From a virus, in IMG/VR virus record IMGVR_UViG_3300032213_001931, positions 1 through 60,245 of that record: a DNA stretch of 60,245 nt, one strand, 5' to 3'. The stretch's first letter is position 1. Each line of letters starts with the position of its first letter. Shown one piece after another: positions 1 through 60,245 of the stretch. A program made the translations under genes and the position numbers. Under the pieces are notes generated by a model. It was given only the letters and a program-made list of their open reading frames with translations. It was not told the DNA's origin and did not search any database.

Positions 1-123
1 AGTTAAGAATTTATCTTTACTCTTTTTAATCATACCACTAATTTGGTCTTTTTTAGACATTTTTGGTTTAGCATCAGTAGGAATATACTGACCGTCTTTG
101 CTAATTGTTTTTTTTCTTGTCAT
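1..123 (-). CDS. Partial hypothetical protein (N-terminal 41 residues)
   Basis: An open frame begins at the ATG at 123-121 and runs off the left edge without a stop. The visible 41 residues are basic and rich in Lys and Ser (start MTRKKTISKDGQY) and resemble no family I recognise. It follows the GDP-fucose-synthase-like gene by 3 bases on the same strand, so it is probably the next gene of the long minus-strand operon. It could be a short basic phage protein. No function is assigned. Confidence 0.5.
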   Translation of the reverse strand, partial: MTRKKTISKDGQYIPTDAKPKMSKKDQISGMIKKSKDKFLT

Positions 124-126
124 ATT

Positions 127-1038
127 TTATTTTCTTAAACTATGATAGTTGTTTTGGAAAAAATGTATAGTATCTTCCAACCCATCGTATAATTTGGTAA
201 AAGTTAAATCAGGTATTATTTTTTTTAAATTAGAATTATTAGTTGTTTTTTTAAACTGACCATCTGGTTTAGTTTTGTCCCATATTATTTTATTTTTAAA
301 TTTCATTATATCACATATTGTGGTAACTAATTCTTCAATACTAACTTCTATTGAATTAGATAAAATAATTGGATTTGTTTCATTGTAATTTTCAATTAAA
401 TTCTCACATATTTTGGCAACATCTTTTGAATAAATAAATTCTCTTAATGGTTTACCTGAACCCCAAACAGTAACATCACTATTTGTTTTTATTGCGTTAT
501 AAACTTTATGAATTAAAGTTGGTACTACATGACCATTATTTAAATTATAATTGTCATTTGGTCCATAAATATTTGTTGGAATTACTGAAAAATATTTGGT
601 ATTATAACTTTTATTATATGATTCAATTTGTATATCAACCATTCGTTTAGCATAAGCGTATGCAAAATTACTATCATGAGGTGGTCCCAAATGTATTTTT
701 TCTTCAGTTAAAGGATAATCAATTTTATCAGGAAAAATACATGTTGATAAAAAACAAATCATTTTTTTAATACCAAATTTATAAGATTCGTGTATTAAAT
801 TAGTGTTTATTAACGTATTTCTATAGTAGAATTCAGCCAAATTATTCATGTTGGCACCTAACCCACCTACATAACCTGCAGTATGTATGATAGATTCTGG
901 TTTATATTTATTTAACATATCAATAATATCATTTTGATACATTAAATTAAATTCTGATGAATTTGTTTTGTTGTAGTTTAAAAATTCTGAACCAACAAGA
1001 CCTTTACCACCAGTGACTAAAACATTATTGTAATTCAT
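127..1038 (-). CDS. fcl: GDP-L-fucose synthase-like SDR (copy 1)
   Basis: A 303-residue extended short-chain dehydrogenase. The known GDP-fucose synthase reaction is 3,5-epimerisation and NADPH reduction of GDP-4-keto-6-deoxymannose. A Rossmann GGKGLVG lies at residues 10-16. Cys100, Tyr127-x3-Lys131 and His170 fall where E. coli Fcl has its catalytic Cys109, Tyr136, Lys140 and His179, all with a constant offset of 9. The TNIYGPND block at 155-162 is also typical of Fcl. Length is close to the family norm. It lies just downstream of gmd, whose product is the Fcl substrate. Because a ColD-like enzyme is also present, this copy could instead be a ColC-type epimerase/reductase making GDP-colitose. 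Confidence 0.85.
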   Translation of the reverse strand: MNYNNVLVTGGKGLVGSEFLNYNKTNSSEFNLMYQNDIIDMLNKYKPESIIHTAGYVGGLGANMNNLAEFYYRNTLINTNLIHESYKFGIKKMICFLSTCIFPDKIDYPLTEEKIHLGPPHDSNFAYAYAKRMVDIQIESYNKSYNTKYFSVIPTNIYGPNDNYNLNNGHVVPTLIHKVYNAIKTNSDVTVWGSGKPLREFIYSKDVAKICENLIENYNETNPIILSNSIEVSIEELVTTICDIMKFKNKIIWDKTKPDGQFKKTTNNSNLKKIIPDLTFTKLYDGLEDTIHFFQNNYHSLRK

Positions 1039-1048
1039 GATATTTTTT

Positions 1049-2035
1049 TCATTTATTTATATTACCATCGGAATAATAGACAAGCCAATGATTAATCATT
1101 TCATCTAACATTGTCTCAAATGTATAATCGTGAGACCATCCTGTAGTATTAACTAATTTAGATGAATCACCTTTTAAATCGTGTAATTCTTCAGGTCTTA
1201 GGAATTTTTCATCTTGAGTAACATATTGTTTATAGTCTAAACCTAAAGATGAAAATACGTAATCACAAAGTTCTCCGACTGAATGGGATATCCCTGTTGA
1301 ACAAACAAAATCATCAGGATTTTCTAATTGTAGAATTTCCCACATCGCTTTAACATAATCTTTAGCGTGACCCCAATCTCTTGTAGCGTCAAGGTTACCC
1401 AATTTTAATTCATTAGATAGTCCTAATTTAATCTTAACCGCTTCTTTACATACTTTATTTGTTACAAAGTTAGTTCCTCTTCTTGGTGATTCATGGTTGA
1501 ATAAAATACCATTGGAAATAAACATTCCGTAAGAGTTTCTATAGTTACGACAAATATTATAACTAAAAACTTTAGCACATCCGTATGGTGAAACAGGATT
1601 GAGAGGCGTTGTTTCTCTTTGATATCCGTCAGAATCTATTGAATTCCCAAACATTTCTGATGACGAAGCTTGATAAATTTTAGTGTTAGGTTTAATTAAT
1701 TTAACTGCTTCAAGAAGATTTAAAGTACCTAAACCTGTAACATTTGCAGTGTAAATTGGTTGGTCAAATGAAATTCTAACGTGTGACTGAGCCGCTAAAT
1801 TATAAATTTCATCGGGCATTACTTTTTGTATTACACTAATTAAAGATGATAAATCAGTCATATCCGCGTAGTGTAATATAACTTTACCATATACATTATC
1901 TAATCTTGCAGTTTGATTTTCAGATACTGAATTTCTTTTAAGAGTTCCGTGAACTTCATAACCTTTTTTCAGTAAAAATTCAGAAAGATATGAGCCATCT
2001 TGCCCATTAATACCTGTTATTATTGCTTTTTTCAT
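1049..2035 (-). CDS. gmd: GDP-mannose 4,6-dehydratase
   Basis: Converts GDP-D-mannose to GDP-4-keto-6-deoxy-D-mannose, the shared precursor of GDP-fucose, GDP-colitose, GDP-perosamine and GDP-rhamnose. The product starts MKKAIITGINGQDGSYL, the usual Gmd N-terminus with its GxxGxxG Rossmann loop. NLAAQSHV, the SSSEMFG active-site strand and YGCAK (Tyr-x3-Lys) follow, then NHESPRRG and the C-terminal RPEE segment. The frame is open 57 bases further up, to 2092, but that start would overlap the upstream gene by about 50 bases and adds 19 non-conserved residues. The ATG at 2035 gives a 328-residue protein and a 5-base gap. This is a confident family assignment. Confidence 0.95.
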   Translation of the reverse strand: MKKAIITGINGQDGSYLSEFLLKKGYEVHGTLKRNSVSENQTARLDNVYGKVILHYADMTDLSSLISVIQKVMPDEIYNLAAQSHVRISFDQPIYTANVTGLGTLNLLEAVKLIKPNTKIYQASSSEMFGNSIDSDGYQRETTPLNPVSPYGCAKVFSYNICRNYRNSYGMFISNGILFNHESPRRGTNFVTNKVCKEAVKIKLGLSNELKLGNLDATRDWGHAKDYVKAMWEILQLENPDDFVCSTGISHSVGELCDYVFSSLGLDYKQYVTQDEKFLRPEELHDLKGDSSKLVNTTGWSHDYTFETMLDEMINHWLVYYSDGNINK

Positions 2036-2040
2036 ATTTT

Positions 2041-2727
2041 TTAATTTTGTTTTTGTTTTTCTAATAAAAAAATCCCAATACCATTCCACCATGTTTTTCC
2101 AATTACATCACCTGGTAAAAATATTTTTTCATCTAAATTATCAGTTGTAAAAATTTGTTTTTCCCATAAAATATTTAAATTTAATTCTTTAATGGAATCT
2201 AATGTTCCATTTCTTGGGTCGGACCAATTCCAATCATCAACAATAAAAATAAAAATGTTATCCAAACATTCGTAAAAATATTTTAAAGCTTTATTTTGGT
2301 CCTCATATGAATGCCCAGCATCATATAAAAACATATTGAATTTACCAATAGATGGTACATCAATTGAATAACAATCTGAATTAATAAATTTAAAGTTATT
2401 TTCACCTTGATATTTAGATAAATTACTCATTAATCCATTTTCCGAATTATTATAACTTGATGATTCTGAAAAATTATCAACACCAACGACTATTGATTTA
2501 TTTTTATACATCGCCGAACAAACTGAACTACCTTCACCAGTCCCAACTTCAAGGTATCTTGAATCAGTATATGAAAGTAAATTATTGTAAAAATGACGTG
2601 TTTTTTCACCTGTCATAGACGAATCACTAAACGACACATAGTCATCTATTTTTGATGATTTAGATTCGGCTAAATCTACACATTTTTCTAAATGTAATTT
2701 TAAATTTTCAATTAATTCTAAATTCAT
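2041..2727 (-). CDS. Class I SAM-dependent methyltransferase
   Basis: A 228-residue protein with a SAM-binding motif I (YLEVGTGEGSS, about residues 78-88), an acidic end of strand 2 (VVGVDNFSES) and LYDAGHSYEDQ, like the metal- or substrate-binding segment of the Methyltransf_24/CmcI group. A DDWNW segment follows. The acceptor cannot be read from sequence. Its place between gmd and a glycosyltransferase suggests methylation of a sugar or glycan end, a common cap on O-antigen-like chains. Family confidence is fairly high; substrate is inference. Confidence 0.75.
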   Translation of the reverse strand: MNLELIENLKLHLEKCVDLAESKSSKIDDYVSFSDSSMTGEKTRHFYNNLLSYTDSRYLEVGTGEGSSVCSAMYKNKSIVVGVDNFSESSSYNNSENGLMSNLSKYQGENNFKFINSDCYSIDVPSIGKFNMFLYDAGHSYEDQNKALKYFYECLDNIFIFIVDDWNWSDPRNGTLDSIKELNLNILWEKQIFTTDNLDEKIFLPGDVIGKTWWNGIGIFLLEKQKQN

Positions 2728-2732
2728 TATTT

Positions 2733-3671
2733 TTATTTTATAAATTGATTTCTATACACATCCCAAAACTTAGAAACATTATCTGGAAGATATTTTTTAA
2801 AATTTTCTAAATCTCTGATTAAATTAAGTGTATTTCTATAACCAATTTCTTCATCCATCATATTATTAACTAAATTATGAACATTTCTATCTTGGTACAC
2901 AGTTGCCTTATTATATATTACAGAATTTGGAAAATAATATTGTAGTACATATGAACCCCATATATCATCCATCCTTCCTAAATAGGGAAATACAACATAA
3001 TATGGTATTACTTCCCTAGCCAAAAATGTATTTTGAGAATTAAATGGGGCAATTTGCGTTGAACAAAATGGTGAAAAATCATTAAATTTAACAATTGGTT
3101 TTTGGCTAATTCTACATATAGCATCAATATCCGGGTCACCATCCCAAAAATCAGCTTGTACTAATATTTTACGAGTAATTTTACCTTTGTATTCATTGTT
3201 ATTTTTAACATGTACATACTCAATAGGGAATCCTCTGTGCCATAATGATTTATGTTCAGTAACTGAAATTGGGTCAAACGCTTCAGACATTTTATTTTCA
3301 TAACAATCCACTTCAATTTCCTTACCCACAAAAATTTCATCACCCCAGTTGTCGTATGGTATATTATCATCATCAGATGTTGCGAGAATATCCGCTCCAT
3401 TATCGTATGCATATACAAATCCAATATTTCTTCTTTGACATTTATTCCATCCAATAGAATCACTTAATTCAGGGTAAAGTTCTTCTTGTGTTTCTGGTGA
3501 CATATACATAAAATTTTTAAATTTATGTTCCAGTATTCTATATGAATCATGTGGTGTTTTTAAATCACCAATAAAAATTAATTGCCAATCTTTTTTATCT
3601 GCAATTTCTGCGTATTTAATAGTCGCAACTGATGGTTCACTGATTGATGTTAATATCAAATATTTTTTCAT
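2733..3671 (-). CDS. STELLO-like (DUF288) glycosyltransferase
   Basis: A 312-residue protein resembling the STELLO/DUF288 glycosyltransferase family, best known from plant Golgi proteins but also found in bacteria and viruses. The start MKKYLILTSISEPS leads into a GT-A-like fold. GWNKCQRRNIGFVYA lies near 74-88 and the acidic metal-binding-like run SDDDNIPYDNW near 98-108. DPISVTEHKSLWHRGFP and FWDGDPDIDAICR are further blocks I associate with the family. No signal peptide or membrane segment is visible, so it is likely cytosolic. It overlaps the next gene upstream by 4 bases, indicating translational coupling. The donor sugar is unknown. Confidence 0.7.
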   Translation of the reverse strand: MKKYLILTSISEPSVATIKYAEIADKKDWQLIFIGDLKTPHDSYRILEHKFKNFMYMSPETQEELYPELSDSIGWNKCQRRNIGFVYAYDNGADILATSDDDNIPYDNWGDEIFVGKEIEVDCYENKMSEAFDPISVTEHKSLWHRGFPIEYVHVKNNNEYKGKITRKILVQADFWDGDPDIDAICRISQKPIVKFNDFSPFCSTQIAPFNSQNTFLAREVIPYYVVFPYLGRMDDIWGSYVLQYYFPNSVIYNKATVYQDRNVHNLVNNMMDEEIGYRNTLNLIRDLENFKKYLPDNVSKFWDVYRNQFIK

Positions 3672-4642
3672 AATCTATTTTTAATGTCGTTATATACTTT
3701 TGTTATTCCTTCTTTTAATGTGGTATTTGCCCTCCAACCTAAAACTTCTTCTGCTTTTTGACAACTACACCATTGACCCCAAATAACAGTTTCTTTTGTT
3801 TTGTCATACTCAATTTTAATATTTTTTTCTGAAATATCTACAATTGTTTCAGCGATTTCTGAAATAGTTACTCTTTCTTCCTTACCTATATTTAATGGAC
3901 CGACTAAATTAATATTATTCATTTTATTAATCATTAATTCAATACCGTCTAAAGTATCGTCAATGTAACAATATGAACGAGTCTCCAACCCTGTTCCCCA
4001 TATTTTAAAATCTATGTTAGGATATTTTATTGCTCTATGTGAAAAAACAGGTATTACAGAACCTGTATCTAAATTAAAATCTTGATTAGGTCCATAAATT
4101 CCAATAAATCTAGCAATAGCGGCATTTAAAAAATTATATTCTTTAACCGCCGACAGTATATTTTGTTCCCCAATTAATTTTGCCCAACCATATGATAATT
4201 CAGGGTCAGCAGGATATGCTTGTTCTTCATAAATTAGTGGTGAGTTACTAATAGTTTGTAATGATTTTGGGTATATATGAGCACTTGATGCATAAAAGTA
4301 TTTATTAATTTTATTATCAATAACTGCTTTTAATACATTACTATCAATTAAAATATTTGATGACATAATATCATATGGTTTATTTGTATAAGTCCCAATA
4401 CCGCCAACTTTAGATGCTAAATGGATAACACAGTCTTGATTTTCAAATAAATCTTTAATTTCTGAATAATTACGTAAATCAACATTATGAAAAGTAATGT
4501 TTTTTGGTAAAAATTCTAACTTTCCTCTTTCCAAATTATCTATTACGGTAATTTTATAACCTTTATCCAACAATCTATTAACAAGATGTGAACCGATAAA
4601 TCCTGCACCTCCAGTTATTAATACATTATTTATTTTTTTCAT
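3668..4642 (-). CDS. GDP-mannose 3,5-epimerase-like SDR with altered active site
   Basis: A 324-residue extended SDR. GGAGFIG lies at 11-17, Tyr151-x3-Lys155 in YGWAK, and EEQAYPADPE and GTGLETRSYCYIDD are blocks shared with plant and bacterial GDP-mannose 3,5-epimerases. The epimerase catalytic Cys, expected inside SSACIYP, is His122 here (SSAHIYP). The position equivalent to the Fcl catalytic His is Ser195. Classical Cys-dependent 3,5-epimerisation is therefore doubtful; a 4-epimerase, reductase or dehydratase role is possible. It overlaps both neighbours and is one of four SDR proteins in this part of the operon. The fold call is strong, the reaction is open. Confidence 0.75.
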   Translation of the reverse strand: MKKINNVLITGGAGFIGSHLVNRLLDKGYKITVIDNLERGKLEFLPKNITFHNVDLRNYSEIKDLFENQDCVIHLASKVGGIGTYTNKPYDIMSSNILIDSNVLKAVIDNKINKYFYASSAHIYPKSLQTISNSPLIYEEQAYPADPELSYGWAKLIGEQNILSAVKEYNFLNAAIARFIGIYGPNQDFNLDTGSVIPVFSHRAIKYPNIDFKIWGTGLETRSYCYIDDTLDGIELMINKMNNINLVGPLNIGKEERVTISEIAETIVDISEKNIKIEYDKTKETVIWGQWCSCQKAEEVLGWRANTTLKEGITKVYNDIKNRL

Positions 4643-5552
4643 ACCATTCTATTGTTTTTTTTAAACCATCAACTAATGATGTATTTGGTACGTACCCAAA
4701 CGAGTTTTTAAATTTACTCATATCATAAAATCTTCTTGGCTGACCATTCGGTTTAGACGAATCCCATATAATATTTCCCTTATATCCGACAATTTCAGAT
4801 ATTGTTTCAACTAATTCTTTAATTGATGTTTCTTTACCTGTTCCTAAATTGAATGGACCACAATCATTAATATTAATTGAATCAATAATCGCATTTACTG
4901 TATCGTCAACGTATAGAAATTCTCTAGATGCAGAACCATCCCCCCAAACAGTAATTTCTTTTAAATTATTGTTTTTACCATCAATAAATTTTTTAATTAA
5001 TGCTGGTACAACATGTGACGTTTCTAAATTAAAATTATCATTTGGTCCATATAAATTTGCAGGTAATAGTACAGTTGAATTAAACCCATATTGTTCTTTA
5101 TATGTCCATGATTGTATAATTAAATTCTTTTTAGCCATAGAATATCCTATTGAATTTTCATCAGGTAAATCCTTCCAAAAATCTTCCTCAGTATAAGGAA
5201 CTTGTAAAAACTTTGGGTAACCACAACCAGCTGCTAATGACACTAATTTATCAACATTATATAAATAAGAATAATGTGAAATTAATGTCCCCATCATTAT
5301 ATTGTCATAAAAAAAATCACCCGGTTTTTCTTTATTTGCTCCAATACCACCTACTTTACCAGCTAAGTGAATTACAATATTAGGTTTGTAAAATTCAAAA
5401 AGATTAACAACATCTGTTTCTTTTCTTAAATCAAATTCAGATTTATTTGGGGCGTAATACTCAACACCTCTTTTATCAAGTTCATGTAATAAATTTTTAC
5501 CAACAAATCCATGACCGCCAGTTACTAATACTTTTTTATTTTTTAAGTCCAT
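4626..5552 (-). CDS. fcl: GDP-L-fucose synthase-like SDR (copy 2)
   Basis: A 308-residue second Fcl-type enzyme. GGHGFVG lies at 12-18; Cys110, Tyr137-x3-Lys141 (YSMAK) and His180 match the Fcl catalytic set with an offset of 1 from E. coli numbering. PANLYGPNDNFNLETSH, DGSASREFLYVDD and the C-terminal PNGQPRR are family blocks. It is more canonical in length and motifs than the copy at 127-1038, although both keep every catalytic residue. One copy could serve GDP-fucose and the other the colitose branch. It overlaps the GME-like gene by 17 bases. Confidence 0.88.
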   Translation of the reverse strand: MDLKNKKVLVTGGHGFVGKNLLHELDKRGVEYYAPNKSEFDLRKETDVVNLFEFYKPNIVIHLAGKVGGIGANKEKPGDFFYDNIMMGTLISHYSYLYNVDKLVSLAAGCGYPKFLQVPYTEEDFWKDLPDENSIGYSMAKKNLIIQSWTYKEQYGFNSTVLLPANLYGPNDNFNLETSHVVPALIKKFIDGKNNNLKEITVWGDGSASREFLYVDDTVNAIIDSININDCGPFNLGTGKETSIKELVETISEIVGYKGNIIWDSSKPNGQPRRFYDMSKFKNSFGYVPNTSLVDGLKKTIEWYEKNK

Positions 5553-5555
5553 AAT

Positions 5556-6494
5556 TTATAAATTTGTAAAATTTTTATTTGAAAATTTTTTAATAAGTTT
5601 ATAACTCTTAATTAGTTCTTGAATACCATCATCAAGAGTATATTGAGGTTTCCATCCCATTGATTCTAATTTTTCATTAGACACCATATAATTTCTTTGG
5701 TCAAAATCTTTTTTAAATTCATTTTGAACAATAACTAAATCAGGGACATATTCTTTTATTTTTTGACACAATTCTAATTTTGTTAAATTTGCGGATGAAA
5801 GTCCAACATTAAATGCGTTATTATTACATTTTTCATAATTTTCAATCATAAATAAAAATGTATTAGCAATATCTCTAATGTGGATATAGTTCCTAATAAA
5901 ATGAGATTCAAATAAAACTAAATACCCATCATTAATTGATTTATACACAAAATCATTAACTAATAAATCAGTTCTCATTCGATATGACGACCCAAAAACT
6001 GTGGCCAATCTTAAAGCAATTCCATTACCTGAATCTAAAACTGATTTTTCAGCGTCACATTTTGTTTCAGCATATAAAGAAAGTGGATTAAAAGGACTAT
6101 CTTCAGTTATAATTTCAGTAGAAGAACCATATTGGCTATTTGTATTTGGGATTAATATCATTTGATTATTAGTAATCCATTTAGTTATATTTCTAACTTG
6201 TTCATAATTTATTTGAATTGTTAAATCAGGGTTTTCTTTACATGCTGGCATCCCAACAATTGCCGCCAACGGAATTATTACATCATGAGAAGTTACTAAT
6301 TCTTTAAGTAAATTTTCATTTCTAACGTCACCAAATATAAAATTAAAATTTTTGTTATGACAAAATGTAATTAACGACGTTTGTTTATAAATTAAATTAT
6401 CTATGACTGTTACATAATACCCTTTATTTAAAAGTAGTTCAGTTAATATTGAGCCAATATAACCAGCCCCTCCTGTTATTAAAATTTTTTTCAT
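5556..6494 (-). CDS. NAD-dependent sugar-nucleotide epimerase/dehydratase (SDR)
   Basis: A 312-residue extended SDR. GGAGYIG lies at 8-14, the cofactor-binding Asp in TVIDNL near 32, IPLAAIVGMPACKENP around 74-89, a Thr-Asn-Ser active-site strand (TNSQYG, 118-123) and Tyr141-x3-Lys145 in YAETK. The C-terminal half has RNYIHIRDIA and an Asn/Gly block (FNVG) as in nucleotide-sugar epimerases. IVGMPACKENP marks a subgroup often seen in LPS and capsule clusters, but the substrate cannot be read. It follows the kinase gene with a 2-base gap. Confidence 0.8.
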   Translation of the reverse strand: MKKILITGGAGYIGSILTELLLNKGYYVTVIDNLIYKQTSLITFCHNKNFNFIFGDVRNENLLKELVTSHDVIIPLAAIVGMPACKENPDLTIQINYEQVRNITKWITNNQMILIPNTNSQYGSSTEIITEDSPFNPLSLYAETKCDAEKSVLDSGNGIALRLATVFGSSYRMRTDLLVNDFVYKSINDGYLVLFESHFIRNYIHIRDIANTFLFMIENYEKCNNNAFNVGLSSANLTKLELCQKIKEYVPDLVIVQNEFKKDFDQRNYMVSNEKLESMGWKPQYTLDDGIQELIKSYKLIKKFSNKNFTNL

Positions 6495-6496
6495 AA

Positions 6497-7231
6497 TTAA
6501 TTTACAGTGTTTGTTCCTCTTTTTTGAATAACTTTAGTTGAACATTCATTTGCAAATTGAATTGATTCAGTTAAGTCATGTTTATTAATAAATTTAGATA
6601 CTAATGCGGCAATAAATGTGTCACCAGCCCCACAGACATCTTTAACATCTACTTTTGGTACTTTATATTGTATTCCGTTGTAAATACACCCGTCAGAACC
6701 TAAAGTAGTTATTATTTTTTCTTTTAATTCATCGTCAATTATTGACGATGATAGTTGATATTCAAATTGATTTATTTTTATTAAAAATGAATTTTTTGCC
6801 CAATCTCCTAATATTTTTTTTGTGTCTAAAAAAACATATTTGTGTTTTTTTGAAATATCTTCAATAGATTCTTTAGATAAAAATCCTTTATCATAATCAG
6901 AAATTATAATAGCATCATAATTTAAAAAATTAATTGATGAATAATCAATTATTCCATAACAGTCATCACAAGTATCTACTCTTATAAACATTTGATTTGT
7001 TTTATCATCAATAAATCTTCTTTTTTGAATTGATTTCCAGTTGTCATTTGTGATAATATCACAATCAACACCTAATGACTTAACATTTAAATAAACATTC
7101 ATTGCCATACCTCCGACCTCATTTGTTGATTTTGGTGAAAACACTGGTACTGGTGCTTCAGGTGCTAATCGATTAACAACACCATAACAATAAACATCAT
7201 TACACGACTCCCCAATAACTAGTATTTTCAT
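6497..7231 (-). CDS. PfkB-family sugar kinase, short RfaE/HldE kinase-like form
   Basis: A 244-residue ribokinase-fold protein resembling the N-terminal kinase domain of RfaE/HldE, which phosphorylates D-glycero-D-manno-heptose 7-phosphate at C1. The start MKILVIGESCNDVYCYG and NRLAPEAPVPVF at 20-31 match the RfaE signature ISPEAPVPV. GGMAMNVYLNVKSLG matches the sugar-binding GGAAN block, and DVCGAGDTFIAAL holds the catalytic Asp. It is about 70 residues shorter than usual, with most of the segment between DCDII and KSIQKRRF missing, and there is no nucleotidyltransferase domain. No other heptose gene is visible, so the substrate is uncertain. Confidence 0.78.
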   Translation of the reverse strand: MKILVIGESCNDVYCYGVVNRLAPEAPVPVFSPKSTNEVGGMAMNVYLNVKSLGVDCDIITNDNWKSIQKRRFIDDKTNQMFIRVDTCDDCYGIIDYSSINFLNYDAIIISDYDKGFLSKESIEDISKKHKYVFLDTKKILGDWAKNSFLIKINQFEYQLSSSIIDDELKEKIITTLGSDGCIYNGIQYKVPKVDVKDVCGAGDTFIAALVSKFINKHDLTESIQFANECSTKVIQKRGTNTVN

Positions 7232-7232
7232 A

Positions 7233-7634
7233 TTACCAACTAATTTCCCAATCTTTAAAATCTGAAGCTAAGCAATCAATTTTGTAATCTTTCCTACCTC
7301 CAACACACTCTTGGATTTTGTTTTTTGCGGTATTTCTAATACCATTTAAACCATGTGTTAGTTCTAAATTATTACCATCTTTAATACCTTTTCGATAATT
7401 TGATTCATTGTGCCATATATGTAAATTCATTTGAGACAAAACAACTATTGACCTAATGTCTTTTGCCGATAATATAACATTATCATTATCTAAAATTAAT
7501 TGTATATCGTGTAATATATCACTAATTTCTTTTGAATATTCTTCTTTATGTTCATTTATGAAAACTTCTTTTAATTGAATAATTGACAATCTGTCTATTA
7601 ATTCACTTAGTGTTGGTAGGTATATTCTATTCAT
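7233..7634 (-). CDS. Small DUF4254-like protein, copy 1
   Basis: A 133-residue, probably all-helical cytosolic protein. ELIDRLSIIQLK lies near 11-22 and NLHIWHNESNYRKG near 71-84, with a downstream GLNGIRN segment. These recall the DUF4254 family, whose members often lie in LPS and capsule clusters. The protein at 11194-11556 has the same layout (EKLSILHCRMWYLEDSI), so the two look like diverged copies. Function is unknown. The gene overlaps the upstream glycosyltransferase gene by 4 bases, consistent with co-translation. Confidence 0.6.
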   Translation of the reverse strand: MNRIYLPTLSELIDRLSIIQLKEVFINEHKEEYSKEISDILHDIQLILDNDNVILSAKDIRSIVVLSQMNLHIWHNESNYRKGIKDGNNLELTHGLNGIRNTAKNKIQECVGGRKDYKIDCLASDFKDWEISW

Positions 7635-8509
7635 TTTTTTTCTATATAATCTTTATAAAAATTTTTAATATTGTACAAAGTTTCAACTTTATTATATGCG
7701 TTATTAATTATTTTTTGATATTTTTCATTTTCATAATTTTCCAAAATATCTCTTACAATATCGTCAAAATTGTAATCGTCAAAATAAATAAAGTCAACAT
7801 CTGGTACAAAGAAGTCTTCAATTATGTTAAAATCGTCTTTTTTACATAAAATTAATGCTCCACATCTTGCGGCTTCAATAACTCTTGATTTATGTTGAGT
7901 TATGTATGGGAATCCTAGTCCGTTTTTAATGTTTAAAAAACTATCACCGGCATTTAAATCCCATCCATTTAAGTCAACTCTAATTACATTATGAACAATT
8001 GCAATTTTTGATTTTGAAATTAGGTCTAATTTTTCATTAAACGTCACATTAAAAATGTTTGTATATTTTTCATGGAATTTATTAACAACCAAATATTTGT
8101 ATTTTAATATTTTATCGGTCAATAAGTAGTTACTTCCTCCTCCAACATAGATTAAATCGTATATCTTATCATTATTTCTAGTCCATGATGTTGGAGATGG
8201 GTAATATGTATAATGGTATAATTCTTTACCTAACGCATCATTTCTTAATTTAACAGTATAAGGACATATTGTAAAAATTTTGTCATATTTTTTTTCAAAA
8301 ATATTAACATGTTGTTCCCTAACATTTGGTATGATAAACCCATTAGGTAACTCAAAATCTAAAGAGTAATATAACTTACCATCTTCTTTATTAAAATCTC
8401 TTCCATCAATATGAAGTTCTATATTATCAGTATCTTTTGTATCAATGCTTTCAAAATTTAAAAAAAGTACTGGGTCTTCTGGAAAAATAATTGGATTTTT
8501 TACTATCAT
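7631..8509 (-). CDS. Glycosyltransferase, GT-B fold (Glyco_trans_1_2-like)
   Basis: A 292-residue protein. The C-terminal half has HKSRVIEAARCGALILCKKD and a following IIEDFF/FDDYNFDDIV stretch. This matches the nucleotide-sugar-binding C-terminal domain of the CgeB/Glyco_trans_1_2 group, where Glu and the small-residue turn contact the donor. The N-terminal half has DLIYVGGGSNYLL as the expected inter-domain strand. It has no signal peptide or membrane span. It overlaps both neighbours by 4 bases. Donor and acceptor are unknown. Confidence 0.7.
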   Translation of the reverse strand: MIVKNPIIFPEDPVLFLNFESIDTKDTDNIELHIDGRDFNKEDGKLYYSLDFELPNGFIIPNVREQHVNIFEKKYDKIFTICPYTVKLRNDALGKELYHYTYYPSPTSWTRNNDKIYDLIYVGGGSNYLLTDKILKYKYLVVNKFHEKYTNIFNVTFNEKLDLISKSKIAIVHNVIRVDLNGWDLNAGDSFLNIKNGLGFPYITQHKSRVIEAARCGALILCKKDDFNIIEDFFVPDVDFIYFDDYNFDDIVRDILENYENEKYQKIINNAYNKVETLYNIKNFYKDYIEKK

Positions 8510-9267
8510 TTATCTATGTATTTGTAGTTATTTTCATTGTAATTAAATAATAAACTAAATGTTGACACATTACTATTACATATTATTTTATAATCAGTTA
8601 ATGATAAACAATACGAATCAATTAATACTTGTTCGGCTAATTTAATTTTGTCAAAATTATAATCATTATGGAAATGAATTGCTTGAGTGCCTAAACTTCT
8701 AAAACATTCATTATAAGTTAATTTATCCTGAAATTTGTCAATAAATTTGTTAAGAGTTAATTGGCTATCTGTTATTAAAAAAATTTTATCAAATCCGTTA
8801 TCAACGTAAAATTTTTCAACCATTCCAATTAGAATATCATCATTTACTATTGTGGTGATATCTCCATGGTCAGTTTTTCTTTGTTGTACCCCTAAAACTT
8901 TTAAGTTGGTATCAAATGGAATTAACACTTTCTGAAAAAAAGGGCTATCTAATAACTTAATTTGTTTAATTGCGTCACTACCCCTTTTAAGTTGTTCGTG
9001 AGTATTATTTAAATCAAAATAAATACCATATGGACATGTACTATTATTTAGTGAATAATGATATTCATTAAAATTTTGGTTACTATTAAAAAAGTAATCA
9101 AATAAATTAAAATTACTTGATTGATATAGATTATTAACCCAATCTATATTGTATGTCGATATATTGTTATCTTGTAAATAAATTACTGATGGTAAAATTC
9201 CGTGAAGCAAATCAGAAAAAAACCCTCTATTAGTATTATGTGAAATAATTTTATAATTTTGGTTCAT
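8506..9267 (-). CDS. Probable fucosyltransferase-like GT-B protein (GT23/O-FucT-like)
   Basis: A 253-residue protein with an N-terminal NRGFFSDLLHGILPSVIYLQ block, resembling the start of viral and bacterial O-FucT/GT23-like proteins. GVQQRKTDHGD near 124-134 occupies the place of the GDP-fucose-binding HxxRxTDH motif, with Gln instead of the first His. KIFLITDS, a further His-rich segment and CNSNVSTFSLLFN, like the terminal Ser/Thr phosphate-binding loop, follow. The co-location of gmd and fcl fits a GDP-fucose or GDP-colitose donor. Similarity is weak, so this is a fold-level call. Confidence 0.5.
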   Translation of the reverse strand: MNQNYKIISHNTNRGFFSDLLHGILPSVIYLQDNNISTYNIDWVNNLYQSSNFNLFDYFFNSNQNFNEYHYSLNNSTCPYGIYFDLNNTHEQLKRGSDAIKQIKLLDSPFFQKVLIPFDTNLKVLGVQQRKTDHGDITTIVNDDILIGMVEKFYVDNGFDKIFLITDSQLTLNKFIDKFQDKLTYNECFRSLGTQAIHFHNDYNFDKIKLAEQVLIDSYCLSLTDYKIICNSNVSTFSLLFNYNENNYKYIDK

Positions 9268-9271
9268 AATG

Positions 9272-10432
9272 TTATAATATTCTATTCACAATATCACATA
9301 TAAAAATAATATCCTCGTCACTTAATTCTGCATGATTTGGTAAATAAAGTCCAAAATTATGAACCTTTGTTGCGTTTGGTAATAAAGACTTACCATATTT
9401 TTCATACCAGAATGGTTGTTCCGTCATTGAGCCACAAATCAGTGGTCGGCATTCTATATCATTTTTTTGTAATTCAAGAACTAATGAATCAATTTTATCT
9501 GTGATTATAGGATATGCAAAATTTGACACATAAGAATCATTAGGTGGAGTTATTTTCCAAATACTATCTTTAATTAATTTATTATATAGGTCAAAATTAT
9601 CTTTTCTTTTTGAAACTATTTTATTAATTGAATCCATTTGATTTATACCAATAAATGCCTGTAAATCAGTACTTCTTAAATTAAAACCTGGATAATAAAA
9701 CGTATATAATGCTCTAAAATCTCCAACGTCATATTTTTTTCTAATATCTTGTTTTTTTGATTCAGGTAAATCTCTGTCCCATCCATGACTTCTAATTGAC
9801 AATAAAATATGATAAAAATCTTCATCGTCAGTACAAACCATTCCACCTTCAATAGTTGAAATGTGGTGACCGAAATAAAAAGAAAACGATGACATCAGAC
9901 CTAACGTACCTAATTTTTTACCTTTATATTCAGAACCAACAGATTCGCAAGTATCCTCAAGAAGTAGGATGTCATTTTCATTACAAATTTGGATTATTTC
10001 ATCCATATGATTAGGTATCCCTAAAACATGTACTAATATAATACTTGATGGATTATGCTCTGAAATTAATTTTTTTAAATGATTAATATCTAAACCTAAA
10101 TTATTTTCATCACAATCACACATAATTGGTTCAAATCCCAATTGCATTGCTGGAGATACTGTTGTAACCCATGAAACTGAAGGTACAATTATTTTATTAT
10201 TTTTTAATTTACCTGATAATAATAACGAGTAAAACATTGCTAAATTTGCAGATGAACCTGAGTTAAGATAAACTGAGTATTTAACCCCAAGCCATGAAGA
10301 CCAACTTTTTTCAAATTCATCAGTTAAATTTCCTTTAGTTAATTTTGGGTTAGTCTTTAGCCACTCAATTAAATTATTAATGTGTGATTCGTTAATGGTG
10401 TCTTTAACTAATGTTATTTTTTTTTGTGTCAT
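9272..10432 (-). CDS. colD: ColD-like GDP-4-keto-6-deoxymannose 3-dehydratase
   Basis: A 386-residue DegT/DnrJ/EryC1/StrS-fold PLP/PMP enzyme. In aminotransferases of the fold the cofactor Lys sits in SFxxxKxxTxxEGG; here it is His189 in SFYFGHHISTIEGG. That Lys-to-His change is the hallmark of ColD, which removes the C3 hydroxyl of GDP-4-keto-6-deoxymannose on the way to GDP-L-colitose. Other blocks match ColD closely as I recall it: NSGSSANLAMF, IVPSVSWVTT, LLEDTCESVGS, TDDEDFYHILLSIRSHGW and IECRPLICG. The substrate is exactly the product of the gmd gene in this operon. A transaminase role is unlikely without the Lys. CDP-sugar E1/RfbH-like activity is a less likely alternative, since no iron-sulphur cysteines are seen. 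Confidence 0.88.
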   Translation of the reverse strand: MTQKKITLVKDTINESHINNLIEWLKTNPKLTKGNLTDEFEKSWSSWLGVKYSVYLNSGSSANLAMFYSLLLSGKLKNNKIIVPSVSWVTTVSPAMQLGFEPIMCDCDENNLGLDINHLKKLISEHNPSSIILVHVLGIPNHMDEIIQICNENDILLLEDTCESVGSEYKGKKLGTLGLMSSFSFYFGHHISTIEGGMVCTDDEDFYHILLSIRSHGWDRDLPESKKQDIRKKYDVGDFRALYTFYYPGFNLRSTDLQAFIGINQMDSINKIVSKRKDNFDLYNKLIKDSIWKITPPNDSYVSNFAYPIITDKIDSLVLELQKNDIECRPLICGSMTEQPFWYEKYGKSLLPNATKVHNFGLYLPNHAELSDEDIIFICDIVNRIL

Positions 10433-11186
10433 AATATGTTAAATTTAGTAATTCTTCATAATTTGAATATTTTATCTTAGAAAAATAATCTCTTCTACTA
10501 TTCGATAATGAGTTTGATTCGTCAAATGAAATATAGTCAATATAATTAAGATTGGAAATAGAGTACAAATCTTTTATGAATTCTCCAACATTGATTAGCT
10601 CCCCACTACCAATCAATAAATCTTCATTTGTTAATATCGAATGTTTAACAATGACTGATGGATGTATTAAATCTCTATAAAAATTAACATTACCTACCGA
10701 TATTTTTTGTTTATTAATTAATGAATCAAAAATTTTACCAAATAAAAACCCACTATTTCTATAAGGGGAATTAAAATTAAACGGGTAAATTATAACTACA
10801 TTATTATATTTTTCACGATATTCATTTATGTAATCTGATAAAATTTCTTTTGATTTTATGTAAGGAGAATAACCATAATTATATTTCATATCAATAGAAA
10901 CTTCCCCATCGTAGTTGTTCCACAATTCAGATGTTGAATATATCACTACTTGGTTACAAGAATCCTTTATTGAATCAATAACTGATAATGTGTAAGTCAC
11001 ATTCACATCAACATAAAAATTTTCAGTTTCATTTAAAAATGTTTTTTGTTCTGCAAATAATATGAAAATTTTGTCATATTTTTTTTTATTAATTTCATCG
11101 TAATTTATATTACGAGATGAAATCCTATCAAAATCTTTTGGAAAATAAAAACTTAATTGAGAGGTATCTCCGATTATTAAATTCAT
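10404..11186 (-). CDS. Divergent SDR-family sugar-nucleotide enzyme
   Basis: A 260-residue protein from the ATG at 11186, which starts MNLIIGDTSQ and sits 7 bases after the upstream stop. The frame is open to 11228, but that would overlap the upstream gene. The N-terminal Rossmann glycine loop is degenerate. VVIYSTSELWNN and Tyr-x3-Lys (YIKSK, about Tyr109/Lys113) followed by IIYPFNFNSPYRNSGFLFG place it in the extended SDR fold, as does FYRDLIHPSVIV. It overlaps the colD start by 29 bases, so the two may act together, for example as a reductase after 3-dehydration. Substrate is unknown. Confidence 0.6.
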   Translation of the reverse strand: MNLIIGDTSQLSFYFPKDFDRISSRNINYDEINKKKYDKIFILFAEQKTFLNETENFYVDVNVTYTLSVIDSIKDSCNQVVIYSTSELWNNYDGEVSIDMKYNYGYSPYIKSKEILSDYINEYREKYNNVVIIYPFNFNSPYRNSGFLFGKIFDSLINKQKISVGNVNFYRDLIHPSVIVKHSILTNEDLLIGSGELINVGEFIKDLYSISNLNYIDYISFDESNSLSNSRRDYFSKIKYSNYEELLNLTYYDTKKNNIS

Positions 11187-11193
11187 ACAATAA

Positions 11194-11556
11194 TTAAAAT
11201 CCTTTGTATTGTTTAACTGAATCTTCAATTAATGATTTTCCATTAATTATTGAATTCTCAACCATACGATTAATTGCCTGTACGTATTTAGGCCTTTTAA
11301 TTTTAAAACAGATATCAATTTTCTTTTTTAGTTCTGCAATTTCAGAGTCACTTTTTGCGACGCTAATTGAATCCTCCAAATACCACATTCGACAATGGAG
11401 TATTGATAATTTCTCAATCACTTCACCTAAATTATCGGTTTCAATAATATCATCTGGTAACTCAACATTTTTATTTTTATTTAAAATTTCTAAAATTTTA
11501 GATTCAATTATTTTTTCTATATTTTCGCCAATCATACTAATTAATTTATTATACAA
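11194..11556 (-). CDS. Small DUF4254-like protein, copy 2
   Basis: A 120-residue helical protein with EKLSILHCRMWYLEDSIS near 49-66, a Lys/Glu-rich helix and KYVQAINRMVENSI. The order of motifs is the same as in the protein at 7233-7634, and both resemble DUF4254, a family of unknown function seen in polysaccharide loci. An alternative start at the ATG at 11535 (MIGENIEK) would give 113 residues and remove the 16-base overlap with the upstream gene; I cannot choose between them from sequence. Confidence 0.55.
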   Translation of the reverse strand: MYNKLISMIGENIEKIIESKILEILNKNKNVELPDDIIETDNLGEVIEKLSILHCRMWYLEDSISVAKSDSEIAELKKKIDICFKIKRPKYVQAINRMVENSIINGKSLIEDSVKQYKGF

Positions 11557-12404
11557 TTTTTTATTGTTTCTTTAATAATTGTCATGTCAAAATTATTTGA
11601 CCATAAAAATTTTGCTTTTATATCTGAGTAGAATCTACCTTCGTTAGGATTATAACTAAATGCAATAAAAGTTTTATTAGTATCTAACAAATTTTGTTTT
11701 ATTTGTGCAAAACAATAAGGACCTGATGCTCTACCAATGATAACATCGCAAAATGTTGAGATTTGGCTAATATATAGTAAATCGGGTAAAATTTGAGTAA
11801 TTGAATCTACATTTATCATGTTTGAGTTTACACAAGGAACTGATTTTGTACAAATAAATAACACATCTGGATACTCATAAGATAATTCAGTTATTACTGG
11901 GTAAAAATCAAAATTATAAGATTGACTTGAATGAACATCTCCATTAGAAATTAAAATAATTTTTTTGTATTTTTCTTTAAGTTCAACCATTTGGGAATTA
12001 ATGGTTTCATATTTTGGTAAATTACTAAAATTAACACTTGGTAAATATTCTTCGATATGGTTAACAGAAATGTCTAAAGATTGACAAATATCTTTAGTTA
12101 ATTCCATGTGATTTTCAAAAGAACACCCGGCATTAATTCGATTAGTATAGGTCATACCACCTTGACCTAACCAAGTATTAACTGCGTTATATTTTAAACT
12201 ATCAGAAAAATGGTCGTGTGTTTGAAATTCTAAAGGTATACCTTGAATCTCTTCAACATCTTCCATATCTTGGAATAAAGGCGGATTTAAATTATGATAA
12301 AATTTAACATGAAATTTAGTTTTTAATAACTCAGTTACCATTCTTGAAAACAACATGTCTCCATTATGGAAGTGGTTGTATAAATTAATAGTTGGTTTTG
12401 ACAT
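11541..12404 (-). CDS. Putative GT-B glycosyltransferase, heptosyltransferase (GT9)-like
   Basis: A 287-residue protein beginning MSKPTINLYNHFHNGDMLFSR. The N-terminal Asn-His-Phe-His-Asn-Gly-Asp region resembles the IGDxL start of GT9-like enzymes. KKIILISNGDVHSSQ is a likely donor-domain strand and loop, ELSYEYPDVLFICT a helix-strand unit, and CDVIIGRASGPYCFAQ matches the phosphate-binding region of the GT9/GT30 C-domain. No membrane segment is seen. It lies among other transferases in the operon. A heptose donor would fit the RfaE-like kinase at 6497-7231, but that is inference. Confidence 0.45.
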   Translation of the reverse strand: MSKPTINLYNHFHNGDMLFSRMVTELLKTKFHVKFYHNLNPPLFQDMEDVEEIQGIPLEFQTHDHFSDSLKYNAVNTWLGQGGMTYTNRINAGCSFENHMELTKDICQSLDISVNHIEEYLPSVNFSNLPKYETINSQMVELKEKYKKIILISNGDVHSSQSYNFDFYPVITELSYEYPDVLFICTKSVPCVNSNMINVDSITQILPDLLYISQISTFCDVIIGRASGPYCFAQIKQNLLDTNKTFIAFSYNPNEGRFYSDIKAKFLWSNNFDMTIIKETIKNCIIN

Positions 12405-12411
12405 TTTTTAT

Positions 12412-13218
12412 TTAAAGATATTTTTTAATATAATTTATATAAATAAAATTTTCAGGACATATGTAAGATTTAACCCTTTCAAAATTATCATTTATTGCAT
12501 TAATTTTAGATACATAAAGTTCTTTAGTCAAGTCATTTAATGATATATCGTCTAAAAATAATATACCATCAGGATTAAAATGATTTAATATATTTTTAGT
12601 TCCTTTATACACTGGTATGGTACCAGTCGCAAAACAATCTAATATTTTTTCAGTAAAATATGTATCTCTAGTATCGTTTTCAACGCAAATTGAAAACATA
12701 TAATCGTTAAGTGCGTCTTCTTTATTTTCTATCGGAAAAAAACCTCGTCCAAAAACATCAATAGTATTTCTAACTGACTCTGCGTAATTACATCTAAAAA
12801 TTTGTTGAGGGGTCATTTGTTTATTTGATGTAATCATTGATATTAATTTTGTTTTTTCATGTACCGATGGTGATTTTATCCATGACCCCATAGCTGGGAC
12901 CCATTTAAATTTACTATGTAGACTTAAAAGTGATTCATTATAAGTAAAAATTAATTCATATGTGTCAAGTATTGCGTCTAAATGATTTTGTACTAGTTCA
13001 AAAGAATTATTATTAAAATAATGTGATTCTAATAACCATAAAAATTTAATTTTACCATCATTTTTTTCATTAATACCTTTAAACATATCAAAATCAATAT
13101 AAAATGATATATCATTTTTTTTACTGAAAAAATCCCATTCAAAATAGTCACATTTTTGGTTTACGGTTGATGATATATCATGCGAAAATTGTGGAGATAA
13201 CATATTAATTTTCTTCAT
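12412..13218 (-). CDS. GT10-family fucosyltransferase
   Basis: A 268-residue protein with the GT10 donor-binding block at residues 172-206: DYMFSICVENDTRDTYFTEK, then an AxGTIPVYKG-like stretch. This matches the GT10 pattern in which a Glu-Asn pair, Tyr and TEK bind GDP-fucose. FLWLLESHYF and VPAMGSWI lie in the N-terminal acceptor domain. GT10 enzymes add L-fucose in alpha-1,3 or alpha-1,4 linkage. It lacks a membrane anchor and the C-terminal heptad repeats of Helicobacter FucT. It overlaps the GT11 gene by 14 bases; with fcl and gmd present, a GDP-fucose or GDP-colitose donor is plausible. Confidence 0.85.
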   Translation of the reverse strand: MKKINMLSPQFSHDISSTVNQKCDYFEWDFFSKKNDISFYIDFDMFKGINEKNDGKIKFLWLLESHYFNNNSFELVQNHLDAILDTYELIFTYNESLLSLHSKFKWVPAMGSWIKSPSVHEKTKLISMITSNKQMTPQQIFRCNYAESVRNTIDVFGRGFFPIENKEDALNDYMFSICVENDTRDTYFTEKILDCFATGTIPVYKGTKNILNHFNPDGILFLDDISLNDLTKELYVSKINAINDNFERVKSYICPENFIYINYIKKYL

Positions 13219-14041
13219 ACACTAATTTATTATTTTTATATATTACATTTATTTTATTCCAATCTGCTTCATATATGTCATTATAATTTTGTTCACCCAT
13301 TGGTCCAAACCAAACACTCGGTACAAAAACTTTTTTATCAGTATTTTTGTTTAAAAAACTACCCCACCATGAAAAAGATGAATTAGACATAATATTATGA
13401 TTACACATACTAATTAACCATAAATCTTCATAATCATCAAGCTCATTAACAATAGTCATATTTGTATAATTCAAATTATCTTTAACCCATTCAATATCAT
13501 CTGAAAAAACAAACAGATGACTATAATTTCCAATTAATTTAATACAATGGTCAATATATGTTTTATCAATAACTGGTAATATATTTCCGATATTTAAATA
13601 ATCTCCTCTTCTGACATGTATAGAAACTGTATTTTTATTATTAATTTCAGGATATTTTTCTTTTAATTTAGACACTTCATTATCATTAGGTTGGAATAAT
13701 TCTGAAATTATATCATTAAATCCTAAAAAATTTTTACTACTTTGAAAGTACCCAAAAAATTGTATTGGATTGTCCCATTTTAAATTTAAATTAACATATT
13801 GCCAAGGTGATTCAACTACAGTATAACCATTTAATTCATCTACAAATTTAATCTTTTTAAAAATATTATTTAGATATTTTGTCGGTTGGTGGGCTTGCAT
13901 TGGAGTGTAGGCAGTTGGCACGAATAAAGATGGTACACTATTTTTTAAACCTTGTGATATTGCGTGAGATATTTGAAACATTTGATTTCCTAACCCACCC
14001 ATTAAATGGGCGGTTGAAAATACCTTTGGTATTGTATTCAT
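13205..14041 (-). CDS. GT11-family alpha-1,2-fucosyltransferase
   Basis: A 278-residue protein with all the GT11 signatures: GGLGNQMFQ at 15-23, the GDP-binding HVRRGDY at 142-148, SDDIEWVK and the C-terminal SNSSFSWWG. GT11 enzymes transfer L-fucose, and E. coli O55 WbgN transfers the colitose unit, in alpha-1,2 linkage to galactose. Length is typical. It overlaps both flanking genes by a few bases. The donor could be GDP-fucose or GDP-colitose, since the operon encodes candidate routes to both. Confidence 0.92.
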   Translation of the reverse strand: MNTIPKVFSTAHLMGGLGNQMFQISHAISQGLKNSVPSLFVPTAYTPMQAHQPTKYLNNIFKKIKFVDELNGYTVVESPWQYVNLNLKWDNPIQFFGYFQSSKNFLGFNDIISELFQPNDNEVSKLKEKYPEINNKNTVSIHVRRGDYLNIGNILPVIDKTYIDHCIKLIGNYSHLFVFSDDIEWVKDNLNYTNMTIVNELDDYEDLWLISMCNHNIMSNSSFSWWGSFLNKNTDKKVFVPSVWFGPMGEQNYNDIYEADWNKINVIYKNNKLVYEEN

Positions 14042-14769
14042 AATGGTTTATAAGGTTTTTTATTTCTAATAGTTTGAGCGTTCATTAATTGAAAATTTAC
14101 ACCACCACCCGCACTTCCTGGTTTATGTTCATTAAGTGGACTTTCAGCGTTATAAACTAATAATAATTTTGGTATAAATTCATAATGATTATTTCCCGCC
14201 ATTTCTACCATAGGTAAACTATATGCAACGTCAGGTGCTGATTTAAAATATTCTTGATTTTCATCTAAAAAAGACTCTTCATCAATACTTCTCCATAAAT
14301 GAGCTTTCCAAGTTCTTAAATGTGAAAAAGTAAAAACATCTTGTCTAACTGTTTTATAATTAACTTTAGATGAAAATCCAAACTGACCATTAGAATATAC
14401 AAAACTTCCATTAGTTAACCATAATTTTTTATTATTTGTATATTTTTCATTAATTGTCATTAATACTGAGTCATCAAAAAACCAATCGTCACCATCCAAT
14501 TCAACAATAATATCTTCATCATTAATTAATGATTCATCCATTATTAATTCATCCATATTTTTAAGTTTGAATTTTTTTTCAGAATTTTTAATTAATGTAA
14601 ATCTATTATCATCTTTAATTAAATCTGTTATAATTTGAACGGTATTATCTGTTGACATATCATCAATTAAAAAAACCTTAAAATTTTTATGGGTTTGGTT
14701 TTTAATTGAGTTAATACAATTTTTAACATATTCACCAGGATTCCAAAAACAACTAATTATTGTTACCAT
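14038..14769 (-). CDS. GT2-family glycosyltransferase
   Basis: A 243-residue GT-A fold transferase. The N-terminus MVTIISCFWNPGEYVKNCINSI with SIKNQTHKNFKVFLIDDMSTDNT is the nucleotide-binding start of GT2. Asp-x-Asp appears as ELDGDDWFFDD near 90-100, where the Asp pair binds the metal and donor phosphate. The C-terminal part is shorter than in membrane-bound polymerising GT2 enzymes and has no transmembrane segment, suggesting a single-addition enzyme in the cytosol. The donor sugar is not readable. It overlaps the GT11 gene by 4 bases. Confidence 0.88.
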   Translation of the reverse strand: MVTIISCFWNPGEYVKNCINSIKNQTHKNFKVFLIDDMSTDNTVQIITDLIKDDNRFTLIKNSEKKFKLKNMDELIMDESLINDEDIIVELDGDDWFFDDSVLMTINEKYTNNKKLWLTNGSFVYSNGQFGFSSKVNYKTVRQDVFTFSHLRTWKAHLWRSIDEESFLDENQEYFKSAPDVAYSLPMVEMAGNNHYEFIPKLLLVYNAESPLNEHKPGSAGGGVNFQLMNAQTIRNKKPYKPL

Positions 14770-14772
14770 ATT

Positions 14773-16410
14773 TTAACTGTTTAATACGTCAAGTATTTTA
14801 TTTTTTATTTCTTTAGATACATTTGACGATTTAAATTTATCTATATCTTTAGGGACATTAAATAATTCTTTACTAATTATGTTACCCATATTATCCACAT
14901 TATATATCCATCCTGGTTTACCACACATCCACCCTTCAATAGTGGTTCTACCTAAAAGTATTCCTGCTGTTTCAGAACATTTGTGAATATACTTGTCCAC
15001 ATCTAAAGTAGGACCATGAAATTTTACATGTGGATTTTTAGTAATATCTGAAAGAAAATTTGATTTATTTTCACCAACTAACCATAATTCTTTATTGTTT
15101 TCTTTAGTATACTGAACTAAATTTCGTATAGTTTTTTCACGTAGGTAATCTATTGACCCAACAAATAAAACATAATTTTCAGAATTTAAATTTTTATTAA
15201 AAAATTTAGTTTCATCTATAGGATTATAGATGACATCAATCATACTTTCAGGTATGTTAAAATTAGATATAATGTGTTCTTTAATTTCAGGTCTAATTGC
15301 TATGTATTTTTTAATTGATTGATGAATAACCGGGTTTTCTAATTCAATTACCTCAGAATGTATTGTGGATATTTTACTGACATTTGGATATAACATATTC
15401 ATTAAATCAACAATAGGTTTATGTTGGCAGTGAATGATATCAAAATGTGTATCTGATATTTTATAATAATTGTTTGGTATTGATGGTTTTGGACCTTCAG
15501 GTGTCATCAAAATCCATTTACCATCACCTAATTTATAACCAGGGGTTTCTTTAATATTTTTAACTTTAATACCTAATTTAGTAGCCATTAACACTAATGG
15601 TCCATTAGTTTCAGATGCAACGATTGTTACATCACAGTTTTGTTTTATCAAATTTTTAGCAAGTTCAAAGACATACATTTCAGAACCTGTAAATTTTTGA
15701 AAAAATAAACATGATATTAACACGTTTAATTTACTATCTTCGGTAAATTTTACTTTTTTAGGTAAAAATTCCGAATATTTTTCAGCAAACAAATTTCGAT
15801 TTTCTTCCCACTTTTCATTTGTCATTCCGATAGATTTATGTGTTAATCGGATATTAGTTAAAACACCAATTTTAACATTTTCTAAGAAATTTTTAAAACA
15901 AAAATTAACATCATACATGTGAAATCCACTAACCGTATCATCAAAATTTGATTTAATCTTTTGTTTGTTAATTGAAATAAATACACCATCAACAACAACA
16001 ACTTCTTTAATATCATTTGACAATGAATCTGAATATTTTGATTCCCATTTTTTACCTTCAGATTCGTGATTTACTATCCCATACATCTTTGACCTATCTT
16101 CCCACCACATTCCACTTTTTGGCATTTCTGTTGTACCCGCCATACCTAAAATTCCGTAATCAGAATTTCTATCAAATTGTTTTACTAATTTTGACGCCCA
16201 ATTATTAGTATCAAAATAGATATCGTCATGACATAATACCACAATATCAAAATTAGACTCAGATATAATTTCGTTATAAACTTGTGAAAGATTTTTTTCA
16301 CCATTGTTTACCTTTTCAATAATTTGAACTTTGGGGTGACCCGAAGATTTTTTTAAATACTCTTGAAATTCAGGATTAGAATTTCGTGTACTATATCCTA
16401 TTGTTATCAT
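14773..16410 (-). CDS. Two-domain glycosyltransferase (GT2-like plus GT4-like)
   Basis: A 545-residue fusion. Residues 1 to about 210 look like the Glyco_tranf_2_5 (StrF-like) GT-A domain: MITIGYSTR, a long helix, FDIVVLCHDDIYFD with an Asp pair, and GVFISINK. From about 228 a second GT-B domain begins (LNVLISCLFFQKFTGSEMYVFELAK). It has the GT4 features SKISTIHSE, VIYNPIDETKF, VGSIDYLREK and GILLGRTTIEGWMCGKPGW, in which Glu and Gly contact the donor. One chain could add two sugars in sequence. No membrane segments are visible. It overlaps the dUTPase gene by 4 bases. Confidence 0.85.
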   Translation of the reverse strand: MITIGYSTRNSNPEFQEYLKKSSGHPKVQIIEKVNNGEKNLSQVYNEIISESNFDIVVLCHDDIYFDTNNWASKLVKQFDRNSDYGILGMAGTTEMPKSGMWWEDRSKMYGIVNHESEGKKWESKYSDSLSNDIKEVVVVDGVFISINKQKIKSNFDDTVSGFHMYDVNFCFKNFLENVKIGVLTNIRLTHKSIGMTNEKWEENRNLFAEKYSEFLPKKVKFTEDSKLNVLISCLFFQKFTGSEMYVFELAKNLIKQNCDVTIVASETNGPLVLMATKLGIKVKNIKETPGYKLGDGKWILMTPEGPKPSIPNNYYKISDTHFDIIHCQHKPIVDLMNMLYPNVSKISTIHSEVIELENPVIHQSIKKYIAIRPEIKEHIISNFNIPESMIDVIYNPIDETKFFNKNLNSENYVLFVGSIDYLREKTIRNLVQYTKENNKELWLVGENKSNFLSDITKNPHVKFHGPTLDVDKYIHKCSETAGILLGRTTIEGWMCGKPGWIYNVDNMGNIISKELFNVPKDIDKFKSSNVSKEIKNKILDVLNS

Positions 16411-16994
16411 ATTCCTGTACTTCCAAAACCGTTATTACCTCTATCTTTTGTTTCGATATTGTCTACTTTATTAAAGTTAACCCATCGTCCTGTAACACAT
16501 CTTGCAACAACTGCTTGAGCTACTTTCATCCCCTTTTCAATTTTAAACTCCGATTGATTTGTATTAAAAATAATAACTTTAATTTCACCAGTATAACCTT
16601 CATCGACTGTACCAGGTGAATTTAAAACCATTAAACCTTGATTGATAGCCAAACCACTTTTTGACCTAACTTGAACTTCAAAATCTTGAGGTAAATCAAA
16701 ATAGATACCTGTTGGAACTAATACTCTACCAAACGCAGGTATTATTATTTCTTCAGTTGAGTATAAATCAAATCCGCTATCAGATTCATAATTATATAAT
16801 AAATCCTTACCTGATGAGGAAACATAAGTAATGGTTATTTTACCATCTAAATTTTCATCAAATGTTTTATCAAGTTCGTTAAAATCAATTTCATTTTCAA
16901 AATTGTAATCTTCGTCAAGTTCTGAAAATTTATTTTCATCTAAAAATTTTTTTATCTCGTCTAATTCTTTTTTAAAATCAAATTCTTCACTCAT
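16407..16994 (-). CDS. dut: dUTPase (deoxyuridine triphosphatase) with acidic N-terminal extension
   Basis: Hydrolyses dUTP to dUMP and pyrophosphate, keeping uracil out of DNA and feeding dTMP synthesis. All five trimeric dUTPase motifs are present in order: SGFDLYS 73-79, RSKSGLA 110-116, GTVDEGYTGEI 128-138 (catalytic Asp131), KGMKVAQ 154-160 and the C-terminal RGNNGFGSTG 185-194. The first 50 or so residues are an extra Glu/Asp-rich segment absent from the core family; its role is unknown. It lies within the glycan operon, between a glycosyltransferase and an exonuclease, with 4-base overlaps on both sides. Confidence 0.95.
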   Translation of the reverse strand: MSEEFDFKKELDEIKKFLDENKFSELDEDYNFENEIDFNELDKTFDENLDGKITITYVSSSGKDLLYNYESDSGFDLYSTEEIIIPAFGRVLVPTGIYFDLPQDFEVQVRSKSGLAINQGLMVLNSPGTVDEGYTGEIKVIIFNTNQSEFKIEKGMKVAQAVVARCVTGRWVNFNKVDNIETKDRGNNGFGSTGI

Positions 16995-17689
16995 AAGTTT
17001 GTTAATTTTATTAAAACTTTTATTAATACTTCAACATCTTTTTCGCAATAATCTTGTATTTCTTGGTATTTGTTTTCATTCCAAAATGCGTTATGAACTT
17101 TATTACCTGTCACTTCCATATTTTTAGATGTTTCAATACCAAGTGATACACACATTAATTCTAATGAACTTATCGCCCCAAATTGTCCGTATTGCCAAAT
17201 TTCTTTTGTATCAATTGCTTTAATTTCCCAGGGCTTAGTATCGTAAGACGGTAAAATAGATGATGGTAAAATACCATTAACTAACATTCTTTTTGCTAAT
17301 ACGGGAATATCAAAGTTTTTAAGATTATGCCCACAAAGAATAAAACCTAACTTGTCTACACGATTTAATAGTGTATTAGCGTCTTTAAGTAATACTTTTT
17401 CATCTGAGTTAAAAAAACTTTGTTTTTTAATATCACCTTTTGGGTCAACAAATCCTACCGAAACACAAACAATTTTTGAAAATTCGGGAACTAATGCTGC
17501 ACGATTAACAAAAATTTGGTCTATATTTAATTCACTGTCTTCAGGAAATCTTTTTTTAAACCAATCTAAATAATTAATAAATTGGAAATGAAGTTCAGGA
17601 TAATCCTTTTTAAAATTTTCATAGTTACTTGAAACCCCTACAGTTTCAATGTCAATAAATAAAATTTTGTGTAATGGATGTTTTATCAT
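16991..17689 (-). CDS. 3'-5' exonuclease, DnaQ-like (DEDD fold, PolB-exo-like)
   Basis: A 232-residue RNase H-fold exonuclease. The first acidic motif is FIDIETVG with Asp13 and Glu15. The second lies in LCGHNLKNFDIPVLAKR, where the Asp follows Asn-Phe. YCEKDVEVLIKV near the C-terminus supplies the last Asp, with Tyr in the DEDDy position. This pattern is that of the predicted 3'-5' exonuclease related to the PolB proofreading domain (PF10108-like). It is stand-alone here, while the phage polymerase at 23796 carries its own exonuclease domain, so it may serve repair or nucleotide recycling. Confidence 0.85.
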   Translation of the reverse strand: MIKHPLHKILFIDIETVGVSSNYENFKKDYPELHFQFINYLDWFKKRFPEDSELNIDQIFVNRAALVPEFSKIVCVSVGFVDPKGDIKKQSFFNSDEKVLLKDANTLLNRVDKLGFILCGHNLKNFDIPVLAKRMLVNGILPSSILPSYDTKPWEIKAIDTKEIWQYGQFGAISSLELMCVSLGIETSKNMEVTGNKVHNAFWNENKYQEIQDYCEKDVEVLIKVLIKLTNL

Positions 17690-18900
17690 ACGATTGATTT
17701 ATAAAATTCTGCTCTTGTTTTTGTTACTACATCTAAACTATATCTTTGTGAAACATATTCATATAATCTTTCACCCATATCAATTCTCATATTTGGATTC
17801 TGAACTAATTTCTTAACATATTTTGCCCAATCACTATGGTTTCTTACATCATCAACTAAAAGAGCGTTTCCATCTGTAAACTCACCATTCTTTAATGAAT
17901 GTTTTAAGTCAATAGTATAAGGCCCGTAGTTAGTGGCGATTAACGCTTTTTTATAAAAACCAGCTTCAATTACTTTAAGTTGTGATTTTACTTTATTAAA
18001 CATATGTTGTTTAATCGGCGCTAAAGATATATCAAACTTAGAATAATTACGAGCGTAAGATGTTACAGGTTTTGTCCAAACTCTTCTATATGGTTGGTTT
18101 TGTTCATTTTCATAAGGTGTTTGAACAAATAACTCCAAATGTTTTTTATATTCAGGTGTAACAATTGAATAATTGTTTGTAAAAATCTTTTCGTAATCAT
18201 ACCATACGGTTTCGTGTGGTTTAATTGGTCGTCTGGTTTGTTCACCAGTTTGTTGATTAATTTCTGTCATCATACCACGAGTATCAAAACCACAAACAAC
18301 AAATTGTAAATTTTTCTGAATATCAGAAAGTTTAGATACCATACCATCAAGTAACATCAAATCATGTAAATGTGATGAACCACCTAACCAACCAACTCTT
18401 ACCAAGTCAGATTCTTCAGTAGGTTCATTGAATTGAGCTTCTTTATGGTCAATTGCATTTGGGAAAATTACAACATTTTTATTATGTTTTCTTATTTCAT
18501 CCGCAAATAACTCAGTTGTAGTTGTCACATATTTTGCAACTTTTAAATTCGCAACAATTTTTTCGTGTATTTTTTCTTGAACAATTAATTGGTGAAGCGG
18601 ATGTTCTTTACCTGGTAACCAATAATCATCTAAATCACATACTGTGATAATACCTAAAGAGTTTAAAATTGGAACTATTTGCACTGACCTATCCATATCT
18701 TGACCAAGAGAACGATGGTAATGTATGATTTGGTAGTCTTTAAAATAATTTAAATTATTTAAATCGGGATTAAATTCAATATCTACATGAAAATCTTCTC
18801 CGTATAGAGTTTGTAAATGTGTATGTGGGGTTATTGACCTAAATCTGCCGACACCAGTAGTATCAGACGGAACTACTAAAACTTTTATTTTTTCTTTCAT
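17686..18900 (-). CDS. GT4-like glycosyltransferase
   Basis: A 404-residue GT-B protein. The start KEKIKVLVVPSDTTGVGRFRSI carries the Gly-x-Gly loop of GT4 N-domains. CDLDDYW, VVIFPNAID, VRVGWLGGSSHLHDL and SKFDISLAPIKQHMFNKVKSQLKVIEAGFYKK follow. In the last, Lys/Glu correspond to the E-x7-E-like donor site. Similar proteins, often annotated as glycosyltransferase family 1, are known from marine T4-like phages. It is the first gene of the long minus-strand run (18900 down to position 1) and follows a terminator of the upstream operon, so it should have its own promoter; none with a clear consensus was seen at 18901-18940. Confidence 0.8.
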   Translation of the reverse strand: MKEKIKVLVVPSDTTGVGRFRSITPHTHLQTLYGEDFHVDIEFNPDLNNLNYFKDYQIIHYHRSLGQDMDRSVQIVPILNSLGIITVCDLDDYWLPGKEHPLHQLIVQEKIHEKIVANLKVAKYVTTTTELFADEIRKHNKNVVIFPNAIDHKEAQFNEPTEESDLVRVGWLGGSSHLHDLMLLDGMVSKLSDIQKNLQFVVCGFDTRGMMTEINQQTGEQTRRPIKPHETVWYDYEKIFTNNYSIVTPEYKKHLELFVQTPYENEQNQPYRRVWTKPVTSYARNYSKFDISLAPIKQHMFNKVKSQLKVIEAGFYKKALIATNYGPYTIDLKHSLKNGEFTDGNALLVDDVRNHSDWAKYVKKLVQNPNMRIDMGERLYEYVSQRYSLDVVTKTRAEFYKSIV

Positions 18901-18941
18901 AAGTTAAATGATAATCAAAAATAAAAGATATTTCAACAATA

Positions 18942-18968
18942 ATAAAAAAAAAGTCCCATAAGGGACTT
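18942..18968 (-). terminator. Rho-independent terminator on the minus strand
   Basis: A 7-bp stem AAGTCCC / GGGACTT (18951-18957 with 18962-18968) and a 4-base loop is followed, in minus-strand reading, by an 8-base T run (18943-18950). It lies just beyond the stop of the gene at 18989-19570 and so ends the 21526-18989 operon before the glycan genes. Confidence 0.8.
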
Positions 18969-18988
18969 CTATATTTCATTAGGTTTTT

Positions 18989-19570
18989 TTATTGGACTTT
19001 TTTAACTTTAGATATTTTTCCTTCAAATATGTGTTTACCTACTTTAATTGTCATTGTTTCATTAGATTTTTGAGTTGATTCAATCATTAAACCATTTTCA
19101 GTTAAAACCTCTTCAACAGTTTCTCTAACAATTTTTCTTATATCATTGGCAGTTAATCCAATACCAACATTTGAAGGTTGGTTTTGAGGTTGTGTTTTGT
19201 TTTCTACAACGGTTTCTTTACGGTTACCCATTAATCTAGCAGCTTTTTCAATAATATCATCAGATATTGTTGCCTGATATTGTTGAACTTGTTGAATTGG
19301 GTGTTCCATCATTAACCTTTTAATAGCGTCGGGTAATTTAGAATTTTTAATTCTATCTTCAGTTATTACTGCCGTAGATGCTTTTGGTGTTTGAGGGACT
19401 GAAGACAAATATTCTTCAGGTATGTTATAGGTTGACGGGATTGGAGTCTCATCATACTCTCTAACTAATTGTTGTTGATTTGATTTTTTAGGTACAATAC
19501 CTCTATCCATATCATTATGTCTATCCATTATCTGTTTAGACACCATTAATTTCTGCATTAAATCATTCAT
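18989..19570 (-). CDS. Hypothetical protein with Gln-rich middle and C-terminal helix
   Basis: A 193-residue protein I cannot place in a family. The N-terminal third is helical and polar (MNDLMQKLMVSKQIMDRH). The centre is rich in Gln, Pro and Thr. LTANDIRKIVRETVEEVLTENG near 139-160 is an amphipathic helix, followed by a small basic beta segment (TMTIKVGKHIFEGKISKVKK). The VRETVEEVLTE helix resembles terminal segments of phage structural or assembly proteins, but this is only an impression. It overlaps the WYL-like gene by 8 bases and is followed by a terminator. Confidence 0.75.
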   Translation of the reverse strand: MNDLMQKLMVSKQIMDRHNDMDRGIVPKKSNQQQLVREYDETPIPSTYNIPEEYLSSVPQTPKASTAVITEDRIKNSKLPDAIKRLMMEHPIQQVQQYQATISDDIIEKAARLMGNRKETVVENKTQPQNQPSNVGIGLTANDIRKIVRETVEEVLTENGLMIESTQKSNETMTIKVGKHIFEGKISKVKKVQ

Positions 19571-19955
19571 TTTCTAATTCAAATTTTGTACAAACTTTTA
19601 ATCCGACCATTCCCTTATCATCAGGATTATAATTTGGTCTGATTACGTCAAATTTATCTCTTGGGTCTATTGAAAAGTTACCAATTCTATCAACCCTAAA
19701 TAACCTCCATCCGGGTAAAGGTTGGTCACCTATAGTTGCGGTATGTGACGCTCCTTCTCTTTCCCAAGCTCTTATCACTCTATTTCCTCTTTTTGAAGTT
19801 CCATAACAAAAAGGTTCAATAACACGAAGTCCTTTACCTCCATTATCATTACCATTATAGTAAATTGTAACCAAATTCCTATTTTTAATTGCATTGGTTA
19901 TTTCATCGCTACTAGCTTCAAAAATAAGTTGTTTTATTACGTTGTAAAGCTTCAT
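19563..19955 (-). CDS. Stand-alone WYL-like domain protein
   Basis: A 130-residue protein resembling a WYL domain, a small beta-barrel-like ligand-sensing fold found in bacterial regulators and in defence and phage proteins. IKNRNLVTIYYNG lies at 23-35, LRVIEPFCYGTSKRGNRVIR at 43-62, and PGWRLFRVDRIGNF at 81-94 takes the place of the xxFxLxRI end. There is no helix-turn-helix, so it is not a classic transcription factor. The start overlaps the upstream stop in the pattern TAATG. Function in the phage is unknown. Confidence 0.65.
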   Translation of the reverse strand: MKLYNVIKQLIFEASSDEITNAIKNRNLVTIYYNGNDNGGKGLRVIEPFCYGTSKRGNRVIRAWEREGASHTATIGDQPLPGWRLFRVDRIGNFSIDPRDKFDVIRPNYNPDDKGMVGLKVCTKFELENE

Positions 19956-20245
19956 TATGCAGATGGGAACTGATATGGTTTACTTGAGTTAAATTTATTA
20001 ATTTTAATATCTTCTTTTCTTTCTACTTGGTCTTGTCTTGAACCACCATTTGCAACATCTAAGAAAATACCTGTTCCTTTTCCTTTATCATCTCCATCGG
20101 CAATTGCGTCAGGATTTGTAACCCCGTATTCATTTTTTTCGGGTTTGTAGTCATTTCTAACTATTAAATCTTTTCTAATTTTATCAGCTATTGTTGATAA
20201 ATTATTTGATGGTTGTTCTAAATTAATTGGGTCATTTGTTGCCAT
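19955..20245 (-). CDS. Hypothetical small protein
   Basis: A 96-residue polar protein with no recognisable domain. The N-terminal 30 residues are mildly helical; the rest is rich in Asp, Gly, Lys and Asn (DAIADGDDKGKGTG) and looks disordered. It shares one base with the following WYL-like gene and lies 4 bases after the preceding stop, so the group is likely co-translated. It may be an accessory structural or assembly protein, but nothing in the sequence proves this. Confidence 0.7.
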   Translation of the reverse strand: MATNDPINLEQPSNNLSTIADKIRKDLIVRNDYKPEKNEYGVTNPDAIADGDDKGKGTGIFLDVANGGSRQDQVERKEDIKINKFNSSKPYQFPSA

Positions 20246-20249
20246 AATT

Positions 20250-20660
20250 TTATAATTTTTTCATTATTTCGTTTATTCGTCTTAAACTGTCAACCACTTC
20301 TTGGTCATAATTTTCATATAATTTTGAATGTGGTTTATCCGTTATATTTCTTGGGTCATTTTTTGAGTGTGATGATAAATATTGGTTTTGCATACCAGAA
20401 TCACTAGCATCTCTTTTTTGTCTACGAACACTTCCTCTATCTGAACCTAAATTTTGTGTTATAAATGATTTTAAAGTACTCAAATTTTTATCACCAAATT
20501 TACCATTATCAATATCGTGAAGTATCTTTTTCATATTTTGATATGTCAGATAACCTTTAGTGAAAATATTATTTATTGTAGTTTCATCTTTATGGTTTTC
20601 TAATGAACTCAAAACATCCTGTGGGACTTGGTATTCGTTCCCGTACATTTCACTATTCAT
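20250..20660 (-). CDS. Hypothetical protein
   Basis: A 136-residue polar, mostly helical protein with no domain I recognise. QVPQDVLSSLENH near the start and a C-terminal SLRRINEIMKKL helix are the clearest ordered elements; the middle is Ser/Arg/Asp-rich. It overlaps the upstream lysine-rich gene by 4 bases (ATGA), which indicates translational coupling. Size and composition would fit a phage assembly factor; no function is assigned. Confidence 0.7.
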   Translation of the reverse strand: MNSEMYGNEYQVPQDVLSSLENHKDETTINNIFTKGYLTYQNMKKILHDIDNGKFGDKNLSTLKSFITQNLGSDRGSVRRQKRDASDSGMQNQYLSSHSKNDPRNITDKPHSKLYENYDQEVVDSLRRINEIMKKL

Positions 20661-21526
20661 TTCTTCAGTATTTTAACCAAGTCATTTATTTCAATACCTT
20701 CTTTATCTGCTAATTTTTTAATATTTTCTAAATTTTTTGTCAAAATTTTACTTAAACCTGTTTTTTTTGATATGTCTTTATCTGAAGATTTTTTTTTCAT
20801 TACAATATCTTCTACCATCTTTCTCATCATTTCTTTTTTTTCTTCTTCTAAATTTTCTTTTTCAGAAATTGTCATTCTATCAATAAAACCTTTTTGTTTT
20901 CTAATTTTTTTTGGGACTTGTTCTAATTTTCTTCTATGTTTTTTAACGTCAGGTTCTTTACCTTGTTGTCTTGTTCTGTCGGCAGCTTCATTTTTATCCA
21001 ATCCTAACTCTTTAACAAATGTTTTAAAAGTTTCAGGACCGTTTTTGTCTTTTGTTTCTTCATAACCGAAAGCATCAGAAAAATCAGTTTCATTAATAAC
21101 TTCATCAGTTTCTTCTTCACCTTCCCCCCAATAAACACGGTAACCACGAGTAATAGGGTTGTTTGTTTGTCTTGTTGCAACAACTTCTTGGTCCATAGTA
21201 CCCTTTGGTGAAAGGTATGGATTATGTATTTGAATTTTTGAACTTAAAAAAGAACCGTCATAGTCAACTAATTCTCCAAGTTCGTCTTTCTTTTTTGTTA
21301 GAGTTTTTTTAACGTCAGAATTATTTTTTAATTTTTTTTCTTTTTGAATTTTTGAAATTGTTTTTTCAACTTCTTTTTTATTTTTTTTATCAAATTTTAC
21401 AATTTCATCTTTCTTTCTAGCTTCAGTTAAAGTGTTGCTGACGCTAAAATAAACAGAAATAGTATCTTTACCCTCTTTGATATAGAAGTAATAAGGTGAC
21501 AAAAAATATTCTTTATTAAATTCCAT
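20657..21526 (-). CDS. Lysine/glutamate-rich hypothetical protein
   Basis: A 289-residue, highly charged protein with long Lys/Glu runs around 40-75 and 195-250, predicted to form coiled coils. Between them is a more ordered region (FLSSKIQIHNPYLSPKGTMDQEV, then TRGYRVYWGEGEEETDEVINE). The last 40 residues (TGLSKILTKNLENIKKLADKEG) look like a helical pair. It could be a scaffold-like or chaperone-like phage protein. It is the first gene of the 21526-18989 operon and is divergent from the gene at 21574, with promoter-like motifs between. Confidence 0.75.
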   Translation of the reverse strand: MEFNKEYFLSPYYFYIKEGKDTISVYFSVSNTLTEARKKDEIVKFDKKNKKEVEKTISKIQKEKKLKNNSDVKKTLTKKKDELGELVDYDGSFLSSKIQIHNPYLSPKGTMDQEVVATRQTNNPITRGYRVYWGEGEEETDEVINETDFSDAFGYEETKDKNGPETFKTFVKELGLDKNEAADRTRQQGKEPDVKKHRRKLEQVPKKIRKQKGFIDRMTISEKENLEEEKKEMMRKMVEDIVMKKKSSDKDISKKTGLSKILTKNLENIKKLADKEGIEINDLVKILKK

Positions 21527-21539
21527 TTGGTATTTTACA

Positions 21540-21566
21540 TATAAATACTTGGATTTAACTATTTAT
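21540..21566. promoter_or_regulatory. Divergent promoter-like region with two TATTTAT-type motifs
   Basis: The 47-base gap between divergent genes contains TATAAATA at 21540-21547, which reads TATTTATA on the minus strand 13 bases before the ATG at 21526. It also holds TATTTAT at 21560-21566, 7 bases before the ATG at 21574. Read the other way, the same boxes are T4 late-promoter-like (TATAAATA and GATAAATA). Orientation is therefore ambiguous here, but the region surely serves both genes. Confidence 0.55.
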
Positions 21567-21573
21567 CAATAGA

Positions 21574-23703
21574 ATGGCTCAACAGAATATAAATCAGTTC
21601 AATTTTAAAAAGTGGTATGTTAAACCTGTCCCAAAAATTTTTGACATTTGTTTAGCATCAGATGAAAAAGATTATAACGAAGAAGTTGTATTTTCAAATA
21701 ATCTTATCGGTTATAATGATGGTGATAGATTACCAATTTATTTTGATTTAAATAATCCTTTATCGTCACAAAGACTATCAATTAATTATGGTAATTTTTT
21801 ATCAGGTAATACTTTAGTTTCATTAAATTATTATAACCCACTTAATCAAGATTTAAATTGTTTAACCGCATCTACATTATGTGATATAGGATTAACAGGT
21901 ATAGATAACGGTTTAGTACCACAGATGACTGGTCAAACAATTAATTACACGATGGGTTTATTTACCGGGTCAAGTAAGTGGAATAGGTATTATTTTGATA
22001 GAAGAACAAAATTATTTCAAGTAACTGGTTATACAAATCCACCAAATGAAAGATTTTCAGGGAATACAAAACAAACTTTGTATAACATGGTTTCTAAATC
22101 AGGTTTAACCATTACATACTATAATCAGTTATATGGTGGTTTTTACCAAGGTTTCTTTAAGTTATTTGGATATGATTATGAAACATTCCCGACCAGAACA
22201 AATGAAGGATGGACTGCTGAAATGTTAATTAGACCAAGATATGTTGATGAATTTTATCCAACATCTGCTCAAACAACTTTAAATTTAACATATCCTGAAA
22301 ATGAAAACACTTTTTTTTATTTTGGAGCAAGAGCTGAAAATAAATTTTACCATCATGCTTCAGGTTCACCTGAGTCAGATAGTGGATATACAAGAGTTAC
22401 AAGTGTTTTAGAAGGATGTTTAGAAACTTGTGCGTGTGGTAACACAGGTGTCACCAATTCAAGATGTGTTGAAGTATACGAACCTTTAGTTTATAAAGCA
22501 CAACATAATACCGATTGTAATTGTGGATGTAATTCAACCACACAAGTTCCAAATAGTGATAAAGACCCACTATACGACTCAATGTCAAATTCATTTTCAT
22601 TGAGATTATCTGGTGACCCTAAAAATCCAAAAGTTTGTGTTAAAGTATTAACATTTACAGGGGGTTGTATTACAACAGGGACTTGTCCAACAACAGGAAT
22701 TACCTATCAAACAGGTTATACTATTACAGAATATTGTTCATCAAATCAAATTTTTGATTATTGTGAAGATTTAAATTCTGATTATACAACAAAAGAACAT
22801 TGGATTTTAGTAGATTGTGTGTGGGAAAGAAGTACTTACTTTGATACTTGTGATTTATATTACAGAGGAGGGTTAGGATTAATTAGTGATACAGAATATG
22901 TTGATAGTCTTTCAAATAACAGTATACTACTTATTCAGCCACCCATTACTCAAGAGGGAGCTCCACCCGCAGAAGAAGTTGAAATAGTTAACCTAAATGA
23001 AAGATGGTTAATCGAAAGAGAAGATAGATTAGGTGTTTTAAAAATTTATATTAACGGAAGATTATTTTATGTTATAAATGGTTTTGAAGAAGTAATTCCA
23101 AGAGCATTAAACACAGAAAAAGAAAAACAATTAGGTGTTCCGTTTAATATTTCTTGGGGTGGTGGTTCACAAGGGTTAAGAGAAAGTTTAACATTTACAG
23201 GATGTCCTACAACATTAACAGGTTTAACTTACATGCAAGACCCTGAGGTAATGCCAAATCAAACTTTATCAGGTACTTCATTATCAGGTTTAACAACAAA
23301 TATAATGATTGAACCAACTTTTGGTGGTACGTTTGACGGAGCGATTTCCCAATTCAGAATGTATACTGAACCATTAAGTTATCCTGAGGTTATACATAAT
23401 TTTGAAATTTTAAAAAGTCCGTTTTTACTTTTTGACTACGGATGTCCTGATTGTAGTGACGGAATTATCGAAGATATTGTTGGTGTCCAAAGTGGTGGAA
23501 CTCTTACTTTTACATCAACAAACTTATCCTCATACCCATTTAATTTATATTATTATGTAGATTCAATGAACCCAAGAAGGTTGGTTTCATCAGGTGTAAC
23601 TTTCCCATATTCTTTTACAACATCAGGATTGACTAATTGTTGTTCAAATGATTTTTACTTTTATTTTTCAGGTTTAGACCAAACTTTTTTATTTCAACTC
23701 TAA
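21574..23703 (+). CDS. Cys-rich lectin-like (LamG/ConA-type) virion protein
   Basis: A 709-residue protein, probably displayed on the virion. Its end has the concanavalin/laminin-G layout: RLGVLKIYINGRLFYVINGFEE, then GTFDGAISQFRMYTEPLSYPEVIHNF, where the last helix is the typical LamG closing motif. An upstream portion, WTAEMLIRPRYVDEF, may be part of the same jelly roll. There are over 20 Cys residues, with clusters such as CLETCACGN, DCNCGC and GCPDC, unusual for a phage protein folded in the cytoplasm. The likely role is glycan binding or decoration; a structural role outside the tail fibre set is possible. Confidence 0.65.
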   Translation: MAQQNINQFNFKKWYVKPVPKIFDICLASDEKDYNEEVVFSNNLIGYNDGDRLPIYFDLNNPLSSQRLSINYGNFLSGNTLVSLNYYNPLNQDLNCLTASTLCDIGLTGIDNGLVPQMTGQTINYTMGLFTGSSKWNRYYFDRRTKLFQVTGYTNPPNERFSGNTKQTLYNMVSKSGLTITYYNQLYGGFYQGFFKLFGYDYETFPTRTNEGWTAEMLIRPRYVDEFYPTSAQTTLNLTYPENENTFFYFGARAENKFYHHASGSPESDSGYTRVTSVLEGCLETCACGNTGVTNSRCVEVYEPLVYKAQHNTDCNCGCNSTTQVPNSDKDPLYDSMSNSFSLRLSGDPKNPKVCVKVLTFTGGCITTGTCPTTGITYQTGYTITEYCSSNQIFDYCEDLNSDYTTKEHWILVDCVWERSTYFDTCDLYYRGGLGLISDTEYVDSLSNNSILLIQPPITQEGAPPAEEVEIVNLNERWLIEREDRLGVLKIYINGRLFYVINGFEEVIPRALNTEKEKQLGVPFNISWGGGSQGLRESLTFTGCPTTLTGLTYMQDPEVMPNQTLSGTSLSGLTTNIMIEPTFGGTFDGAISQFRMYTEPLSYPEVIHNFEILKSPFLLFDYGCPDCSDGIIEDIVGVQSGGTLTFTSTNLSSYPFNLYYYVDSMNPRRLVSSGVTFPYSFTTSGLTNCCSNDFYFYFSGLDQTFLFQL

Positions 23704-23735
23704 TAATTTGACTTATAATATTTGATTGGTTAAAC

Positions 23736-23772
23736 TTACCACACAAGGTAAATTCCGACCTTAATTTCGGAA
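23736..23772 (+). promoter_or_regulatory. Tandem hairpins in the polymerase leader
   Basis: Two inverted repeats lie between the upstream stop and the polymerase start. TTACC / GGTAA (23736-23740 with 23747-23751) has a 6-base loop. TTCCGA / TCGGAA (23753-23758 with 23767-23772) has an 8-base loop. The second ends 23 bases before the ATG. T4 gp43 represses its own translation through a hairpin with an 8-base loop at this place. A TTGACT-N17-TAAACT box (23708-23736) could be the promoter. Confidence 0.45.
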
Positions 23773-23795
23773 GCAAATACACCATTTTAAATTTT

Positions 23796-26576
23796 ATGAT
23801 ATCAAACGAAGAAATTGAACAGTTCCTTCAAGGGAACGATGACGAAAAATATATTGTCAGTGTAGAATACGATTACGTCAAAGATTGTGTTTGGAAAATT
23901 ATCGAACACCCAATTCACGGAAAACAGATTAAAAAAGATACTTTCATCCCATTTGCTTGGGTAGGTGACTTACGTGGATTAAACTTTTATAAATCCTCAA
24001 AAGCATTACAAAAAGAGGCAATGACAAAACATAAAATTGTTATTGAAAAATTAAGAACCGATGGTAACGAAAGATTAGAGAAAGGTTTAACTTTTATGGT
24101 TAAATCATTGAATGGATATCGTTCACTTATTCAGTTTTTCAGAGATGGTGGTGTTGACCCATGGGGTGAAACTACAAAAGGTTTAGTTTTAATATTACCT
24201 CCTGTTGAACAATTTTTGGTAACAAAGGAAAAACGTCTATTCAAAGGATTTGACGATTACAATAGTATTACAAGGTTTGTATTTGACTTAGAAACGACTG
24301 CATTAGAACCAAAGGATGGTCGTATATTCATGATTGGAATGAAAACTAATAAAGGTTTTAGTCAAGTAATTGAATGTTCAACTGAAGAACAAGAAAGAGA
24401 AGGTATTATCAAATTCTTTGATACTATTGATGAACTTAAACCAAGTATTATTGCGTCTTACAACGGGTTTAACTTTGACTGGTTTTGGATATTTGAAAGG
24501 GCTAAAGATTTAAAGTTAGATATTAAGAAAATTGCAAAGACATTAAATCCAATCAATCCAATCAAACAATCTGAAAGTATGTTGAAGTTGGCGAACGAGG
24601 TTGAGAGATTTAATCAAACATCCATGTGGGGTTATAACGTTGTTGATACATTACATGCTGTTAGAAGAGCTCAGGCAATCAACTCATCCATTAAATCTGC
24701 GGGTTTGAAGTATATTACCCAATACATTAAGGCAGAGGCACCTGACCGTGTTTACATTGACCATACAGACATTGGTCCGTTTTATGCAAAGAAAGAAGAG
24801 TTTTGGTTAAACATTCAAAACGGAAAATATAAAAAAGTTGGTGTTGACCCAAAGATTGATGACGCTTGTTCAAAACACTCAAATGTTTACATTAAAACAA
24901 CAGGTGATGATTTGGTTGAACGATACCTTGACGATGACTTGGAAGAAACTCTAACGGTTGATGAAGAATTCAATCAGGGTTCGTTCCTACTTGCTTCGTT
25001 GGTTCCAACAACATATGAAAGAGTTTCAACGATGGGAACCGCAACATTATGGGAAATCCAAATGAGAGCATGGTCATATAAGAACATGTTAGCAATTCCT
25101 AAAAAGAATGAAAAGACCGAGTTTGTCGGTGGTTTATCACGATTACTTAAAGTAGGATACTCAACGGATGTATTGAAACTTGACTTCTCGTCACTTTACC
25201 CTTCAATACAACTTGTTCATGATGTATTCCCAACTTGTGATATTACGGGAGCGATGAAGGGTATGTTAAATTACTTCCGTAATACTCGTATCAAGTATAA
25301 AAACTTGGCAAAGGAATATCAGGATATTGACAAAAAACAAGCAACGTCTTACGACAGAAAACAATTACCAATTAAGATTTTCATCAACTCAATGTTTGGG
25401 GCGTTATCCGCACCGCAAGTATACCACTGGGGTGATATGTATATGGGTGAACAGATTACCTGTACAGGACGCCAATACCTTCGTCAGATGTTACGTTTCT
25501 TTATGAAACGAGGTTATACCCCACTTGTATGTGATACGGATGGTATGAACTTCTCGTTACCTGAAGGTGGTGTAGATGATAGAAGATACATCGGTAAGGG
25601 TAAGAATTGGCTAGTTAAAGAGGGTAAAGAATACGCAGGTTACGACGCTGATGTTGCCGAGTTTAATGATACTTTTATGAAAGGTGCTATGGGTCTTGAT
25701 TGTGATGGAACTTGGAAATCTTGTATGAATATTGCTCGTAAGAACTACGCAACAATGGAACATAATGGTAAGATTAAACTTACAGGTAACTCAATCAAGA
25801 GTAAGAAACTACCACTTTACATTGAGGACTTTTTGGATAAGGGTATTAAGATGTTGTTAGAAGGTAATGGACAGTCATTTGTTGAGTGGTATTATGAATA
25901 TTTGGAAGTAATCTTTAACCAACAAATTCCGTTAATGAAGATTGCTCAAAGAGCAAAAGTGAAACTATCTATTGACGATTATAAGAAACGTTCAAGCCAA
26001 AAAACAAAAGCGGGTAATATGATGTCAATGATGGCACATATGGAATTGGCAATTAGAGATGGTATCGCGGTTAGTTTAGGTGATGTAATATTCTATGTAA
26101 ATAATGGAATTAAAGCTTCACACGGGGATGTTCAGAAGGTAAATGAAAAAATGAGTAAAAAAGAAAAAGAACAGTATAGTTTATTTCATGGTAAAGAACC
26201 TGTGTTAGGTTCACACGTCCAACTTAATTGTTATCGTATTGACCCATCAGATTTAGAGAATAACCCTACTATGACAGGTGAATATAATGTTGCGAGAGCA
26301 ATTGTTACCTTTAACAAAAGAATTGAACCTTTGTTAATTGTGTTTAATGAAGAAGTTAGAAATAATCTAATTGTTACTGACCCTAAAGACAGAGGTTTGT
26401 TTACCAAAGAACAATGTAGGCTAACTAATGGTATTCCTTTTGAATCAGGTGACCAAGATAGTATTGAAGATTTGTTAACTATCACAGACCAAGAAATGGT
26501 ATATTGGGGTAAACGAGGAATTGACCCTGAATACATTTACGAATTGGCGGAAGAAGGATGGGAAGAAATGGTCTAA
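23796..26576 (+). CDS. 43: DNA polymerase family B (T4 gp43-like)
   Basis: The replicative polymerase with proofreading, 926 residues (T4 gp43 has 898). Exo I is FDLETTAL at 163-170 and Exo II SYNGFNFDW at 221-229. Exo III is probably in ERYLDDDLEET near 375-384. Motif A is DFSSLYPS at 463-470, motif B lies in KIFINSMFG at 527-535, and motif C is DTDG at 580-583. The usual Ser of DTDS is Gly here. No C-terminal clamp-binding box could be assigned. Codon use has more G and C at third positions than the glycan genes. It overlaps the convergent gene at 26573 by 4 bases. Confidence 0.95.
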   Translation: MISNEEIEQFLQGNDDEKYIVSVEYDYVKDCVWKIIEHPIHGKQIKKDTFIPFAWVGDLRGLNFYKSSKALQKEAMTKHKIVIEKLRTDGNERLEKGLTFMVKSLNGYRSLIQFFRDGGVDPWGETTKGLVLILPPVEQFLVTKEKRLFKGFDDYNSITRFVFDLETTALEPKDGRIFMIGMKTNKGFSQVIECSTEEQEREGIIKFFDTIDELKPSIIASYNGFNFDWFWIFERAKDLKLDIKKIAKTLNPINPIKQSESMLKLANEVERFNQTSMWGYNVVDTLHAVRRAQAINSSIKSAGLKYITQYIKAEAPDRVYIDHTDIGPFYAKKEEFWLNIQNGKYKKVGVDPKIDDACSKHSNVYIKTTGDDLVERYLDDDLEETLTVDEEFNQGSFLLASLVPTTYERVSTMGTATLWEIQMRAWSYKNMLAIPKKNEKTEFVGGLSRLLKVGYSTDVLKLDFSSLYPSIQLVHDVFPTCDITGAMKGMLNYFRNTRIKYKNLAKEYQDIDKKQATSYDRKQLPIKIFINSMFGALSAPQVYHWGDMYMGEQITCTGRQYLRQMLRFFMKRGYTPLVCDTDGMNFSLPEGGVDDRRYIGKGKNWLVKEGKEYAGYDADVAEFNDTFMKGAMGLDCDGTWKSCMNIARKNYATMEHNGKIKLTGNSIKSKKLPLYIEDFLDKGIKMLLEGNGQSFVEWYYEYLEVIFNQQIPLMKIAQRAKVKLSIDDYKKRSSQKTKAGNMMSMMAHMELAIRDGIAVSLGDVIFYVNNGIKASHGDVQKVNEKMSKKEKEQYSLFHGKEPVLGSHVQLNCYRIDPSDLENNPTMTGEYNVARAIVTFNKRIEPLLIVFNEEVRNNLIVTDPKDRGLFTKEQCRLTNGIPFESGDQDSIEDLLTITDQEMVYWGKRGIDPEYIYELAEEGWEEMV

Positions 26577-26908
26577 GACTGTTTCAACCCATCTGACGAA
26601 ACTATAAACCACGAACCAAATGCGTAATATAGCTCAACACAAGCACCTTTTTCAATATTAATTTCACTATACTCTTCATCAATCAAACCCTCAATGGGTT
26701 TGATTTTTGTATTTGTAAGGGCTTTAACTATTACGTGGTCAGTATTTTTGTGATTTAAAATGATTTCAATTTCATTTAATTCTTTAGTAATTACAACACT
26801 TTCTCCTTCTGTTGTATATTTTTCATCTGAAATCATACACACTTCAGAAGTTGTTAGTATTTGGTTTCCGATAACTCTTCTCATCGGAATTGATTTTTGT
26901 ATACTCAT
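26573..26908 (-). CDS. Small beta-rich hypothetical protein
   Basis: A 111-residue protein with a pattern of short beta strands (TEGESVVITKELNEIEIIL, HVIVKALTNTKIKP, INIEKGACVELYYAFGSWFIVSS). The closing aromatic WFIVSS strand resembles small beta-sandwich domains at the ends of phage fibre and decoration proteins. It sits between the DNA polymerase, with which its end overlaps, and a neck-like gene on the same strand. It may be a virion decoration or fibre component. No clear family. Confidence 0.65.
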   Translation of the reverse strand: MSIQKSIPMRRVIGNQILTTSEVCMISDEKYTTEGESVVITKELNEIEIILNHKNTDHVIVKALTNTKIKPIEGLIDEEYSEINIEKGACVELYYAFGSWFIVSSDGLKQS

Positions 26909-26911
26909 AAA

Positions 26912-28042
26912 TTAAATAACATACAGATTTCTTGGGAACGCTCTAAACTTCATTTGTTTGTTTAGATTTTCAGCAATTAATGCTTCACGTTCCATTATTT
27001 TTTCAGGTCTTAATCTTGTTAATCTACCATCGGCACCAATTAATTCCTCAATCAATTTTGTTTTTTCATCTTTACCCTCAGTTGCTAAAGTGGCGTAATC
27101 CATAGTTAATTCAGAGTCAGGTGTCTTTAAGTTACCCGAATATTTTCCTCTAACTTTTGATAATGTTTCTTTACAACTTGCTACAAAATATCTTCTAACC
27201 CACTGTTGTGCTGGTTCATTTAAGTCTACCCATCCAATTGAGTTCATTGGTACGTCTGAAGGAAGTTTAATAATATCAGGATTTGCCGCTAAACAAGCGT
27301 CTCTATCCTGAGGACCAACATCGTAATACCAATACCAAACTTGGTGATGGTGTAATGACGCACTACCAAAGTCAAATTTACCACCAGGTGTTTGCATTAA
27401 ATGAATAGCTTTTTTACCATTAGGTAATCCTGTTATTCTATAAGTTAAATCACCACCAATAATTCTTCTTTGGATATTAATCTCTTGCATTCTTAACAAC
27501 ATATCAAATGCTGATGTCATAAAATATGAACCCGAACCACCCATTTGAGCAAAACCACCAGGACCACCAATACCTGTACCACCTAAAGCCCCAAAACTCC
27601 ATGGGTCAAATAAAACATTATTTAGAGTTGCCGGTGTAAACCATAGTAATTCATTAATTTCACGACCTGCAGGAATTTCATAAATCTGTTGATTTGGGAC
27701 TAATGTGATAAAGTCTTTTTTAAGTTCCCAATCACCAAGAGGTGATGATTGTAATCCAACTATTTTAGAGTATGCTTGAGCGTATCTATTTTCGTAATCT
27801 AAACTTTTAGTTACGAATGCTCTTGATAAAGATTGTGTGTCTAAATTTAAATTATATAATGAAGTCCATTGTGATTCAATTAACCAATCTTGTACATATT
27901 GGGAATAATCCCCGATAGAAAATTCTAAGATTGAGTCCATTTGTTCATCTTCTAATTCAATTGAACGAATTGGTGCACCTAATACGTGTCTAACTTTTGT
28001 GTATAGTTGACTTCTGTACGGTTCTGCGATTATTGTATTCAT
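26912..28042 (-). CDS. Putative virion neck/connector protein (gp13-like)
   Basis: A 376-residue protein. VRHVLGAPIRSIELEDEQMDSILEFSIGDYSQYVQDWLI near the start forms the helical region expected in neck and head-completion proteins, where a small domain recognises the portal. A Gly-rich loop (GALGGTGIGGPGGF) and the aromatic HHHQVWYWYYDVGP follow, and QQWVRRYFVASCKETLSKVRGKYSG near 283-307 is a terminal helical domain. The gene is on the minus strand, while the probable tail completion gene and sheath are on the plus strand nearby. The T4 gp13 comparison rests on layout and position and is tentative. Confidence 0.45.
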   Translation of the reverse strand: MNTIIAEPYRSQLYTKVRHVLGAPIRSIELEDEQMDSILEFSIGDYSQYVQDWLIESQWTSLYNLNLDTQSLSRAFVTKSLDYENRYAQAYSKIVGLQSSPLGDWELKKDFITLVPNQQIYEIPAGREINELLWFTPATLNNVLFDPWSFGALGGTGIGGPGGFAQMGGSGSYFMTSAFDMLLRMQEINIQRRIIGGDLTYRITGLPNGKKAIHLMQTPGGKFDFGSASLHHHQVWYWYYDVGPQDRDACLAANPDIIKLPSDVPMNSIGWVDLNEPAQQWVRRYFVASCKETLSKVRGKYSGNLKTPDSELTMDYATLATEGKDEKTKLIEELIGADGRLTRLRPEKIMEREALIAENLNKQMKFRAFPRNLYVI

Positions 28043-28057
28043 GAAGTGATATTTTTA

Positions 28058-28065
28058 TATAAATA
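28058..28065 (-). promoter_or_regulatory. TATTTATA motif upstream of the neck-like gene
   Basis: TATTTATA read on the minus strand ends 15 bases before the ATG at 28042 and is followed by TAAAAATA. It belongs to a repeated set of TATTTAT boxes that precede genes on both strands. Promoter role is inferred from recurrence. Confidence 0.4.
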
Positions 28066-29571
28066 TCAATTCACAGTATAAATTAAATCTTGTGTTGGGA
28101 TTTTAAACATACTTGAACTAAAAGCGACTGTTTTGTTTTTAAAAATATAAACTTCTTTGTTAATATTTGAAAAAATTAATAAATCGGTATTAAACTTTTT
28201 AACAAATCCTCTGATTTTAATATTATAAAAACCATCAATTACTTCCATACTTAAAATTGGTTTTACTTGAGCGTTTTGTATTTTGTTATCAAAATTCACT
28301 GTTAAATCAGTTCCTGCAAAATCTTCTTTTGAACCTAAACTACCAACCACAACCGCAGTTCCTTCACCAAATTCTTGATTGATTTTTTTTGCAACATACT
28401 CCTCAAGTTGACCACCTTTGTCATGTGTTCTTTTTAAAAGTTTCATAATCTTATCAAGAGTTTTAGACCCTTTAAAAATTCTTTCACCAAAAAACTCCAT
28501 ATAAGAACAAAATTTATTTATTTCTTCTACTTGTTGTAAAGGTGTTACCCCAATAAAATTTAATGTGGGTTTATTTAGTTTCGTAAGGACTGCGTTTAAA
28601 TCATCAACTAAAATCTTAAACCCAATATAATTTGTATTTAATTTATTAATTACTGAACGACCTGGTTGTTCTAAGTCGTAAATACCTGAAGATGAACCTT
28701 CGGAGTGTTGATTGTTTTCATTCCACTTATCAGACAAAACCGTTTTCAACGTATTATCAATACATCGTCTGTAAGTCCAAAGAACATTTTTGTTATTACT
28801 AAAAATATCTGAGTAATCCGACACGTTTTCGTATAAAAGTTTTTTTGGTGAAGTTGATTCGTTCAATTTTTTTTCAGTTTTTGATTTGTATAACTCGTTA
28901 ACAAATTCCCAGTTGATTACCTCCCAAAAATTCTCAATATATTCGTCTCTTTTATTTTGGTATTTTAAATAATAAGCGTGTTCCCATAAATCTAAACCTA
29001 ACAACGGAAAACCACCCTTATTTATTATATTCATAAGTGGGTTGTCCTGATTTGAAGTGGACATAACTTTTAATCTACCTGTATCAGTTAACACTAACCA
29101 ACACCATCCTGAACCAAATCTTTTTCTTGATATTTCTTCAAATTTAGTTTTGAAGTTACGATACGTCCCATATTGTTTAACAATCTTTTCAAACACTTCA
29201 CCACTTGGTTTTTGTGGTGTAGGTGATAACATCTTCCAAAACAAAGCGTGGTTAAATGCTCCACCTGCGTTATTTCTTATTGTTGTATTATACTTTGAAA
29301 TTTGTTTAACAATATTCTCCAACTCAACATCACCATAATCTTTTTTACGAAGAGCTGAATTTAATTTTTTAACATACCCTTTATAATGTTTTTGATAATG
29401 AAACTTCATTGTTTCAGGGTCAATAAATCTTCTTAATGATGCGTAACCATAAGGCAATTTATCAATACCTATAGTTTTCATTTCGTTAATAAAAAATTTG
29501 GTTTCAGGTTGAGTTTCCTCACCTAATATACGACTAACTAATGACTCTGATACTAAATTTAACGATTTCAT
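28066..29571 (-). CDS. Superoxide dismutase (Mn-type) fused to a C-terminal nuclease-like domain
   Basis: A 501-residue two-part protein. Residues about 35-230 are a full Fe/Mn superoxide dismutase. The four metal ligands are His58 (FHYQKHYKGYV), His108 (FNHALFW), Asp194 and His198 (DLWEHAYY). The MnSOD-like Gly pair is at 103-104 and Gln175 lies in SNQDNPLM. Residues about 245-501 have no SOD counterpart. They contain LEEYVAKKIN at 389-398, DFAGTDLTVNFDNK with Asp422, and AQVKPI with Lys437, arranged as in a PD-(D/E)xK nuclease core but with Gln in place of the usual acidic residue. Fusion of these activities is unusual. A sequencing frameshift is unlikely because one frame is open throughout. 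Confidence 0.8.
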   Translation of the reverse strand: MKSLNLVSESLVSRILGEETQPETKFFINEMKTIGIDKLPYGYASLRRFIDPETMKFHYQKHYKGYVKKLNSALRKKDYGDVELENIVKQISKYNTTIRNNAGGAFNHALFWKMLSPTPQKPSGEVFEKIVKQYGTYRNFKTKFEEISRKRFGSGWCWLVLTDTGRLKVMSTSNQDNPLMNIINKGGFPLLGLDLWEHAYYLKYQNKRDEYIENFWEVINWEFVNELYKSKTEKKLNESTSPKKLLYENVSDYSDIFSNNKNVLWTYRRCIDNTLKTVLSDKWNENNQHSEGSSSGIYDLEQPGRSVINKLNTNYIGFKILVDDLNAVLTKLNKPTLNFIGVTPLQQVEEINKFCSYMEFFGERIFKGSKTLDKIMKLLKRTHDKGGQLEEYVAKKINQEFGEGTAVVVGSLGSKEDFAGTDLTVNFDNKIQNAQVKPILSMEVIDGFYNIKIRGFVKKFNTDLLIFSNINKEVYIFKNKTVAFSSSMFKIPTQDLIYTVN

Positions 29572-29575
29572 TAAT

Positions 29576-29583
29576 TATAAATA
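29576..29583 (-). promoter_or_regulatory. TATTTATA motif upstream of the SOD-fusion gene
   Basis: Read on the minus strand, TATTTATA ends 4 bases before the ATG at 29571. The very short spacing means a start there would give an almost leaderless message. It belongs to the repeated TATTTAT set. Confidence 0.35.
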
Positions 29584-29584
29584 C

Positions 29585-31345
29585 TTACTTACTATTGATT
29601 TCATTAAGTATTTGTTCAACAATATCTACAGAATTTTCATCTATATCACCCATAACCGTACCAATTATCTGTTTCTTCTTTATAAGAATGTCGTAGATAA
29701 CACCTTCAATCGTATTTTCAAATAGTGGGTAATAAATTGAAACTGAATTTTTTTGTCCGTATCTGTAAGCTCTGTCTTCTGCCTGACTATGTTCTGCGGG
29801 AACAAATGATAAGTCATTCATAATAACCGCTTCACCTGCCGTAAGTGTTAATCCAACACCTGCAGCTTTCATGTTACCACAGAAAACTTGTATTTTATCA
29901 CTATCTTGGAACTTATCAACAGCATCTTGTCTTGCAGGTTTTGATGTTGAGCCATCTAAATAAACAGATTTCTTACCAAAATGTTCGTGTATCTTTTTTA
30001 AAGGTTCTGTGAAGTTACTAAAAATAATAACTTTTTTACCTTGTTCAATAATGTTTTCAGCGAGTTCAATTGTAATTGGTATTTTTTCTTCAGCAATAAC
30101 TTGTCTTACTTTCATAAGTTTTGAAAACTGAACTGAAAGAGACCTTGACTCATCTTGTCTATTATTATACCAATCATAATATTCACCCATTAACCCCTCA
30201 TACAATCTTGATTTCAAACGAAGGTAAACAGGTGTCATAATTTTTTCAGGTAAATCTAAAACTTCAGTTTTCAATCTTCTTAAAATTTGACGAGAGGTTC
30301 TTTCTCTTAATTCTTCTAAATTGGACGCACCTGTTACATTCCAAATCTTTTTACCTCCAACTCTAAACTGATAACCTCCACAATATCTAATTGCGTATGC
30401 TTGCCAGTTTTGACTTACAGGACTATCAATAAGTTTCAAGATATTATAATAATTCATAGGACGAGAAGTCATTGGTGTTCCCGTTAGTAACCAAAGTTTT
30501 TTAATGTCCTTGGTTACATCCATAATAATCTTTGTTCTTTGAGCTTGAGCGTTTGAAACATAATGAGCTTCATCAATAACAACCAAATCAAATTTTGAAT
30601 TAAGTATTATTGAGTTTAACTTATCTTTTGGGTCGTGGAAGTTTTTAAGTATGTCATAATTAAGGATTACATAATCAGCTTGTTCATACTTTTTACCTTC
30701 ACATATATAAATTGTTTTTTCGGTATAGTTTCTAATTTCCCTCTCCCAATTTATTTTAAGTGATGCTGGACAAATAATTAACACTTTATTTGCTCCACTT
30801 TCTAACGACGCTATAACAGTACTTGTTGTTTTACCAAGTCCCATATCATCTGCCAAGATAAATTTGTCGTTCTTTAACAGCTTTTCTATTGCTTCTTTTT
30901 GGTGAGCGAGGGGTGGTCGGTTTTCATATTTTGTGTAATCAACATCAACCAAGTTTTCGGTGTGTTGTTTAATAACCGCAGCTTTTGGTATCCAAAAATC
31001 ATGAATAGTTTCCCCACTAAAAATCTTACCCCAAATGTGATATGATTTATCTTTCTCGATTAAAATTTTTTCAACATAGATTTTATCAGGTTCTTTAATG
31101 AAAGGATTGTCAGCGACAAGTTTTTGAGAAAAGTATGAGTCAATCTCAACCCATTTTTTGGCAACTTTTGGAACTACTGAATTGTAGTCAATAACGTAAT
31201 CACATTGTGCCCTCGTTGGGAGATATTTTTTATTTGACTCAATCTGTTTCTTTAATTTAAGGATATAGTTATTTGACCCCTGATAATTTTCAAGAATGGA
31301 TATTGCTTGTTGTTCAATACTTAAATGCCCTGTAGAAGTTGTCAA
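29585..31345 (-). CDS. SNF2-family (SMARCAL1-like) DNA helicase/translocase
   Basis: A 586-residue SF2 ATPase. Walker A is DMGLGKTT at 167-174 in the SNF2 form, with IICPASLKINWEREI as motif Ia and DEAH at 258-261. LLTGTPMTSRPMNYYNIL is motif III, IIFSNFTEPLKKIHEHFG opens the second RecA domain, and QAEDRAYRYGQKNSV is motif VI. The order and the RAYRYGQ box match SNF2/SMARCAL1 rather than T4 UvsW. Such enzymes remodel forks and anneal strands. About 140 N-terminal residues before the helicase core match nothing I recognise. It is divergent from the gene at 31403. Confidence 0.88.
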   Translation of the reverse strand: MTTSTGHLSIEQQAISILENYQGSNNYILKLKKQIESNKKYLPTRAQCDYVIDYNSVVPKVAKKWVEIDSYFSQKLVADNPFIKEPDKIYVEKILIEKDKSYHIWGKIFSGETIHDFWIPKAAVIKQHTENLVDVDYTKYENRPPLAHQKEAIEKLLKNDKFILADDMGLGKTTSTVIASLESGANKVLIICPASLKINWEREIRNYTEKTIYICEGKKYEQADYVILNYDILKNFHDPKDKLNSIILNSKFDLVVIDEAHYVSNAQAQRTKIIMDVTKDIKKLWLLTGTPMTSRPMNYYNILKLIDSPVSQNWQAYAIRYCGGYQFRVGGKKIWNVTGASNLEELRERTSRQILRRLKTEVLDLPEKIMTPVYLRLKSRLYEGLMGEYYDWYNNRQDESRSLSVQFSKLMKVRQVIAEEKIPITIELAENIIEQGKKVIIFSNFTEPLKKIHEHFGKKSVYLDGSTSKPARQDAVDKFQDSDKIQVFCGNMKAAGVGLTLTAGEAVIMNDLSFVPAEHSQAEDRAYRYGQKNSVSIYYPLFENTIEGVIYDILIKKKQIIGTVMGDIDENSVDIVEQILNEINSK

Positions 31346-31391
31346 ATTATTTTAATTAACTATACAACTATAATAATAATCAAAAAAGAAA

Positions 31392-31398
31392 TATTTAT
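31392..31398 (+). promoter_or_regulatory. TATTTAT motif upstream of the gene at 31403
   Basis: TATTTAT ends 4 bases before the ATG and sits in ATTTATCAATA, a longer form that also occurs at 21560 and 33355. The 57-base divergent region also has to serve the SNF2 gene on the other strand. Confidence 0.4.
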
Positions 31399-31402
31399 CA
31401 AT

Positions 31403-31918
31403 ATGTCAAATAGAATAGTTCCAATAACAAGATTAGGTAAATTTTTCGGAGCGGAAGATTATAGCTTAGATATTAGTATGGGTAGAGAGTGGTTAGAGGG
31501 AGATATGAACTTCACTCTTGTACTATATCGTGTTGACAAACAAAAAACAAATGTTGATGATGTGTATGGTGAGGCTTCCGTTGATGGTATCAAATTTTTA
31601 CCACCTGTCGAGTTTAAAGCCTTTTTACAAATTGTTGCCCCTGAAAATAAATTTCTTGGTTCAAGTAAAATTAATCAAATGGAACCGGGTAACGCAAGGA
31701 TTTCAGTTTATCAAAAACATTTAGATGAATTAGAAATTGACATCGAACTTGGTGATTATATTGGTTATTATGAAACTGAAACTCAAGTAAGATACTATGT
31801 AGTTAATAATGATGGTCGTGTTGTTTCAGATAACAAACACACGTACGCAGGATACAAACCATTTTATAGAACAATAAACGCATCTCCTGTAATGGAAAAC
31901 GAATTTAGAGGATTATAA
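31403..31918 (+). CDS. Putative neck or tail-proximal structural protein (gp14-position)
   Basis: A 171-residue protein from the ATG at 31403 (MSNRIVPITRLGKFF). The frame is open 78 bases further upstream, but that would enter the divergent gene and adds a non-conserved tail. DDVYGEASVDGIKFLPPVEFKAFLQI and the closing KPFYRTINASPVMENEFRGL resemble small neck proteins that gate the head-tail joint. In T4 the order is gp13, gp14, gp15, gp18; here a gp13-like gene lies to the left, a gp15-like gene to the right and the sheath follows. That makes gp14 the natural guess, from position more than sequence. Confidence 0.5.
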   Translation: MSNRIVPITRLGKFFGAEDYSLDISMGREWLEGDMNFTLVLYRVDKQKTNVDDVYGEASVDGIKFLPPVEFKAFLQIVAPENKFLGSSKINQMEPGNARISVYQKHLDELEIDIELGDYIGYYETETQVRYYVVNNDGRVVSDNKHTYAGYKPFYRTINASPVMENEFRGL

Positions 31919-31919
31919 A

Positions 31920-32078
31920 ATGAAAATTATTATTTCTAAAAAACAATTGAAAATGATTGTTAAATCAATAGAAGATTGTCGGGTAATTTGTGATTGTGGT
32001 TGGTCTTGGGACTTATCTGACGGGGGAAATGACCCATATATTTGTCATAAATGTGGTAATGATAATGAAGAAAAATAA
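31920..32078 (+). CDS. 52-residue zinc-ribbon-like protein
   Basis: A short gene starting one base after the upstream stop and ending in TAATG, where its stop shares a base with the next start. The product ends with Cys24-x-Cys26, then an acidic Trp-rich loop (GWSWDLSDGGNDPY) and Cys42-x2-Cys45, a compact zinc-ribbon layout. The first 18 residues are a basic amphipathic helix (MKIIISKKQLKMIVKSIED). The tight packing on both sides supports real translation. It may be a small nucleic-acid or structural clamp; no function is known to me. Confidence 0.75.
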   Translation: MKIIISKKQLKMIVKSIEDCRVICDCGWSWDLSDGGNDPYICHKCGNDNEEK

Positions 32079-33130
32079 TGGCGTTACCCAAAATTAAAAA
32101 AACTTTACCTCTTACATACCCACCTATTGGTTATGAAAGAAGAGTAGAACTTCTTGAAGATATTAACAAGGATGGTACTTACTTGCCTAAGTCTATTTTA
32201 CATGAAGATTTGGATAGGGGGTTTTTGGATTTTGTTAAAAACGATTTAAAAACCGTTGTTGGTGGAAAAATTGTTAAGGTTGTAGATATATTAATGACAA
32301 CTCAGAATTGGGCTCAATTTACACAAACTTGGGATTTTAATAATATTGATAAGAATGTTCAACCACCAATTATAACAACAGTAAGAACCCCTGAAGTAAA
32401 ATACGGGTCATTACCATCATTAAGATACAACATACCAAATAGAAAACAATATTATTACGCTGCGGTTCCGACATGGGACGGACAAAGAAAAGGTATGGAC
32501 ATTTACACCATTCCACAACCTGTTCCTGTTGATATAAAATATTCAGTAAAAATTATCTGTAATAGAATGAGAGAATTAAATAAATTCAATCAGATTGTTA
32601 TTGAAAAATTTGCGTCTCGTCAGGCTTATACACAAATTAAAGGACATTACATTCCAATAACACTTGACGAAATATCAGATGAATCAGTTATGGATGTTGA
32701 AAAAAGAAGATATTATATACAGTCATACGCTTTTACTTTACAAGGGTTTTTAAGTGATGAAGAAGAATATGAAGTTAAACCTGCAATCAGTAGAAGTTTA
32801 ATGTTAGTTGAGTTAGACAACAGAAAGAAAAAAGTAAAAAGAAAACAATACCCACCAAATCCTGACCAATATATTTTTAAAGCAAATTTTCCAATAGGTA
32901 TGACTTCTTATACTCAGACATTTAATTATTCTACAAATATAATTATTAATGGTGATGTTAATATTAATACGTATGAATTTTTAATTAACGGTCTGTATTA
33001 TGGAAATGACATATCAACATTACCTGCAGGTGTGATACAAATTAATACTGATGATATTTTAACTATTAATATTGTTAAGACAAATAACGCACAATTATCG
33101 TCATTAAATTTAGTATCTACAATAATTTAA
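32078..33130 (+). CDS. Putative tail completion/terminator protein (gp15-like)
   Basis: A 350-residue protein. The N-terminal 75 residues are charged and helical. A central region (DIKYSVKIICNRMRELNKFNQIVIEKFASRQAYTQIKGHYIPITLDEI, then RRYYIQSYAFTLQGFL) has the beta-sheet plus helix layout of tail terminator proteins, in which a ring of subunits caps the tail tube and sheath. A basic C-terminal tail and an added beta domain follow. It directly precedes the sheath gene, as gp15 precedes gp18 in T4 (with gp16 and gp17 between). Similarity is weak, so this is a positional and fold-level call. Confidence 0.5.
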   Translation: MALPKIKKTLPLTYPPIGYERRVELLEDINKDGTYLPKSILHEDLDRGFLDFVKNDLKTVVGGKIVKVVDILMTTQNWAQFTQTWDFNNIDKNVQPPIITTVRTPEVKYGSLPSLRYNIPNRKQYYYAAVPTWDGQRKGMDIYTIPQPVPVDIKYSVKIICNRMRELNKFNQIVIEKFASRQAYTQIKGHYIPITLDEISDESVMDVEKRRYYIQSYAFTLQGFLSDEEEYEVKPAISRSLMLVELDNRKKKVKRKQYPPNPDQYIFKANFPIGMTSYTQTFNYSTNIIINGDVNINTYEFLINGLYYGNDISTLPAGVIQINTDDILTINIVKTNNAQLSSLNLVSTII

Positions 33131-33276
33131 CGTTCCCCGTAGATATCTTTTTTTTCCTCACAATTATCCTTAATTAGTTTTTCTAAGAATTTGTGAATCT
33201 TTAAACCATGTTTCATGCAGTAGTCCTTTAGGATTCTATGACTGTCAGGGGATATTTTTATATTCTTAATTTTCAA
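33127..33276 (-). CDS. Small ribbon-helix-helix-like protein, TTG start
   Basis: A 49-codon frame on the minus strand from a TTG at 33276 to the stop at 33127-33129, in a gap otherwise without genes. The product reads KIKNIKISPDSHRILKDYC, then helix residues HGLKIHKFLEKLIKDNC and a charged tail. That is the beta-strand plus two-helix pattern of Arc/CopG-type DNA-binding proteins. No ATG lies in frame upstream and there is no clear Shine-Dalgarno site, so the start is uncertain. It overlaps the stop of the upstream plus-strand gene by 4 bases. Confidence 0.5.
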   Translation of the reverse strand: MKIKNIKISPDSHRILKDYCMKHGLKIHKFLEKLIKDNCEEKKDIYGER

Positions 33277-33310
33277 GGTAGAAAAAAGGTAGAATTTATT
33301 CCTACTGATT

Positions 33311-33361
33311 TATAAATAGTTAGTAAACCCATTAGTTTTTGATTAGAATGACAATATTTAT
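33311..33361 (+). promoter_or_regulatory. Late-promoter-like boxes before the sheath gene
   Basis: TATAAATA at 33311-33318 is an exact match to the T4 late promoter core and lies 78 bases before the sheath ATG. A second box, TATTTAT at 33355-33361, lies 35 bases before it in the context ATTTATCAATA. Either could drive this highly expressed gene. The 33277-33396 stretch holds nothing else I can support. Confidence 0.5.
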
Positions 33362-33396
33362 CAATAAATAAATTTTTAAAAACATTTAAAATAAAC

Positions 33397-36300
33397 ATGG
33401 CAACATCAAACAAAGTTTTCGTCTCGCCGGGTGTATATACATCAGAAAGAGACTTATCATTTGTTTCACAAAGTGTCGGAGTTACTACTTTAGGTATAGT
33501 TGGAGAAACCTTAAAAGGTCCTGCGTTTGAACCTATATTCATTTCAAGCTACGGAGAATTTGAAACTTACTTCGGTGGTACACTTCCTGAAAAATTTGTG
33601 AACACACAAATCCCAAAATATGAGGCGGCGTACATCGCTAAATCATATTTACAACAATCAAATCAACTTTTTGTAACAAGAGTTTTAGGTTTATCAGGTT
33701 ATGACGCAGGTCCTTCTTGGTCTATTACTACAGTATCAAATGTTGATTGTAATACAGTCAGAATAACTGGAGGAACTTCGTTTAGTTTCAACTTCACAGG
33801 TTCAACTGCGTCAACTGCATCAATACAGTTTATTTCAGCAGTACCATCAGTAATTTCAGGTAATACATATTACAGTAATAATTATACTCAATTTAATGGA
33901 GGTGTTTCATCGATATCGTCTGATTTAAAAAACCAATTATCGAGTATATTTTCAACCAACACATTATCTGCATCATCAGCATATTATTTTGGTCCTGTTT
34001 CAGGAACTCAGGTTAATGCGAATGTTGTAGCAGGTTTAACGGCTGCAACAAACGTGTTTGCGGTTGATAGTATTAGTTCTTCAACAATAGATTATTGTTC
34101 GGGAACTAACGACGCTTGGTTTTACGCTAACTTTGTACCACCTGCAACAGGTGAGGCATATTACGGAAATTCTTTCTATACTAAAGTTAGTTCTTTATCA
34201 GGAACTGCTGGAAATTTTTCAGGTACTGTTTCAGGTTTTTATTATGGATTTTCAGGTTTAACTTATTCAGGTTATAATGATTTAGTAATTGCAACACTTC
34301 GTTCAAGAGGTATCACTAATTATTCTGCAAATCAACATGGACCAAGTTATCAAGTTTCAGGAGTTAATAACGTACAATTAATTTGTACAGGTTCTTATTC
34401 TGGTGTTTCACAAAATCCATTTGCAACTTTCGCAATATCGGGAGTTACTGTAGATTCTGAAAACTTTACATTTGAATCGTCATTTGCACCAGCAAACGCT
34501 AATTTTATAACTAAGGTATTTGGAGTTGAAAACTTTGCGAAAGATAGAACTGAAGTTCCTTTGTTTGTGGAAGAAAGATACTCAACTTTACTATCTTATG
34601 GATATAACAAAGGATTTATTAGAGGTTTAAATTGTAGTTTATTATCATTAGATGAAGCTAGAAACAATGCTGCTGATTCTATTGGATATTATCTTGAAAG
34701 ATATCAAACACCTGAATCTCCATGGGTTGTTTCTGAACTTAGAGGTAATATTGTATATAGATTATTTAAAGCTATAACAATATCTGATGGTAATGATGCT
34801 AATACTGAAGTGAAAATATCAGTTGCAAATATATCGTTTAATAATAATACATTTGATTTAATTATTAGAGATTTCTTTGATACAGATTCTAACCCTGTAG
34901 TTTTAGAAAAATTCACTAATTGTAGTATGGACCAAAATGAAAATAACTACATTGCTAAAAAAGTAGGTACTTCAGATGGTGAATACGCAATTAAATCAAA
35001 ATACATAATGGTCGAAGTTAATACTGAAGCACCATTAGATGCGTTACCTTGTGGATTTGAAGGTTTTATCACTCGTAAATACACAGGTGCTAAATCACCA
35101 TTCCAAGTTTTCAAAACTAAATATGATTATCCAGGTGAAGTTATTTATAACCCACCATTTGGAACTACGTCAGGAGTTGATAACGCAGCACAAAGTTCAG
35201 GTGATAATGTAAGAAAAACATATTTAGGTATTTCTTCGGCAGTAGCGTTCTCATCGGATTCACCGGGTTACGACCCTGATTTCTTCCAATATAAAGGAAT
35301 GCCAAATCCAATAACTACAACTTGTACTGAAGCGTCACATGTTACTTGGGGATTACAAACAAAAGGTTTCCACATGGATAGTGGAGCAACTTCGGTAACA
35401 ATTGCAAATATTTACACTAATAGTGGAACAACAGCATTTGATGTTGGAGCGGGTTCATTTAGTTCTGAACCTACATCTCAAACAAATCCATATTACTTCT
35501 TATACTCTCGTAAGTTTACTTTCTTGGTACAAGGTGGTTTTGATGGATGGGATATCTATAGAGAATATAGAACAAATGCTGACACTTTCCGTTTAGGAAG
35601 TACAGGTTATAAACAAGGAGCATTGGCTGGTTGTGTACCATATGTAGATGCGACAGGATGGGGAGCGTTTAAACAAATCACTGTTGGTGATAACACAGTT
35701 GACTACGCAAATACCGACTATTACGCATACTTATTAGGTGTTCAATCATTTGCAAATCCTGAAGTAACAAACATTAACGTTTTAGTTACACCTGGTGTTG
35801 ACTATGTTAATAATAGTGCATTAGTTGAAGCAACTATCGGAGTTGTAGAAAATGACAGAGCGGATTCAATCTATATCTGTACAACACCTGACTTTGATTT
35901 ATTACAGTCATCTACATCTATGGATAACTTAATTTACGTACAAGAAGCGGTTGATAACTTAGAGAATACTAATATTGATTCTAACTATACCGCAACTTAC
36001 TACCCATGGGTTCTTACTCGTGATACAGTAAATAACACTCAAATCTATATTCCGTCAACTGCTGAAGTTACTCGTAACTTAGCATTAACTGACAATATAG
36101 CATTCCCATGGTTCGCAACTGCGGGTTACACAAGAGGTGTTGTAAATGCAATTAGAGCTCGTAAGAGATTAACACAAGAAGATAGAGACACACTTTACAA
36201 AGGAAGAATTAACCCAATTGCAACTTTCAACGATGTTGGAACAGTTATTTGGGGTAACAAAACTCTTCAAATTAGAGAGTCAGCTCTTGACAGAATTAAC

Positions 36301-36600
36301 GTAAGAAGATTGCTATTACAAGCTCGTAAGTTGATTTCAGCAGTAGCAGTAAGATTATTGTTTGAACAAAACGACAACTTGGTAAGACAACAGTTCTTAG
36401 ATTCTGTTAATCCAATCTTAGATGCGATTCGTAGAGACAGAGGTTTGTATGACTTCCGTGTTGTGGTTCAAAACACACCTGAAGACTTAGATGCTAACCA
36501 AATGGTAGGTAAGATTTACATTAAACCAACTAAAGCTCTTGAATTCATTGACATTGAGTTCTTAATTACTCCAACAGGAGCATCGTTTGAAAATATCTAA
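33397..36600 (+). CDS. 18: Contractile tail sheath protein (gp18-like), enlarged
   Basis: A 1067-residue sheath subunit (T4 gp18 has 659). The N-terminus VFVSPGVYTSERDLSFV is the classical sheath start, followed by GIVGETLKGPAFEPI. The C-terminal third has PWFATAGYTRGVVNAIRARK, INPIATFNDVGTVIWGNKTL and RINVRRLLLQARKLISAVAVRLLFEQND, which are the conserved sheath core and end with the strand that links subunits. The extra 400 or so residues are mainly at about 110-350, rich in Ser, Gly, Thr and Tyr, and probably form a surface domain. A strong terminator follows. Confidence 0.93.
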   Translation: MATSNKVFVSPGVYTSERDLSFVSQSVGVTTLGIVGETLKGPAFEPIFISSYGEFETYFGGTLPEKFVNTQIPKYEAAYIAKSYLQQSNQLFVTRVLGLSGYDAGPSWSITTVSNVDCNTVRITGGTSFSFNFTGSTASTASIQFISAVPSVISGNTYYSNNYTQFNGGVSSISSDLKNQLSSIFSTNTLSASSAYYFGPVSGTQVNANVVAGLTAATNVFAVDSISSSTIDYCSGTNDAWFYANFVPPATGEAYYGNSFYTKVSSLSGTAGNFSGTVSGFYYGFSGLTYSGYNDLVIATLRSRGITNYSANQHGPSYQVSGVNNVQLICTGSYSGVSQNPFATFAISGVTVDSENFTFESSFAPANANFITKVFGVENFAKDRTEVPLFVEERYSTLLSYGYNKGFIRGLNCSLLSLDEARNNAADSIGYYLERYQTPESPWVVSELRGNIVYRLFKAITISDGNDANTEVKISVANISFNNNTFDLIIRDFFDTDSNPVVLEKFTNCSMDQNENNYIAKKVGTSDGEYAIKSKYIMVEVNTEAPLDALPCGFEGFITRKYTGAKSPFQVFKTKYDYPGEVIYNPPFGTTSGVDNAAQSSGDNVRKTYLGISSAVAFSSDSPGYDPDFFQYKGMPNPITTTCTEASHVTWGLQTKGFHMDSGATSVTIANIYTNSGTTAFDVGAGSFSSEPTSQTNPYYFLYSRKFTFLVQGGFDGWDIYREYRTNADTFRLGSTGYKQGALAGCVPYVDATGWGAFKQITVGDNTVDYANTDYYAYLLGVQSFANPEVTNINVLVTPGVDYVNNSALVEATIGVVENDRADSIYICTTPDFDLLQSSTSMDNLIYVQEAVDNLENTNIDSNYTATYYPWVLTRDTVNNTQIYIPSTAEVTRNLALTDNIAFPWFATAGYTRGVVNAIRARKRLTQEDRDTLYKGRINPIATFNDVGTVIWGNKTLQIRESALDRINVRRLLLQARKLISAVAVRLLFEQNDNLVRQQFLDSVNPILDAIRRDRGLYDFRVVVQNTPEDLDANQMVGKIYIKPTKALEFIDIEFLITPTGASFENI

Positions 36601-36619
36601 TCAACGATAAAATAATTGA

Positions 36620-36650
36620 AAACCCTCACGAAAGTGGGGGTTTTTATTTT
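36620..36650 (+). terminator. Rho-independent terminator after the sheath gene
   Basis: A 10-bp stem AAACCCTCAC / GTGGGGGTTT (36620-36629 with 36634-36643, one G-T pair), a GAAA tetraloop and a T-rich run to 36650. It begins 19 bases after the sheath stop. Confidence 0.9.
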
Positions 36651-36656
36651 ACATAA

Positions 36657-36664
36657 TATTTATA
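36657..36664 (+). promoter_or_regulatory. TATTTATA motif before the HAD-like gene
   Basis: TATTTATA directly follows the sheath terminator and ends 3 bases before the ATG at 36668. No other promoter-like sequence lies between terminator and gene, which makes it the best candidate for re-initiation. Confidence 0.45.
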
Positions 36665-36667
36665 GAT

Positions 36668-37483
36668 ATGAAAATATTTTTAGTAGAAGAATTTGATGAA
36701 GAAATCACACCCGATTTAAAATATTATGCATTTGATTGGGATGATAATATTCTTACAATGCCGACACAAATAATACTTCGTACAGAAGATGGTGAAGAAG
36801 TTGGTATGTCAACTGAAGACTTTGCGGAATATCGTGTTAAAGTTGGAGTTGAACCTTTTGAATATAAGAAAAAAACTATTGTAGGGTTTGCTGACGACCC
36901 GTTTAGGAACTTTGGGACCAAAGGTGATAAAAGATTTATCGTAGACTCTATGATGGCAAAACCAGGTCCCGCATGGGATGATTTTGAAGAGGCGATTAAT
37001 GGGGGTTCTATTTTTTCAATAGTTACCGCAAGGGGACATTCACCATTGGCTTTACGTAGGGCAATTGAAAATATGATTGAAACTAATTTTAAGGGGATAT
37101 CTAAAAAAGAATTGGCAAAAAATTTAAGAAAATTTAGAAAGTTTGCAGGTGAAGAAGATATGAGTGATAAAGAACTTATTAATGCTTATATGGATATGAA
37201 TAAGTATTATCCTGTAACATTTGGTGCCGGTTCAGCTCAAAGTCCTGAAAAAGGAAAGGTTGACGCTTTAAAAGAGTTCCAACAATATGTAAAATATTTA
37301 GCTGGCAGATTAAAGAAACCAGTGATGTTTAAAGATGATATTAGTAATAGATTCATACCAAAAATAGGTTTTTCAGATGATGATTTAAGAAATTTGGAAA
37401 AAGTTAAAGATGAATTATCAAAAGACCCGGAAAATATTATTCAAACAATATCAACACATGGAGGAGAAAAGAAATTATATTAA
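36668..37483 (+). CDS. HAD-superfamily hydrolase-like protein
   Basis: A 271-residue protein with the HAD layout: AFDWDDNIL at 21-29 (nucleophile Asp23, acid/base Asp25), SIFSIVTARGHSP with the motif II Thr, a Lys in the helical region, and FKDDISNRFIPKIGFSDDD, whose Asp residues form motif IV. Between motifs I and II a cap-like segment includes DPFRNFGTKGDKRFI. The role may be phosphatase or nucleotidase; no substrate can be read. Placement between sheath and tube genes, which are adjacent in T4, and its own terminator and promoter-like box suggest an inserted cargo gene. Confidence 0.75.
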   Translation: MKIFLVEEFDEEITPDLKYYAFDWDDNILTMPTQIILRTEDGEEVGMSTEDFAEYRVKVGVEPFEYKKKTIVGFADDPFRNFGTKGDKRFIVDSMMAKPGPAWDDFEEAINGGSIFSIVTARGHSPLALRRAIENMIETNFKGISKKELAKNLRKFRKFAGEEDMSDKELINAYMDMNKYYPVTFGAGSAQSPEKGKVDALKEFQQYVKYLAGRLKKPVMFKDDISNRFIPKIGFSDDDLRNLEKVKDELSKDPENIIQTISTHGGEKKLY

Positions 37484-37566
37484 TATTTATAAACTGGACT
37501 TATAGCAAGTTTGACTGAAAAAAAGTTCAAAGTAAATAGAAAAATATTTAATTGACACTATTTATA
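37484..37566 (+). promoter_or_regulatory. Two TATTTATA boxes before the tail tube gene
   Basis: TATTTATA occurs at 37484-37491 and at 37559-37566, the second 33 bases before the tube ATG at 37600. TTGACA precedes the second box by one base, too close for a sigma-70 pair. The rest of this 116-base gap is A-rich leader. Confidence 0.4.
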
Positions 37567-37599
37567 ATAAAATAAAAGAAAATTTAAAAACAAAATAAT

Positions 37600-38088
37600 A
37601 TGGCTGATTTACTGATGAAAATGCCTTTTCCGTATGAACCCAAAAAGAAAAATAGATTTATTCTAAGATTTCCTTCTGAATTGGGTATAAACGAATGGTT
37701 TGTAGAAACAACAAATAGACCTAAAATAACAATTGGAAGTATTGATATACCTTTTTTAAACACTAAAAGATATGTTGCTGGAAAATACGAATGGAATACT
37801 ATTGGTGTTACACTACGTGACCCAATCGGACCTTCAGCTGCTCAAGCGATGATGGAATGGGTTCGTTTACATGCTGAATCAGTAACAGGTCGTATGGGTT
37901 ATGCTGCAGGGTATAAGAAAGACGTTGAACTTGAAATGTTAGACCCGACAGGTGTTGTTATTGAAAAGTGGTCTTTAATCCAATGTTTCTTGACTGACGT
38001 TGATTTTGGTTCTCTTGGTTATGCGGATGATGCATTAGCAAATATTACATTGACACTTCGTCCTGACTATTGTGTATTACTTTACTAA
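37600..38088 (+). CDS. 19: Tail tube protein (gp19-like)
   Basis: A 162-residue protein, almost exactly the size of T4 gp19 (163). It has the tail tube pattern: an N-terminal strand, FILRFPSELGINEWFVETTNRP, KRYVAGKYEWNTIGVTLRDPIGPSAAQAMMEWVR, and a closing LTDVDFGSLGYADDALANITLTLRPDY segment that forms the ring inner sheet. Polymerises as hexameric rings inside the sheath. It follows the HAD-like gene and precedes the tail assembly chaperone. Its A-rich leader has no Shine-Dalgarno sequence. The terminator just downstream suggests separate high-level expression. Confidence 0.93.
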   Translation: MADLLMKMPFPYEPKKKNRFILRFPSELGINEWFVETTNRPKITIGSIDIPFLNTKRYVAGKYEWNTIGVTLRDPIGPSAAQAMMEWVRLHAESVTGRMGYAAGYKKDVELEMLDPTGVVIEKWSLIQCFLTDVDFGSLGYADDALANITLTLRPDYCVLLY

Positions 38089-38110
38089 TACTATTACAAA
38101 TACTATATTA

Positions 38111-38135
38111 AGACCCACAGAAATGTGGGTTTTTT
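38111..38135 (+). terminator. Rho-independent terminator after the tail tube gene
   Basis: Stem ACCCACA / TGTGGGT (38113-38119 with 38124-38130), GAAA loop and a T run from 38130. It has the same loop as the sheath terminator and lies 22 bases after the tube stop. Confidence 0.88.
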
Positions 38136-38183
38136 CATTTACAAAAATATAAAAATTAATATGTTATAAACAAAAACGAATTT

Positions 38184-38936
38184 ATGGAAGAACAGAATGT
38201 TAACCAAACAAATTTTAATTTACCACACGACGTAATCCAATTACCGAGTCAAGGTAGATTTTATAAAAATAAAAAAAAATCAGTTAAAGTTGGTTTTTTA
38301 ACTGCTAATGATGAAAATATTTTGGCAAACGCATCTAATATGTCTGGTGACCAAATAATCCATAATTTAGTTAGGGCTAAGGTTTACGAACCTGATTTAA
38401 AGATTGAAGAAATGTTAGATGGTGATATTGAGGCAATATTAATCTTTTTAAGAAATACATCATTTGGTGCTGAATATACATTTAATTTATTGGACCCACA
38501 AACAGAACAAACATTTGAATCAACAATCACGTTAGATGAATTAGATTTTGCAAAACCTGAAGTTGAGCCTGATGAAAATGGTTTATTTACTACAGTTCTT
38601 CCAAAATCGGGTAAAACAGTTAAATTAAAACTGTTAACATTTGGTGATAAAAAAGAATTAAACGATAGAGAAAGTTCATATCCTAAGAATATGGTTGCTC
38701 CAAGAGTTACATGGAGACTGGCAAAACAAATTGTATCTATTGACGGTAATGAAGATAAAGGTGAGATAGTTAAATTTATCGATAAGATGCCAATTATGGA
38801 TTCAAAATATATCACACAGTTTTTAAATAAAAATCAACCGTCTATTAATTTAGAGAGAGAATTTAACGCCCCATCAGGAAAAAAGGTCAAATCACGGATT
38901 GCCTTTGGGGTGGAGTTTTTTCGCCCTTTCTTCTGA
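38184..38936 (+). CDS. 26: Tail assembly chaperone / baseplate hub assembly protein (gp26-like), zero-frame product
   Basis: A 250-residue protein resembling the T4 gp26 family (T4_baseplate, PF12322-like). DVIQLPSQGRFYKNKK is the LPSxGxxY family motif, VKVGFLTANDENILAN follows, and the remainder is mixed helix and sheet. It directly precedes the tape measure gene, the usual place for tail assembly chaperones that wrap the tape measure. The frame ends at TGA after FGVEFFRPFF. A second frame that opens within its last 85 bases continues to 39078 and looks coding, see the frameshift entry. Confidence 0.8.
   Translation: MEEQNVNQTNFNLPHDVIQLPSQGRFYKNKKKSVKVGFLTANDENILANASNMSGDQIIHNLVRAKVYEPDLKIEEMLDGDIEAILIFLRNTSFGAEYTFNLLDPQTEQTFESTITLDELDFAKPEVEPDENGLFTTVLPKSGKTVKLKLLTFGDKKELNDRESSYPKNMVAPRVTWRLAKQIVSIDGNEDKGEIVKFIDKMPIMDSKYITQFLNKNQPSINLEREFNAPSGKKVKSRIAFGVEFFRPFF
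38913..38925 (+). promoter_or_regulatory. Probable +1 programmed frameshift site
   Basis: Zero frame reads GAG TTT TTT CGC. A Phe-tRNA on the second TTT can slip one base forward to TTC, which pairs better with a GAA anticodon. The next zero-frame codon, CGC, appears rare in this AT-rich phage and would stall the ribosome. Such a hungry codon plus slippery pair is the known RF2-type +1 logic. Inference only. Confidence 0.55.
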
Positions 38937-39078
38937 TTATATAAAAAATTTATTGGACCAATATATTTTATTGAGTCGGTTTATGCATATGTCATATTCC
39001 GATTTTTTAATTATTCCTATATCACATCGCAGATATTTGGTAGATACAATTATTGAAATGAATACGCCAAAAACTTAA
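38923..39078 (+). CDS. Downstream frame of the tail assembly chaperone (frameshift extension)
   Basis: Continuous with the gp26-like product after a +1 shift at 38919-38922. It adds 51 residues to make a protein of about 297. The extension (ALSSDYIKNLLDQYILLS, then SYSDFLIIPISHRRYLVDTI) has the layout seen in extended tail assembly chaperones, in which a helix, a Asp-x2-IPI-x-RR-x-hydrophobic block and a short tail follow an FF stretch. The frame is open from 38854 but has no ATG before 38983, so independent translation would give only 31 residues. An assembly error of one base would look the same. Confidence 0.6.
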   Translation, partial: ALSSDYIKNLLDQYILLSRFMHMSYSDFLIIPISHRRYLVDTIIEMNTPKT

Positions 39079-39085
39079 TCTGTGT

Positions 39086-39092
39086 TATTTAT
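39086..39092 (+). promoter_or_regulatory. TATTTAT motif before the tape measure gene
   Basis: TATTTAT ends 12 bases before the ATG at 39105 and is followed by TAATAAAA. It belongs to the same repeated set. The 38937-39104 gap is otherwise filled by the frameshift extension. Confidence 0.4.
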
Positions 39093-39104
39093 TAATAAAA
39101 AACT

Positions 39105-41117
39105 ATGATGATGTTTGGACCACCTAATAATACGGGGGCAGGAGTTAACGCTGAATCCACTGGTAATGAAGATTTGGGTATTGGTAAGGACCTTACTGGT
39201 TTTCTTACTAATATAACTGATGCCACCCGAGGTGCTAGCGCTCTTAAAACTTCATTTGATGCAACATTTAAGGCTATACAAGATGTTGATGGAATCATGT
39301 CCAAAGTTGTAACTAAATTAGGAACTGGCTCACAAAATTCAGAACAAATTAAAGAAACTTTTGGTAAAGCTTATGCTAATGTTGCATTGTTTGGTGGTTC
39401 TTTGGCTGATGTTCAAAAAGCTCAGGAAGATTTTTTAGATGTAAACCAAAGAAATGTTATTCTTAGTTCTGAAAATCTAAGTGAGTTAGTTGCTGTGAAT
39501 AAAGTAACCGGTGTTGCGTCTAAAGAGTTATTGACTGGATTTCAAAATGCTGGATTTTCTATGACTCACATTAGTGATAATATGACTAAGGTTGTTAAAA
39601 TTTCTCGAGAAATGGGGGTTAACGCTCAAGTAGTTTCCAGTAGTGTTGTTAGTAATTTAGAAAAATTAAATAAGTTTGGATTTCCAAACGGTGTTGAGGG
39701 TTTGGCTAAGATGGCGGCTAAGGCTGCAAGTTTAAGGATGGATATGGCAAGTACTTTTAAAATTGCTGGTGACATATTCGATAGAGGTCCTGAGGCCGCA
39801 ATTGAAATATCTGCATCATTACAAAGACTAGGCGCCGCTTCAGGGTCATTACTTGACCCAATTAAATTAATGGATTTAGCTCAAAATAATGTTCCTGAGT
39901 TACAAAATCAACTTGTTGAATTAAGTAAACAATATAGTGTATTTAACGAAGAAACGGGACAGTTTGAAATTATGCCGGGTGCTAGACGACAAATAAATGA
40001 AGTTGAAAAAGCTTTGGGAATGAGTTCGGGTGAGTTATCAAAAATGTCGTTAGAAGCTGCTAAATTAGATAAGAAATTATCTGAAATAGATTTTAGTCAG
40101 TTAGGTTTTAATGCTACTGAAGAAGAAAAAACTATGATAGCAAACCTTGCTGAAATGAATGATAGTGGTCAATATACTGTTAAGATAAAAGATGGGAATG
40201 GAGAATTTCAAGAAAAATTAATAAGTGAGTTAACTGATGATGATAAGAAGAAATTACAAGAAGGTCAATTAGATAATGCTGTTGAAATGAAAGATATTGC
40301 GTATCAACAACTCGGTATGCAAGGTCAAATGGTTGCTCAACAACTTGCAATGAATAATTCAATATCGATGTTAATTGCGACAACTGATATGGGGACTAAA
40401 ATTTTAGAAGGTGCTCAAGAAAGACAAACAAGAGTTTTAGGATTAGAAAAGACAGGTGACCAAAAAAACGCATTAGATTTACTTAGTACTAATAATGCCG
40501 AAACAGTTAAAATTGTTAATCAAATGGGTGGTGATGTTGAAAAACTTTTTAATTTATTAAATAACGGTGGTAGTAAAGATGAATTAAAAGACGCATTAAC
40601 AGGTATTTTAGATAAATCAATAAACCTTGGAGGTGACGTACTTAAAAGTCAACTGCAAAATATGAATGGTGTGGATTTAGCCACAACGATTGTTAGTAAA
40701 ATGTTTTCAGGTAGTATTGAAAAATTTACAGAAGGTATTGATAAATTCTTAAAAGGTGTTGGTGTTAAAGACTCGATTATAACACCTGACGGTGTAATAA
40801 CACCTTTAGAACAGGATAGTATAATTACTATGACACAAGGCGAAAAATTCAAAGAAAATTTATTAGGTAAAGGTACTCCACAACCGAATCAAACTGCAAT
40901 GATTGATAGGGAAATGATGGTTTCGTCACCACAATCAAAAGGTAATACACCGAACAATTCGAAAGTTGAAATCGCTTTTACACATAAAGTTGATGGACCG
41001 GTAAGTGCGGATGTTGCAAATGCGTTTTCTAAATCTTTAAGAGATAATCCTACATTACAAAAACAAATTATTGATACTATAAATCAAGCGAACACAAATT
41101 TTGGTTTAACTGCATAA
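39105..41117 (+). CDS. Tape measure protein
   Basis: A 670-residue, largely helical protein with few aromatic residues and many Ala, Ser, Lys and Glu. It has successive helices such as LVAVNKVTGVASKELLTGFQNAG and AAKAASLRMDMASTFKIAGDIFDRG, the composition of phage tape measures that set tail length. T4 gp29 is 590 residues, so the predicted tail is of similar length. The position right after the gp26-like chaperone and before the baseplate genes supports the call. The C-terminal VEIAFTHKVDGPVSADVANAFSKSL looks like an end domain. Two ATGs are adjacent; the first is assumed. Confidence 0.8.
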   Translation: MMMFGPPNNTGAGVNAESTGNEDLGIGKDLTGFLTNITDATRGASALKTSFDATFKAIQDVDGIMSKVVTKLGTGSQNSEQIKETFGKAYANVALFGGSLADVQKAQEDFLDVNQRNVILSSENLSELVAVNKVTGVASKELLTGFQNAGFSMTHISDNMTKVVKISREMGVNAQVVSSSVVSNLEKLNKFGFPNGVEGLAKMAAKAASLRMDMASTFKIAGDIFDRGPEAAIEISASLQRLGAASGSLLDPIKLMDLAQNNVPELQNQLVELSKQYSVFNEETGQFEIMPGARRQINEVEKALGMSSGELSKMSLEAAKLDKKLSEIDFSQLGFNATEEEKTMIANLAEMNDSGQYTVKIKDGNGEFQEKLISELTDDDKKKLQEGQLDNAVEMKDIAYQQLGMQGQMVAQQLAMNNSISMLIATTDMGTKILEGAQERQTRVLGLEKTGDQKNALDLLSTNNAETVKIVNQMGGDVEKLFNLLNNGGSKDELKDALTGILDKSINLGGDVLKSQLQNMNGVDLATTIVSKMFSGSIEKFTEGIDKFLKGVGVKDSIITPDGVITPLEQDSIITMTQGEKFKENLLGKGTPQPNQTAMIDREMMVSSPQSKGNTPNNSKVEIAFTHKVDGPVSADVANAFSKSLRDNPTLQKQIIDTINQANTNFGLTA

Positions 41118-41131
41118 AACCTAATTTATTC

Positions 41132-41138
41132 TATTTAT
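41132..41138 (+). promoter_or_regulatory. TATTTAT motif before the large baseplate gene
   Basis: TATTTAT followed by TATAAAAG ends 14 bases before the ATG at 41153. One of the repeated set. Confidence 0.4.
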
Positions 41139-41152
41139 TATAAAAGAACTAA

Positions 41153-44100
41153 ATGTCTGAAAATATATTATCATTTGGTGGTTCGCAACAGTTTAGAAAA
41201 AAACTTGTAAGTAGAAATTTAAAACCTTACAAAATTGATGGTGCTTACTCGTATAATCAAGACCCTATTAATTCTGAAACTGTTTTACATGATTCTTCAC
41301 CCGTTGACACTCCAAATGTAAGTAATACTATTTTTGTTGAGCCAACTGAAATGACTACAATTAATATATTTGGTCCTTCAGGTAATTTTATTGATGGTGC
41401 TGAAATTGTTGACAATGTAAGTATACCATCATATCCTAAAGATTATACTGGCGGGCAATCAGAATATAGTCCAAATGATACTAAAATGGACCTTATCAAT
41501 GAAGCGTTTATTGATAATGTTGCGGTTGTTAACCGATATACTCCTGAAGAAAATTACTCAGACTTATTTATTGTTACTGAAAAAATATTACCAAAAACAA
41601 AATTACAATCAGGTGTTTACCCACAGTCTTTTGTTCAAGGTGATTATACTGTATTCGAAATATTAAATGATGACCCTGAATTAGGTAATGATTCTTACAT
41701 TCAAAAAATTGGAGCGGAAAGATTGGTTGACGCTTTTCAAGCAAGAATTGCACGTGAAATTGAAAGAAATACGATAGGTTTACTTAATCTTGACGCATTA
41801 ACTAATGTGTTTGACGCTACATTAGTTGCAACAGGACAAGAACCTTTAATACAAAGAAATTATACAATTACAGTACCTGACGGAATTATTGATTACGCAG
41901 CATTCTTTATCCAAAGAATTACAGGAACTTATCTACCAGCATCACCAATTGAAGGAAGTTATTTTTCATCACCTGAAAGACAAGGGATGAGACCTTTACA
42001 AACTTTAGGTAATTTAGGTGGTAATATTTTAAATAGACAAAACCCTTCAATAATATTTTTGAATAATACTGGTTCAGGACAAAAATCAGTATTGTTTAAT
42101 ACTTTATCATATAATCGATATAAACCTGATTATACATTAACAAGAACTCAAGTAGGTGCGTTTATATCTAATCTATTTGATAATCCCGCTTCAATTGGAA
42201 ATTTATATATTGGAAGACAAGAAAGTGACATTACAGGGGTTTCATCACCACCTAATGCAACACCTGTCAATGCGTTTGGTATACCAATGCAGACGACAGT
42301 GTATGGACCTGACAAGGTAGGTACACTTTATGAAGGTGACCAAAATTTTCAGTTTGGTTTAGCAGGTAAAAATTATAATGAAAGACCTGTATTTGATGGC
42401 GGATTTGTTTGGATTTCAAACCTAACAAAAGTTGAGGCAGGAAGAACCGTAGGTCAAGATGGAAGAATATACGGAAATAATACGCAGTTCACACCATTAA
42501 GTTCATCTTACTCACAAGTTTTATCAACAAATTATACGTTTAGACCTGGTTCAATTTTAGATATTACACAAAGAATTATTGATTCTACACCTGCTCAAGG
42601 TAAAGATAGATTAGGACATGTTGGTAATGCTATGAACCAAGTATCTAAAGTATTTTGGGATGGGTATAAAGAATTAACTAAAGGTTCTAAAATTAAAAAA
42701 TATATTGACCAAGCTGGTCAACAAGTTGGTACTGAATATTGTAGAATCTTTTCTAAAGATAGACCTTATTCTACTTATGGTGACTTACAAGGGACTTATG
42801 CTAATACTAGTGGTGCTGAAACTAATGGTAATATCAGAAGATATTCCTATTCAGTTTTAGATAGTGCCTATAACTTGAATATTGTACCATATAAAGATGG
42901 TGGTACATCAATGATGGGTGGGAGTGTTAAAAAATATATGTTTTCTATTGAAAACTTAGCTTGGAAAAATTCACCTGAATTTGAGTCATTACCTGATTGT
43001 GAAAAAGGACCTAATGGTGGTAGAATTATGTGGTTTCCACCGTATGATTTAACTTTTGACGACTCAACAACGGCATCATTTACTGAAACTAAATTTATTG
43101 GAAGACCGGAACCAATCTATACTTACAATAATACAACTAGAACAGGTTCAGTTGGATTTAAAATAATTGTTGACCATCCGTCAGTATTAAATTTAATTGC
43201 AAATAAAGAATTAGAAAACCAAAATAGTGAAATTGTTAATGGAGTAGTTAATTCATTTTTTGCGGGATGTAAAAAATACGATATATATGAGCTAGCTAAA
43301 AAATTCGGACAATTAGATTTTAATACAATATCTGAATTATATCAACAAGTATTATCAAGTGGTGATTCATCTGATGAGGATAAAGTTGAAGCATTACAAT
43401 CAGTATCATCTGAAGATGGAACTCCTATATCGACTGAAAACATATCACTATCTCAGAGTTTTAATAATTGGGGATTTTATTTTGATTATGATGACTCACC
43501 AGTAAACTATAAAGATTTGTACGAGAATTACACAAATTCTGCAAACACTATATATTATAGTCAACAAAACCCAACTGAAAATACCGATTTAATTTTTAAT
43601 TCAGTAATCACTGAAAACTATAATAAAATGGTTGATTTAAGAAATGAAATTGCAACAATTTTACAAAAGGGTGGGGGTGTTGAATTAGTTTTTGAAGGGA
43701 CTCAAAATGTTAATGAATCCGAAGAAGTGTCAGTTGCAAATAGTGAAAGTTTACTTGAAAGTATTAGATTATTTTTTAATGAATTTAGTTTAGGTACTGA
43801 TGGCAAAAATTTATCTTATTATAATTCACAAACAAAATTAAAATATAGTATTTTAAAGTCTGTAACCGTTGATACAACACCACAATCAAGTGTAAGTGTT
43901 GAAAGTGTTAATTGTAATATTTTCAACCCTGATACACCGGGACTTACTTTTACAAGACAATCAATGCTTTGTAGAGCAATCAAAATAAAAAATATTAATC
44001 TAACCCAACCATCACCAACAAATGAAAGTGAGACTGATAATAGTTCACAAAGTAATATTCAAAGAGCAAAAAGTTCGACTGGTCAATTTTTATCAAGTTT

Positions 44101-45952
44101 ATTTGGAAATAAGAAAAAGAATAAAGAAAGTATTGAAGCTAAAGCTAAAAATATTAGTAAAAAAATAATAAGAAATTTATTAAATGAACAAAATTATTTT
44201 GAAATACTTAAAACAGAAGACCCATTTTTATACGATAGTTATAAAACAAAAATTAAATTTTTTAATCCCGCATTTCACTCAATAACTCCTGAAGGATTTA
44301 ACTCAAGGTTAACATTTTTAAATCAATGTTTTAGACCTGGTAATACAATTCCAACTAAAAACGAAGGAGGCGAATTTATTAAAAAAGATTCGTTTAATAC
44401 TAATTTTGGTACACCACCGATATTGGTATTAAGAATTGGTGATTTTTATAATTGTAAAATTGTACCTGACGGAGGATTAACTTTAACTTATGAAAATTTA
44501 GATATTAATCCTGAAGGTATTGGAGTACAACCAATGATTGTTACAGTTAAAATAACTTTTAAAATGATTGGTGGTCACGGACTTAAAGAACCTGTAGAAA
44601 GATTACAAAATGCCTTATCTTTTAATTATTATGCTAACACTGAAATGTATGATGAAAGGTCAGTATCTACTGATACTACAGAGTTAACAACAATTGTTGA
44701 AAGTCTTAAAACCCCATTAAGTACTTTACAAGGTATCGCAGGACAACCATCAAACAACACAATTTCTTCAAACCAAGCGACTACACAAAACCCAACTGAA
44801 GGTGGGGTAACAATTGGATTGATTACACAATCAACACAAAATAATGGTTCTGAAACTGGGACTATTAATTATAAATCATTTTTTGATGGTAATGTTGATT
44901 CAACACAGAATTATTTTAATTTGGTTGAAAGTTTTATAACTTCAATTGTTAGTGACACAAATTATGGTGTTTTTAAACAAATATATAGTAATAGAACTTT
45001 TAATAATGGAAGTTTAAATTCCTTACAATCACCAATTAGTGATGTTAAAATATTAGGTAAATTTAATGATTATTCAAAATATATTGATGATGTAACAAGT
45101 GCGTACATTACTGAAGTTGAAAATAATACTGATTTTATTAGTCAATATTTGTTATTGAACAACGTATCGGCTAATGATTTAAGAATTGTTACTAGTAATT
45201 TAAAATCGAAGGCACAAACACAAAAAAATAAAATATTAAATTTAATATCAAATAAATCACAGTCAATCGCGGTTAGTCAATCAGAAATATATCAGGGGTA
45301 TCGAAAAATGGATTTAATATGTGATGCAACTGATGGTAAAATTGCAACATACGGAGCTCCAATAATATATACTAATACTGGAATTTTAGTTGGTACTTCG
45401 GATACTTTAACTGATATTAGAAATGACTATACCAAGATTGCTAATGATATTAAAGATTATTATAATTTATTATTAAGTAAAAATTTAATTTTAGAAATAA
45501 CTACACCAAGTGTATATTTTACTCCATTAACATCATTAAGTTCTACAGGTAGTGTTAATTTATTTTTCACACTTTTTGCAAGTGATATTATAGATGAAAC
45601 AACAAGAAACGAATTTATACAATATGTTAGTTCTAATTTATTGGCACAAACATTACCACAAACTATAGATAAGGTTAGAACATCTGTTAATTCTCTTGTT
45701 AGTTCATTTACTGAAGAAAAAAATGCTGAAAATTCATTAGTTAATAATACATTTAATTCTAATGAATATAAGTTTTTTAAAGAATATAACCCACAAGTTA
45801 ATAATGTTAGTATAAAAGGTAAAAATAGGGATTTTACATTTACAAGTATTGGGGCAACCGATACACAAAAATCAAATTTATCCGATGTTTATAAAAATGT
45901 TAATATTAACAATGATAATAGCACCTATAATGGTAAAAAATATTTTAACTAA
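41153..45952 (+). CDS. Very large tail/baseplate structural protein (1599 residues)
   Basis: A 1599-residue protein rich in Asn, Ser and Tyr, with no membrane spans. It starts MSENILSFGGSQQFRKKLVSRNLKPY. GSVGFKIIVDHPSVLNLIANKE near 667-688 and GGLTLTYENLDINPEGIGVQPMIVTVKITFKMIGGHGLKEPVERLQNALSFNYY near 1107-1160 look like beta-rich tail subunit domains with a terminal helix, as in tube-like or baseplate proteins. It lies after the tape measure and before the gp53-like gene, so it may be a tail tube initiator, hub or wedge component. The large size relative to T4 parts suggests fused domains. Its last codon overlaps the next start. Confidence 0.6.
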   Translation: MSENILSFGGSQQFRKKLVSRNLKPYKIDGAYSYNQDPINSETVLHDSSPVDTPNVSNTIFVEPTEMTTINIFGPSGNFIDGAEIVDNVSIPSYPKDYTGGQSEYSPNDTKMDLINEAFIDNVAVVNRYTPEENYSDLFIVTEKILPKTKLQSGVYPQSFVQGDYTVFEILNDDPELGNDSYIQKIGAERLVDAFQARIAREIERNTIGLLNLDALTNVFDATLVATGQEPLIQRNYTITVPDGIIDYAAFFIQRITGTYLPASPIEGSYFSSPERQGMRPLQTLGNLGGNILNRQNPSIIFLNNTGSGQKSVLFNTLSYNRYKPDYTLTRTQVGAFISNLFDNPASIGNLYIGRQESDITGVSSPPNATPVNAFGIPMQTTVYGPDKVGTLYEGDQNFQFGLAGKNYNERPVFDGGFVWISNLTKVEAGRTVGQDGRIYGNNTQFTPLSSSYSQVLSTNYTFRPGSILDITQRIIDSTPAQGKDRLGHVGNAMNQVSKVFWDGYKELTKGSKIKKYIDQAGQQVGTEYCRIFSKDRPYSTYGDLQGTYANTSGAETNGNIRRYSYSVLDSAYNLNIVPYKDGGTSMMGGSVKKYMFSIENLAWKNSPEFESLPDCEKGPNGGRIMWFPPYDLTFDDSTTASFTETKFIGRPEPIYTYNNTTRTGSVGFKIIVDHPSVLNLIANKELENQNSEIVNGVVNSFFAGCKKYDIYELAKKFGQLDFNTISELYQQVLSSGDSSDEDKVEALQSVSSEDGTPISTENISLSQSFNNWGFYFDYDDSPVNYKDLYENYTNSANTIYYSQQNPTENTDLIFNSVITENYNKMVDLRNEIATILQKGGGVELVFEGTQNVNESEEVSVANSESLLESIRLFFNEFSLGTDGKNLSYYNSQTKLKYSILKSVTVDTTPQSSVSVESVNCNIFNPDTPGLTFTRQSMLCRAIKIKNINLTQPSPTNESETDNSSQSNIQRAKSSTGQFLSSLFGNKKKNKESIEAKAKNISKKIIRNLLNEQNYFEILKTEDPFLYDSYKTKIKFFNPAFHSITPEGFNSRLTFLNQCFRPGNTIPTKNEGGEFIKKDSFNTNFGTPPILVLRIGDFYNCKIVPDGGLTLTYENLDINPEGIGVQPMIVTVKITFKMIGGHGLKEPVERLQNALSFNYYANTEMYDERSVSTDTTELTTIVESLKTPLSTLQGIAGQPSNNTISSNQATTQNPTEGGVTIGLITQSTQNNGSETGTINYKSFFDGNVDSTQNYFNLVESFITSIVSDTNYGVFKQIYSNRTFNNGSLNSLQSPISDVKILGKFNDYSKYIDDVTSAYITEVENNTDFISQYLLLNNVSANDLRIVTSNLKSKAQTQKNKILNLISNKSQSIAVSQSEIYQGYRKMDLICDATDGKIATYGAPIIYTNTGILVGTSDTLTDIRNDYTKIANDIKDYYNLLLSKNLILEITTPSVYFTPLTSLSSTGSVNLFFTLFASDIIDETTRNEFIQYVSSNLLAQTLPQTIDKVRTSVNSLVSSFTEEKNAENSLVNNTFNSNEYKFFKEYNPQVNNVSIKGKNRDFTFTSIGATDTQKSNLSDVYKNVNINNDNSTYNGKKYFN

Positions 45953-46275
45953 TGGCAAACGAATATTATAATAGGTATCAAAATTTTACTGTAAATGGTG
46001 AACAAACTACTTTACCTTTTGTTACTATACCTTTAAAAACTACAGATAAAAAATACATATATAGGGTTGGGATTTCAAGATTAGATAAAGTATCCCAATT
46101 GTATTATAACTCACCGTATTTTGGGTGGTTAATAATGTTATCTAATCCACAATATGGAGGTTCTGAAATAGATATACCGGATAACGCAGTACTTAATATA
46201 CCATTCCCTTTGAACAATTCTTTATTAGATTATAAAACAGCACTTCAACAGTACTTTTATTATTATGGAGAGTAA
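45952..46275 (+). CDS. 53: LysM-like baseplate wedge protein (gp53-like)
   Basis: A 107-residue protein with a LysM-like arrangement: YRVGISRLDKVSQLYYNSPYFGWLIMLSNPQ then NAVLNIPFPL. The pattern of an N-terminal strand, an SxLYY helix, a W-containing helix and a closing LxIP strand matches small LysM-like tail proteins such as P2 gpX and the core of T4 gp53. It is about half the size of T4 gp53 (196). It overlaps the preceding gene (TAATG) and the following gene, so it is translated with its large neighbours. Likely a baseplate wedge or tail tip piece. Confidence 0.6.
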   Translation: MANEYYNRYQNFTVNGEQTTLPFVTIPLKTTDKKYIYRVGISRLDKVSQLYYNSPYFGWLIMLSNPQYGGSEIDIPDNAVLNIPFPLNNSLLDYKTALQQYFYYYGE

Positions 46276-49200
46276 CAGCATTTTTGTAGAGAAAAATTTT
46301 GACAACATTTTTATTGTTAATCCTAATCGTATATTAAATCAATATGGTAATCCTGAAGATAGATATGTTAAACATGAAGAATTAATATATTATGTTAATT
46401 TAGAGTGTGACCTTAAACCAAGAAGTAGGTTAATTGATGGAGATGATAAAGGTACTACTTTAACACAAATTGCTATAGGTAAGGTTAATTTTTTAAAACC
46501 AAATGACCAAGATTATCTAACGACTAATTGGACTAAATTACAAAGTGATGTTAGTGACCCAAACGTTATTAATGGGGAACTCTTAGGTTTAAAAAGTGTT
46601 ACTTATAAAATTAATACGTCATTCATTCCAACAATAACTATAACACTTGAGGACTCAAAGGGTAGGGCGTTAATGGAAAGTGGGGATAATTCAATTTACG
46701 CCGCATTTCTTACTCTACCTTATCCTGTTTTTTATTTAACTCTAAAAGGGTATTATGGTAAGGCAATTAGATATCCAATTATTTTACAAAAATTTAATTC
46801 ATCTTTTAATTCAAGTTCTGGTAATTTTGAAATTACTCTTAATTTCATAGCTTATCAATTTAATGTGTTAACTGATATTACTATGGGGTCTTTGTTAGCG
46901 ACACCTCAAATGTATTTAAAAAGAGTAAGTGAAGGAGCGTCGGTGAGTTCGTCAAACAATTCAAATGCTTCTTTATCACAAATATCACCTCAAACACAAA
47001 ATGTTAATCAAATTATTGAACAAAAGGGTTTGAAAAAAATAAAAGACGTTTATGCAAAATATAAAGACAAAGGACTTATTGATAAAAATGTACCTGAATT
47101 AACTCTACAGGAATTAATTACCAAATTGGATAATTTTATTAATTATAGTTTAGCTCAGTTTGGTCAACTTTCATTAGGTCCTCTAAATGATATTAAAGAA
47201 TATAATAATATCATAGATGAATATAGAAAAAAAATATTAACAGGTAAGGGTACATCATGGTTTTACAAATATTTATCCGAAAAAAATTTTTTTATTTATA
47301 ATGACGCTTCGGGTGATTTAAATAATGAGGATAACGCAGAAATAAAAATTTATACATATAACGCTAAAAAAGATAATCAATCTATTATTGAAAATACCCC
47401 GGAGGTTAATGGTCAAAAATATTCCGCAATTGAGGAACTTAAAGGTATTATAGAAGACTATAATGAAAGATTATTAAGTAACCCGACATTTGGAACTGGT
47501 GGAAAATATTTTATACCTGTTGAAATAAATTTAGGTAGTATCGGTATTACAATTGATAACGATAATGTTGATTCTGCTAAAACATACGAATTAAGACCTG
47601 ATAATAATAAGGGTAGGGCTAATGAAGTTCAAATATCTGAAATTAATTCTCAATTAAAACTGGTTAATAAAATTAATAGTGAATTAAATGTTAATAATGG
47701 TGAAACAAAACCAAAACCACCTTTAGATTATTGGTTTTTTAACTTTGATGGGGTAAATCGATTCAACGAAAAATTAAATCAGATACAGGAAAATCTACAA
47801 AAATATACTCAGGATGTTGAAAAAGAATTAACTGATGAGTTGACAAAATTTATATCAGACGCATCAGGATTAGGATTTGTACCAAGTCTTAAGAATATTA
47901 TGGGGGTTATATTGGCATCTGCTGAAGCTTTTTTGTTATTACTTAATGATGTACATGTTGCAGCTAATGACGTAAGAAATAATAAAAAAAGAAAAAACTC
48001 GGTTAAAGATATTGATATTAAAAATCCTAATGATACTAATTCTCCAGTGTATCCATGGCCATTATATGTAGTTGATAAAACTATAAATTGTGAACAAAAA
48101 TTCCAAATAACATATCCTGGTGACCCATCAGTTATATCAAAAACAAATGCCTATGACTATATTATTTGGCCTGAAGTTGAATTTGTTGAAGAATTTTTAA
48201 AAGGGTATGTCCAAAGAAAAACACCATCTGCACCAGAAACTAATTTAGATAAAACTAATGAAGTTGCAAGAGTAATGGTGTCAGGGTTTGATACGATACC
48301 AAGTAATACTCCATATTCTAACTTGGAAACTGTTAATTACTTTTTTGAAGTGTATGAAAGAATTAGTTCTATTGTTCAGTATAATGGATTTTTAAGAAAA
48401 AAAGTAACTGAACCAAAATATAATGGTAATTTAATTCAATATTTATCCGAATCTGAGGGTACTAATATAATAAATTCTATTTTAAATTTATCACCTGACT
48501 TACAATTAGTTTTTAGTGATAATGGTCCTAAATTTACTGTTGAGACTTATTTACAAAACCTTGTAGAAATTACTAATTCTGGTCAAAATACTTATTTTTA
48601 TAATTTACAAAGGGGGATTTTTAACACTCAATATCTACAAGAAAAAATTATAGAATCACCTAATGCTGTTTTACAATCTGAATTACCGTTAATTAAAATA
48701 ACATTAAAAGGTGATAAATCCTTTGAAAATTATATTGGAAGTAGTGTTCATAATATTAAAACTGTTTATGATTTAATGCCATTTACAAATGAACAATGGA
48801 GACGACAAAATTTACCTGATGGTAAAAATAAATTTTCGTTTGAAAATGATTTTAATAAAACAAATAATTCATTATTTTATAACACTTACACCAAAAAAAT
48901 ATCAAATTATATAACTGCTCTCGCAAATAGAAGTAATAACGATAAGGATATTATAAAACCGTTTACTGACTTTAAAATTTTAAAAAATAAAATTAATAAT
49001 CCTGTTACTTTAAATGATTTTTATGTAAATCGTAAAGAATTTATATTAACTGAAGGTAATATATACTACAGTAGTGGAACTCAAACAACATCAATAATTA
49101 ATACCCCATATTTTGTTAATGCCGTTCAATTAGGTATTAATCGTGAAATAACAAATCAAAGTGCTCCATATGTTGAAGCAGCTTATCTTTTCTTAAATAG

Positions 49201-52200
49201 TTTACCATTAGCGACTCTTAAAGAAAAATATCTTTCATTTATTAATAGTGAAAATGTTATATTAGATTATATTGCTCCAACCTTAACAAAATTCGCCGGT
49301 GTTCATAGTATCCCACAATTTTGGTTTTTAAAGTTAGGTTCTATATGGCATAGATATAAACAAAATATACAAAGTGATAATAATTTTGACAATCTTGACC
49401 AAATATGGTCAGACTTTAATGTGTTATCTAATTATTATCCAGCGGAAAATCCCACTTTATCATATACCTATAATTTTTCAGGATTAAATTATAACTATTC
49501 AATAACATGTCAAGGTGATATACCAAGTGCTCAAGGGACATACAGTAAAATTAATTTAGGATTTTACCCTAAATTAATTAATGAATATTTTTATTTTGTT
49601 AATAAAAAATTAATATTTTCTGCTAATAGTACGATTGATGTTATTACCGCAAAATTAAATGAAAGTATTGTTAATGGTGATGTTGTTTTAATTAGAACAA
49701 CAGATTCAAATTTTGGACCATTAACCGTTTGGTCAGTATTTGTTAGAAAACAAGAAACTGATAAATATTTTATAGTACCATCATTTGGAACAACTAATAA
49801 TGAATTACAAACTAAATTTGCAAATTCAACAAATAACTTATTTAATAATCCTGCAGTCTTTAATGGTTCTATAAGAACATTATGGGGGGGACCAAATTAT
49901 GGATATTTTGATACAAGTAGTATACAAAAACCAACACCTAAACAATATTTTAAAAAAATAAATACTGAACAATCGTATCAACAACCATTTGAATTGAGAA
50001 TTGATAATGAGTATTCTTCAATTGAAGAAATATTTTCAGTATTTGAAAAATCAGAACTTGATGTATTTGAAAAATTCTTTTTAGAATTTTGCGAAACACC
50101 ATCAACAACTTTAAATCCGATTAATTTTAAAAGCATTTATGCTGACATTATATCGGGTACTTTTAAAGTATCAGGTACAAGTGGAAATGATATTGTTAAA
50201 ACGATTCAAAATAGTCAGATTGATATTCTAAATTCATCTATATCTAATAAATTAACGATAAATTATCTATATAAACGAAGTAATCCTACAGGATTTGACC
50301 CACAATCATTTAATTATATTGTAAACTCTACAAAATATATTCAAACAATTACGGTAAATCCATATACTAATAATCTACCTCCTGAATTATCATATACAAA
50401 TTCATTACAACAATACCCTAATGAATGGTTAACATTACAACAGGTTGTTGGGTTTTCAACATTAGAAGGAATGCCGTATGATACTAATGGGGGTTCAAAA
50501 ATTACAAGTTTTTTTAAAGATTTTAATATTGAATTTACTGTAAGTAATATTAATACATTTAATAGATTAATAAAAATGTACGCGACTTTAAAAGATACTG
50601 CGGGTACAAATGAAAGTTTATCGGATACTTTTCGTAATAATATTGATAATATTTTTAATAATGATAGTAATCTTTATGCGGAAGTTTTCGAAGGTATTAT
50701 CAATTATTTAATAATAAATTTACCATCTTCTGAAAGAAGTGAAACCCAAGAAATATCAACAGTTATCGAAGGGTATCAGAGTAAGGTTGAATTATATGAT
50801 ATGTTTAAAGCTGTTAATGATAAATGGATAGCATCTAATGATTATAATACTAAAACATTATTTGAAGACTTTTTATTTTTAGATAGGGCTAATAGAGATA
50901 TTGGTGGTGATATATACCTTGATATCACTATGGTTAACAAGTATCTTAAAAATATATCACCTAAAACCAATGTATTTACTGTAATTGACTCAATATTTAA
51001 GTCACATAATTTTGTAACATTTTCAATGCCGTCGTATATTAATTTTTATAATTCGTATGTACCTTCACAAAATAGTAAAAATAATGAACCAGGTCAAAAT
51101 GAATTTGCTAATAATTTATTTGGAACATTTACCAATGTTGACTACCAACAAACAACCGCAAAATTAGTTAGTATATATAATGAAAAACCGTCAAATCAAT
51201 TACCAATACAGAGTTCTAAAAATGGATATAAAGATGACGGTTTAAATATTGACGACCCATCTAATAACGAGTTAAGAAACCCTTGTCAACCTAAAGATTT
51301 TGCGAAATCAAATAAAGTTGTTGGGTTTTCAGTTGATTTCCAATTGCAAAATCAAAGTGTGTTTGAAAATATATCAGTATCACAAGAATTAGGTAAAGCG
51401 ACTTCAGAATCTTTAGCGTCTATCGATGCTTTGGCCAACAGTTCAGGTATTCAAACATCAACTCAGAATGTTAGTTTATATAATATCTATAAAGATAGAA
51501 GTTATTCCTGTACTGTTGACGGATTTGGTAATGCCATGATACAACCAACAATGTATTTTATATTAAGAAACGTCCCACTTTTTGCGGGGTCATATTACAT
51601 TACTGAAGTTACACATACAATTAATTTAGATTCTTTTAAAACTTCATTTACTGGAACTAGACAAAGCGCATATACCTTACCTAAAGTTGAAAATACCTTT
51701 CAAACATTAAAAACACAATTATTAAGTACGATTAATAGTAATTTAAAAAATAGTAAAACTACTGTCGGCACATCTCAAACATTAAATAAATCTGCGATTA
51801 AATCATTAATGGTGTCAAATATAAATGGTAATGAAAGTTTAAATACGTCAAGTTTATGTTCATCTGTATTATATTCTGATTTTGCTGAGTATCAACCGTA
51901 TACTGAAAATGCAATTATAAAAACAGAATCAGATATACACATACTAATTAGTGATAATACTGATAATCCATTATCTTTTTATACTGTTGCCGCAATTTTT
52001 ACAATTGCTAGCCGATTTGATACATTACCTAATAGTTCATTACCTAAATATGGATTTAAATATATTGGTAATAATTTAGGGGATATTACTTTAGAGTACC
52101 CTATATATGGTGAATTAAAACAACAATATCTATCACAAGAATTTACATGTTTAACAGGTTCTGATAAAAAAAATAGACCTTATGCTGTTTTTAACAGTGT

Positions 52201-52477
52201 TGAAGATTGTATTAACTTTGTTAATGAGCGTTATTCAGAATTCTTTAAAAACGCAATACCAACATTTGATACTGTTTCAGATTTAATTAATACTGTAGAA
52301 AACTATAACCCTGAACAGACTTTATCATTTAAAGAAAAAGTTGCTCAAGCTTGGATTGAATATTTTCCATATACGAAGGTTAATGACTATCCTAACATTT
52401 ACGAAGACTTTAAAAAAAGTAATAAATCTGATTATGATATTTTATTATCAAAAATACCAACACAATTTTACATTTGA
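46265..52477 (+). CDS. Giant baseplate hub-like protein (2070 residues)
   Basis: A 2070-residue protein, the largest in the window. The N-terminal 210 residues contain SVTYKINTSFIPTITITLED, FYLTLKGYYGKAIRYPIILQKF and GNFEITLNFIAYQF, a beta-rich tail-hub pattern. Around 1730-1810, CTVDGFGNAMIQPTMYFILRNVPLFAGSYYITEVTHTINLDSF with FTGTRQ resembles the last domain of gp27/gpD-like hub proteins. The last 240 residues have AVFNSVEDCINFVNERYSEFF, reminiscent of FlgJ-type muramidase segments, but no catalytic Glu could be assigned. It may combine hub and cell-wall-contact roles. It overlaps the previous gene by 11 bases. Confidence 0.6.
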   Translation: MESNSIFVEKNFDNIFIVNPNRILNQYGNPEDRYVKHEELIYYVNLECDLKPRSRLIDGDDKGTTLTQIAIGKVNFLKPNDQDYLTTNWTKLQSDVSDPNVINGELLGLKSVTYKINTSFIPTITITLEDSKGRALMESGDNSIYAAFLTLPYPVFYLTLKGYYGKAIRYPIILQKFNSSFNSSSGNFEITLNFIAYQFNVLTDITMGSLLATPQMYLKRVSEGASVSSSNNSNASLSQISPQTQNVNQIIEQKGLKKIKDVYAKYKDKGLIDKNVPELTLQELITKLDNFINYSLAQFGQLSLGPLNDIKEYNNIIDEYRKKILTGKGTSWFYKYLSEKNFFIYNDASGDLNNEDNAEIKIYTYNAKKDNQSIIENTPEVNGQKYSAIEELKGIIEDYNERLLSNPTFGTGGKYFIPVEINLGSIGITIDNDNVDSAKTYELRPDNNKGRANEVQISEINSQLKLVNKINSELNVNNGETKPKPPLDYWFFNFDGVNRFNEKLNQIQENLQKYTQDVEKELTDELTKFISDASGLGFVPSLKNIMGVILASAEAFLLLLNDVHVAANDVRNNKKRKNSVKDIDIKNPNDTNSPVYPWPLYVVDKTINCEQKFQITYPGDPSVISKTNAYDYIIWPEVEFVEEFLKGYVQRKTPSAPETNLDKTNEVARVMVSGFDTIPSNTPYSNLETVNYFFEVYERISSIVQYNGFLRKKVTEPKYNGNLIQYLSESEGTNIINSILNLSPDLQLVFSDNGPKFTVETYLQNLVEITNSGQNTYFYNLQRGIFNTQYLQEKIIESPNAVLQSELPLIKITLKGDKSFENYIGSSVHNIKTVYDLMPFTNEQWRRQNLPDGKNKFSFENDFNKTNNSLFYNTYTKKISNYITALANRSNNDKDIIKPFTDFKILKNKINNPVTLNDFYVNRKEFILTEGNIYYSSGTQTTSIINTPYFVNAVQLGINREITNQSAPYVEAAYLFLNSLPLATLKEKYLSFINSENVILDYIAPTLTKFAGVHSIPQFWFLKLGSIWHRYKQNIQSDNNFDNLDQIWSDFNVLSNYYPAENPTLSYTYNFSGLNYNYSITCQGDIPSAQGTYSKINLGFYPKLINEYFYFVNKKLIFSANSTIDVITAKLNESIVNGDVVLIRTTDSNFGPLTVWSVFVRKQETDKYFIVPSFGTTNNELQTKFANSTNNLFNNPAVFNGSIRTLWGGPNYGYFDTSSIQKPTPKQYFKKINTEQSYQQPFELRIDNEYSSIEEIFSVFEKSELDVFEKFFLEFCETPSTTLNPINFKSIYADIISGTFKVSGTSGNDIVKTIQNSQIDILNSSISNKLTINYLYKRSNPTGFDPQSFNYIVNSTKYIQTITVNPYTNNLPPELSYTNSLQQYPNEWLTLQQVVGFSTLEGMPYDTNGGSKITSFFKDFNIEFTVSNINTFNRLIKMYATLKDTAGTNESLSDTFRNNIDNIFNNDSNLYAEVFEGIINYLIINLPSSERSETQEISTVIEGYQSKVELYDMFKAVNDKWIASNDYNTKTLFEDFLFLDRANRDIGGDIYLDITMVNKYLKNISPKTNVFTVIDSIFKSHNFVTFSMPSYINFYNSYVPSQNSKNNEPGQNEFANNLFGTFTNVDYQQTTAKLVSIYNEKPSNQLPIQSSKNGYKDDGLNIDDPSNNELRNPCQPKDFAKSNKVVGFSVDFQLQNQSVFENISVSQELGKATSESLASIDALANSSGIQTSTQNVSLYNIYKDRSYSCTVDGFGNAMIQPTMYFILRNVPLFAGSYYITEVTHTINLDSFKTSFTGTRQSAYTLPKVENTFQTLKTQLLSTINSNLKNSKTTVGTSQTLNKSAIKSLMVSNINGNESLNTSSLCSSVLYSDFAEYQPYTENAIIKTESDIHILISDNTDNPLSFYTVAAIFTIASRFDTLPNSSLPKYGFKYIGNNLGDITLEYPIYGELKQQYLSQEFTCLTGSDKKNRPYAVFNSVEDCINFVNERYSEFFKNAIPTFDTVSDLINTVENYNPEQTLSFKEKVAQAWIEYFPYTKVNDYPNIYEDFKKSNKSDYDILLSKIPTQFYI

Positions 52478-52488
52478 TAATATTAATA

Positions 52489-52496
52489 TATTTATA
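52489..52496 (+). promoter_or_regulatory. TATTTATA motif before the small genes at 52510
   Basis: TATTTATA followed by ATAAAAC ends 13 bases before the ATG at 52510, in a 32-base gap. One of the repeated set. Confidence 0.4.
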
Positions 52497-52509
52497 ATAA
52501 AACAATTTT

Positions 52510-52734
52510 ATGAACACAAAACAAATTTTAGACACTTATCTTGGTAAAAATACAAGAATTACTGAAAAAGAAGTTGGTAATGGATTTAAAGAAGTGTGTG
52601 ATTTAGACACTGGAGATTGTTATTCAATTAGAATGAAAGATGGTTTAATTGAAAGAGTTGACAATACTATGAGAGCTAACAAAAAAATAAACGTAGAAAC
52701 AACACAAGGTTTCAAACAACTATTAAACGGTTAA
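52510..52734 (+). CDS. Hypothetical small protein
   Basis: A 74-residue protein with no recognisable family. A helix (TKQILDTYLGKN) precedes short strands (FKEVCDLDTGDCYSIRMKDGLIERVDN), where two Cys residues lie 6 apart, and a C-terminal helix. It lies between the baseplate genes and a coiled-coil protein, 4 bases before the next start. The frame is short but has good codon order and no competing gene. No function is assigned. Confidence 0.7.
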   Translation: MNTKQILDTYLGKNTRITEKEVGNGFKEVCDLDTGDCYSIRMKDGLIERVDNTMRANKKINVETTQGFKQLLNG

Positions 52735-52738
52735 AAAA

Positions 52739-53383
52739 ATGTCAGGAATAGATAAAACAATTTTAGAAGAAATATCAAGATATAAAAATATTAATAATTA
52801 TATCTTTGAACAAGATGCTACGGCTCCAGCACCTGAAGGTGATGTTCCACCAGCGCCTGACGCAGGGGCTTTACCACCAGCACCTGATGCTGGTATGGGA
52901 CCAGCAACACCACCAACATCTGAACCTATTGATGTTGCATCAGACCCTGATGTTGAAAAGGTAGGTGAAGAAGAAAATGAATCGGAAGAACTTGAAATCA
53001 CAGATTTAGTAAACTCTCAAAAAAATATTGAAACAAAACAAGAAGAGTATTTTAATAATCTTTTTAATCAGTTAAATGGTTTAGAAAGTAAATTAAAAGA
53101 CATGGAAGGTATTTTTACAAAGTTAAATGATATTGAAGCTAAGATTGAAAAATACAGAGAAAAAACTCCACAAGAAAAACTTGAATTAAGAAGTTTAGAC
53201 TCAGGACCATTTAATCAAAAACTATCTGATTTCTTTGTTGATAAAGAACAAGAAATGGAAAAATCGGGAAAAAATGAATATATTTTAACTACTGATGAAG
53301 TTGAAGATTTTACTCCATCAGAAATTAAAACGACATTTAACGACTTTGGAGAACAAAATGGATACCAACCTTTGAAATTCTAA
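52739..53383 (+). CDS. Coiled-coil protein with PPAPDAG linker repeats
   Basis: A 214-residue acidic protein. Residues about 30-62 are a flexible linker with two PPAPDAG copies and PATPP, followed by a Glu/Asp-rich region and a helix-rich coiled coil (NLFNQLNGLESKLKDMEGIF, then LNDIEAKIEKYREK). The C-terminal 50 residues are a compact charged domain. The layout of a head helix, Pro/Ala linker and coiled coil is that of a virion or assembly protein with spaced ends. A 9-bp AT-rich inverted repeat spans its end (TTTGAAATT / AATTTCAAA, 53371-53391). Confidence 0.7.
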   Translation: MSGIDKTILEEISRYKNINNYIFEQDATAPAPEGDVPPAPDAGALPPAPDAGMGPATPPTSEPIDVASDPDVEKVGEEENESEELEITDLVNSQKNIETKQEEYFNNLFNQLNGLESKLKDMEGIFTKLNDIEAKIEKYREKTPQEKLELRSLDSGPFNQKLSDFFVDKEQEMEKSGKNEYILTTDEVEDFTPSEIKTTFNDFGEQNGYQPLKF

Positions 53384-53391
53384 ATTTCAAA

Positions 53392-53423
53392 TTTGACTAT
53401 CACGGCTGACACACTTATACTTG
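53392..53423 (+). promoter_or_regulatory. Promoter of the gp32-like gene, Bacteroidota-type or sigma-70-type
   Basis: TTTG at 53392-53395 and TATACTTG at 53416-53423, spaced by 20 bases, fit the Bacteroidota consensus TTTG-N19-21-TAnnTTTG with one mismatch. The same stretch read as sigma-70 gives TTGACT-N17-TATACT. The start would lie about 25 bases before the ATG at 53453. Confidence 0.6.
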
Positions 53424-53452
53424 AATATTAACTAATAAATTATACACACAAA

Positions 53453-54292
53453 ATGGCGACAAATTCCCTAGATGCTGTACTCGCACAGTATGAAAAAGCA
53501 AAAAGTGGAGGTAACTCTGCAAACAAAATGTCTCAAGAAGACAGAATGAAAAAATATTTTGCGGCAATCTTGATGCAAAATGAGAACTCAGGACAGAAAC
53601 GTCTTCGTATTCTACCTACACCTGATGGGTCATCACCTTTCAAAGAAGTATGGTACCATGAAGTACAAGTTGAGGGTAAATGGAATAAAATCTATGACCC
53701 AGGAAAGAACGATAACGAGCGTTCACCTTTGACTGAAATTCATGACGAATTAATGTCTACAGGTAAAGAGTCTGATAAAGAACTTGCGAAGGCGTATAAG
53801 CCACGTAAATTTTACATCGTTAAAGTAGTTGACCGTGATAACGAAGCGGACGGAGTTAAGTTCTGGCGTTTTAAACACAACTACAAGAACGAAGGTATCC
53901 TTGACAAAATCATTCCGATTTGGAAGGCTAAAGGTGATATTACTGACCCTGTTAGTGGACGTGACCTTATTATAGAACTAACAAAGGCTAAGACACCAAA
54001 AGGTGCGACTTACACAGTAATCCAAACTGTGATGCATGACGACCCATCACCTGTTCACACAGACGCTGAGACGGCTAAGGCTTGGACTGAAGACCCACTT
54101 ACTTGGATGGATGTTTACTCTAAAAAACCTGTTGAGTACTTGGAAGCAATTGCTCGTGGAGAAACTCCAAGATGGTCATCTGATTTAGGTAAATATGTTT
54201 ACGGTGATAGTTCATCTGATGAAGGTACTATTGGTGGTTCATATGTTGACCCACAGGCAGAAGCGGAACCAGATGGTGATTTACCATTCTAA
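53453..54292 (+). CDS. 32: Single-stranded DNA-binding protein (gp32-like), without zinc site
   Basis: A 279-residue SSB of the T4 gp32 type. SLDAVLAQYEKAKSG is the N-terminal B-domain-like start for cooperative binding, and KRLRILPTPDGSSPFKEVWYHEV the first OB-fold strands. KFYIVKVVDRDNEADGVKFWRFKHN and KTPKGATYTVIQTVMHDDPSP continue the core. T4 gp32 has a zinc site of one His and three Cys; this protein has no Cys at all, so the site is lost. The tail ends DGDLPF, like the DDDIPF tip of bacterial SSB, which binds partner proteins. It has its own promoter and a terminator. Confidence 0.9.
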   Translation: MATNSLDAVLAQYEKAKSGGNSANKMSQEDRMKKYFAAILMQNENSGQKRLRILPTPDGSSPFKEVWYHEVQVEGKWNKIYDPGKNDNERSPLTEIHDELMSTGKESDKELAKAYKPRKFYIVKVVDRDNEADGVKFWRFKHNYKNEGILDKIIPIWKAKGDITDPVSGRDLIIELTKAKTPKGATYTVIQTVMHDDPSPVHTDAETAKAWTEDPLTWMDVYSKKPVEYLEAIARGETPRWSSDLGKYVYGDSSSDEGTIGGSYVDPQAEAEPDGDLPF

Positions 54293-54298
54293 TTTATA

Positions 54299-54345
54299 AA
54301 AGGTTGGACACTAACATACACAAAGTGTCCAACCTTTGCTATTTT
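54299..54345 (+). terminator. Rho-independent terminator after the gp32-like gene
   Basis: A perfect 14-bp stem (54299-54312 with 54324-54337), an 11-base loop and a T run at 54342-54346. It starts 6 bases after the gp32 stop, so gp32 forms its own unit. Confidence 0.85.
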
Positions 54346-54376
54346 TAAACAAAAACAAATTAAATCATAGACATTT

Positions 54377-55369
54377 ATGGCAATAAAGAAAAAAGAATTT
54401 TCATTAGATGCAATTAAAGACAAATATTCAACCAAGACAAAATATAAAGAAACAGACTTTTATGAGGTCGGTGAAGCTTTCCATAATAGTTGCGGTTTAC
54501 CTGGTCCTGCTTTGGGTAACATCAACATGTTCTTGGGTCACTCGAACTCTTCAAAAACGACCGCGCTTGTCAAAGCCGCTGTGTCTGTACAGAAGAAGGG
54601 GCATTTGCCTGTTTTTATTATCACCGAGAAAAAATGGAGCTGGGACCATGCAGTAGAACTTGGTCTTGAAGCTAAAATGGTTGATGGTGAATGGGATGGT
54701 CAATTCATCTTTAACGATAACTTTGACTACATTGAACAAGTTACAGATTACATTAACGAACTATTAGACGAACAAGAAAAAGGTAATATTCCTTATTCTC
54801 TTTGTTTCCTTTGGGATTCAGTTGGTTCAGTTCCTTGTAAGATGACCTTTGACGGTAAAGGTGGAAAACAACATAACGCATCTGTTTTGGCGGATAAGAT
54901 TGGTATGGGTATTCAGGCTCGTATTACCAAATCTCGTAAAGAAGATTTCCCATATACAAACACAATGGTGGTAGTTAATCAACCTTGGGTTGAATTACCT
55001 GACAATCCATTTGGACAACCAACAATTAAAGCGAAAGGTGGTGAAGCTCTTTGGTTGGCATCGGCTCTTGTATTCTTGTTTGGTAATCAGAAAAATGCGG
55101 GTATTAACCACATTACTGCAACTAAAAACGGTAGAACGGTATCTTACGCTATCCGAACCAAAATATCTGTCCTAAAGAACCATATCAATGGATTAGGGTA
55201 TAAAGATGGTAAGATTATCGCAACTGCTCAAGGATATATTGCTGACGATAAAGATGCTCTTGAAACATACAAAAAAGAGTATTCACAATATTGGAACGCA
55301 ATCCTTACAGGAACGGGTGAAATAACTCTTGACGAGACTGAAGAAACTTTTACAAACGAACAATTTTAA
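54377..55369 (+). CDS. uvsX: RecA-like recombinase (UvsX-like)
   Basis: A 330-residue recombinase with Walker A GHSNSSKTT at 54-62, in the position and style of UvsX (GPSKSFKS in T4). It has CFLWDSVGSVP as the Walker B strand, NQPWVELPDNPFGQPTIKAKGGEALW as the DNA-binding loop region, and a later LKNHINGLG segment. It forms filaments on ssDNA for recombination-dependent replication and repair. T4 UvsX is 391 residues; this one is about 60 shorter, chiefly at the C-terminus. It follows gp32 with a terminator between and precedes the FEN-like exonuclease gene by 9 bases. Confidence 0.9.
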   Translation: MAIKKKEFSLDAIKDKYSTKTKYKETDFYEVGEAFHNSCGLPGPALGNINMFLGHSNSSKTTALVKAAVSVQKKGHLPVFIITEKKWSWDHAVELGLEAKMVDGEWDGQFIFNDNFDYIEQVTDYINELLDEQEKGNIPYSLCFLWDSVGSVPCKMTFDGKGGKQHNASVLADKIGMGIQARITKSRKEDFPYTNTMVVVNQPWVELPDNPFGQPTIKAKGGEALWLASALVFLFGNQKNAGINHITATKNGRTVSYAIRTKISVLKNHINGLGYKDGKIIATAQGYIADDKDALETYKKEYSQYWNAILTGTGEITLDETEETFTNEQF

Positions 55370-55378
55370 TTTTAGTTC

Positions 55379-56383
55379 GTGAAAAAAACACTACTTGTTG
55401 ACGGAAACAATCTAATGAAAATTGGGTTTCATGGTGTGAAGGATTACTTCCACAATGGAGAACACATTGGAGCGTTGTATCATTTTATGAATACACTTCG
55501 TAAATTCATTAACGAACAAAACTTTGACAAAGTAGTAGTATTATGGGATGGTGAAGATTCCACAAGTTTACGTGGAATTCTTTACCCCAAATACAAACAA
55601 AATCGCACATTAACTATGGAGGACGCAATCTTTATGTCCTACCTAAAACAAAAAAATCGTGTCAAACAATATCTTGAAGAAGTCTATATTAGACAACTTG
55701 AGATTAGTGGTAGAGAAGCTGATGATTTAATTGCTTATTATTGCCAAGTATCTGAAAATGAAGATAAACTTATTTTTTCATCAGACAGAGACTTAACACA
55801 ACTTATTTCCGAAAAGGTGTCAGTATACTCACCATCAGTTAAAGCTACGTTTAAACAGGGGGATAAGATTAAATTTGACGACTTTGAGTACCCACACTAT
55901 AACGTAAAGACATTGAAGATATTAATTGGTGATAAATCAGATAATATTGAAGGCATCTATCTTTTGGGTGAAAAAACTTTAGTTAAATTTTTTCCTCAAA
56001 TACTTGAAACAGAAGTTTCTTATAACGATATTTTAACAAGTGCTGAAAATTTATTAAAAGAGAATAAAGACAATCAAGCTCTAAAGAATCTTTTAACAGG
56101 TAAAACAAAATCAGGTATTTTTGAAAAAGAATTTTTCCAAGTCAACGAACAGATTGTTGACTTATCTAATCCTTTATTGAGTGATGAAGACAAAGAAGAA
56201 ATACTATCAATTGTTACCGAAAAATTAGATATTGAAGGTAGAAGTTACAAGAACTTAATTAAGTATATGGTTCAAGACGGGTTGTTTAAATACCTACCAA
56301 AAGGTGACGAATCATGGACATACTTCATCCAACCATTTATGAAATTAACAAGAAAAGAAAAAACAAAAACAAACAAAAAATAA
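55379..56383 (+). CDS. rnh: 5'-3' exonuclease / RNase H, FEN-family (T4 rnh-like)
   Basis: A 334-residue flap nuclease resembling T4 RNase H (305). The frame opens with GTG at 55379; the next residues KKTLLVDGNNLM hold the first catalytic Asp. VVVLWDGEDS has the second, LEISGREADDLIAYY the Glu-Ala-Asp-Asp motif, and FSSDRDLTQLI a further Asp pair. ILIGDKSDNIEGI is the helix-hairpin-like metal and DNA site. It removes RNA primers and flaps on the lagging strand. It lies in order with uvsX and the helicase. Confidence 0.9.
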   Translation: MKKTLLVDGNNLMKIGFHGVKDYFHNGEHIGALYHFMNTLRKFINEQNFDKVVVLWDGEDSTSLRGILYPKYKQNRTLTMEDAIFMSYLKQKNRVKQYLEEVYIRQLEISGREADDLIAYYCQVSENEDKLIFSSDRDLTQLISEKVSVYSPSVKATFKQGDKIKFDDFEYPHYNVKTLKILIGDKSDNIEGIYLLGEKTLVKFFPQILETEVSYNDILTSAENLLKENKDNQALKNLLTGKTKSGIFEKEFFQVNEQIVDLSNPLLSDEDKEEILSIVTEKLDIEGRSYKNLIKYMVQDGLFKYLPKGDESWTYFIQPFMKLTRKEKTKTNKK

Positions 56384-56391
56384 CATAAATT

Positions 56392-56844
56392 ATGAAAGAA
56401 CAAGACATTACCAAACTGGAATTCTTGATGACGGTAAACAACAATTTTATCGTACAACGTTTTTTTAACGTTAAGGGGTATAGCCCAAAGGCTCACAACT
56501 CGGCTGAGTTGATTGATTTGATGGATGGTTTCATTTCAGAATTGAAAGAAAATTTCAAGATGAAAACTGTAAACTACATGTTGGACAATCAATATCAGAT
56601 TAGTGAAGACCCTGAGGTATTGAACACATCATTCACTGATGGACCTGAGTCGTTTAACATCTATATCAAAAATGGTGATACGACAATGTGTCATTATACG
56701 TTTGATGCTAAACTTTATCCACCGAAGGTGAGATACACCGTAGACATACGCCCGTTCCTAAAAGGTATCCTTTTTGGTCTTACTGACGTGTTGTCATCTA
56801 GAAATTTAACACACGAATACATGGGTTATCAGCTGGCTCGTTGA
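56392..56844 (+). CDS. Hypothetical protein conserved-looking between FEN and helicase genes
   Basis: A 150-residue protein with no family I can name. DITKLEFLMTVNNNFIVQRFFNVKGY forms a likely N-terminal helix and strand, SAELIDLMDGFISELKENFKM a helix pair, then SFNIYIKNGDTTMCHYTFDAKLYPPKVRYTVDIRPF gives a beta sheet and FLKGILFGLTDVLSSRN closes. It lies 8 bases after rnh and 25 before the helicase, so it is probably part of the replication unit. Location suggests a helicase accessory protein such as a gp59-like loader, but sequence does not show it. Confidence 0.7.
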   Translation: MKEQDITKLEFLMTVNNNFIVQRFFNVKGYSPKAHNSAELIDLMDGFISELKENFKMKTVNYMLDNQYQISEDPEVLNTSFTDGPESFNIYIKNGDTTMCHYTFDAKLYPPKVRYTVDIRPFLKGILFGLTDVLSSRNLTHEYMGYQLAR

Positions 56845-56851
56845 TATTTAT
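56845..56851 (+). promoter_or_regulatory. TATTTAT motif before the helicase gene
   Basis: TATTTAT followed by TCTAAAAA ends 18 bases before the ATG at 56870. It is the only one of the repeated set inside the replication genes. Confidence 0.35.
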
Positions 56852-56869
56852 TCTAAAAACAAACATAAT

Positions 56870-58240
56870 ATGGCTGACAAAAATTTTGACTATTTGGGAG
56901 AGACCTTCCAATTACAACTTCTTAATCAAATGATACTTGATAAGGATTTTTCACACTCAATAATTGAGGTGATAGAATCTACTTATTTTGAAAACAAATA
57001 CTTTAGATTATTTGTTCAGATGGTAAAAGAATACTATTCAAAGTTTGAACACAGTCCTAGTTTTGAGACAATTCAACAAAAAGCTAAGAGTGAAATTAGT
57101 CAGGAGTTATTATTAAAGATAACTCTTGACACTATTTCTGATATACAGAATGTTACCGAAGAGGGTACTCAGTTTGTTCAGGAAAAGGCATTGAAGTTTT
57201 GTAAACAACAAGAACTTCAAAAAGTTATGGATAAGGCTAAGAAAATCATTGACCACGGTGAGTTTGAAAACTACGATACCTTGGAAGAAATGGTTAGAGG
57301 AGCTTTACAGGTTGGAAACGTGGATAGAGGAACGGGAGATGTGTTTCAAGACTTAGATGAGGTATTAGCGGATGATTATAGACATCCAATCCCTATGGGA
57401 ATACCGGGTATTGACAATCTTTTGAAAGGTGGTTTGGCAAAAGGAGAAATTGGTGTTATATTAGCACCCACTGGTGTTGGTAAATCAACACTGACCACAA
57501 AGATTGCAAATCATGCTTTTAATTTAGGGTTTAATGTTTTACAAATTTTCTTTGAGGATAATTATAAAATCATTCAGAGAAAACATTTTACCTGTTGGAC
57601 GGGTATAGCACCTGACGAACTTGGTAATCATAAAGAAAAAGTTATGGCTAAAATCGCAGAGATTAAGGAAACGATGCCAAACAAGTTGATTATGAAAAAG
57701 CTACCTTCAGACACATTAACTATGAATCAGATTAAAAATCAGATTAGAAAGATGATTGCTGACGGGACAAGGATTGATGTAGTTATTTTGGATTATATTG
57801 ATTGTGTAACACCTGAAAAGATGATGGACGATGAATGGAAATCTGAGGGTTCAGTTATGAGAGCATTTGAATCAATGTGTCATGAATTGGATATTGCAGG
57901 TTGGACTGCAACACAGGGTAATAGAAGTTCTATTTCATCTGATGTGGTAACAACTGACCAAATGGGAGGTTCAATTAAGAAAGCTCAGGTAGGACACGTT
58001 ATCATCACAGTAGCTAAGTCACTACAACAAAAAGAATTAAATCTTGCGACTATTGCTATCACAAAGTCAAGAATTGGTAAAGACGGGGTGGTATTTGAAA
58101 ACTGTAAATTCAATAACGAAATGTTAGAAATTGATACAGAAAGTACTACAACATTCTTAGGACTTGAAGAACAGAAGGAAGAAAGAAATAGAAGTAGAAT
58201 TAAAGAAATTATGGAGAAAAGAAAACAAACAACAGTATAA
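56870..58240 (+). CDS. 41: Replicative DNA helicase, DnaB-type (gp41-like)
   Basis: A 456-residue DnaB-family helicase (T4 gp41 has 475). Residues 1-140 are the helical N-domain. IPGIDNLLKGGLAKGEIGVILAPTGVGKSTL has Walker A at 199-208. VLQIFFEDN holds the catalytic Glu strand, VVILDYIDCV is Walker B, and WTATQGNRSS with GGSIKKAQVGHVIITV are sensor and Arg-finger regions. It unwinds DNA ahead of gp43. It follows the 150-residue gene and is 13 bases before nrdB. Confidence 0.93.
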   Translation: MADKNFDYLGETFQLQLLNQMILDKDFSHSIIEVIESTYFENKYFRLFVQMVKEYYSKFEHSPSFETIQQKAKSEISQELLLKITLDTISDIQNVTEEGTQFVQEKALKFCKQQELQKVMDKAKKIIDHGEFENYDTLEEMVRGALQVGNVDRGTGDVFQDLDEVLADDYRHPIPMGIPGIDNLLKGGLAKGEIGVILAPTGVGKSTLTTKIANHAFNLGFNVLQIFFEDNYKIIQRKHFTCWTGIAPDELGNHKEKVMAKIAEIKETMPNKLIMKKLPSDTLTMNQIKNQIRKMIADGTRIDVVILDYIDCVTPEKMMDDEWKSEGSVMRAFESMCHELDIAGWTATQGNRSSISSDVVTTDQMGGSIKKAQVGHVIITVAKSLQQKELNLATIAITKSRIGKDGVVFENCKFNNEMLEIDTESTTTFLGLEEQKEERNRSRIKEIMEKRKQTTV

Positions 58241-58253
58241 TTATTAAAACAAT

Positions 58254-59213
58254 ATGGAACAAAAAATGGAAAAAATTTTAGTAGAAAATCCAAATCGTTT
58301 TGTGATATTCCCAATCAAGTACAACGATATTTGGGAATATTATAAGATGCATCAAGCTGCGTTTTGGACCGCAGAAGAAATAGATTTAAGTGGTGACCTA
58401 CGTGATTGGGAAAACTTATCAGAGAATGAACAGTATTTTGTGAAAAATATTTTATCGTTTTTCGCTGCGTCAGATGGTATCGTAAATGAAAACTTGGCTG
58501 AAAACTTCTACAGAGAAGTACAATACCCTGAGGCAAAATTCTTTTATGGAATTCAGTTGGCTATGGAAAACATCCATAGTCTAATGTACTCACTTCTTAT
58601 TGATACTTACGTGTCAAATGAAGATGAGAAGAACAAATGTTTCACTGCATTAGATAACCTACCTGCAGTTCAGAAAAAGGCTAAATGGGCTTTGGATTGG
58701 ATTGAAAATGCGTCGTTCCAAGAAAGATTGGTTGCGTTCGCAGCAGTTGAGGGTATCTTCTTTTCAGGTTCATTCTGTTCTATCTTTTGGTTGAAATCAA
58801 GAGGTATCATGCAAGGATTGTGTAACGCTAACGCTTTGATTTTCAAAGATGAAAACCTACACTGTGACTTTGCAATTCACTTATTAAACAATCACATTGA
58901 AAACAAACCGAGTGAAAAAAGAATTAAAGAAATTCTACTTTCAGCTCTTGAAATTGAAAAAGAATTCATCACTGAATCACTACCTGTTTCTTTAATTGGT
59001 ATGAACCAAAACTTAATGAAACAATATCTTGAGTTTGTGGTTGATGGATTATTGGTAAAGTTTGGATGTAAAAAACAATTTAATGTTGAACAACCATTTA
59101 AGTTCATGGAACAAATTGCGGTTGAAACAAAAGGTAATTTCTTCGAGTCAAGAACTGTTGAATACCAAAAAGCTAAATTGAATGAAACTTTGTCCTTTAC
59201 TGACGATTTCTAA
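58254..59213 (+). CDS. nrdB: Ribonucleotide reductase class I small subunit
   Basis: A 319-residue R2 protein that holds the diiron-tyrosyl radical. Ligands are Asp74 (FFAASDG), Glu105 and His108 (AMENIHS), Glu166 (AAVEGIFF), Glu200 and His203 (DENLHCDF). The radical Tyr is 112 in MYSLLIDTY, 4 after His108 as in E. coli Tyr122. [16 protein letters not shown] is shared more with eukaryotic-type R2 than with E. coli NrdB. The C-terminus ends SFTDDF, the acidic-aromatic tail that binds NrdA. An ATG at codon 5 is an alternative start. It precedes nrdA by 20 bases. Confidence 0.95.
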
Positions 59214-59233
59214 TTTATTACTTATATAGAACT

Positions 59234-60245
59234 ATGATGTCACTTAAAATTAAAAAGAGAGGTGGAGATGATGCGTCATTTAATCCACAAAAAATTTATA
59301 ACCGTATTAAAAGAGCTTCAAAGGGGTTGAGTGTCAACTCCGATGAAATCTTTATTAAGGTTATTACTTCAGTACCAACTGAAGGTATTATTACAACAAA
59401 AGAATTAGATAAGTTAATCTATGAAATTGCTGCGGCATTTACAGGTAGTCATCACGATTACTCAAGATTAGCTTCGTCAGTTGCTATTTCATCTTATCAT
59501 AAAGAAACTGACCCAAGTTTTTCAAACACAATGAATTTGTTACATGGCGAAGGTATCATTAATGAGAAATTAATGGAAATTATTGAGTCATACGGACCAT
59601 CTAAAATTGATGAAGTTATCAATCACGATAATGATTATAACTTTGATTATTTTGCTTGGAGGTCACTTGCTGAGATGTATCTTTTGAAATTGTCGGAAGG
59701 TAAAGTAGTTGAACGTCCACAACATATGTATATGAGAGTTGCTCTTTGGGTTACTAATACATTTGAGGAAGCGGTTGAGTATTACCAAGCGTTATCAACA
59801 CAAAGAATATCTCCGGCAACACCAATCATGATTAATGCTGGTACTAAAACACCACAACTTGCTTCTTGTGTTCTTCATTATAATGATTCGGATTCAAGAG
59901 AAGGTTTGTTAAACACCATGAGAGATATATCAACGTACTCATCGGACGCTGCGGGTATTGGATTATCAATGTCTAACATTCGTAGTAAGGAGAGTCGTAT
60001 TTCATCTTCAGGTGGATATGCTGGTGGATTATTAAAGTATTTGAAGATTGTTAATGAGTCACTCCGTTTCTTTAACCAACAAGGACGTAGACCTGGTTCT
60101 GCGGCAATTTACTTGGAACCTTGGCATAAAGATATCTTTGACTTATTGGAGATTAAAAAGAACACAGGGGCTGAAGAATTAAGAGCTCGTGATTTGTTTA
60201 CAGCACTTTGGATTCCTGACAACTTTATGAATGCAGTTAAGAATA
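59234..60245 (+). CDS. nrdA: Ribonucleotide reductase class I large subunit, 5' part
   Basis: Starts at ATG 59234 (MMSLKIKKRGG) and runs off the right edge with no stop, 337 complete codons. Residues 5-90 are an ATP-cone (FNPQKIYNRIKRASKG), the allosteric activity site. The catalytic barrel begins with RISPATPIMINAGTKTPQLASCVLHY, where the Cys is the first of the redox pair. GRRPGSAAIYLEPWHKDIFDLLEIKKNTGAEELRARDL is a hallmark NrdA segment. It makes deoxynucleotides for phage DNA with nrdB. Start at the second ATG (59237) is equally possible. Confidence 0.95.
   Translation, partial: MMSLKIKKRGGDDASFNPQKIYNRIKRASKGLSVNSDEIFIKVITSVPTEGIITTKELDKLIYEIAAAFTGSHHDYSRLASSVAISSYHKETDPSFSNTMNLLHGEGIINEKLMEIIESYGPSKIDEVINHDNDYNFDYFAWRSLAEMYLLKLSEGKVVERPQHMYMRVALWVTNTFEEAVEYYQALSTQRISPATPIMINAGTKTPQLASCVLHYNDSDSREGLLNTMRDISTYSSDAAGIGLSMSNIRSKESRISSSGGYAGGLLKYLKIVNESLRFFNQQGRRPGSAAIYLEPWHKDIFDLLEIKKNTGAEELRARDLFTALWIPDNFMNAVKN

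Follow-up and report, generated by a model that had tools for sequence, protein, structure and literature searches.

A very probable ColD-type sugar 3-dehydratase and its predicted divergent SDR partner in a nucleotide-sugar operon of a T4-like virus

The window, that is, the whole stretch of viral DNA analysed here (60,245 bases), carries by PHROGs assignment a T4-type tail sheath, a head-tail adaptor, a baseplate hub, a UvsX-like recombinase, a DnaB-like helicase and NrdB, and the contig is thus viral and T4-like; the named relatives of its DNA polymerase are distant (22-29% identity). An unbroken run of 22 genes occupies the minus strand from 127 to 18900, with gaps of at most 10 bp and most genes touching or overlapping. 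As this run extends to the left end, the virus record, which the window covers in full, was taken as a fragment cut at position 1. In a promoter scan the hits did not outnumber those in shuffled sequence. None of the 22 operon products contains a strongly hydrophobic 19-residue stretch, and for this reason they look soluble; neither a flippase nor a membrane glycosyltransferase was noticed among the operon genes. The genes of the operon that concern us are as follows.

127-1038, minus strand: FclA, GDP-L-fucose-synthase-like SDR (NF047922, 226 bits, below the cut-off of 500)
1049-2092, minus strand, start probably the ATG at 2035: Gmd, GDP-mannose 4,6-dehydratase (TIGR01472, 386 bits; cut-off 415)
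3668-4642, minus strand: NDP-sugar epimerase/dehydratase-family SDR (PF01370, 164 bits)
4626-5552, minus strand: FclB, Fcl-family SDR (NF047922, 270 bits, below the cut-off of 500)
5556-6494, minus strand: NDP-sugar epimerase/dehydratase-family SDR (PF01370, 117 bits)
6497-7231, minus strand: heptose-7-phosphate-kinase-like protein, a short PfkB kinase with an HldE N-terminal motif
7233-7634, minus strand: 133-aa protein, no Pfam or PHROGs match
9272-10432, minus strand: predicted ColD-type PLP/PMP-dependent GDP-4-keto-6-deoxymannose 3-dehydratase, 386 aa, catalytic His189
10404-11228, minus strand, likely start an ATG at about 11186: SDR8, divergent SDR (YxxxK, STSxLW)
12412-13218, minus strand: GT10 (fucosyltransferase family) glycosyltransferase (PF00852, 38.8 bits)
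13205-14041, minus strand: GT11 glycosyltransferase, alpha-1,2-fucosyl/colitosyl transferase family (PF01531, 100.6 bits)

The 133-aa protein, which adjoins the PfkB kinase, is 81% conserved in another locus (L091) and its gene lies beside SDR8 in a further one (L234). Elsewhere in the window, the N-terminal part of the product of 28066-29571 (minus strand) resembles by eye an Fe/Mn superoxide dismutase, the C-terminal part being unrelated.

The open reading frame at 9272-10432 lies on the minus strand, stops occurring throughout the plus strand there, and its product contains SFYFGHHISTIEGG, with H189 at the position of the cofactor lysine. An earlier, sequence-only reading of this DNA had described an aminotransferase fold with His189 in place of Lys, and both were borne out, H189 of the window protein aligning to H188 of ColD, the residue mutated in structures 2r0t and 3b8x. 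In a phmmer search of the PDB, ColD (2gms) was the best match at 230 bits (E=3e-67), followed by E1 (3bcx) at 141 bits and perosamine synthase (3bn1) at 127 bits; identity to ColD was only 37%. An AlphaFold2 model with a pLDDT of 94.3, computed from an alignment of the window protein and proteins of the collected loci only, placed ColD structures at the top of a fold search against the PDB (2r0t, E 5e-34, TM 0.88).

We collected 80 bacterial ColD loci, about 85 viral loci and isolated-phage records, and a quick tree was made of 124 proteins comprising 17 Lys aminotransferases, 11 E1-like His dehydratases, 29 bacterial ColD and 67 phage ColD proteins. The SH-aLRT values of these groups were 99, 99, 100 and 96, respectively. 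The 67 phage proteins formed one clade, sister to bacterial ColD (SH-aLRT 98) and well separated from both E1 and the Lys enzymes, and the clustering with true aminotransferases that the sequence-only reading had raised as a counter-indication was not seen. Pfam and PHROGs label the window protein an aminotransferase, and on those labels it could be a true aminotransferase or an inactive relative of one; this is highly improbable, as the 17 Lys enzymes all keep their lysine in a clade of their own (99), and histidine stands at the ColD H188 column in 67/67 phage relatives.

The ColD residues W88, E162, H188, R219, F242, N248, R250 and R331 are invariant across the 67 phage and 29 bacterial proteins, and the active-site residues of the phage relatives are, as read from these alignments, under strong conservation; the E1 residues at these positions are F, D, H, C, Y/F, N, K and R. 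The window protein is identical to ColD at the ColD-specific sugar/GDP-site residues W88, E162, W217, R219, N248, R250, E329 and R331. At position 187 of ColD, just before the catalytic histidine, all bacterial ColD proteins have Ser, and Gly stands there in the window protein and in 65 of the 67 phage proteins. Ser187 is not known to be needed for catalysis, and as E1 has Ala there, it was not taken as defining ColD.

E1 (E1/DdhC, RfbH) is a related His dehydratase that has a [2Fe-2S] cluster and a CDP-sugar substrate, and the window enzyme might be conceived as a CDP-4-keto-6-deoxyglucose 3-dehydrase of this type, with which it shares the fold and the replacement of Lys by His, and after which a cyanophage homologue, that of S-CAM7, is named in GenBank. 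Four cysteine columns conserved throughout the E1-like rows were taken as the cluster ligands. Three of them are R, L and I in the window protein, which keeps only the common C161 (1/4), and the same three cysteines are missing in nearly all phage ColD rows. These losses, the ColD-like R219, W217, R250 and W88 and the tree position led us to reject the E1 type, to which we give next to no likelihood. Other phage loci do encode E1-type His dehydratases in which the set of four [2Fe-2S] cysteines is complete, namely L009:7878-9173 (cyanophage RN05-S), L008:15556-16854 and L111:6621-7976, with relatives in S-B43, S-H68 and S-B05; phages may possess a second dideoxy-sugar route, of the CDP type.

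Judged by its residues, its place in the tree and its fold, and not by a database name, 9272-10432 very probably encodes a ColD-type dehydratase, and here the proposal of a ColD-type His enzyme stood. We hold it highly likely that the window enzyme is a GDP-sugar 3-dehydratase. It shares with ColD/WbdK of E. coli O55 (PDB 2gms, 3b8x) the fold, the His for Lys, the GDP-sugar-site residues, the lack of the Fe-S cysteines and a gmd neighbour, and differs from it in its 37% identity, in the Gly for Ser before the catalytic His, in being encoded by a phage and in having a partner gene that is not ColC.

An IMG/VR pattern scan of viral stretches matching the dehydratase gave at least 598 confirmed relatives. 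Of 1,179 sampled bacterial genomes from three phyla, searched at a threshold above what ordinary bacterial ColD attains, a single one yielded a phage-type copy; phage exclusivity of the clade was thus ruled out, and the phage-type ColD branch is mainly, not solely, viral. This bacterial copy (L168:1447-2628) is 53% identical, is adjoined by a glycosyltransferase-like gene and comes from a genome sampled from the phylum of a Gastranaerophilales locus (L053). Non-redundant phage loci flanked by 4.5 kb or more on both sides numbered 51; gmd lay near ColD in 35 of them, an Fcl-family SDR in 40 and a GT10 or GT11 gene in 33.

The isolated cyanophage S-CAM7 encodes, consecutively, GDP-mannose 4,6-dehydratase, GDP-L-fucose synthetase, the dehydratase and GT11, and the same gene order, under vaguer GenBank names, is present in the isolated cyanophage ACG-2014f. 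The dehydratases of both keep the His in the alignment and fall within the ColD group of the tree, not the E1 group. That of S-CAM7 (L007, KU686212.1, 12004-13137) is named 'putative CDP-4-keto-6-deoxy-D-glucose-3-dehydrase' in GenBank; because residues and tree position point to ColD, this annotation is doubtful, and the E1-type name is probably wrong, the enzyme being of the GDP type (ColD) instead. The two cyanophage cassettes follow the same gmd-fcl-dehydratase-glycosyltransferase logic as the window; in contrast to the window, their dehydratases (32% identical to that of the window) have an Fcl-type partner in place of SDR8, and their hosts are marine Synechococcus.

It had been suggested that a phage able to make a 3,6-dideoxyhexose donor would extend the known coding repertoire of phages in a striking way. 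The published cyanophage genomes with homologous cassettes weaken this suggestion, and what remains of it is that no paper naming the pathway was found. A literature search, conducted largely outside subscription journals, yielded no paper on colitose in phages or on a 3-dehydratase of phage origin. The large phage ColD branch is little described, its cyanophage cassettes being annotated in GenBank and their interpretation not found in the literature searched. As in the window, nucleotide-sugar pathways are encoded by giant viruses (chloroviruses, Megavirinae), for which routes to fucose, rhamnose, viosamine and amino sugars have been reviewed (PMC5408694, PMC10117803); the giant-virus rare-sugar review that was searched for colitose, tyvelose and abequose mentions none of them. 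Among phages, cyanophage S-SCSM1 has been described as having a GDP-fucose pathway (PMC9602691).

The gene for the enzyme that would make the predicted substrate, gmd, had been noted in the dehydratase operon and lies at 1049-2092. The operon also holds the heptose-7-phosphate-kinase-like gene (6497-7231), which could be read as a sign that the substrate of the dehydratase is a GDP-heptose or some other NDP-4-keto sugar; this HldE/PfkB-like kinase is of the ADP-heptose type. No GDP-heptose genes were seen in the window, and Gmd matches GDP-mannose 4,6-dehydratase best in the PDB, at 323 bits against 121 bits for GDP-heptose 4,6-dehydratase. ColD homologues acting on heptose do exist, those of C. 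jejuni HS:5/HS:11 using GDP-6-deoxy-4-keto-lyxo-heptose (PMC10440746), but on the evidence of the window such a substrate is very unlikely.

The sequence-only reading had gone on to a phage-borne route to GDP-L-colitose, pointing to two Fcl-like enzymes, which are indeed present (127-1038 and 4626-5552). In bacteria the gene before ColD encodes an Fcl-family enzyme (ColC) in 74 of 80 loci. Numbered as in E. coli Fcl, which has Thr164 and Asn172, these adjoining ColC proteins carry Cys at 164 in 70/74 and Lys at 172 in 61/74. Phage Fcl-family proteins encoded directly before ColD have Cys164 in 17/29 and Lys172 in 13/29, and the products of phage Fcl-like genes just after ColD show this ColC signature in 0/10. 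Both Fcl-like proteins of the window lack C164/K172. FclA has the full Fcl catalytic set (S107, C109, Y136, K140, H179) with the Fcl-type T164/N172, and groups with phage Fcl-type proteins that either do not adjoin ColD or are encoded downstream of it. FclB keeps C109, Y136, K140 and H179, has Ala for Ser107, Gly for Ser108 and A164/N172, and could be an epimerase (Cys109/His179) devoid of reductase activity and a source of C5 epimerisation.

As neither FclA nor FclB has the ColC signature, the colitose step is undocumented in the window. The dehydratase and Gmd parts of the proposed route stood, the ColC part found no support, and the colitose label was premature. A complete GDP-L-colitose pathway, in which FclA or FclB would epimerise C5 and reduce C4 as ColC does and colitose would be transferred by GT11, would accord with the Gmd, the GT11 and the two Cys109- and His179-containing Fcl-family SDRs of the window, and with related phages that combine Gmd and GT11 with an SDR of ColC signature encoded immediately upstream of ColD. 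Against it stand the missing C164/K172, the loss of Ser107 in FclB, the grouping of FclA and the existence of SDR8-ColD pairs without an Fcl-type SDR, and we regard it as rather unlikely. The simple colitose reading was held back because no SDR of the window bears the ColC signature; a ColC gene could lie beyond the left end of the contig.

Proteins with the C164/K172 signature, encoded by the gene before ColD, were seen in phage loci L112, L116, L121, L131, L146 and L147, and further in L151, L152, L156, L160, L162 and L167. In the tree the phage ColC-like proteins fall among other Fcl-like proteins of phages, away from bacterial ColC. A single origin of the two was rejected by the AU test (p 0.0001; quick tree, the group being named after inspection of the tree), and, with the forced joint grouping rejected, ColC-like enzymes appear to have two separate origins.

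A gene absent from the sequence-only reading, SDR8, shares 29 nt with the beginning of the dehydratase gene. Its product of about 260 aa conserves YxxxK and STSxLW and has a weak glycine motif (GDTSQL). In a Foldseek search with its AlphaFold2 model (pLDDT 88.9) the nearest structures were Gmd and GDP-4-keto-6-deoxymannose reductase, with no Fcl-named structure among the 50 best. RMD (PDB 2pk3, 6x3b) and Gmd are thus the closest solved folds, from which SDR8 differs by its low identity (14-20%) and an altered nucleotide-binding loop. ColD lies within 6 kb of SDR8 in 46 of 57 non-redundant viral loci. Divided by subtype, under a stricter ColD score than that of the preceding count, this holds for 43/46 viral loci of the 'EQ' subtype, to which the window belongs, and 0/9 of the 'GESRK' subtype. 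Five ColD-SDR8 loci have no Fcl-type gene in the neighbourhood, and across the whole of a 159 kb contig (that of L103) Gmd, SDR8 and ColD occur without an Fcl-family SDR. The sister subtype, with GESRK for AEQRT (L202, L203, L204, L205, L206, L207, L212, L227 and L233), has no close ColD nearby and, by eye, sometimes a methyltransferase-like gene after it, and probably uses another substrate. On the simplest reading SDR8 would be the reducer of the ColD product, and it appears a better candidate for the next step than FclA or FclB; in systems with ColC, the GDP-L-colitose synthase, that step falls to an Fcl-family SDR, whereas in the window the dehydratase is adjoined by SDR8 and the Fcl-family SDRs of the operon are without C164/K172.

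We consider it fairly probable that Gmd, the dehydratase, SDR8 and a glycosyltransferase act in this order. The scheme starts from the enzyme family, catalytic residue, GDP-site residues, operon and partner conservation read from the sequences, and from there we infer activity, substrate, stereochemistry and acceptor. Phage Gmd would convert host GDP-mannose to GDP-4-keto-6-deoxymannose. Following the chemistry of ColD as reviewed in PMC8987622, the phage dehydratase, its PMP regenerated from glutamate and His189 serving as base, would expel the C3 hydroxyl and release GDP-4-keto-3,6-dideoxymannose and ammonia. SDR8 would use NAD(P)H to reduce C4, giving a GDP-3,6-dideoxyhexose, cofactor and stereochemistry being guesses; should it act as its closest relatives RMD and Gmd do, C5 would not be epimerised. 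Reduction in the manner of RMD, leaving C5 untouched, would make the product GDP-3,6-dideoxy-D-hexose (tyvelose-type or its C4 epimer) and not L-colitose. The product is thus possibly a GDP-3,6-dideoxyhexose of the D series, with GDP-L-colitose as its main rival; however, the usual donors of GT10 and GT11 are of the L-fucose type, with which an L-sugar would agree better. Transfer of the sugar would fall to the soluble glycosyltransferases of the phage operon, the likeliest acceptor being a protein of the virion or a host glycan precursor in the cytoplasm, and since the products look soluble and no flippase or membrane glycosyltransferase was noticed, glycosylation of virion proteins would fit better than O-antigen remodelling.

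In some phage loci the gene directly before ColD encodes a Lys aminotransferase (L115:8874-9974, also L110, L123 and L129). The L115 protein best matches GDP-perosamine synthase (250 bits), and an aminotransferase of this type together with ColD could give GDP-3-deoxyperosamine. We tentatively suggest, with rather less confidence than in the scheme for the window, a large and separate viral branch of GDP-3,6-dideoxy-sugar synthesis with exchangeable finishing enzymes: SDR8, as a new SDR family, for a GDP-3,6-dideoxy-D-hexose, as in the window, a ColC evolved in the phages themselves for GDP-L-colitose, and a perosamine-synthase-like aminotransferase for GDP-3-deoxyperosamine.

In bacteria the 3,6-dideoxyhexoses colitose, tyvelose and abequose are known as markers of the O-antigen, on which serotype and recognition by phages depend. 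Were phages to make such sugars, they could coat their own virions, or alter the host surface, with sugars that the host may lack. The ColC-like signature that appeared independently in phages suggests that two residues (164 and 172) may set Fcl versus ColC specificity, and with the ColD class present in hundreds of viral contigs and in cultured cyanophages, the question is testable now.
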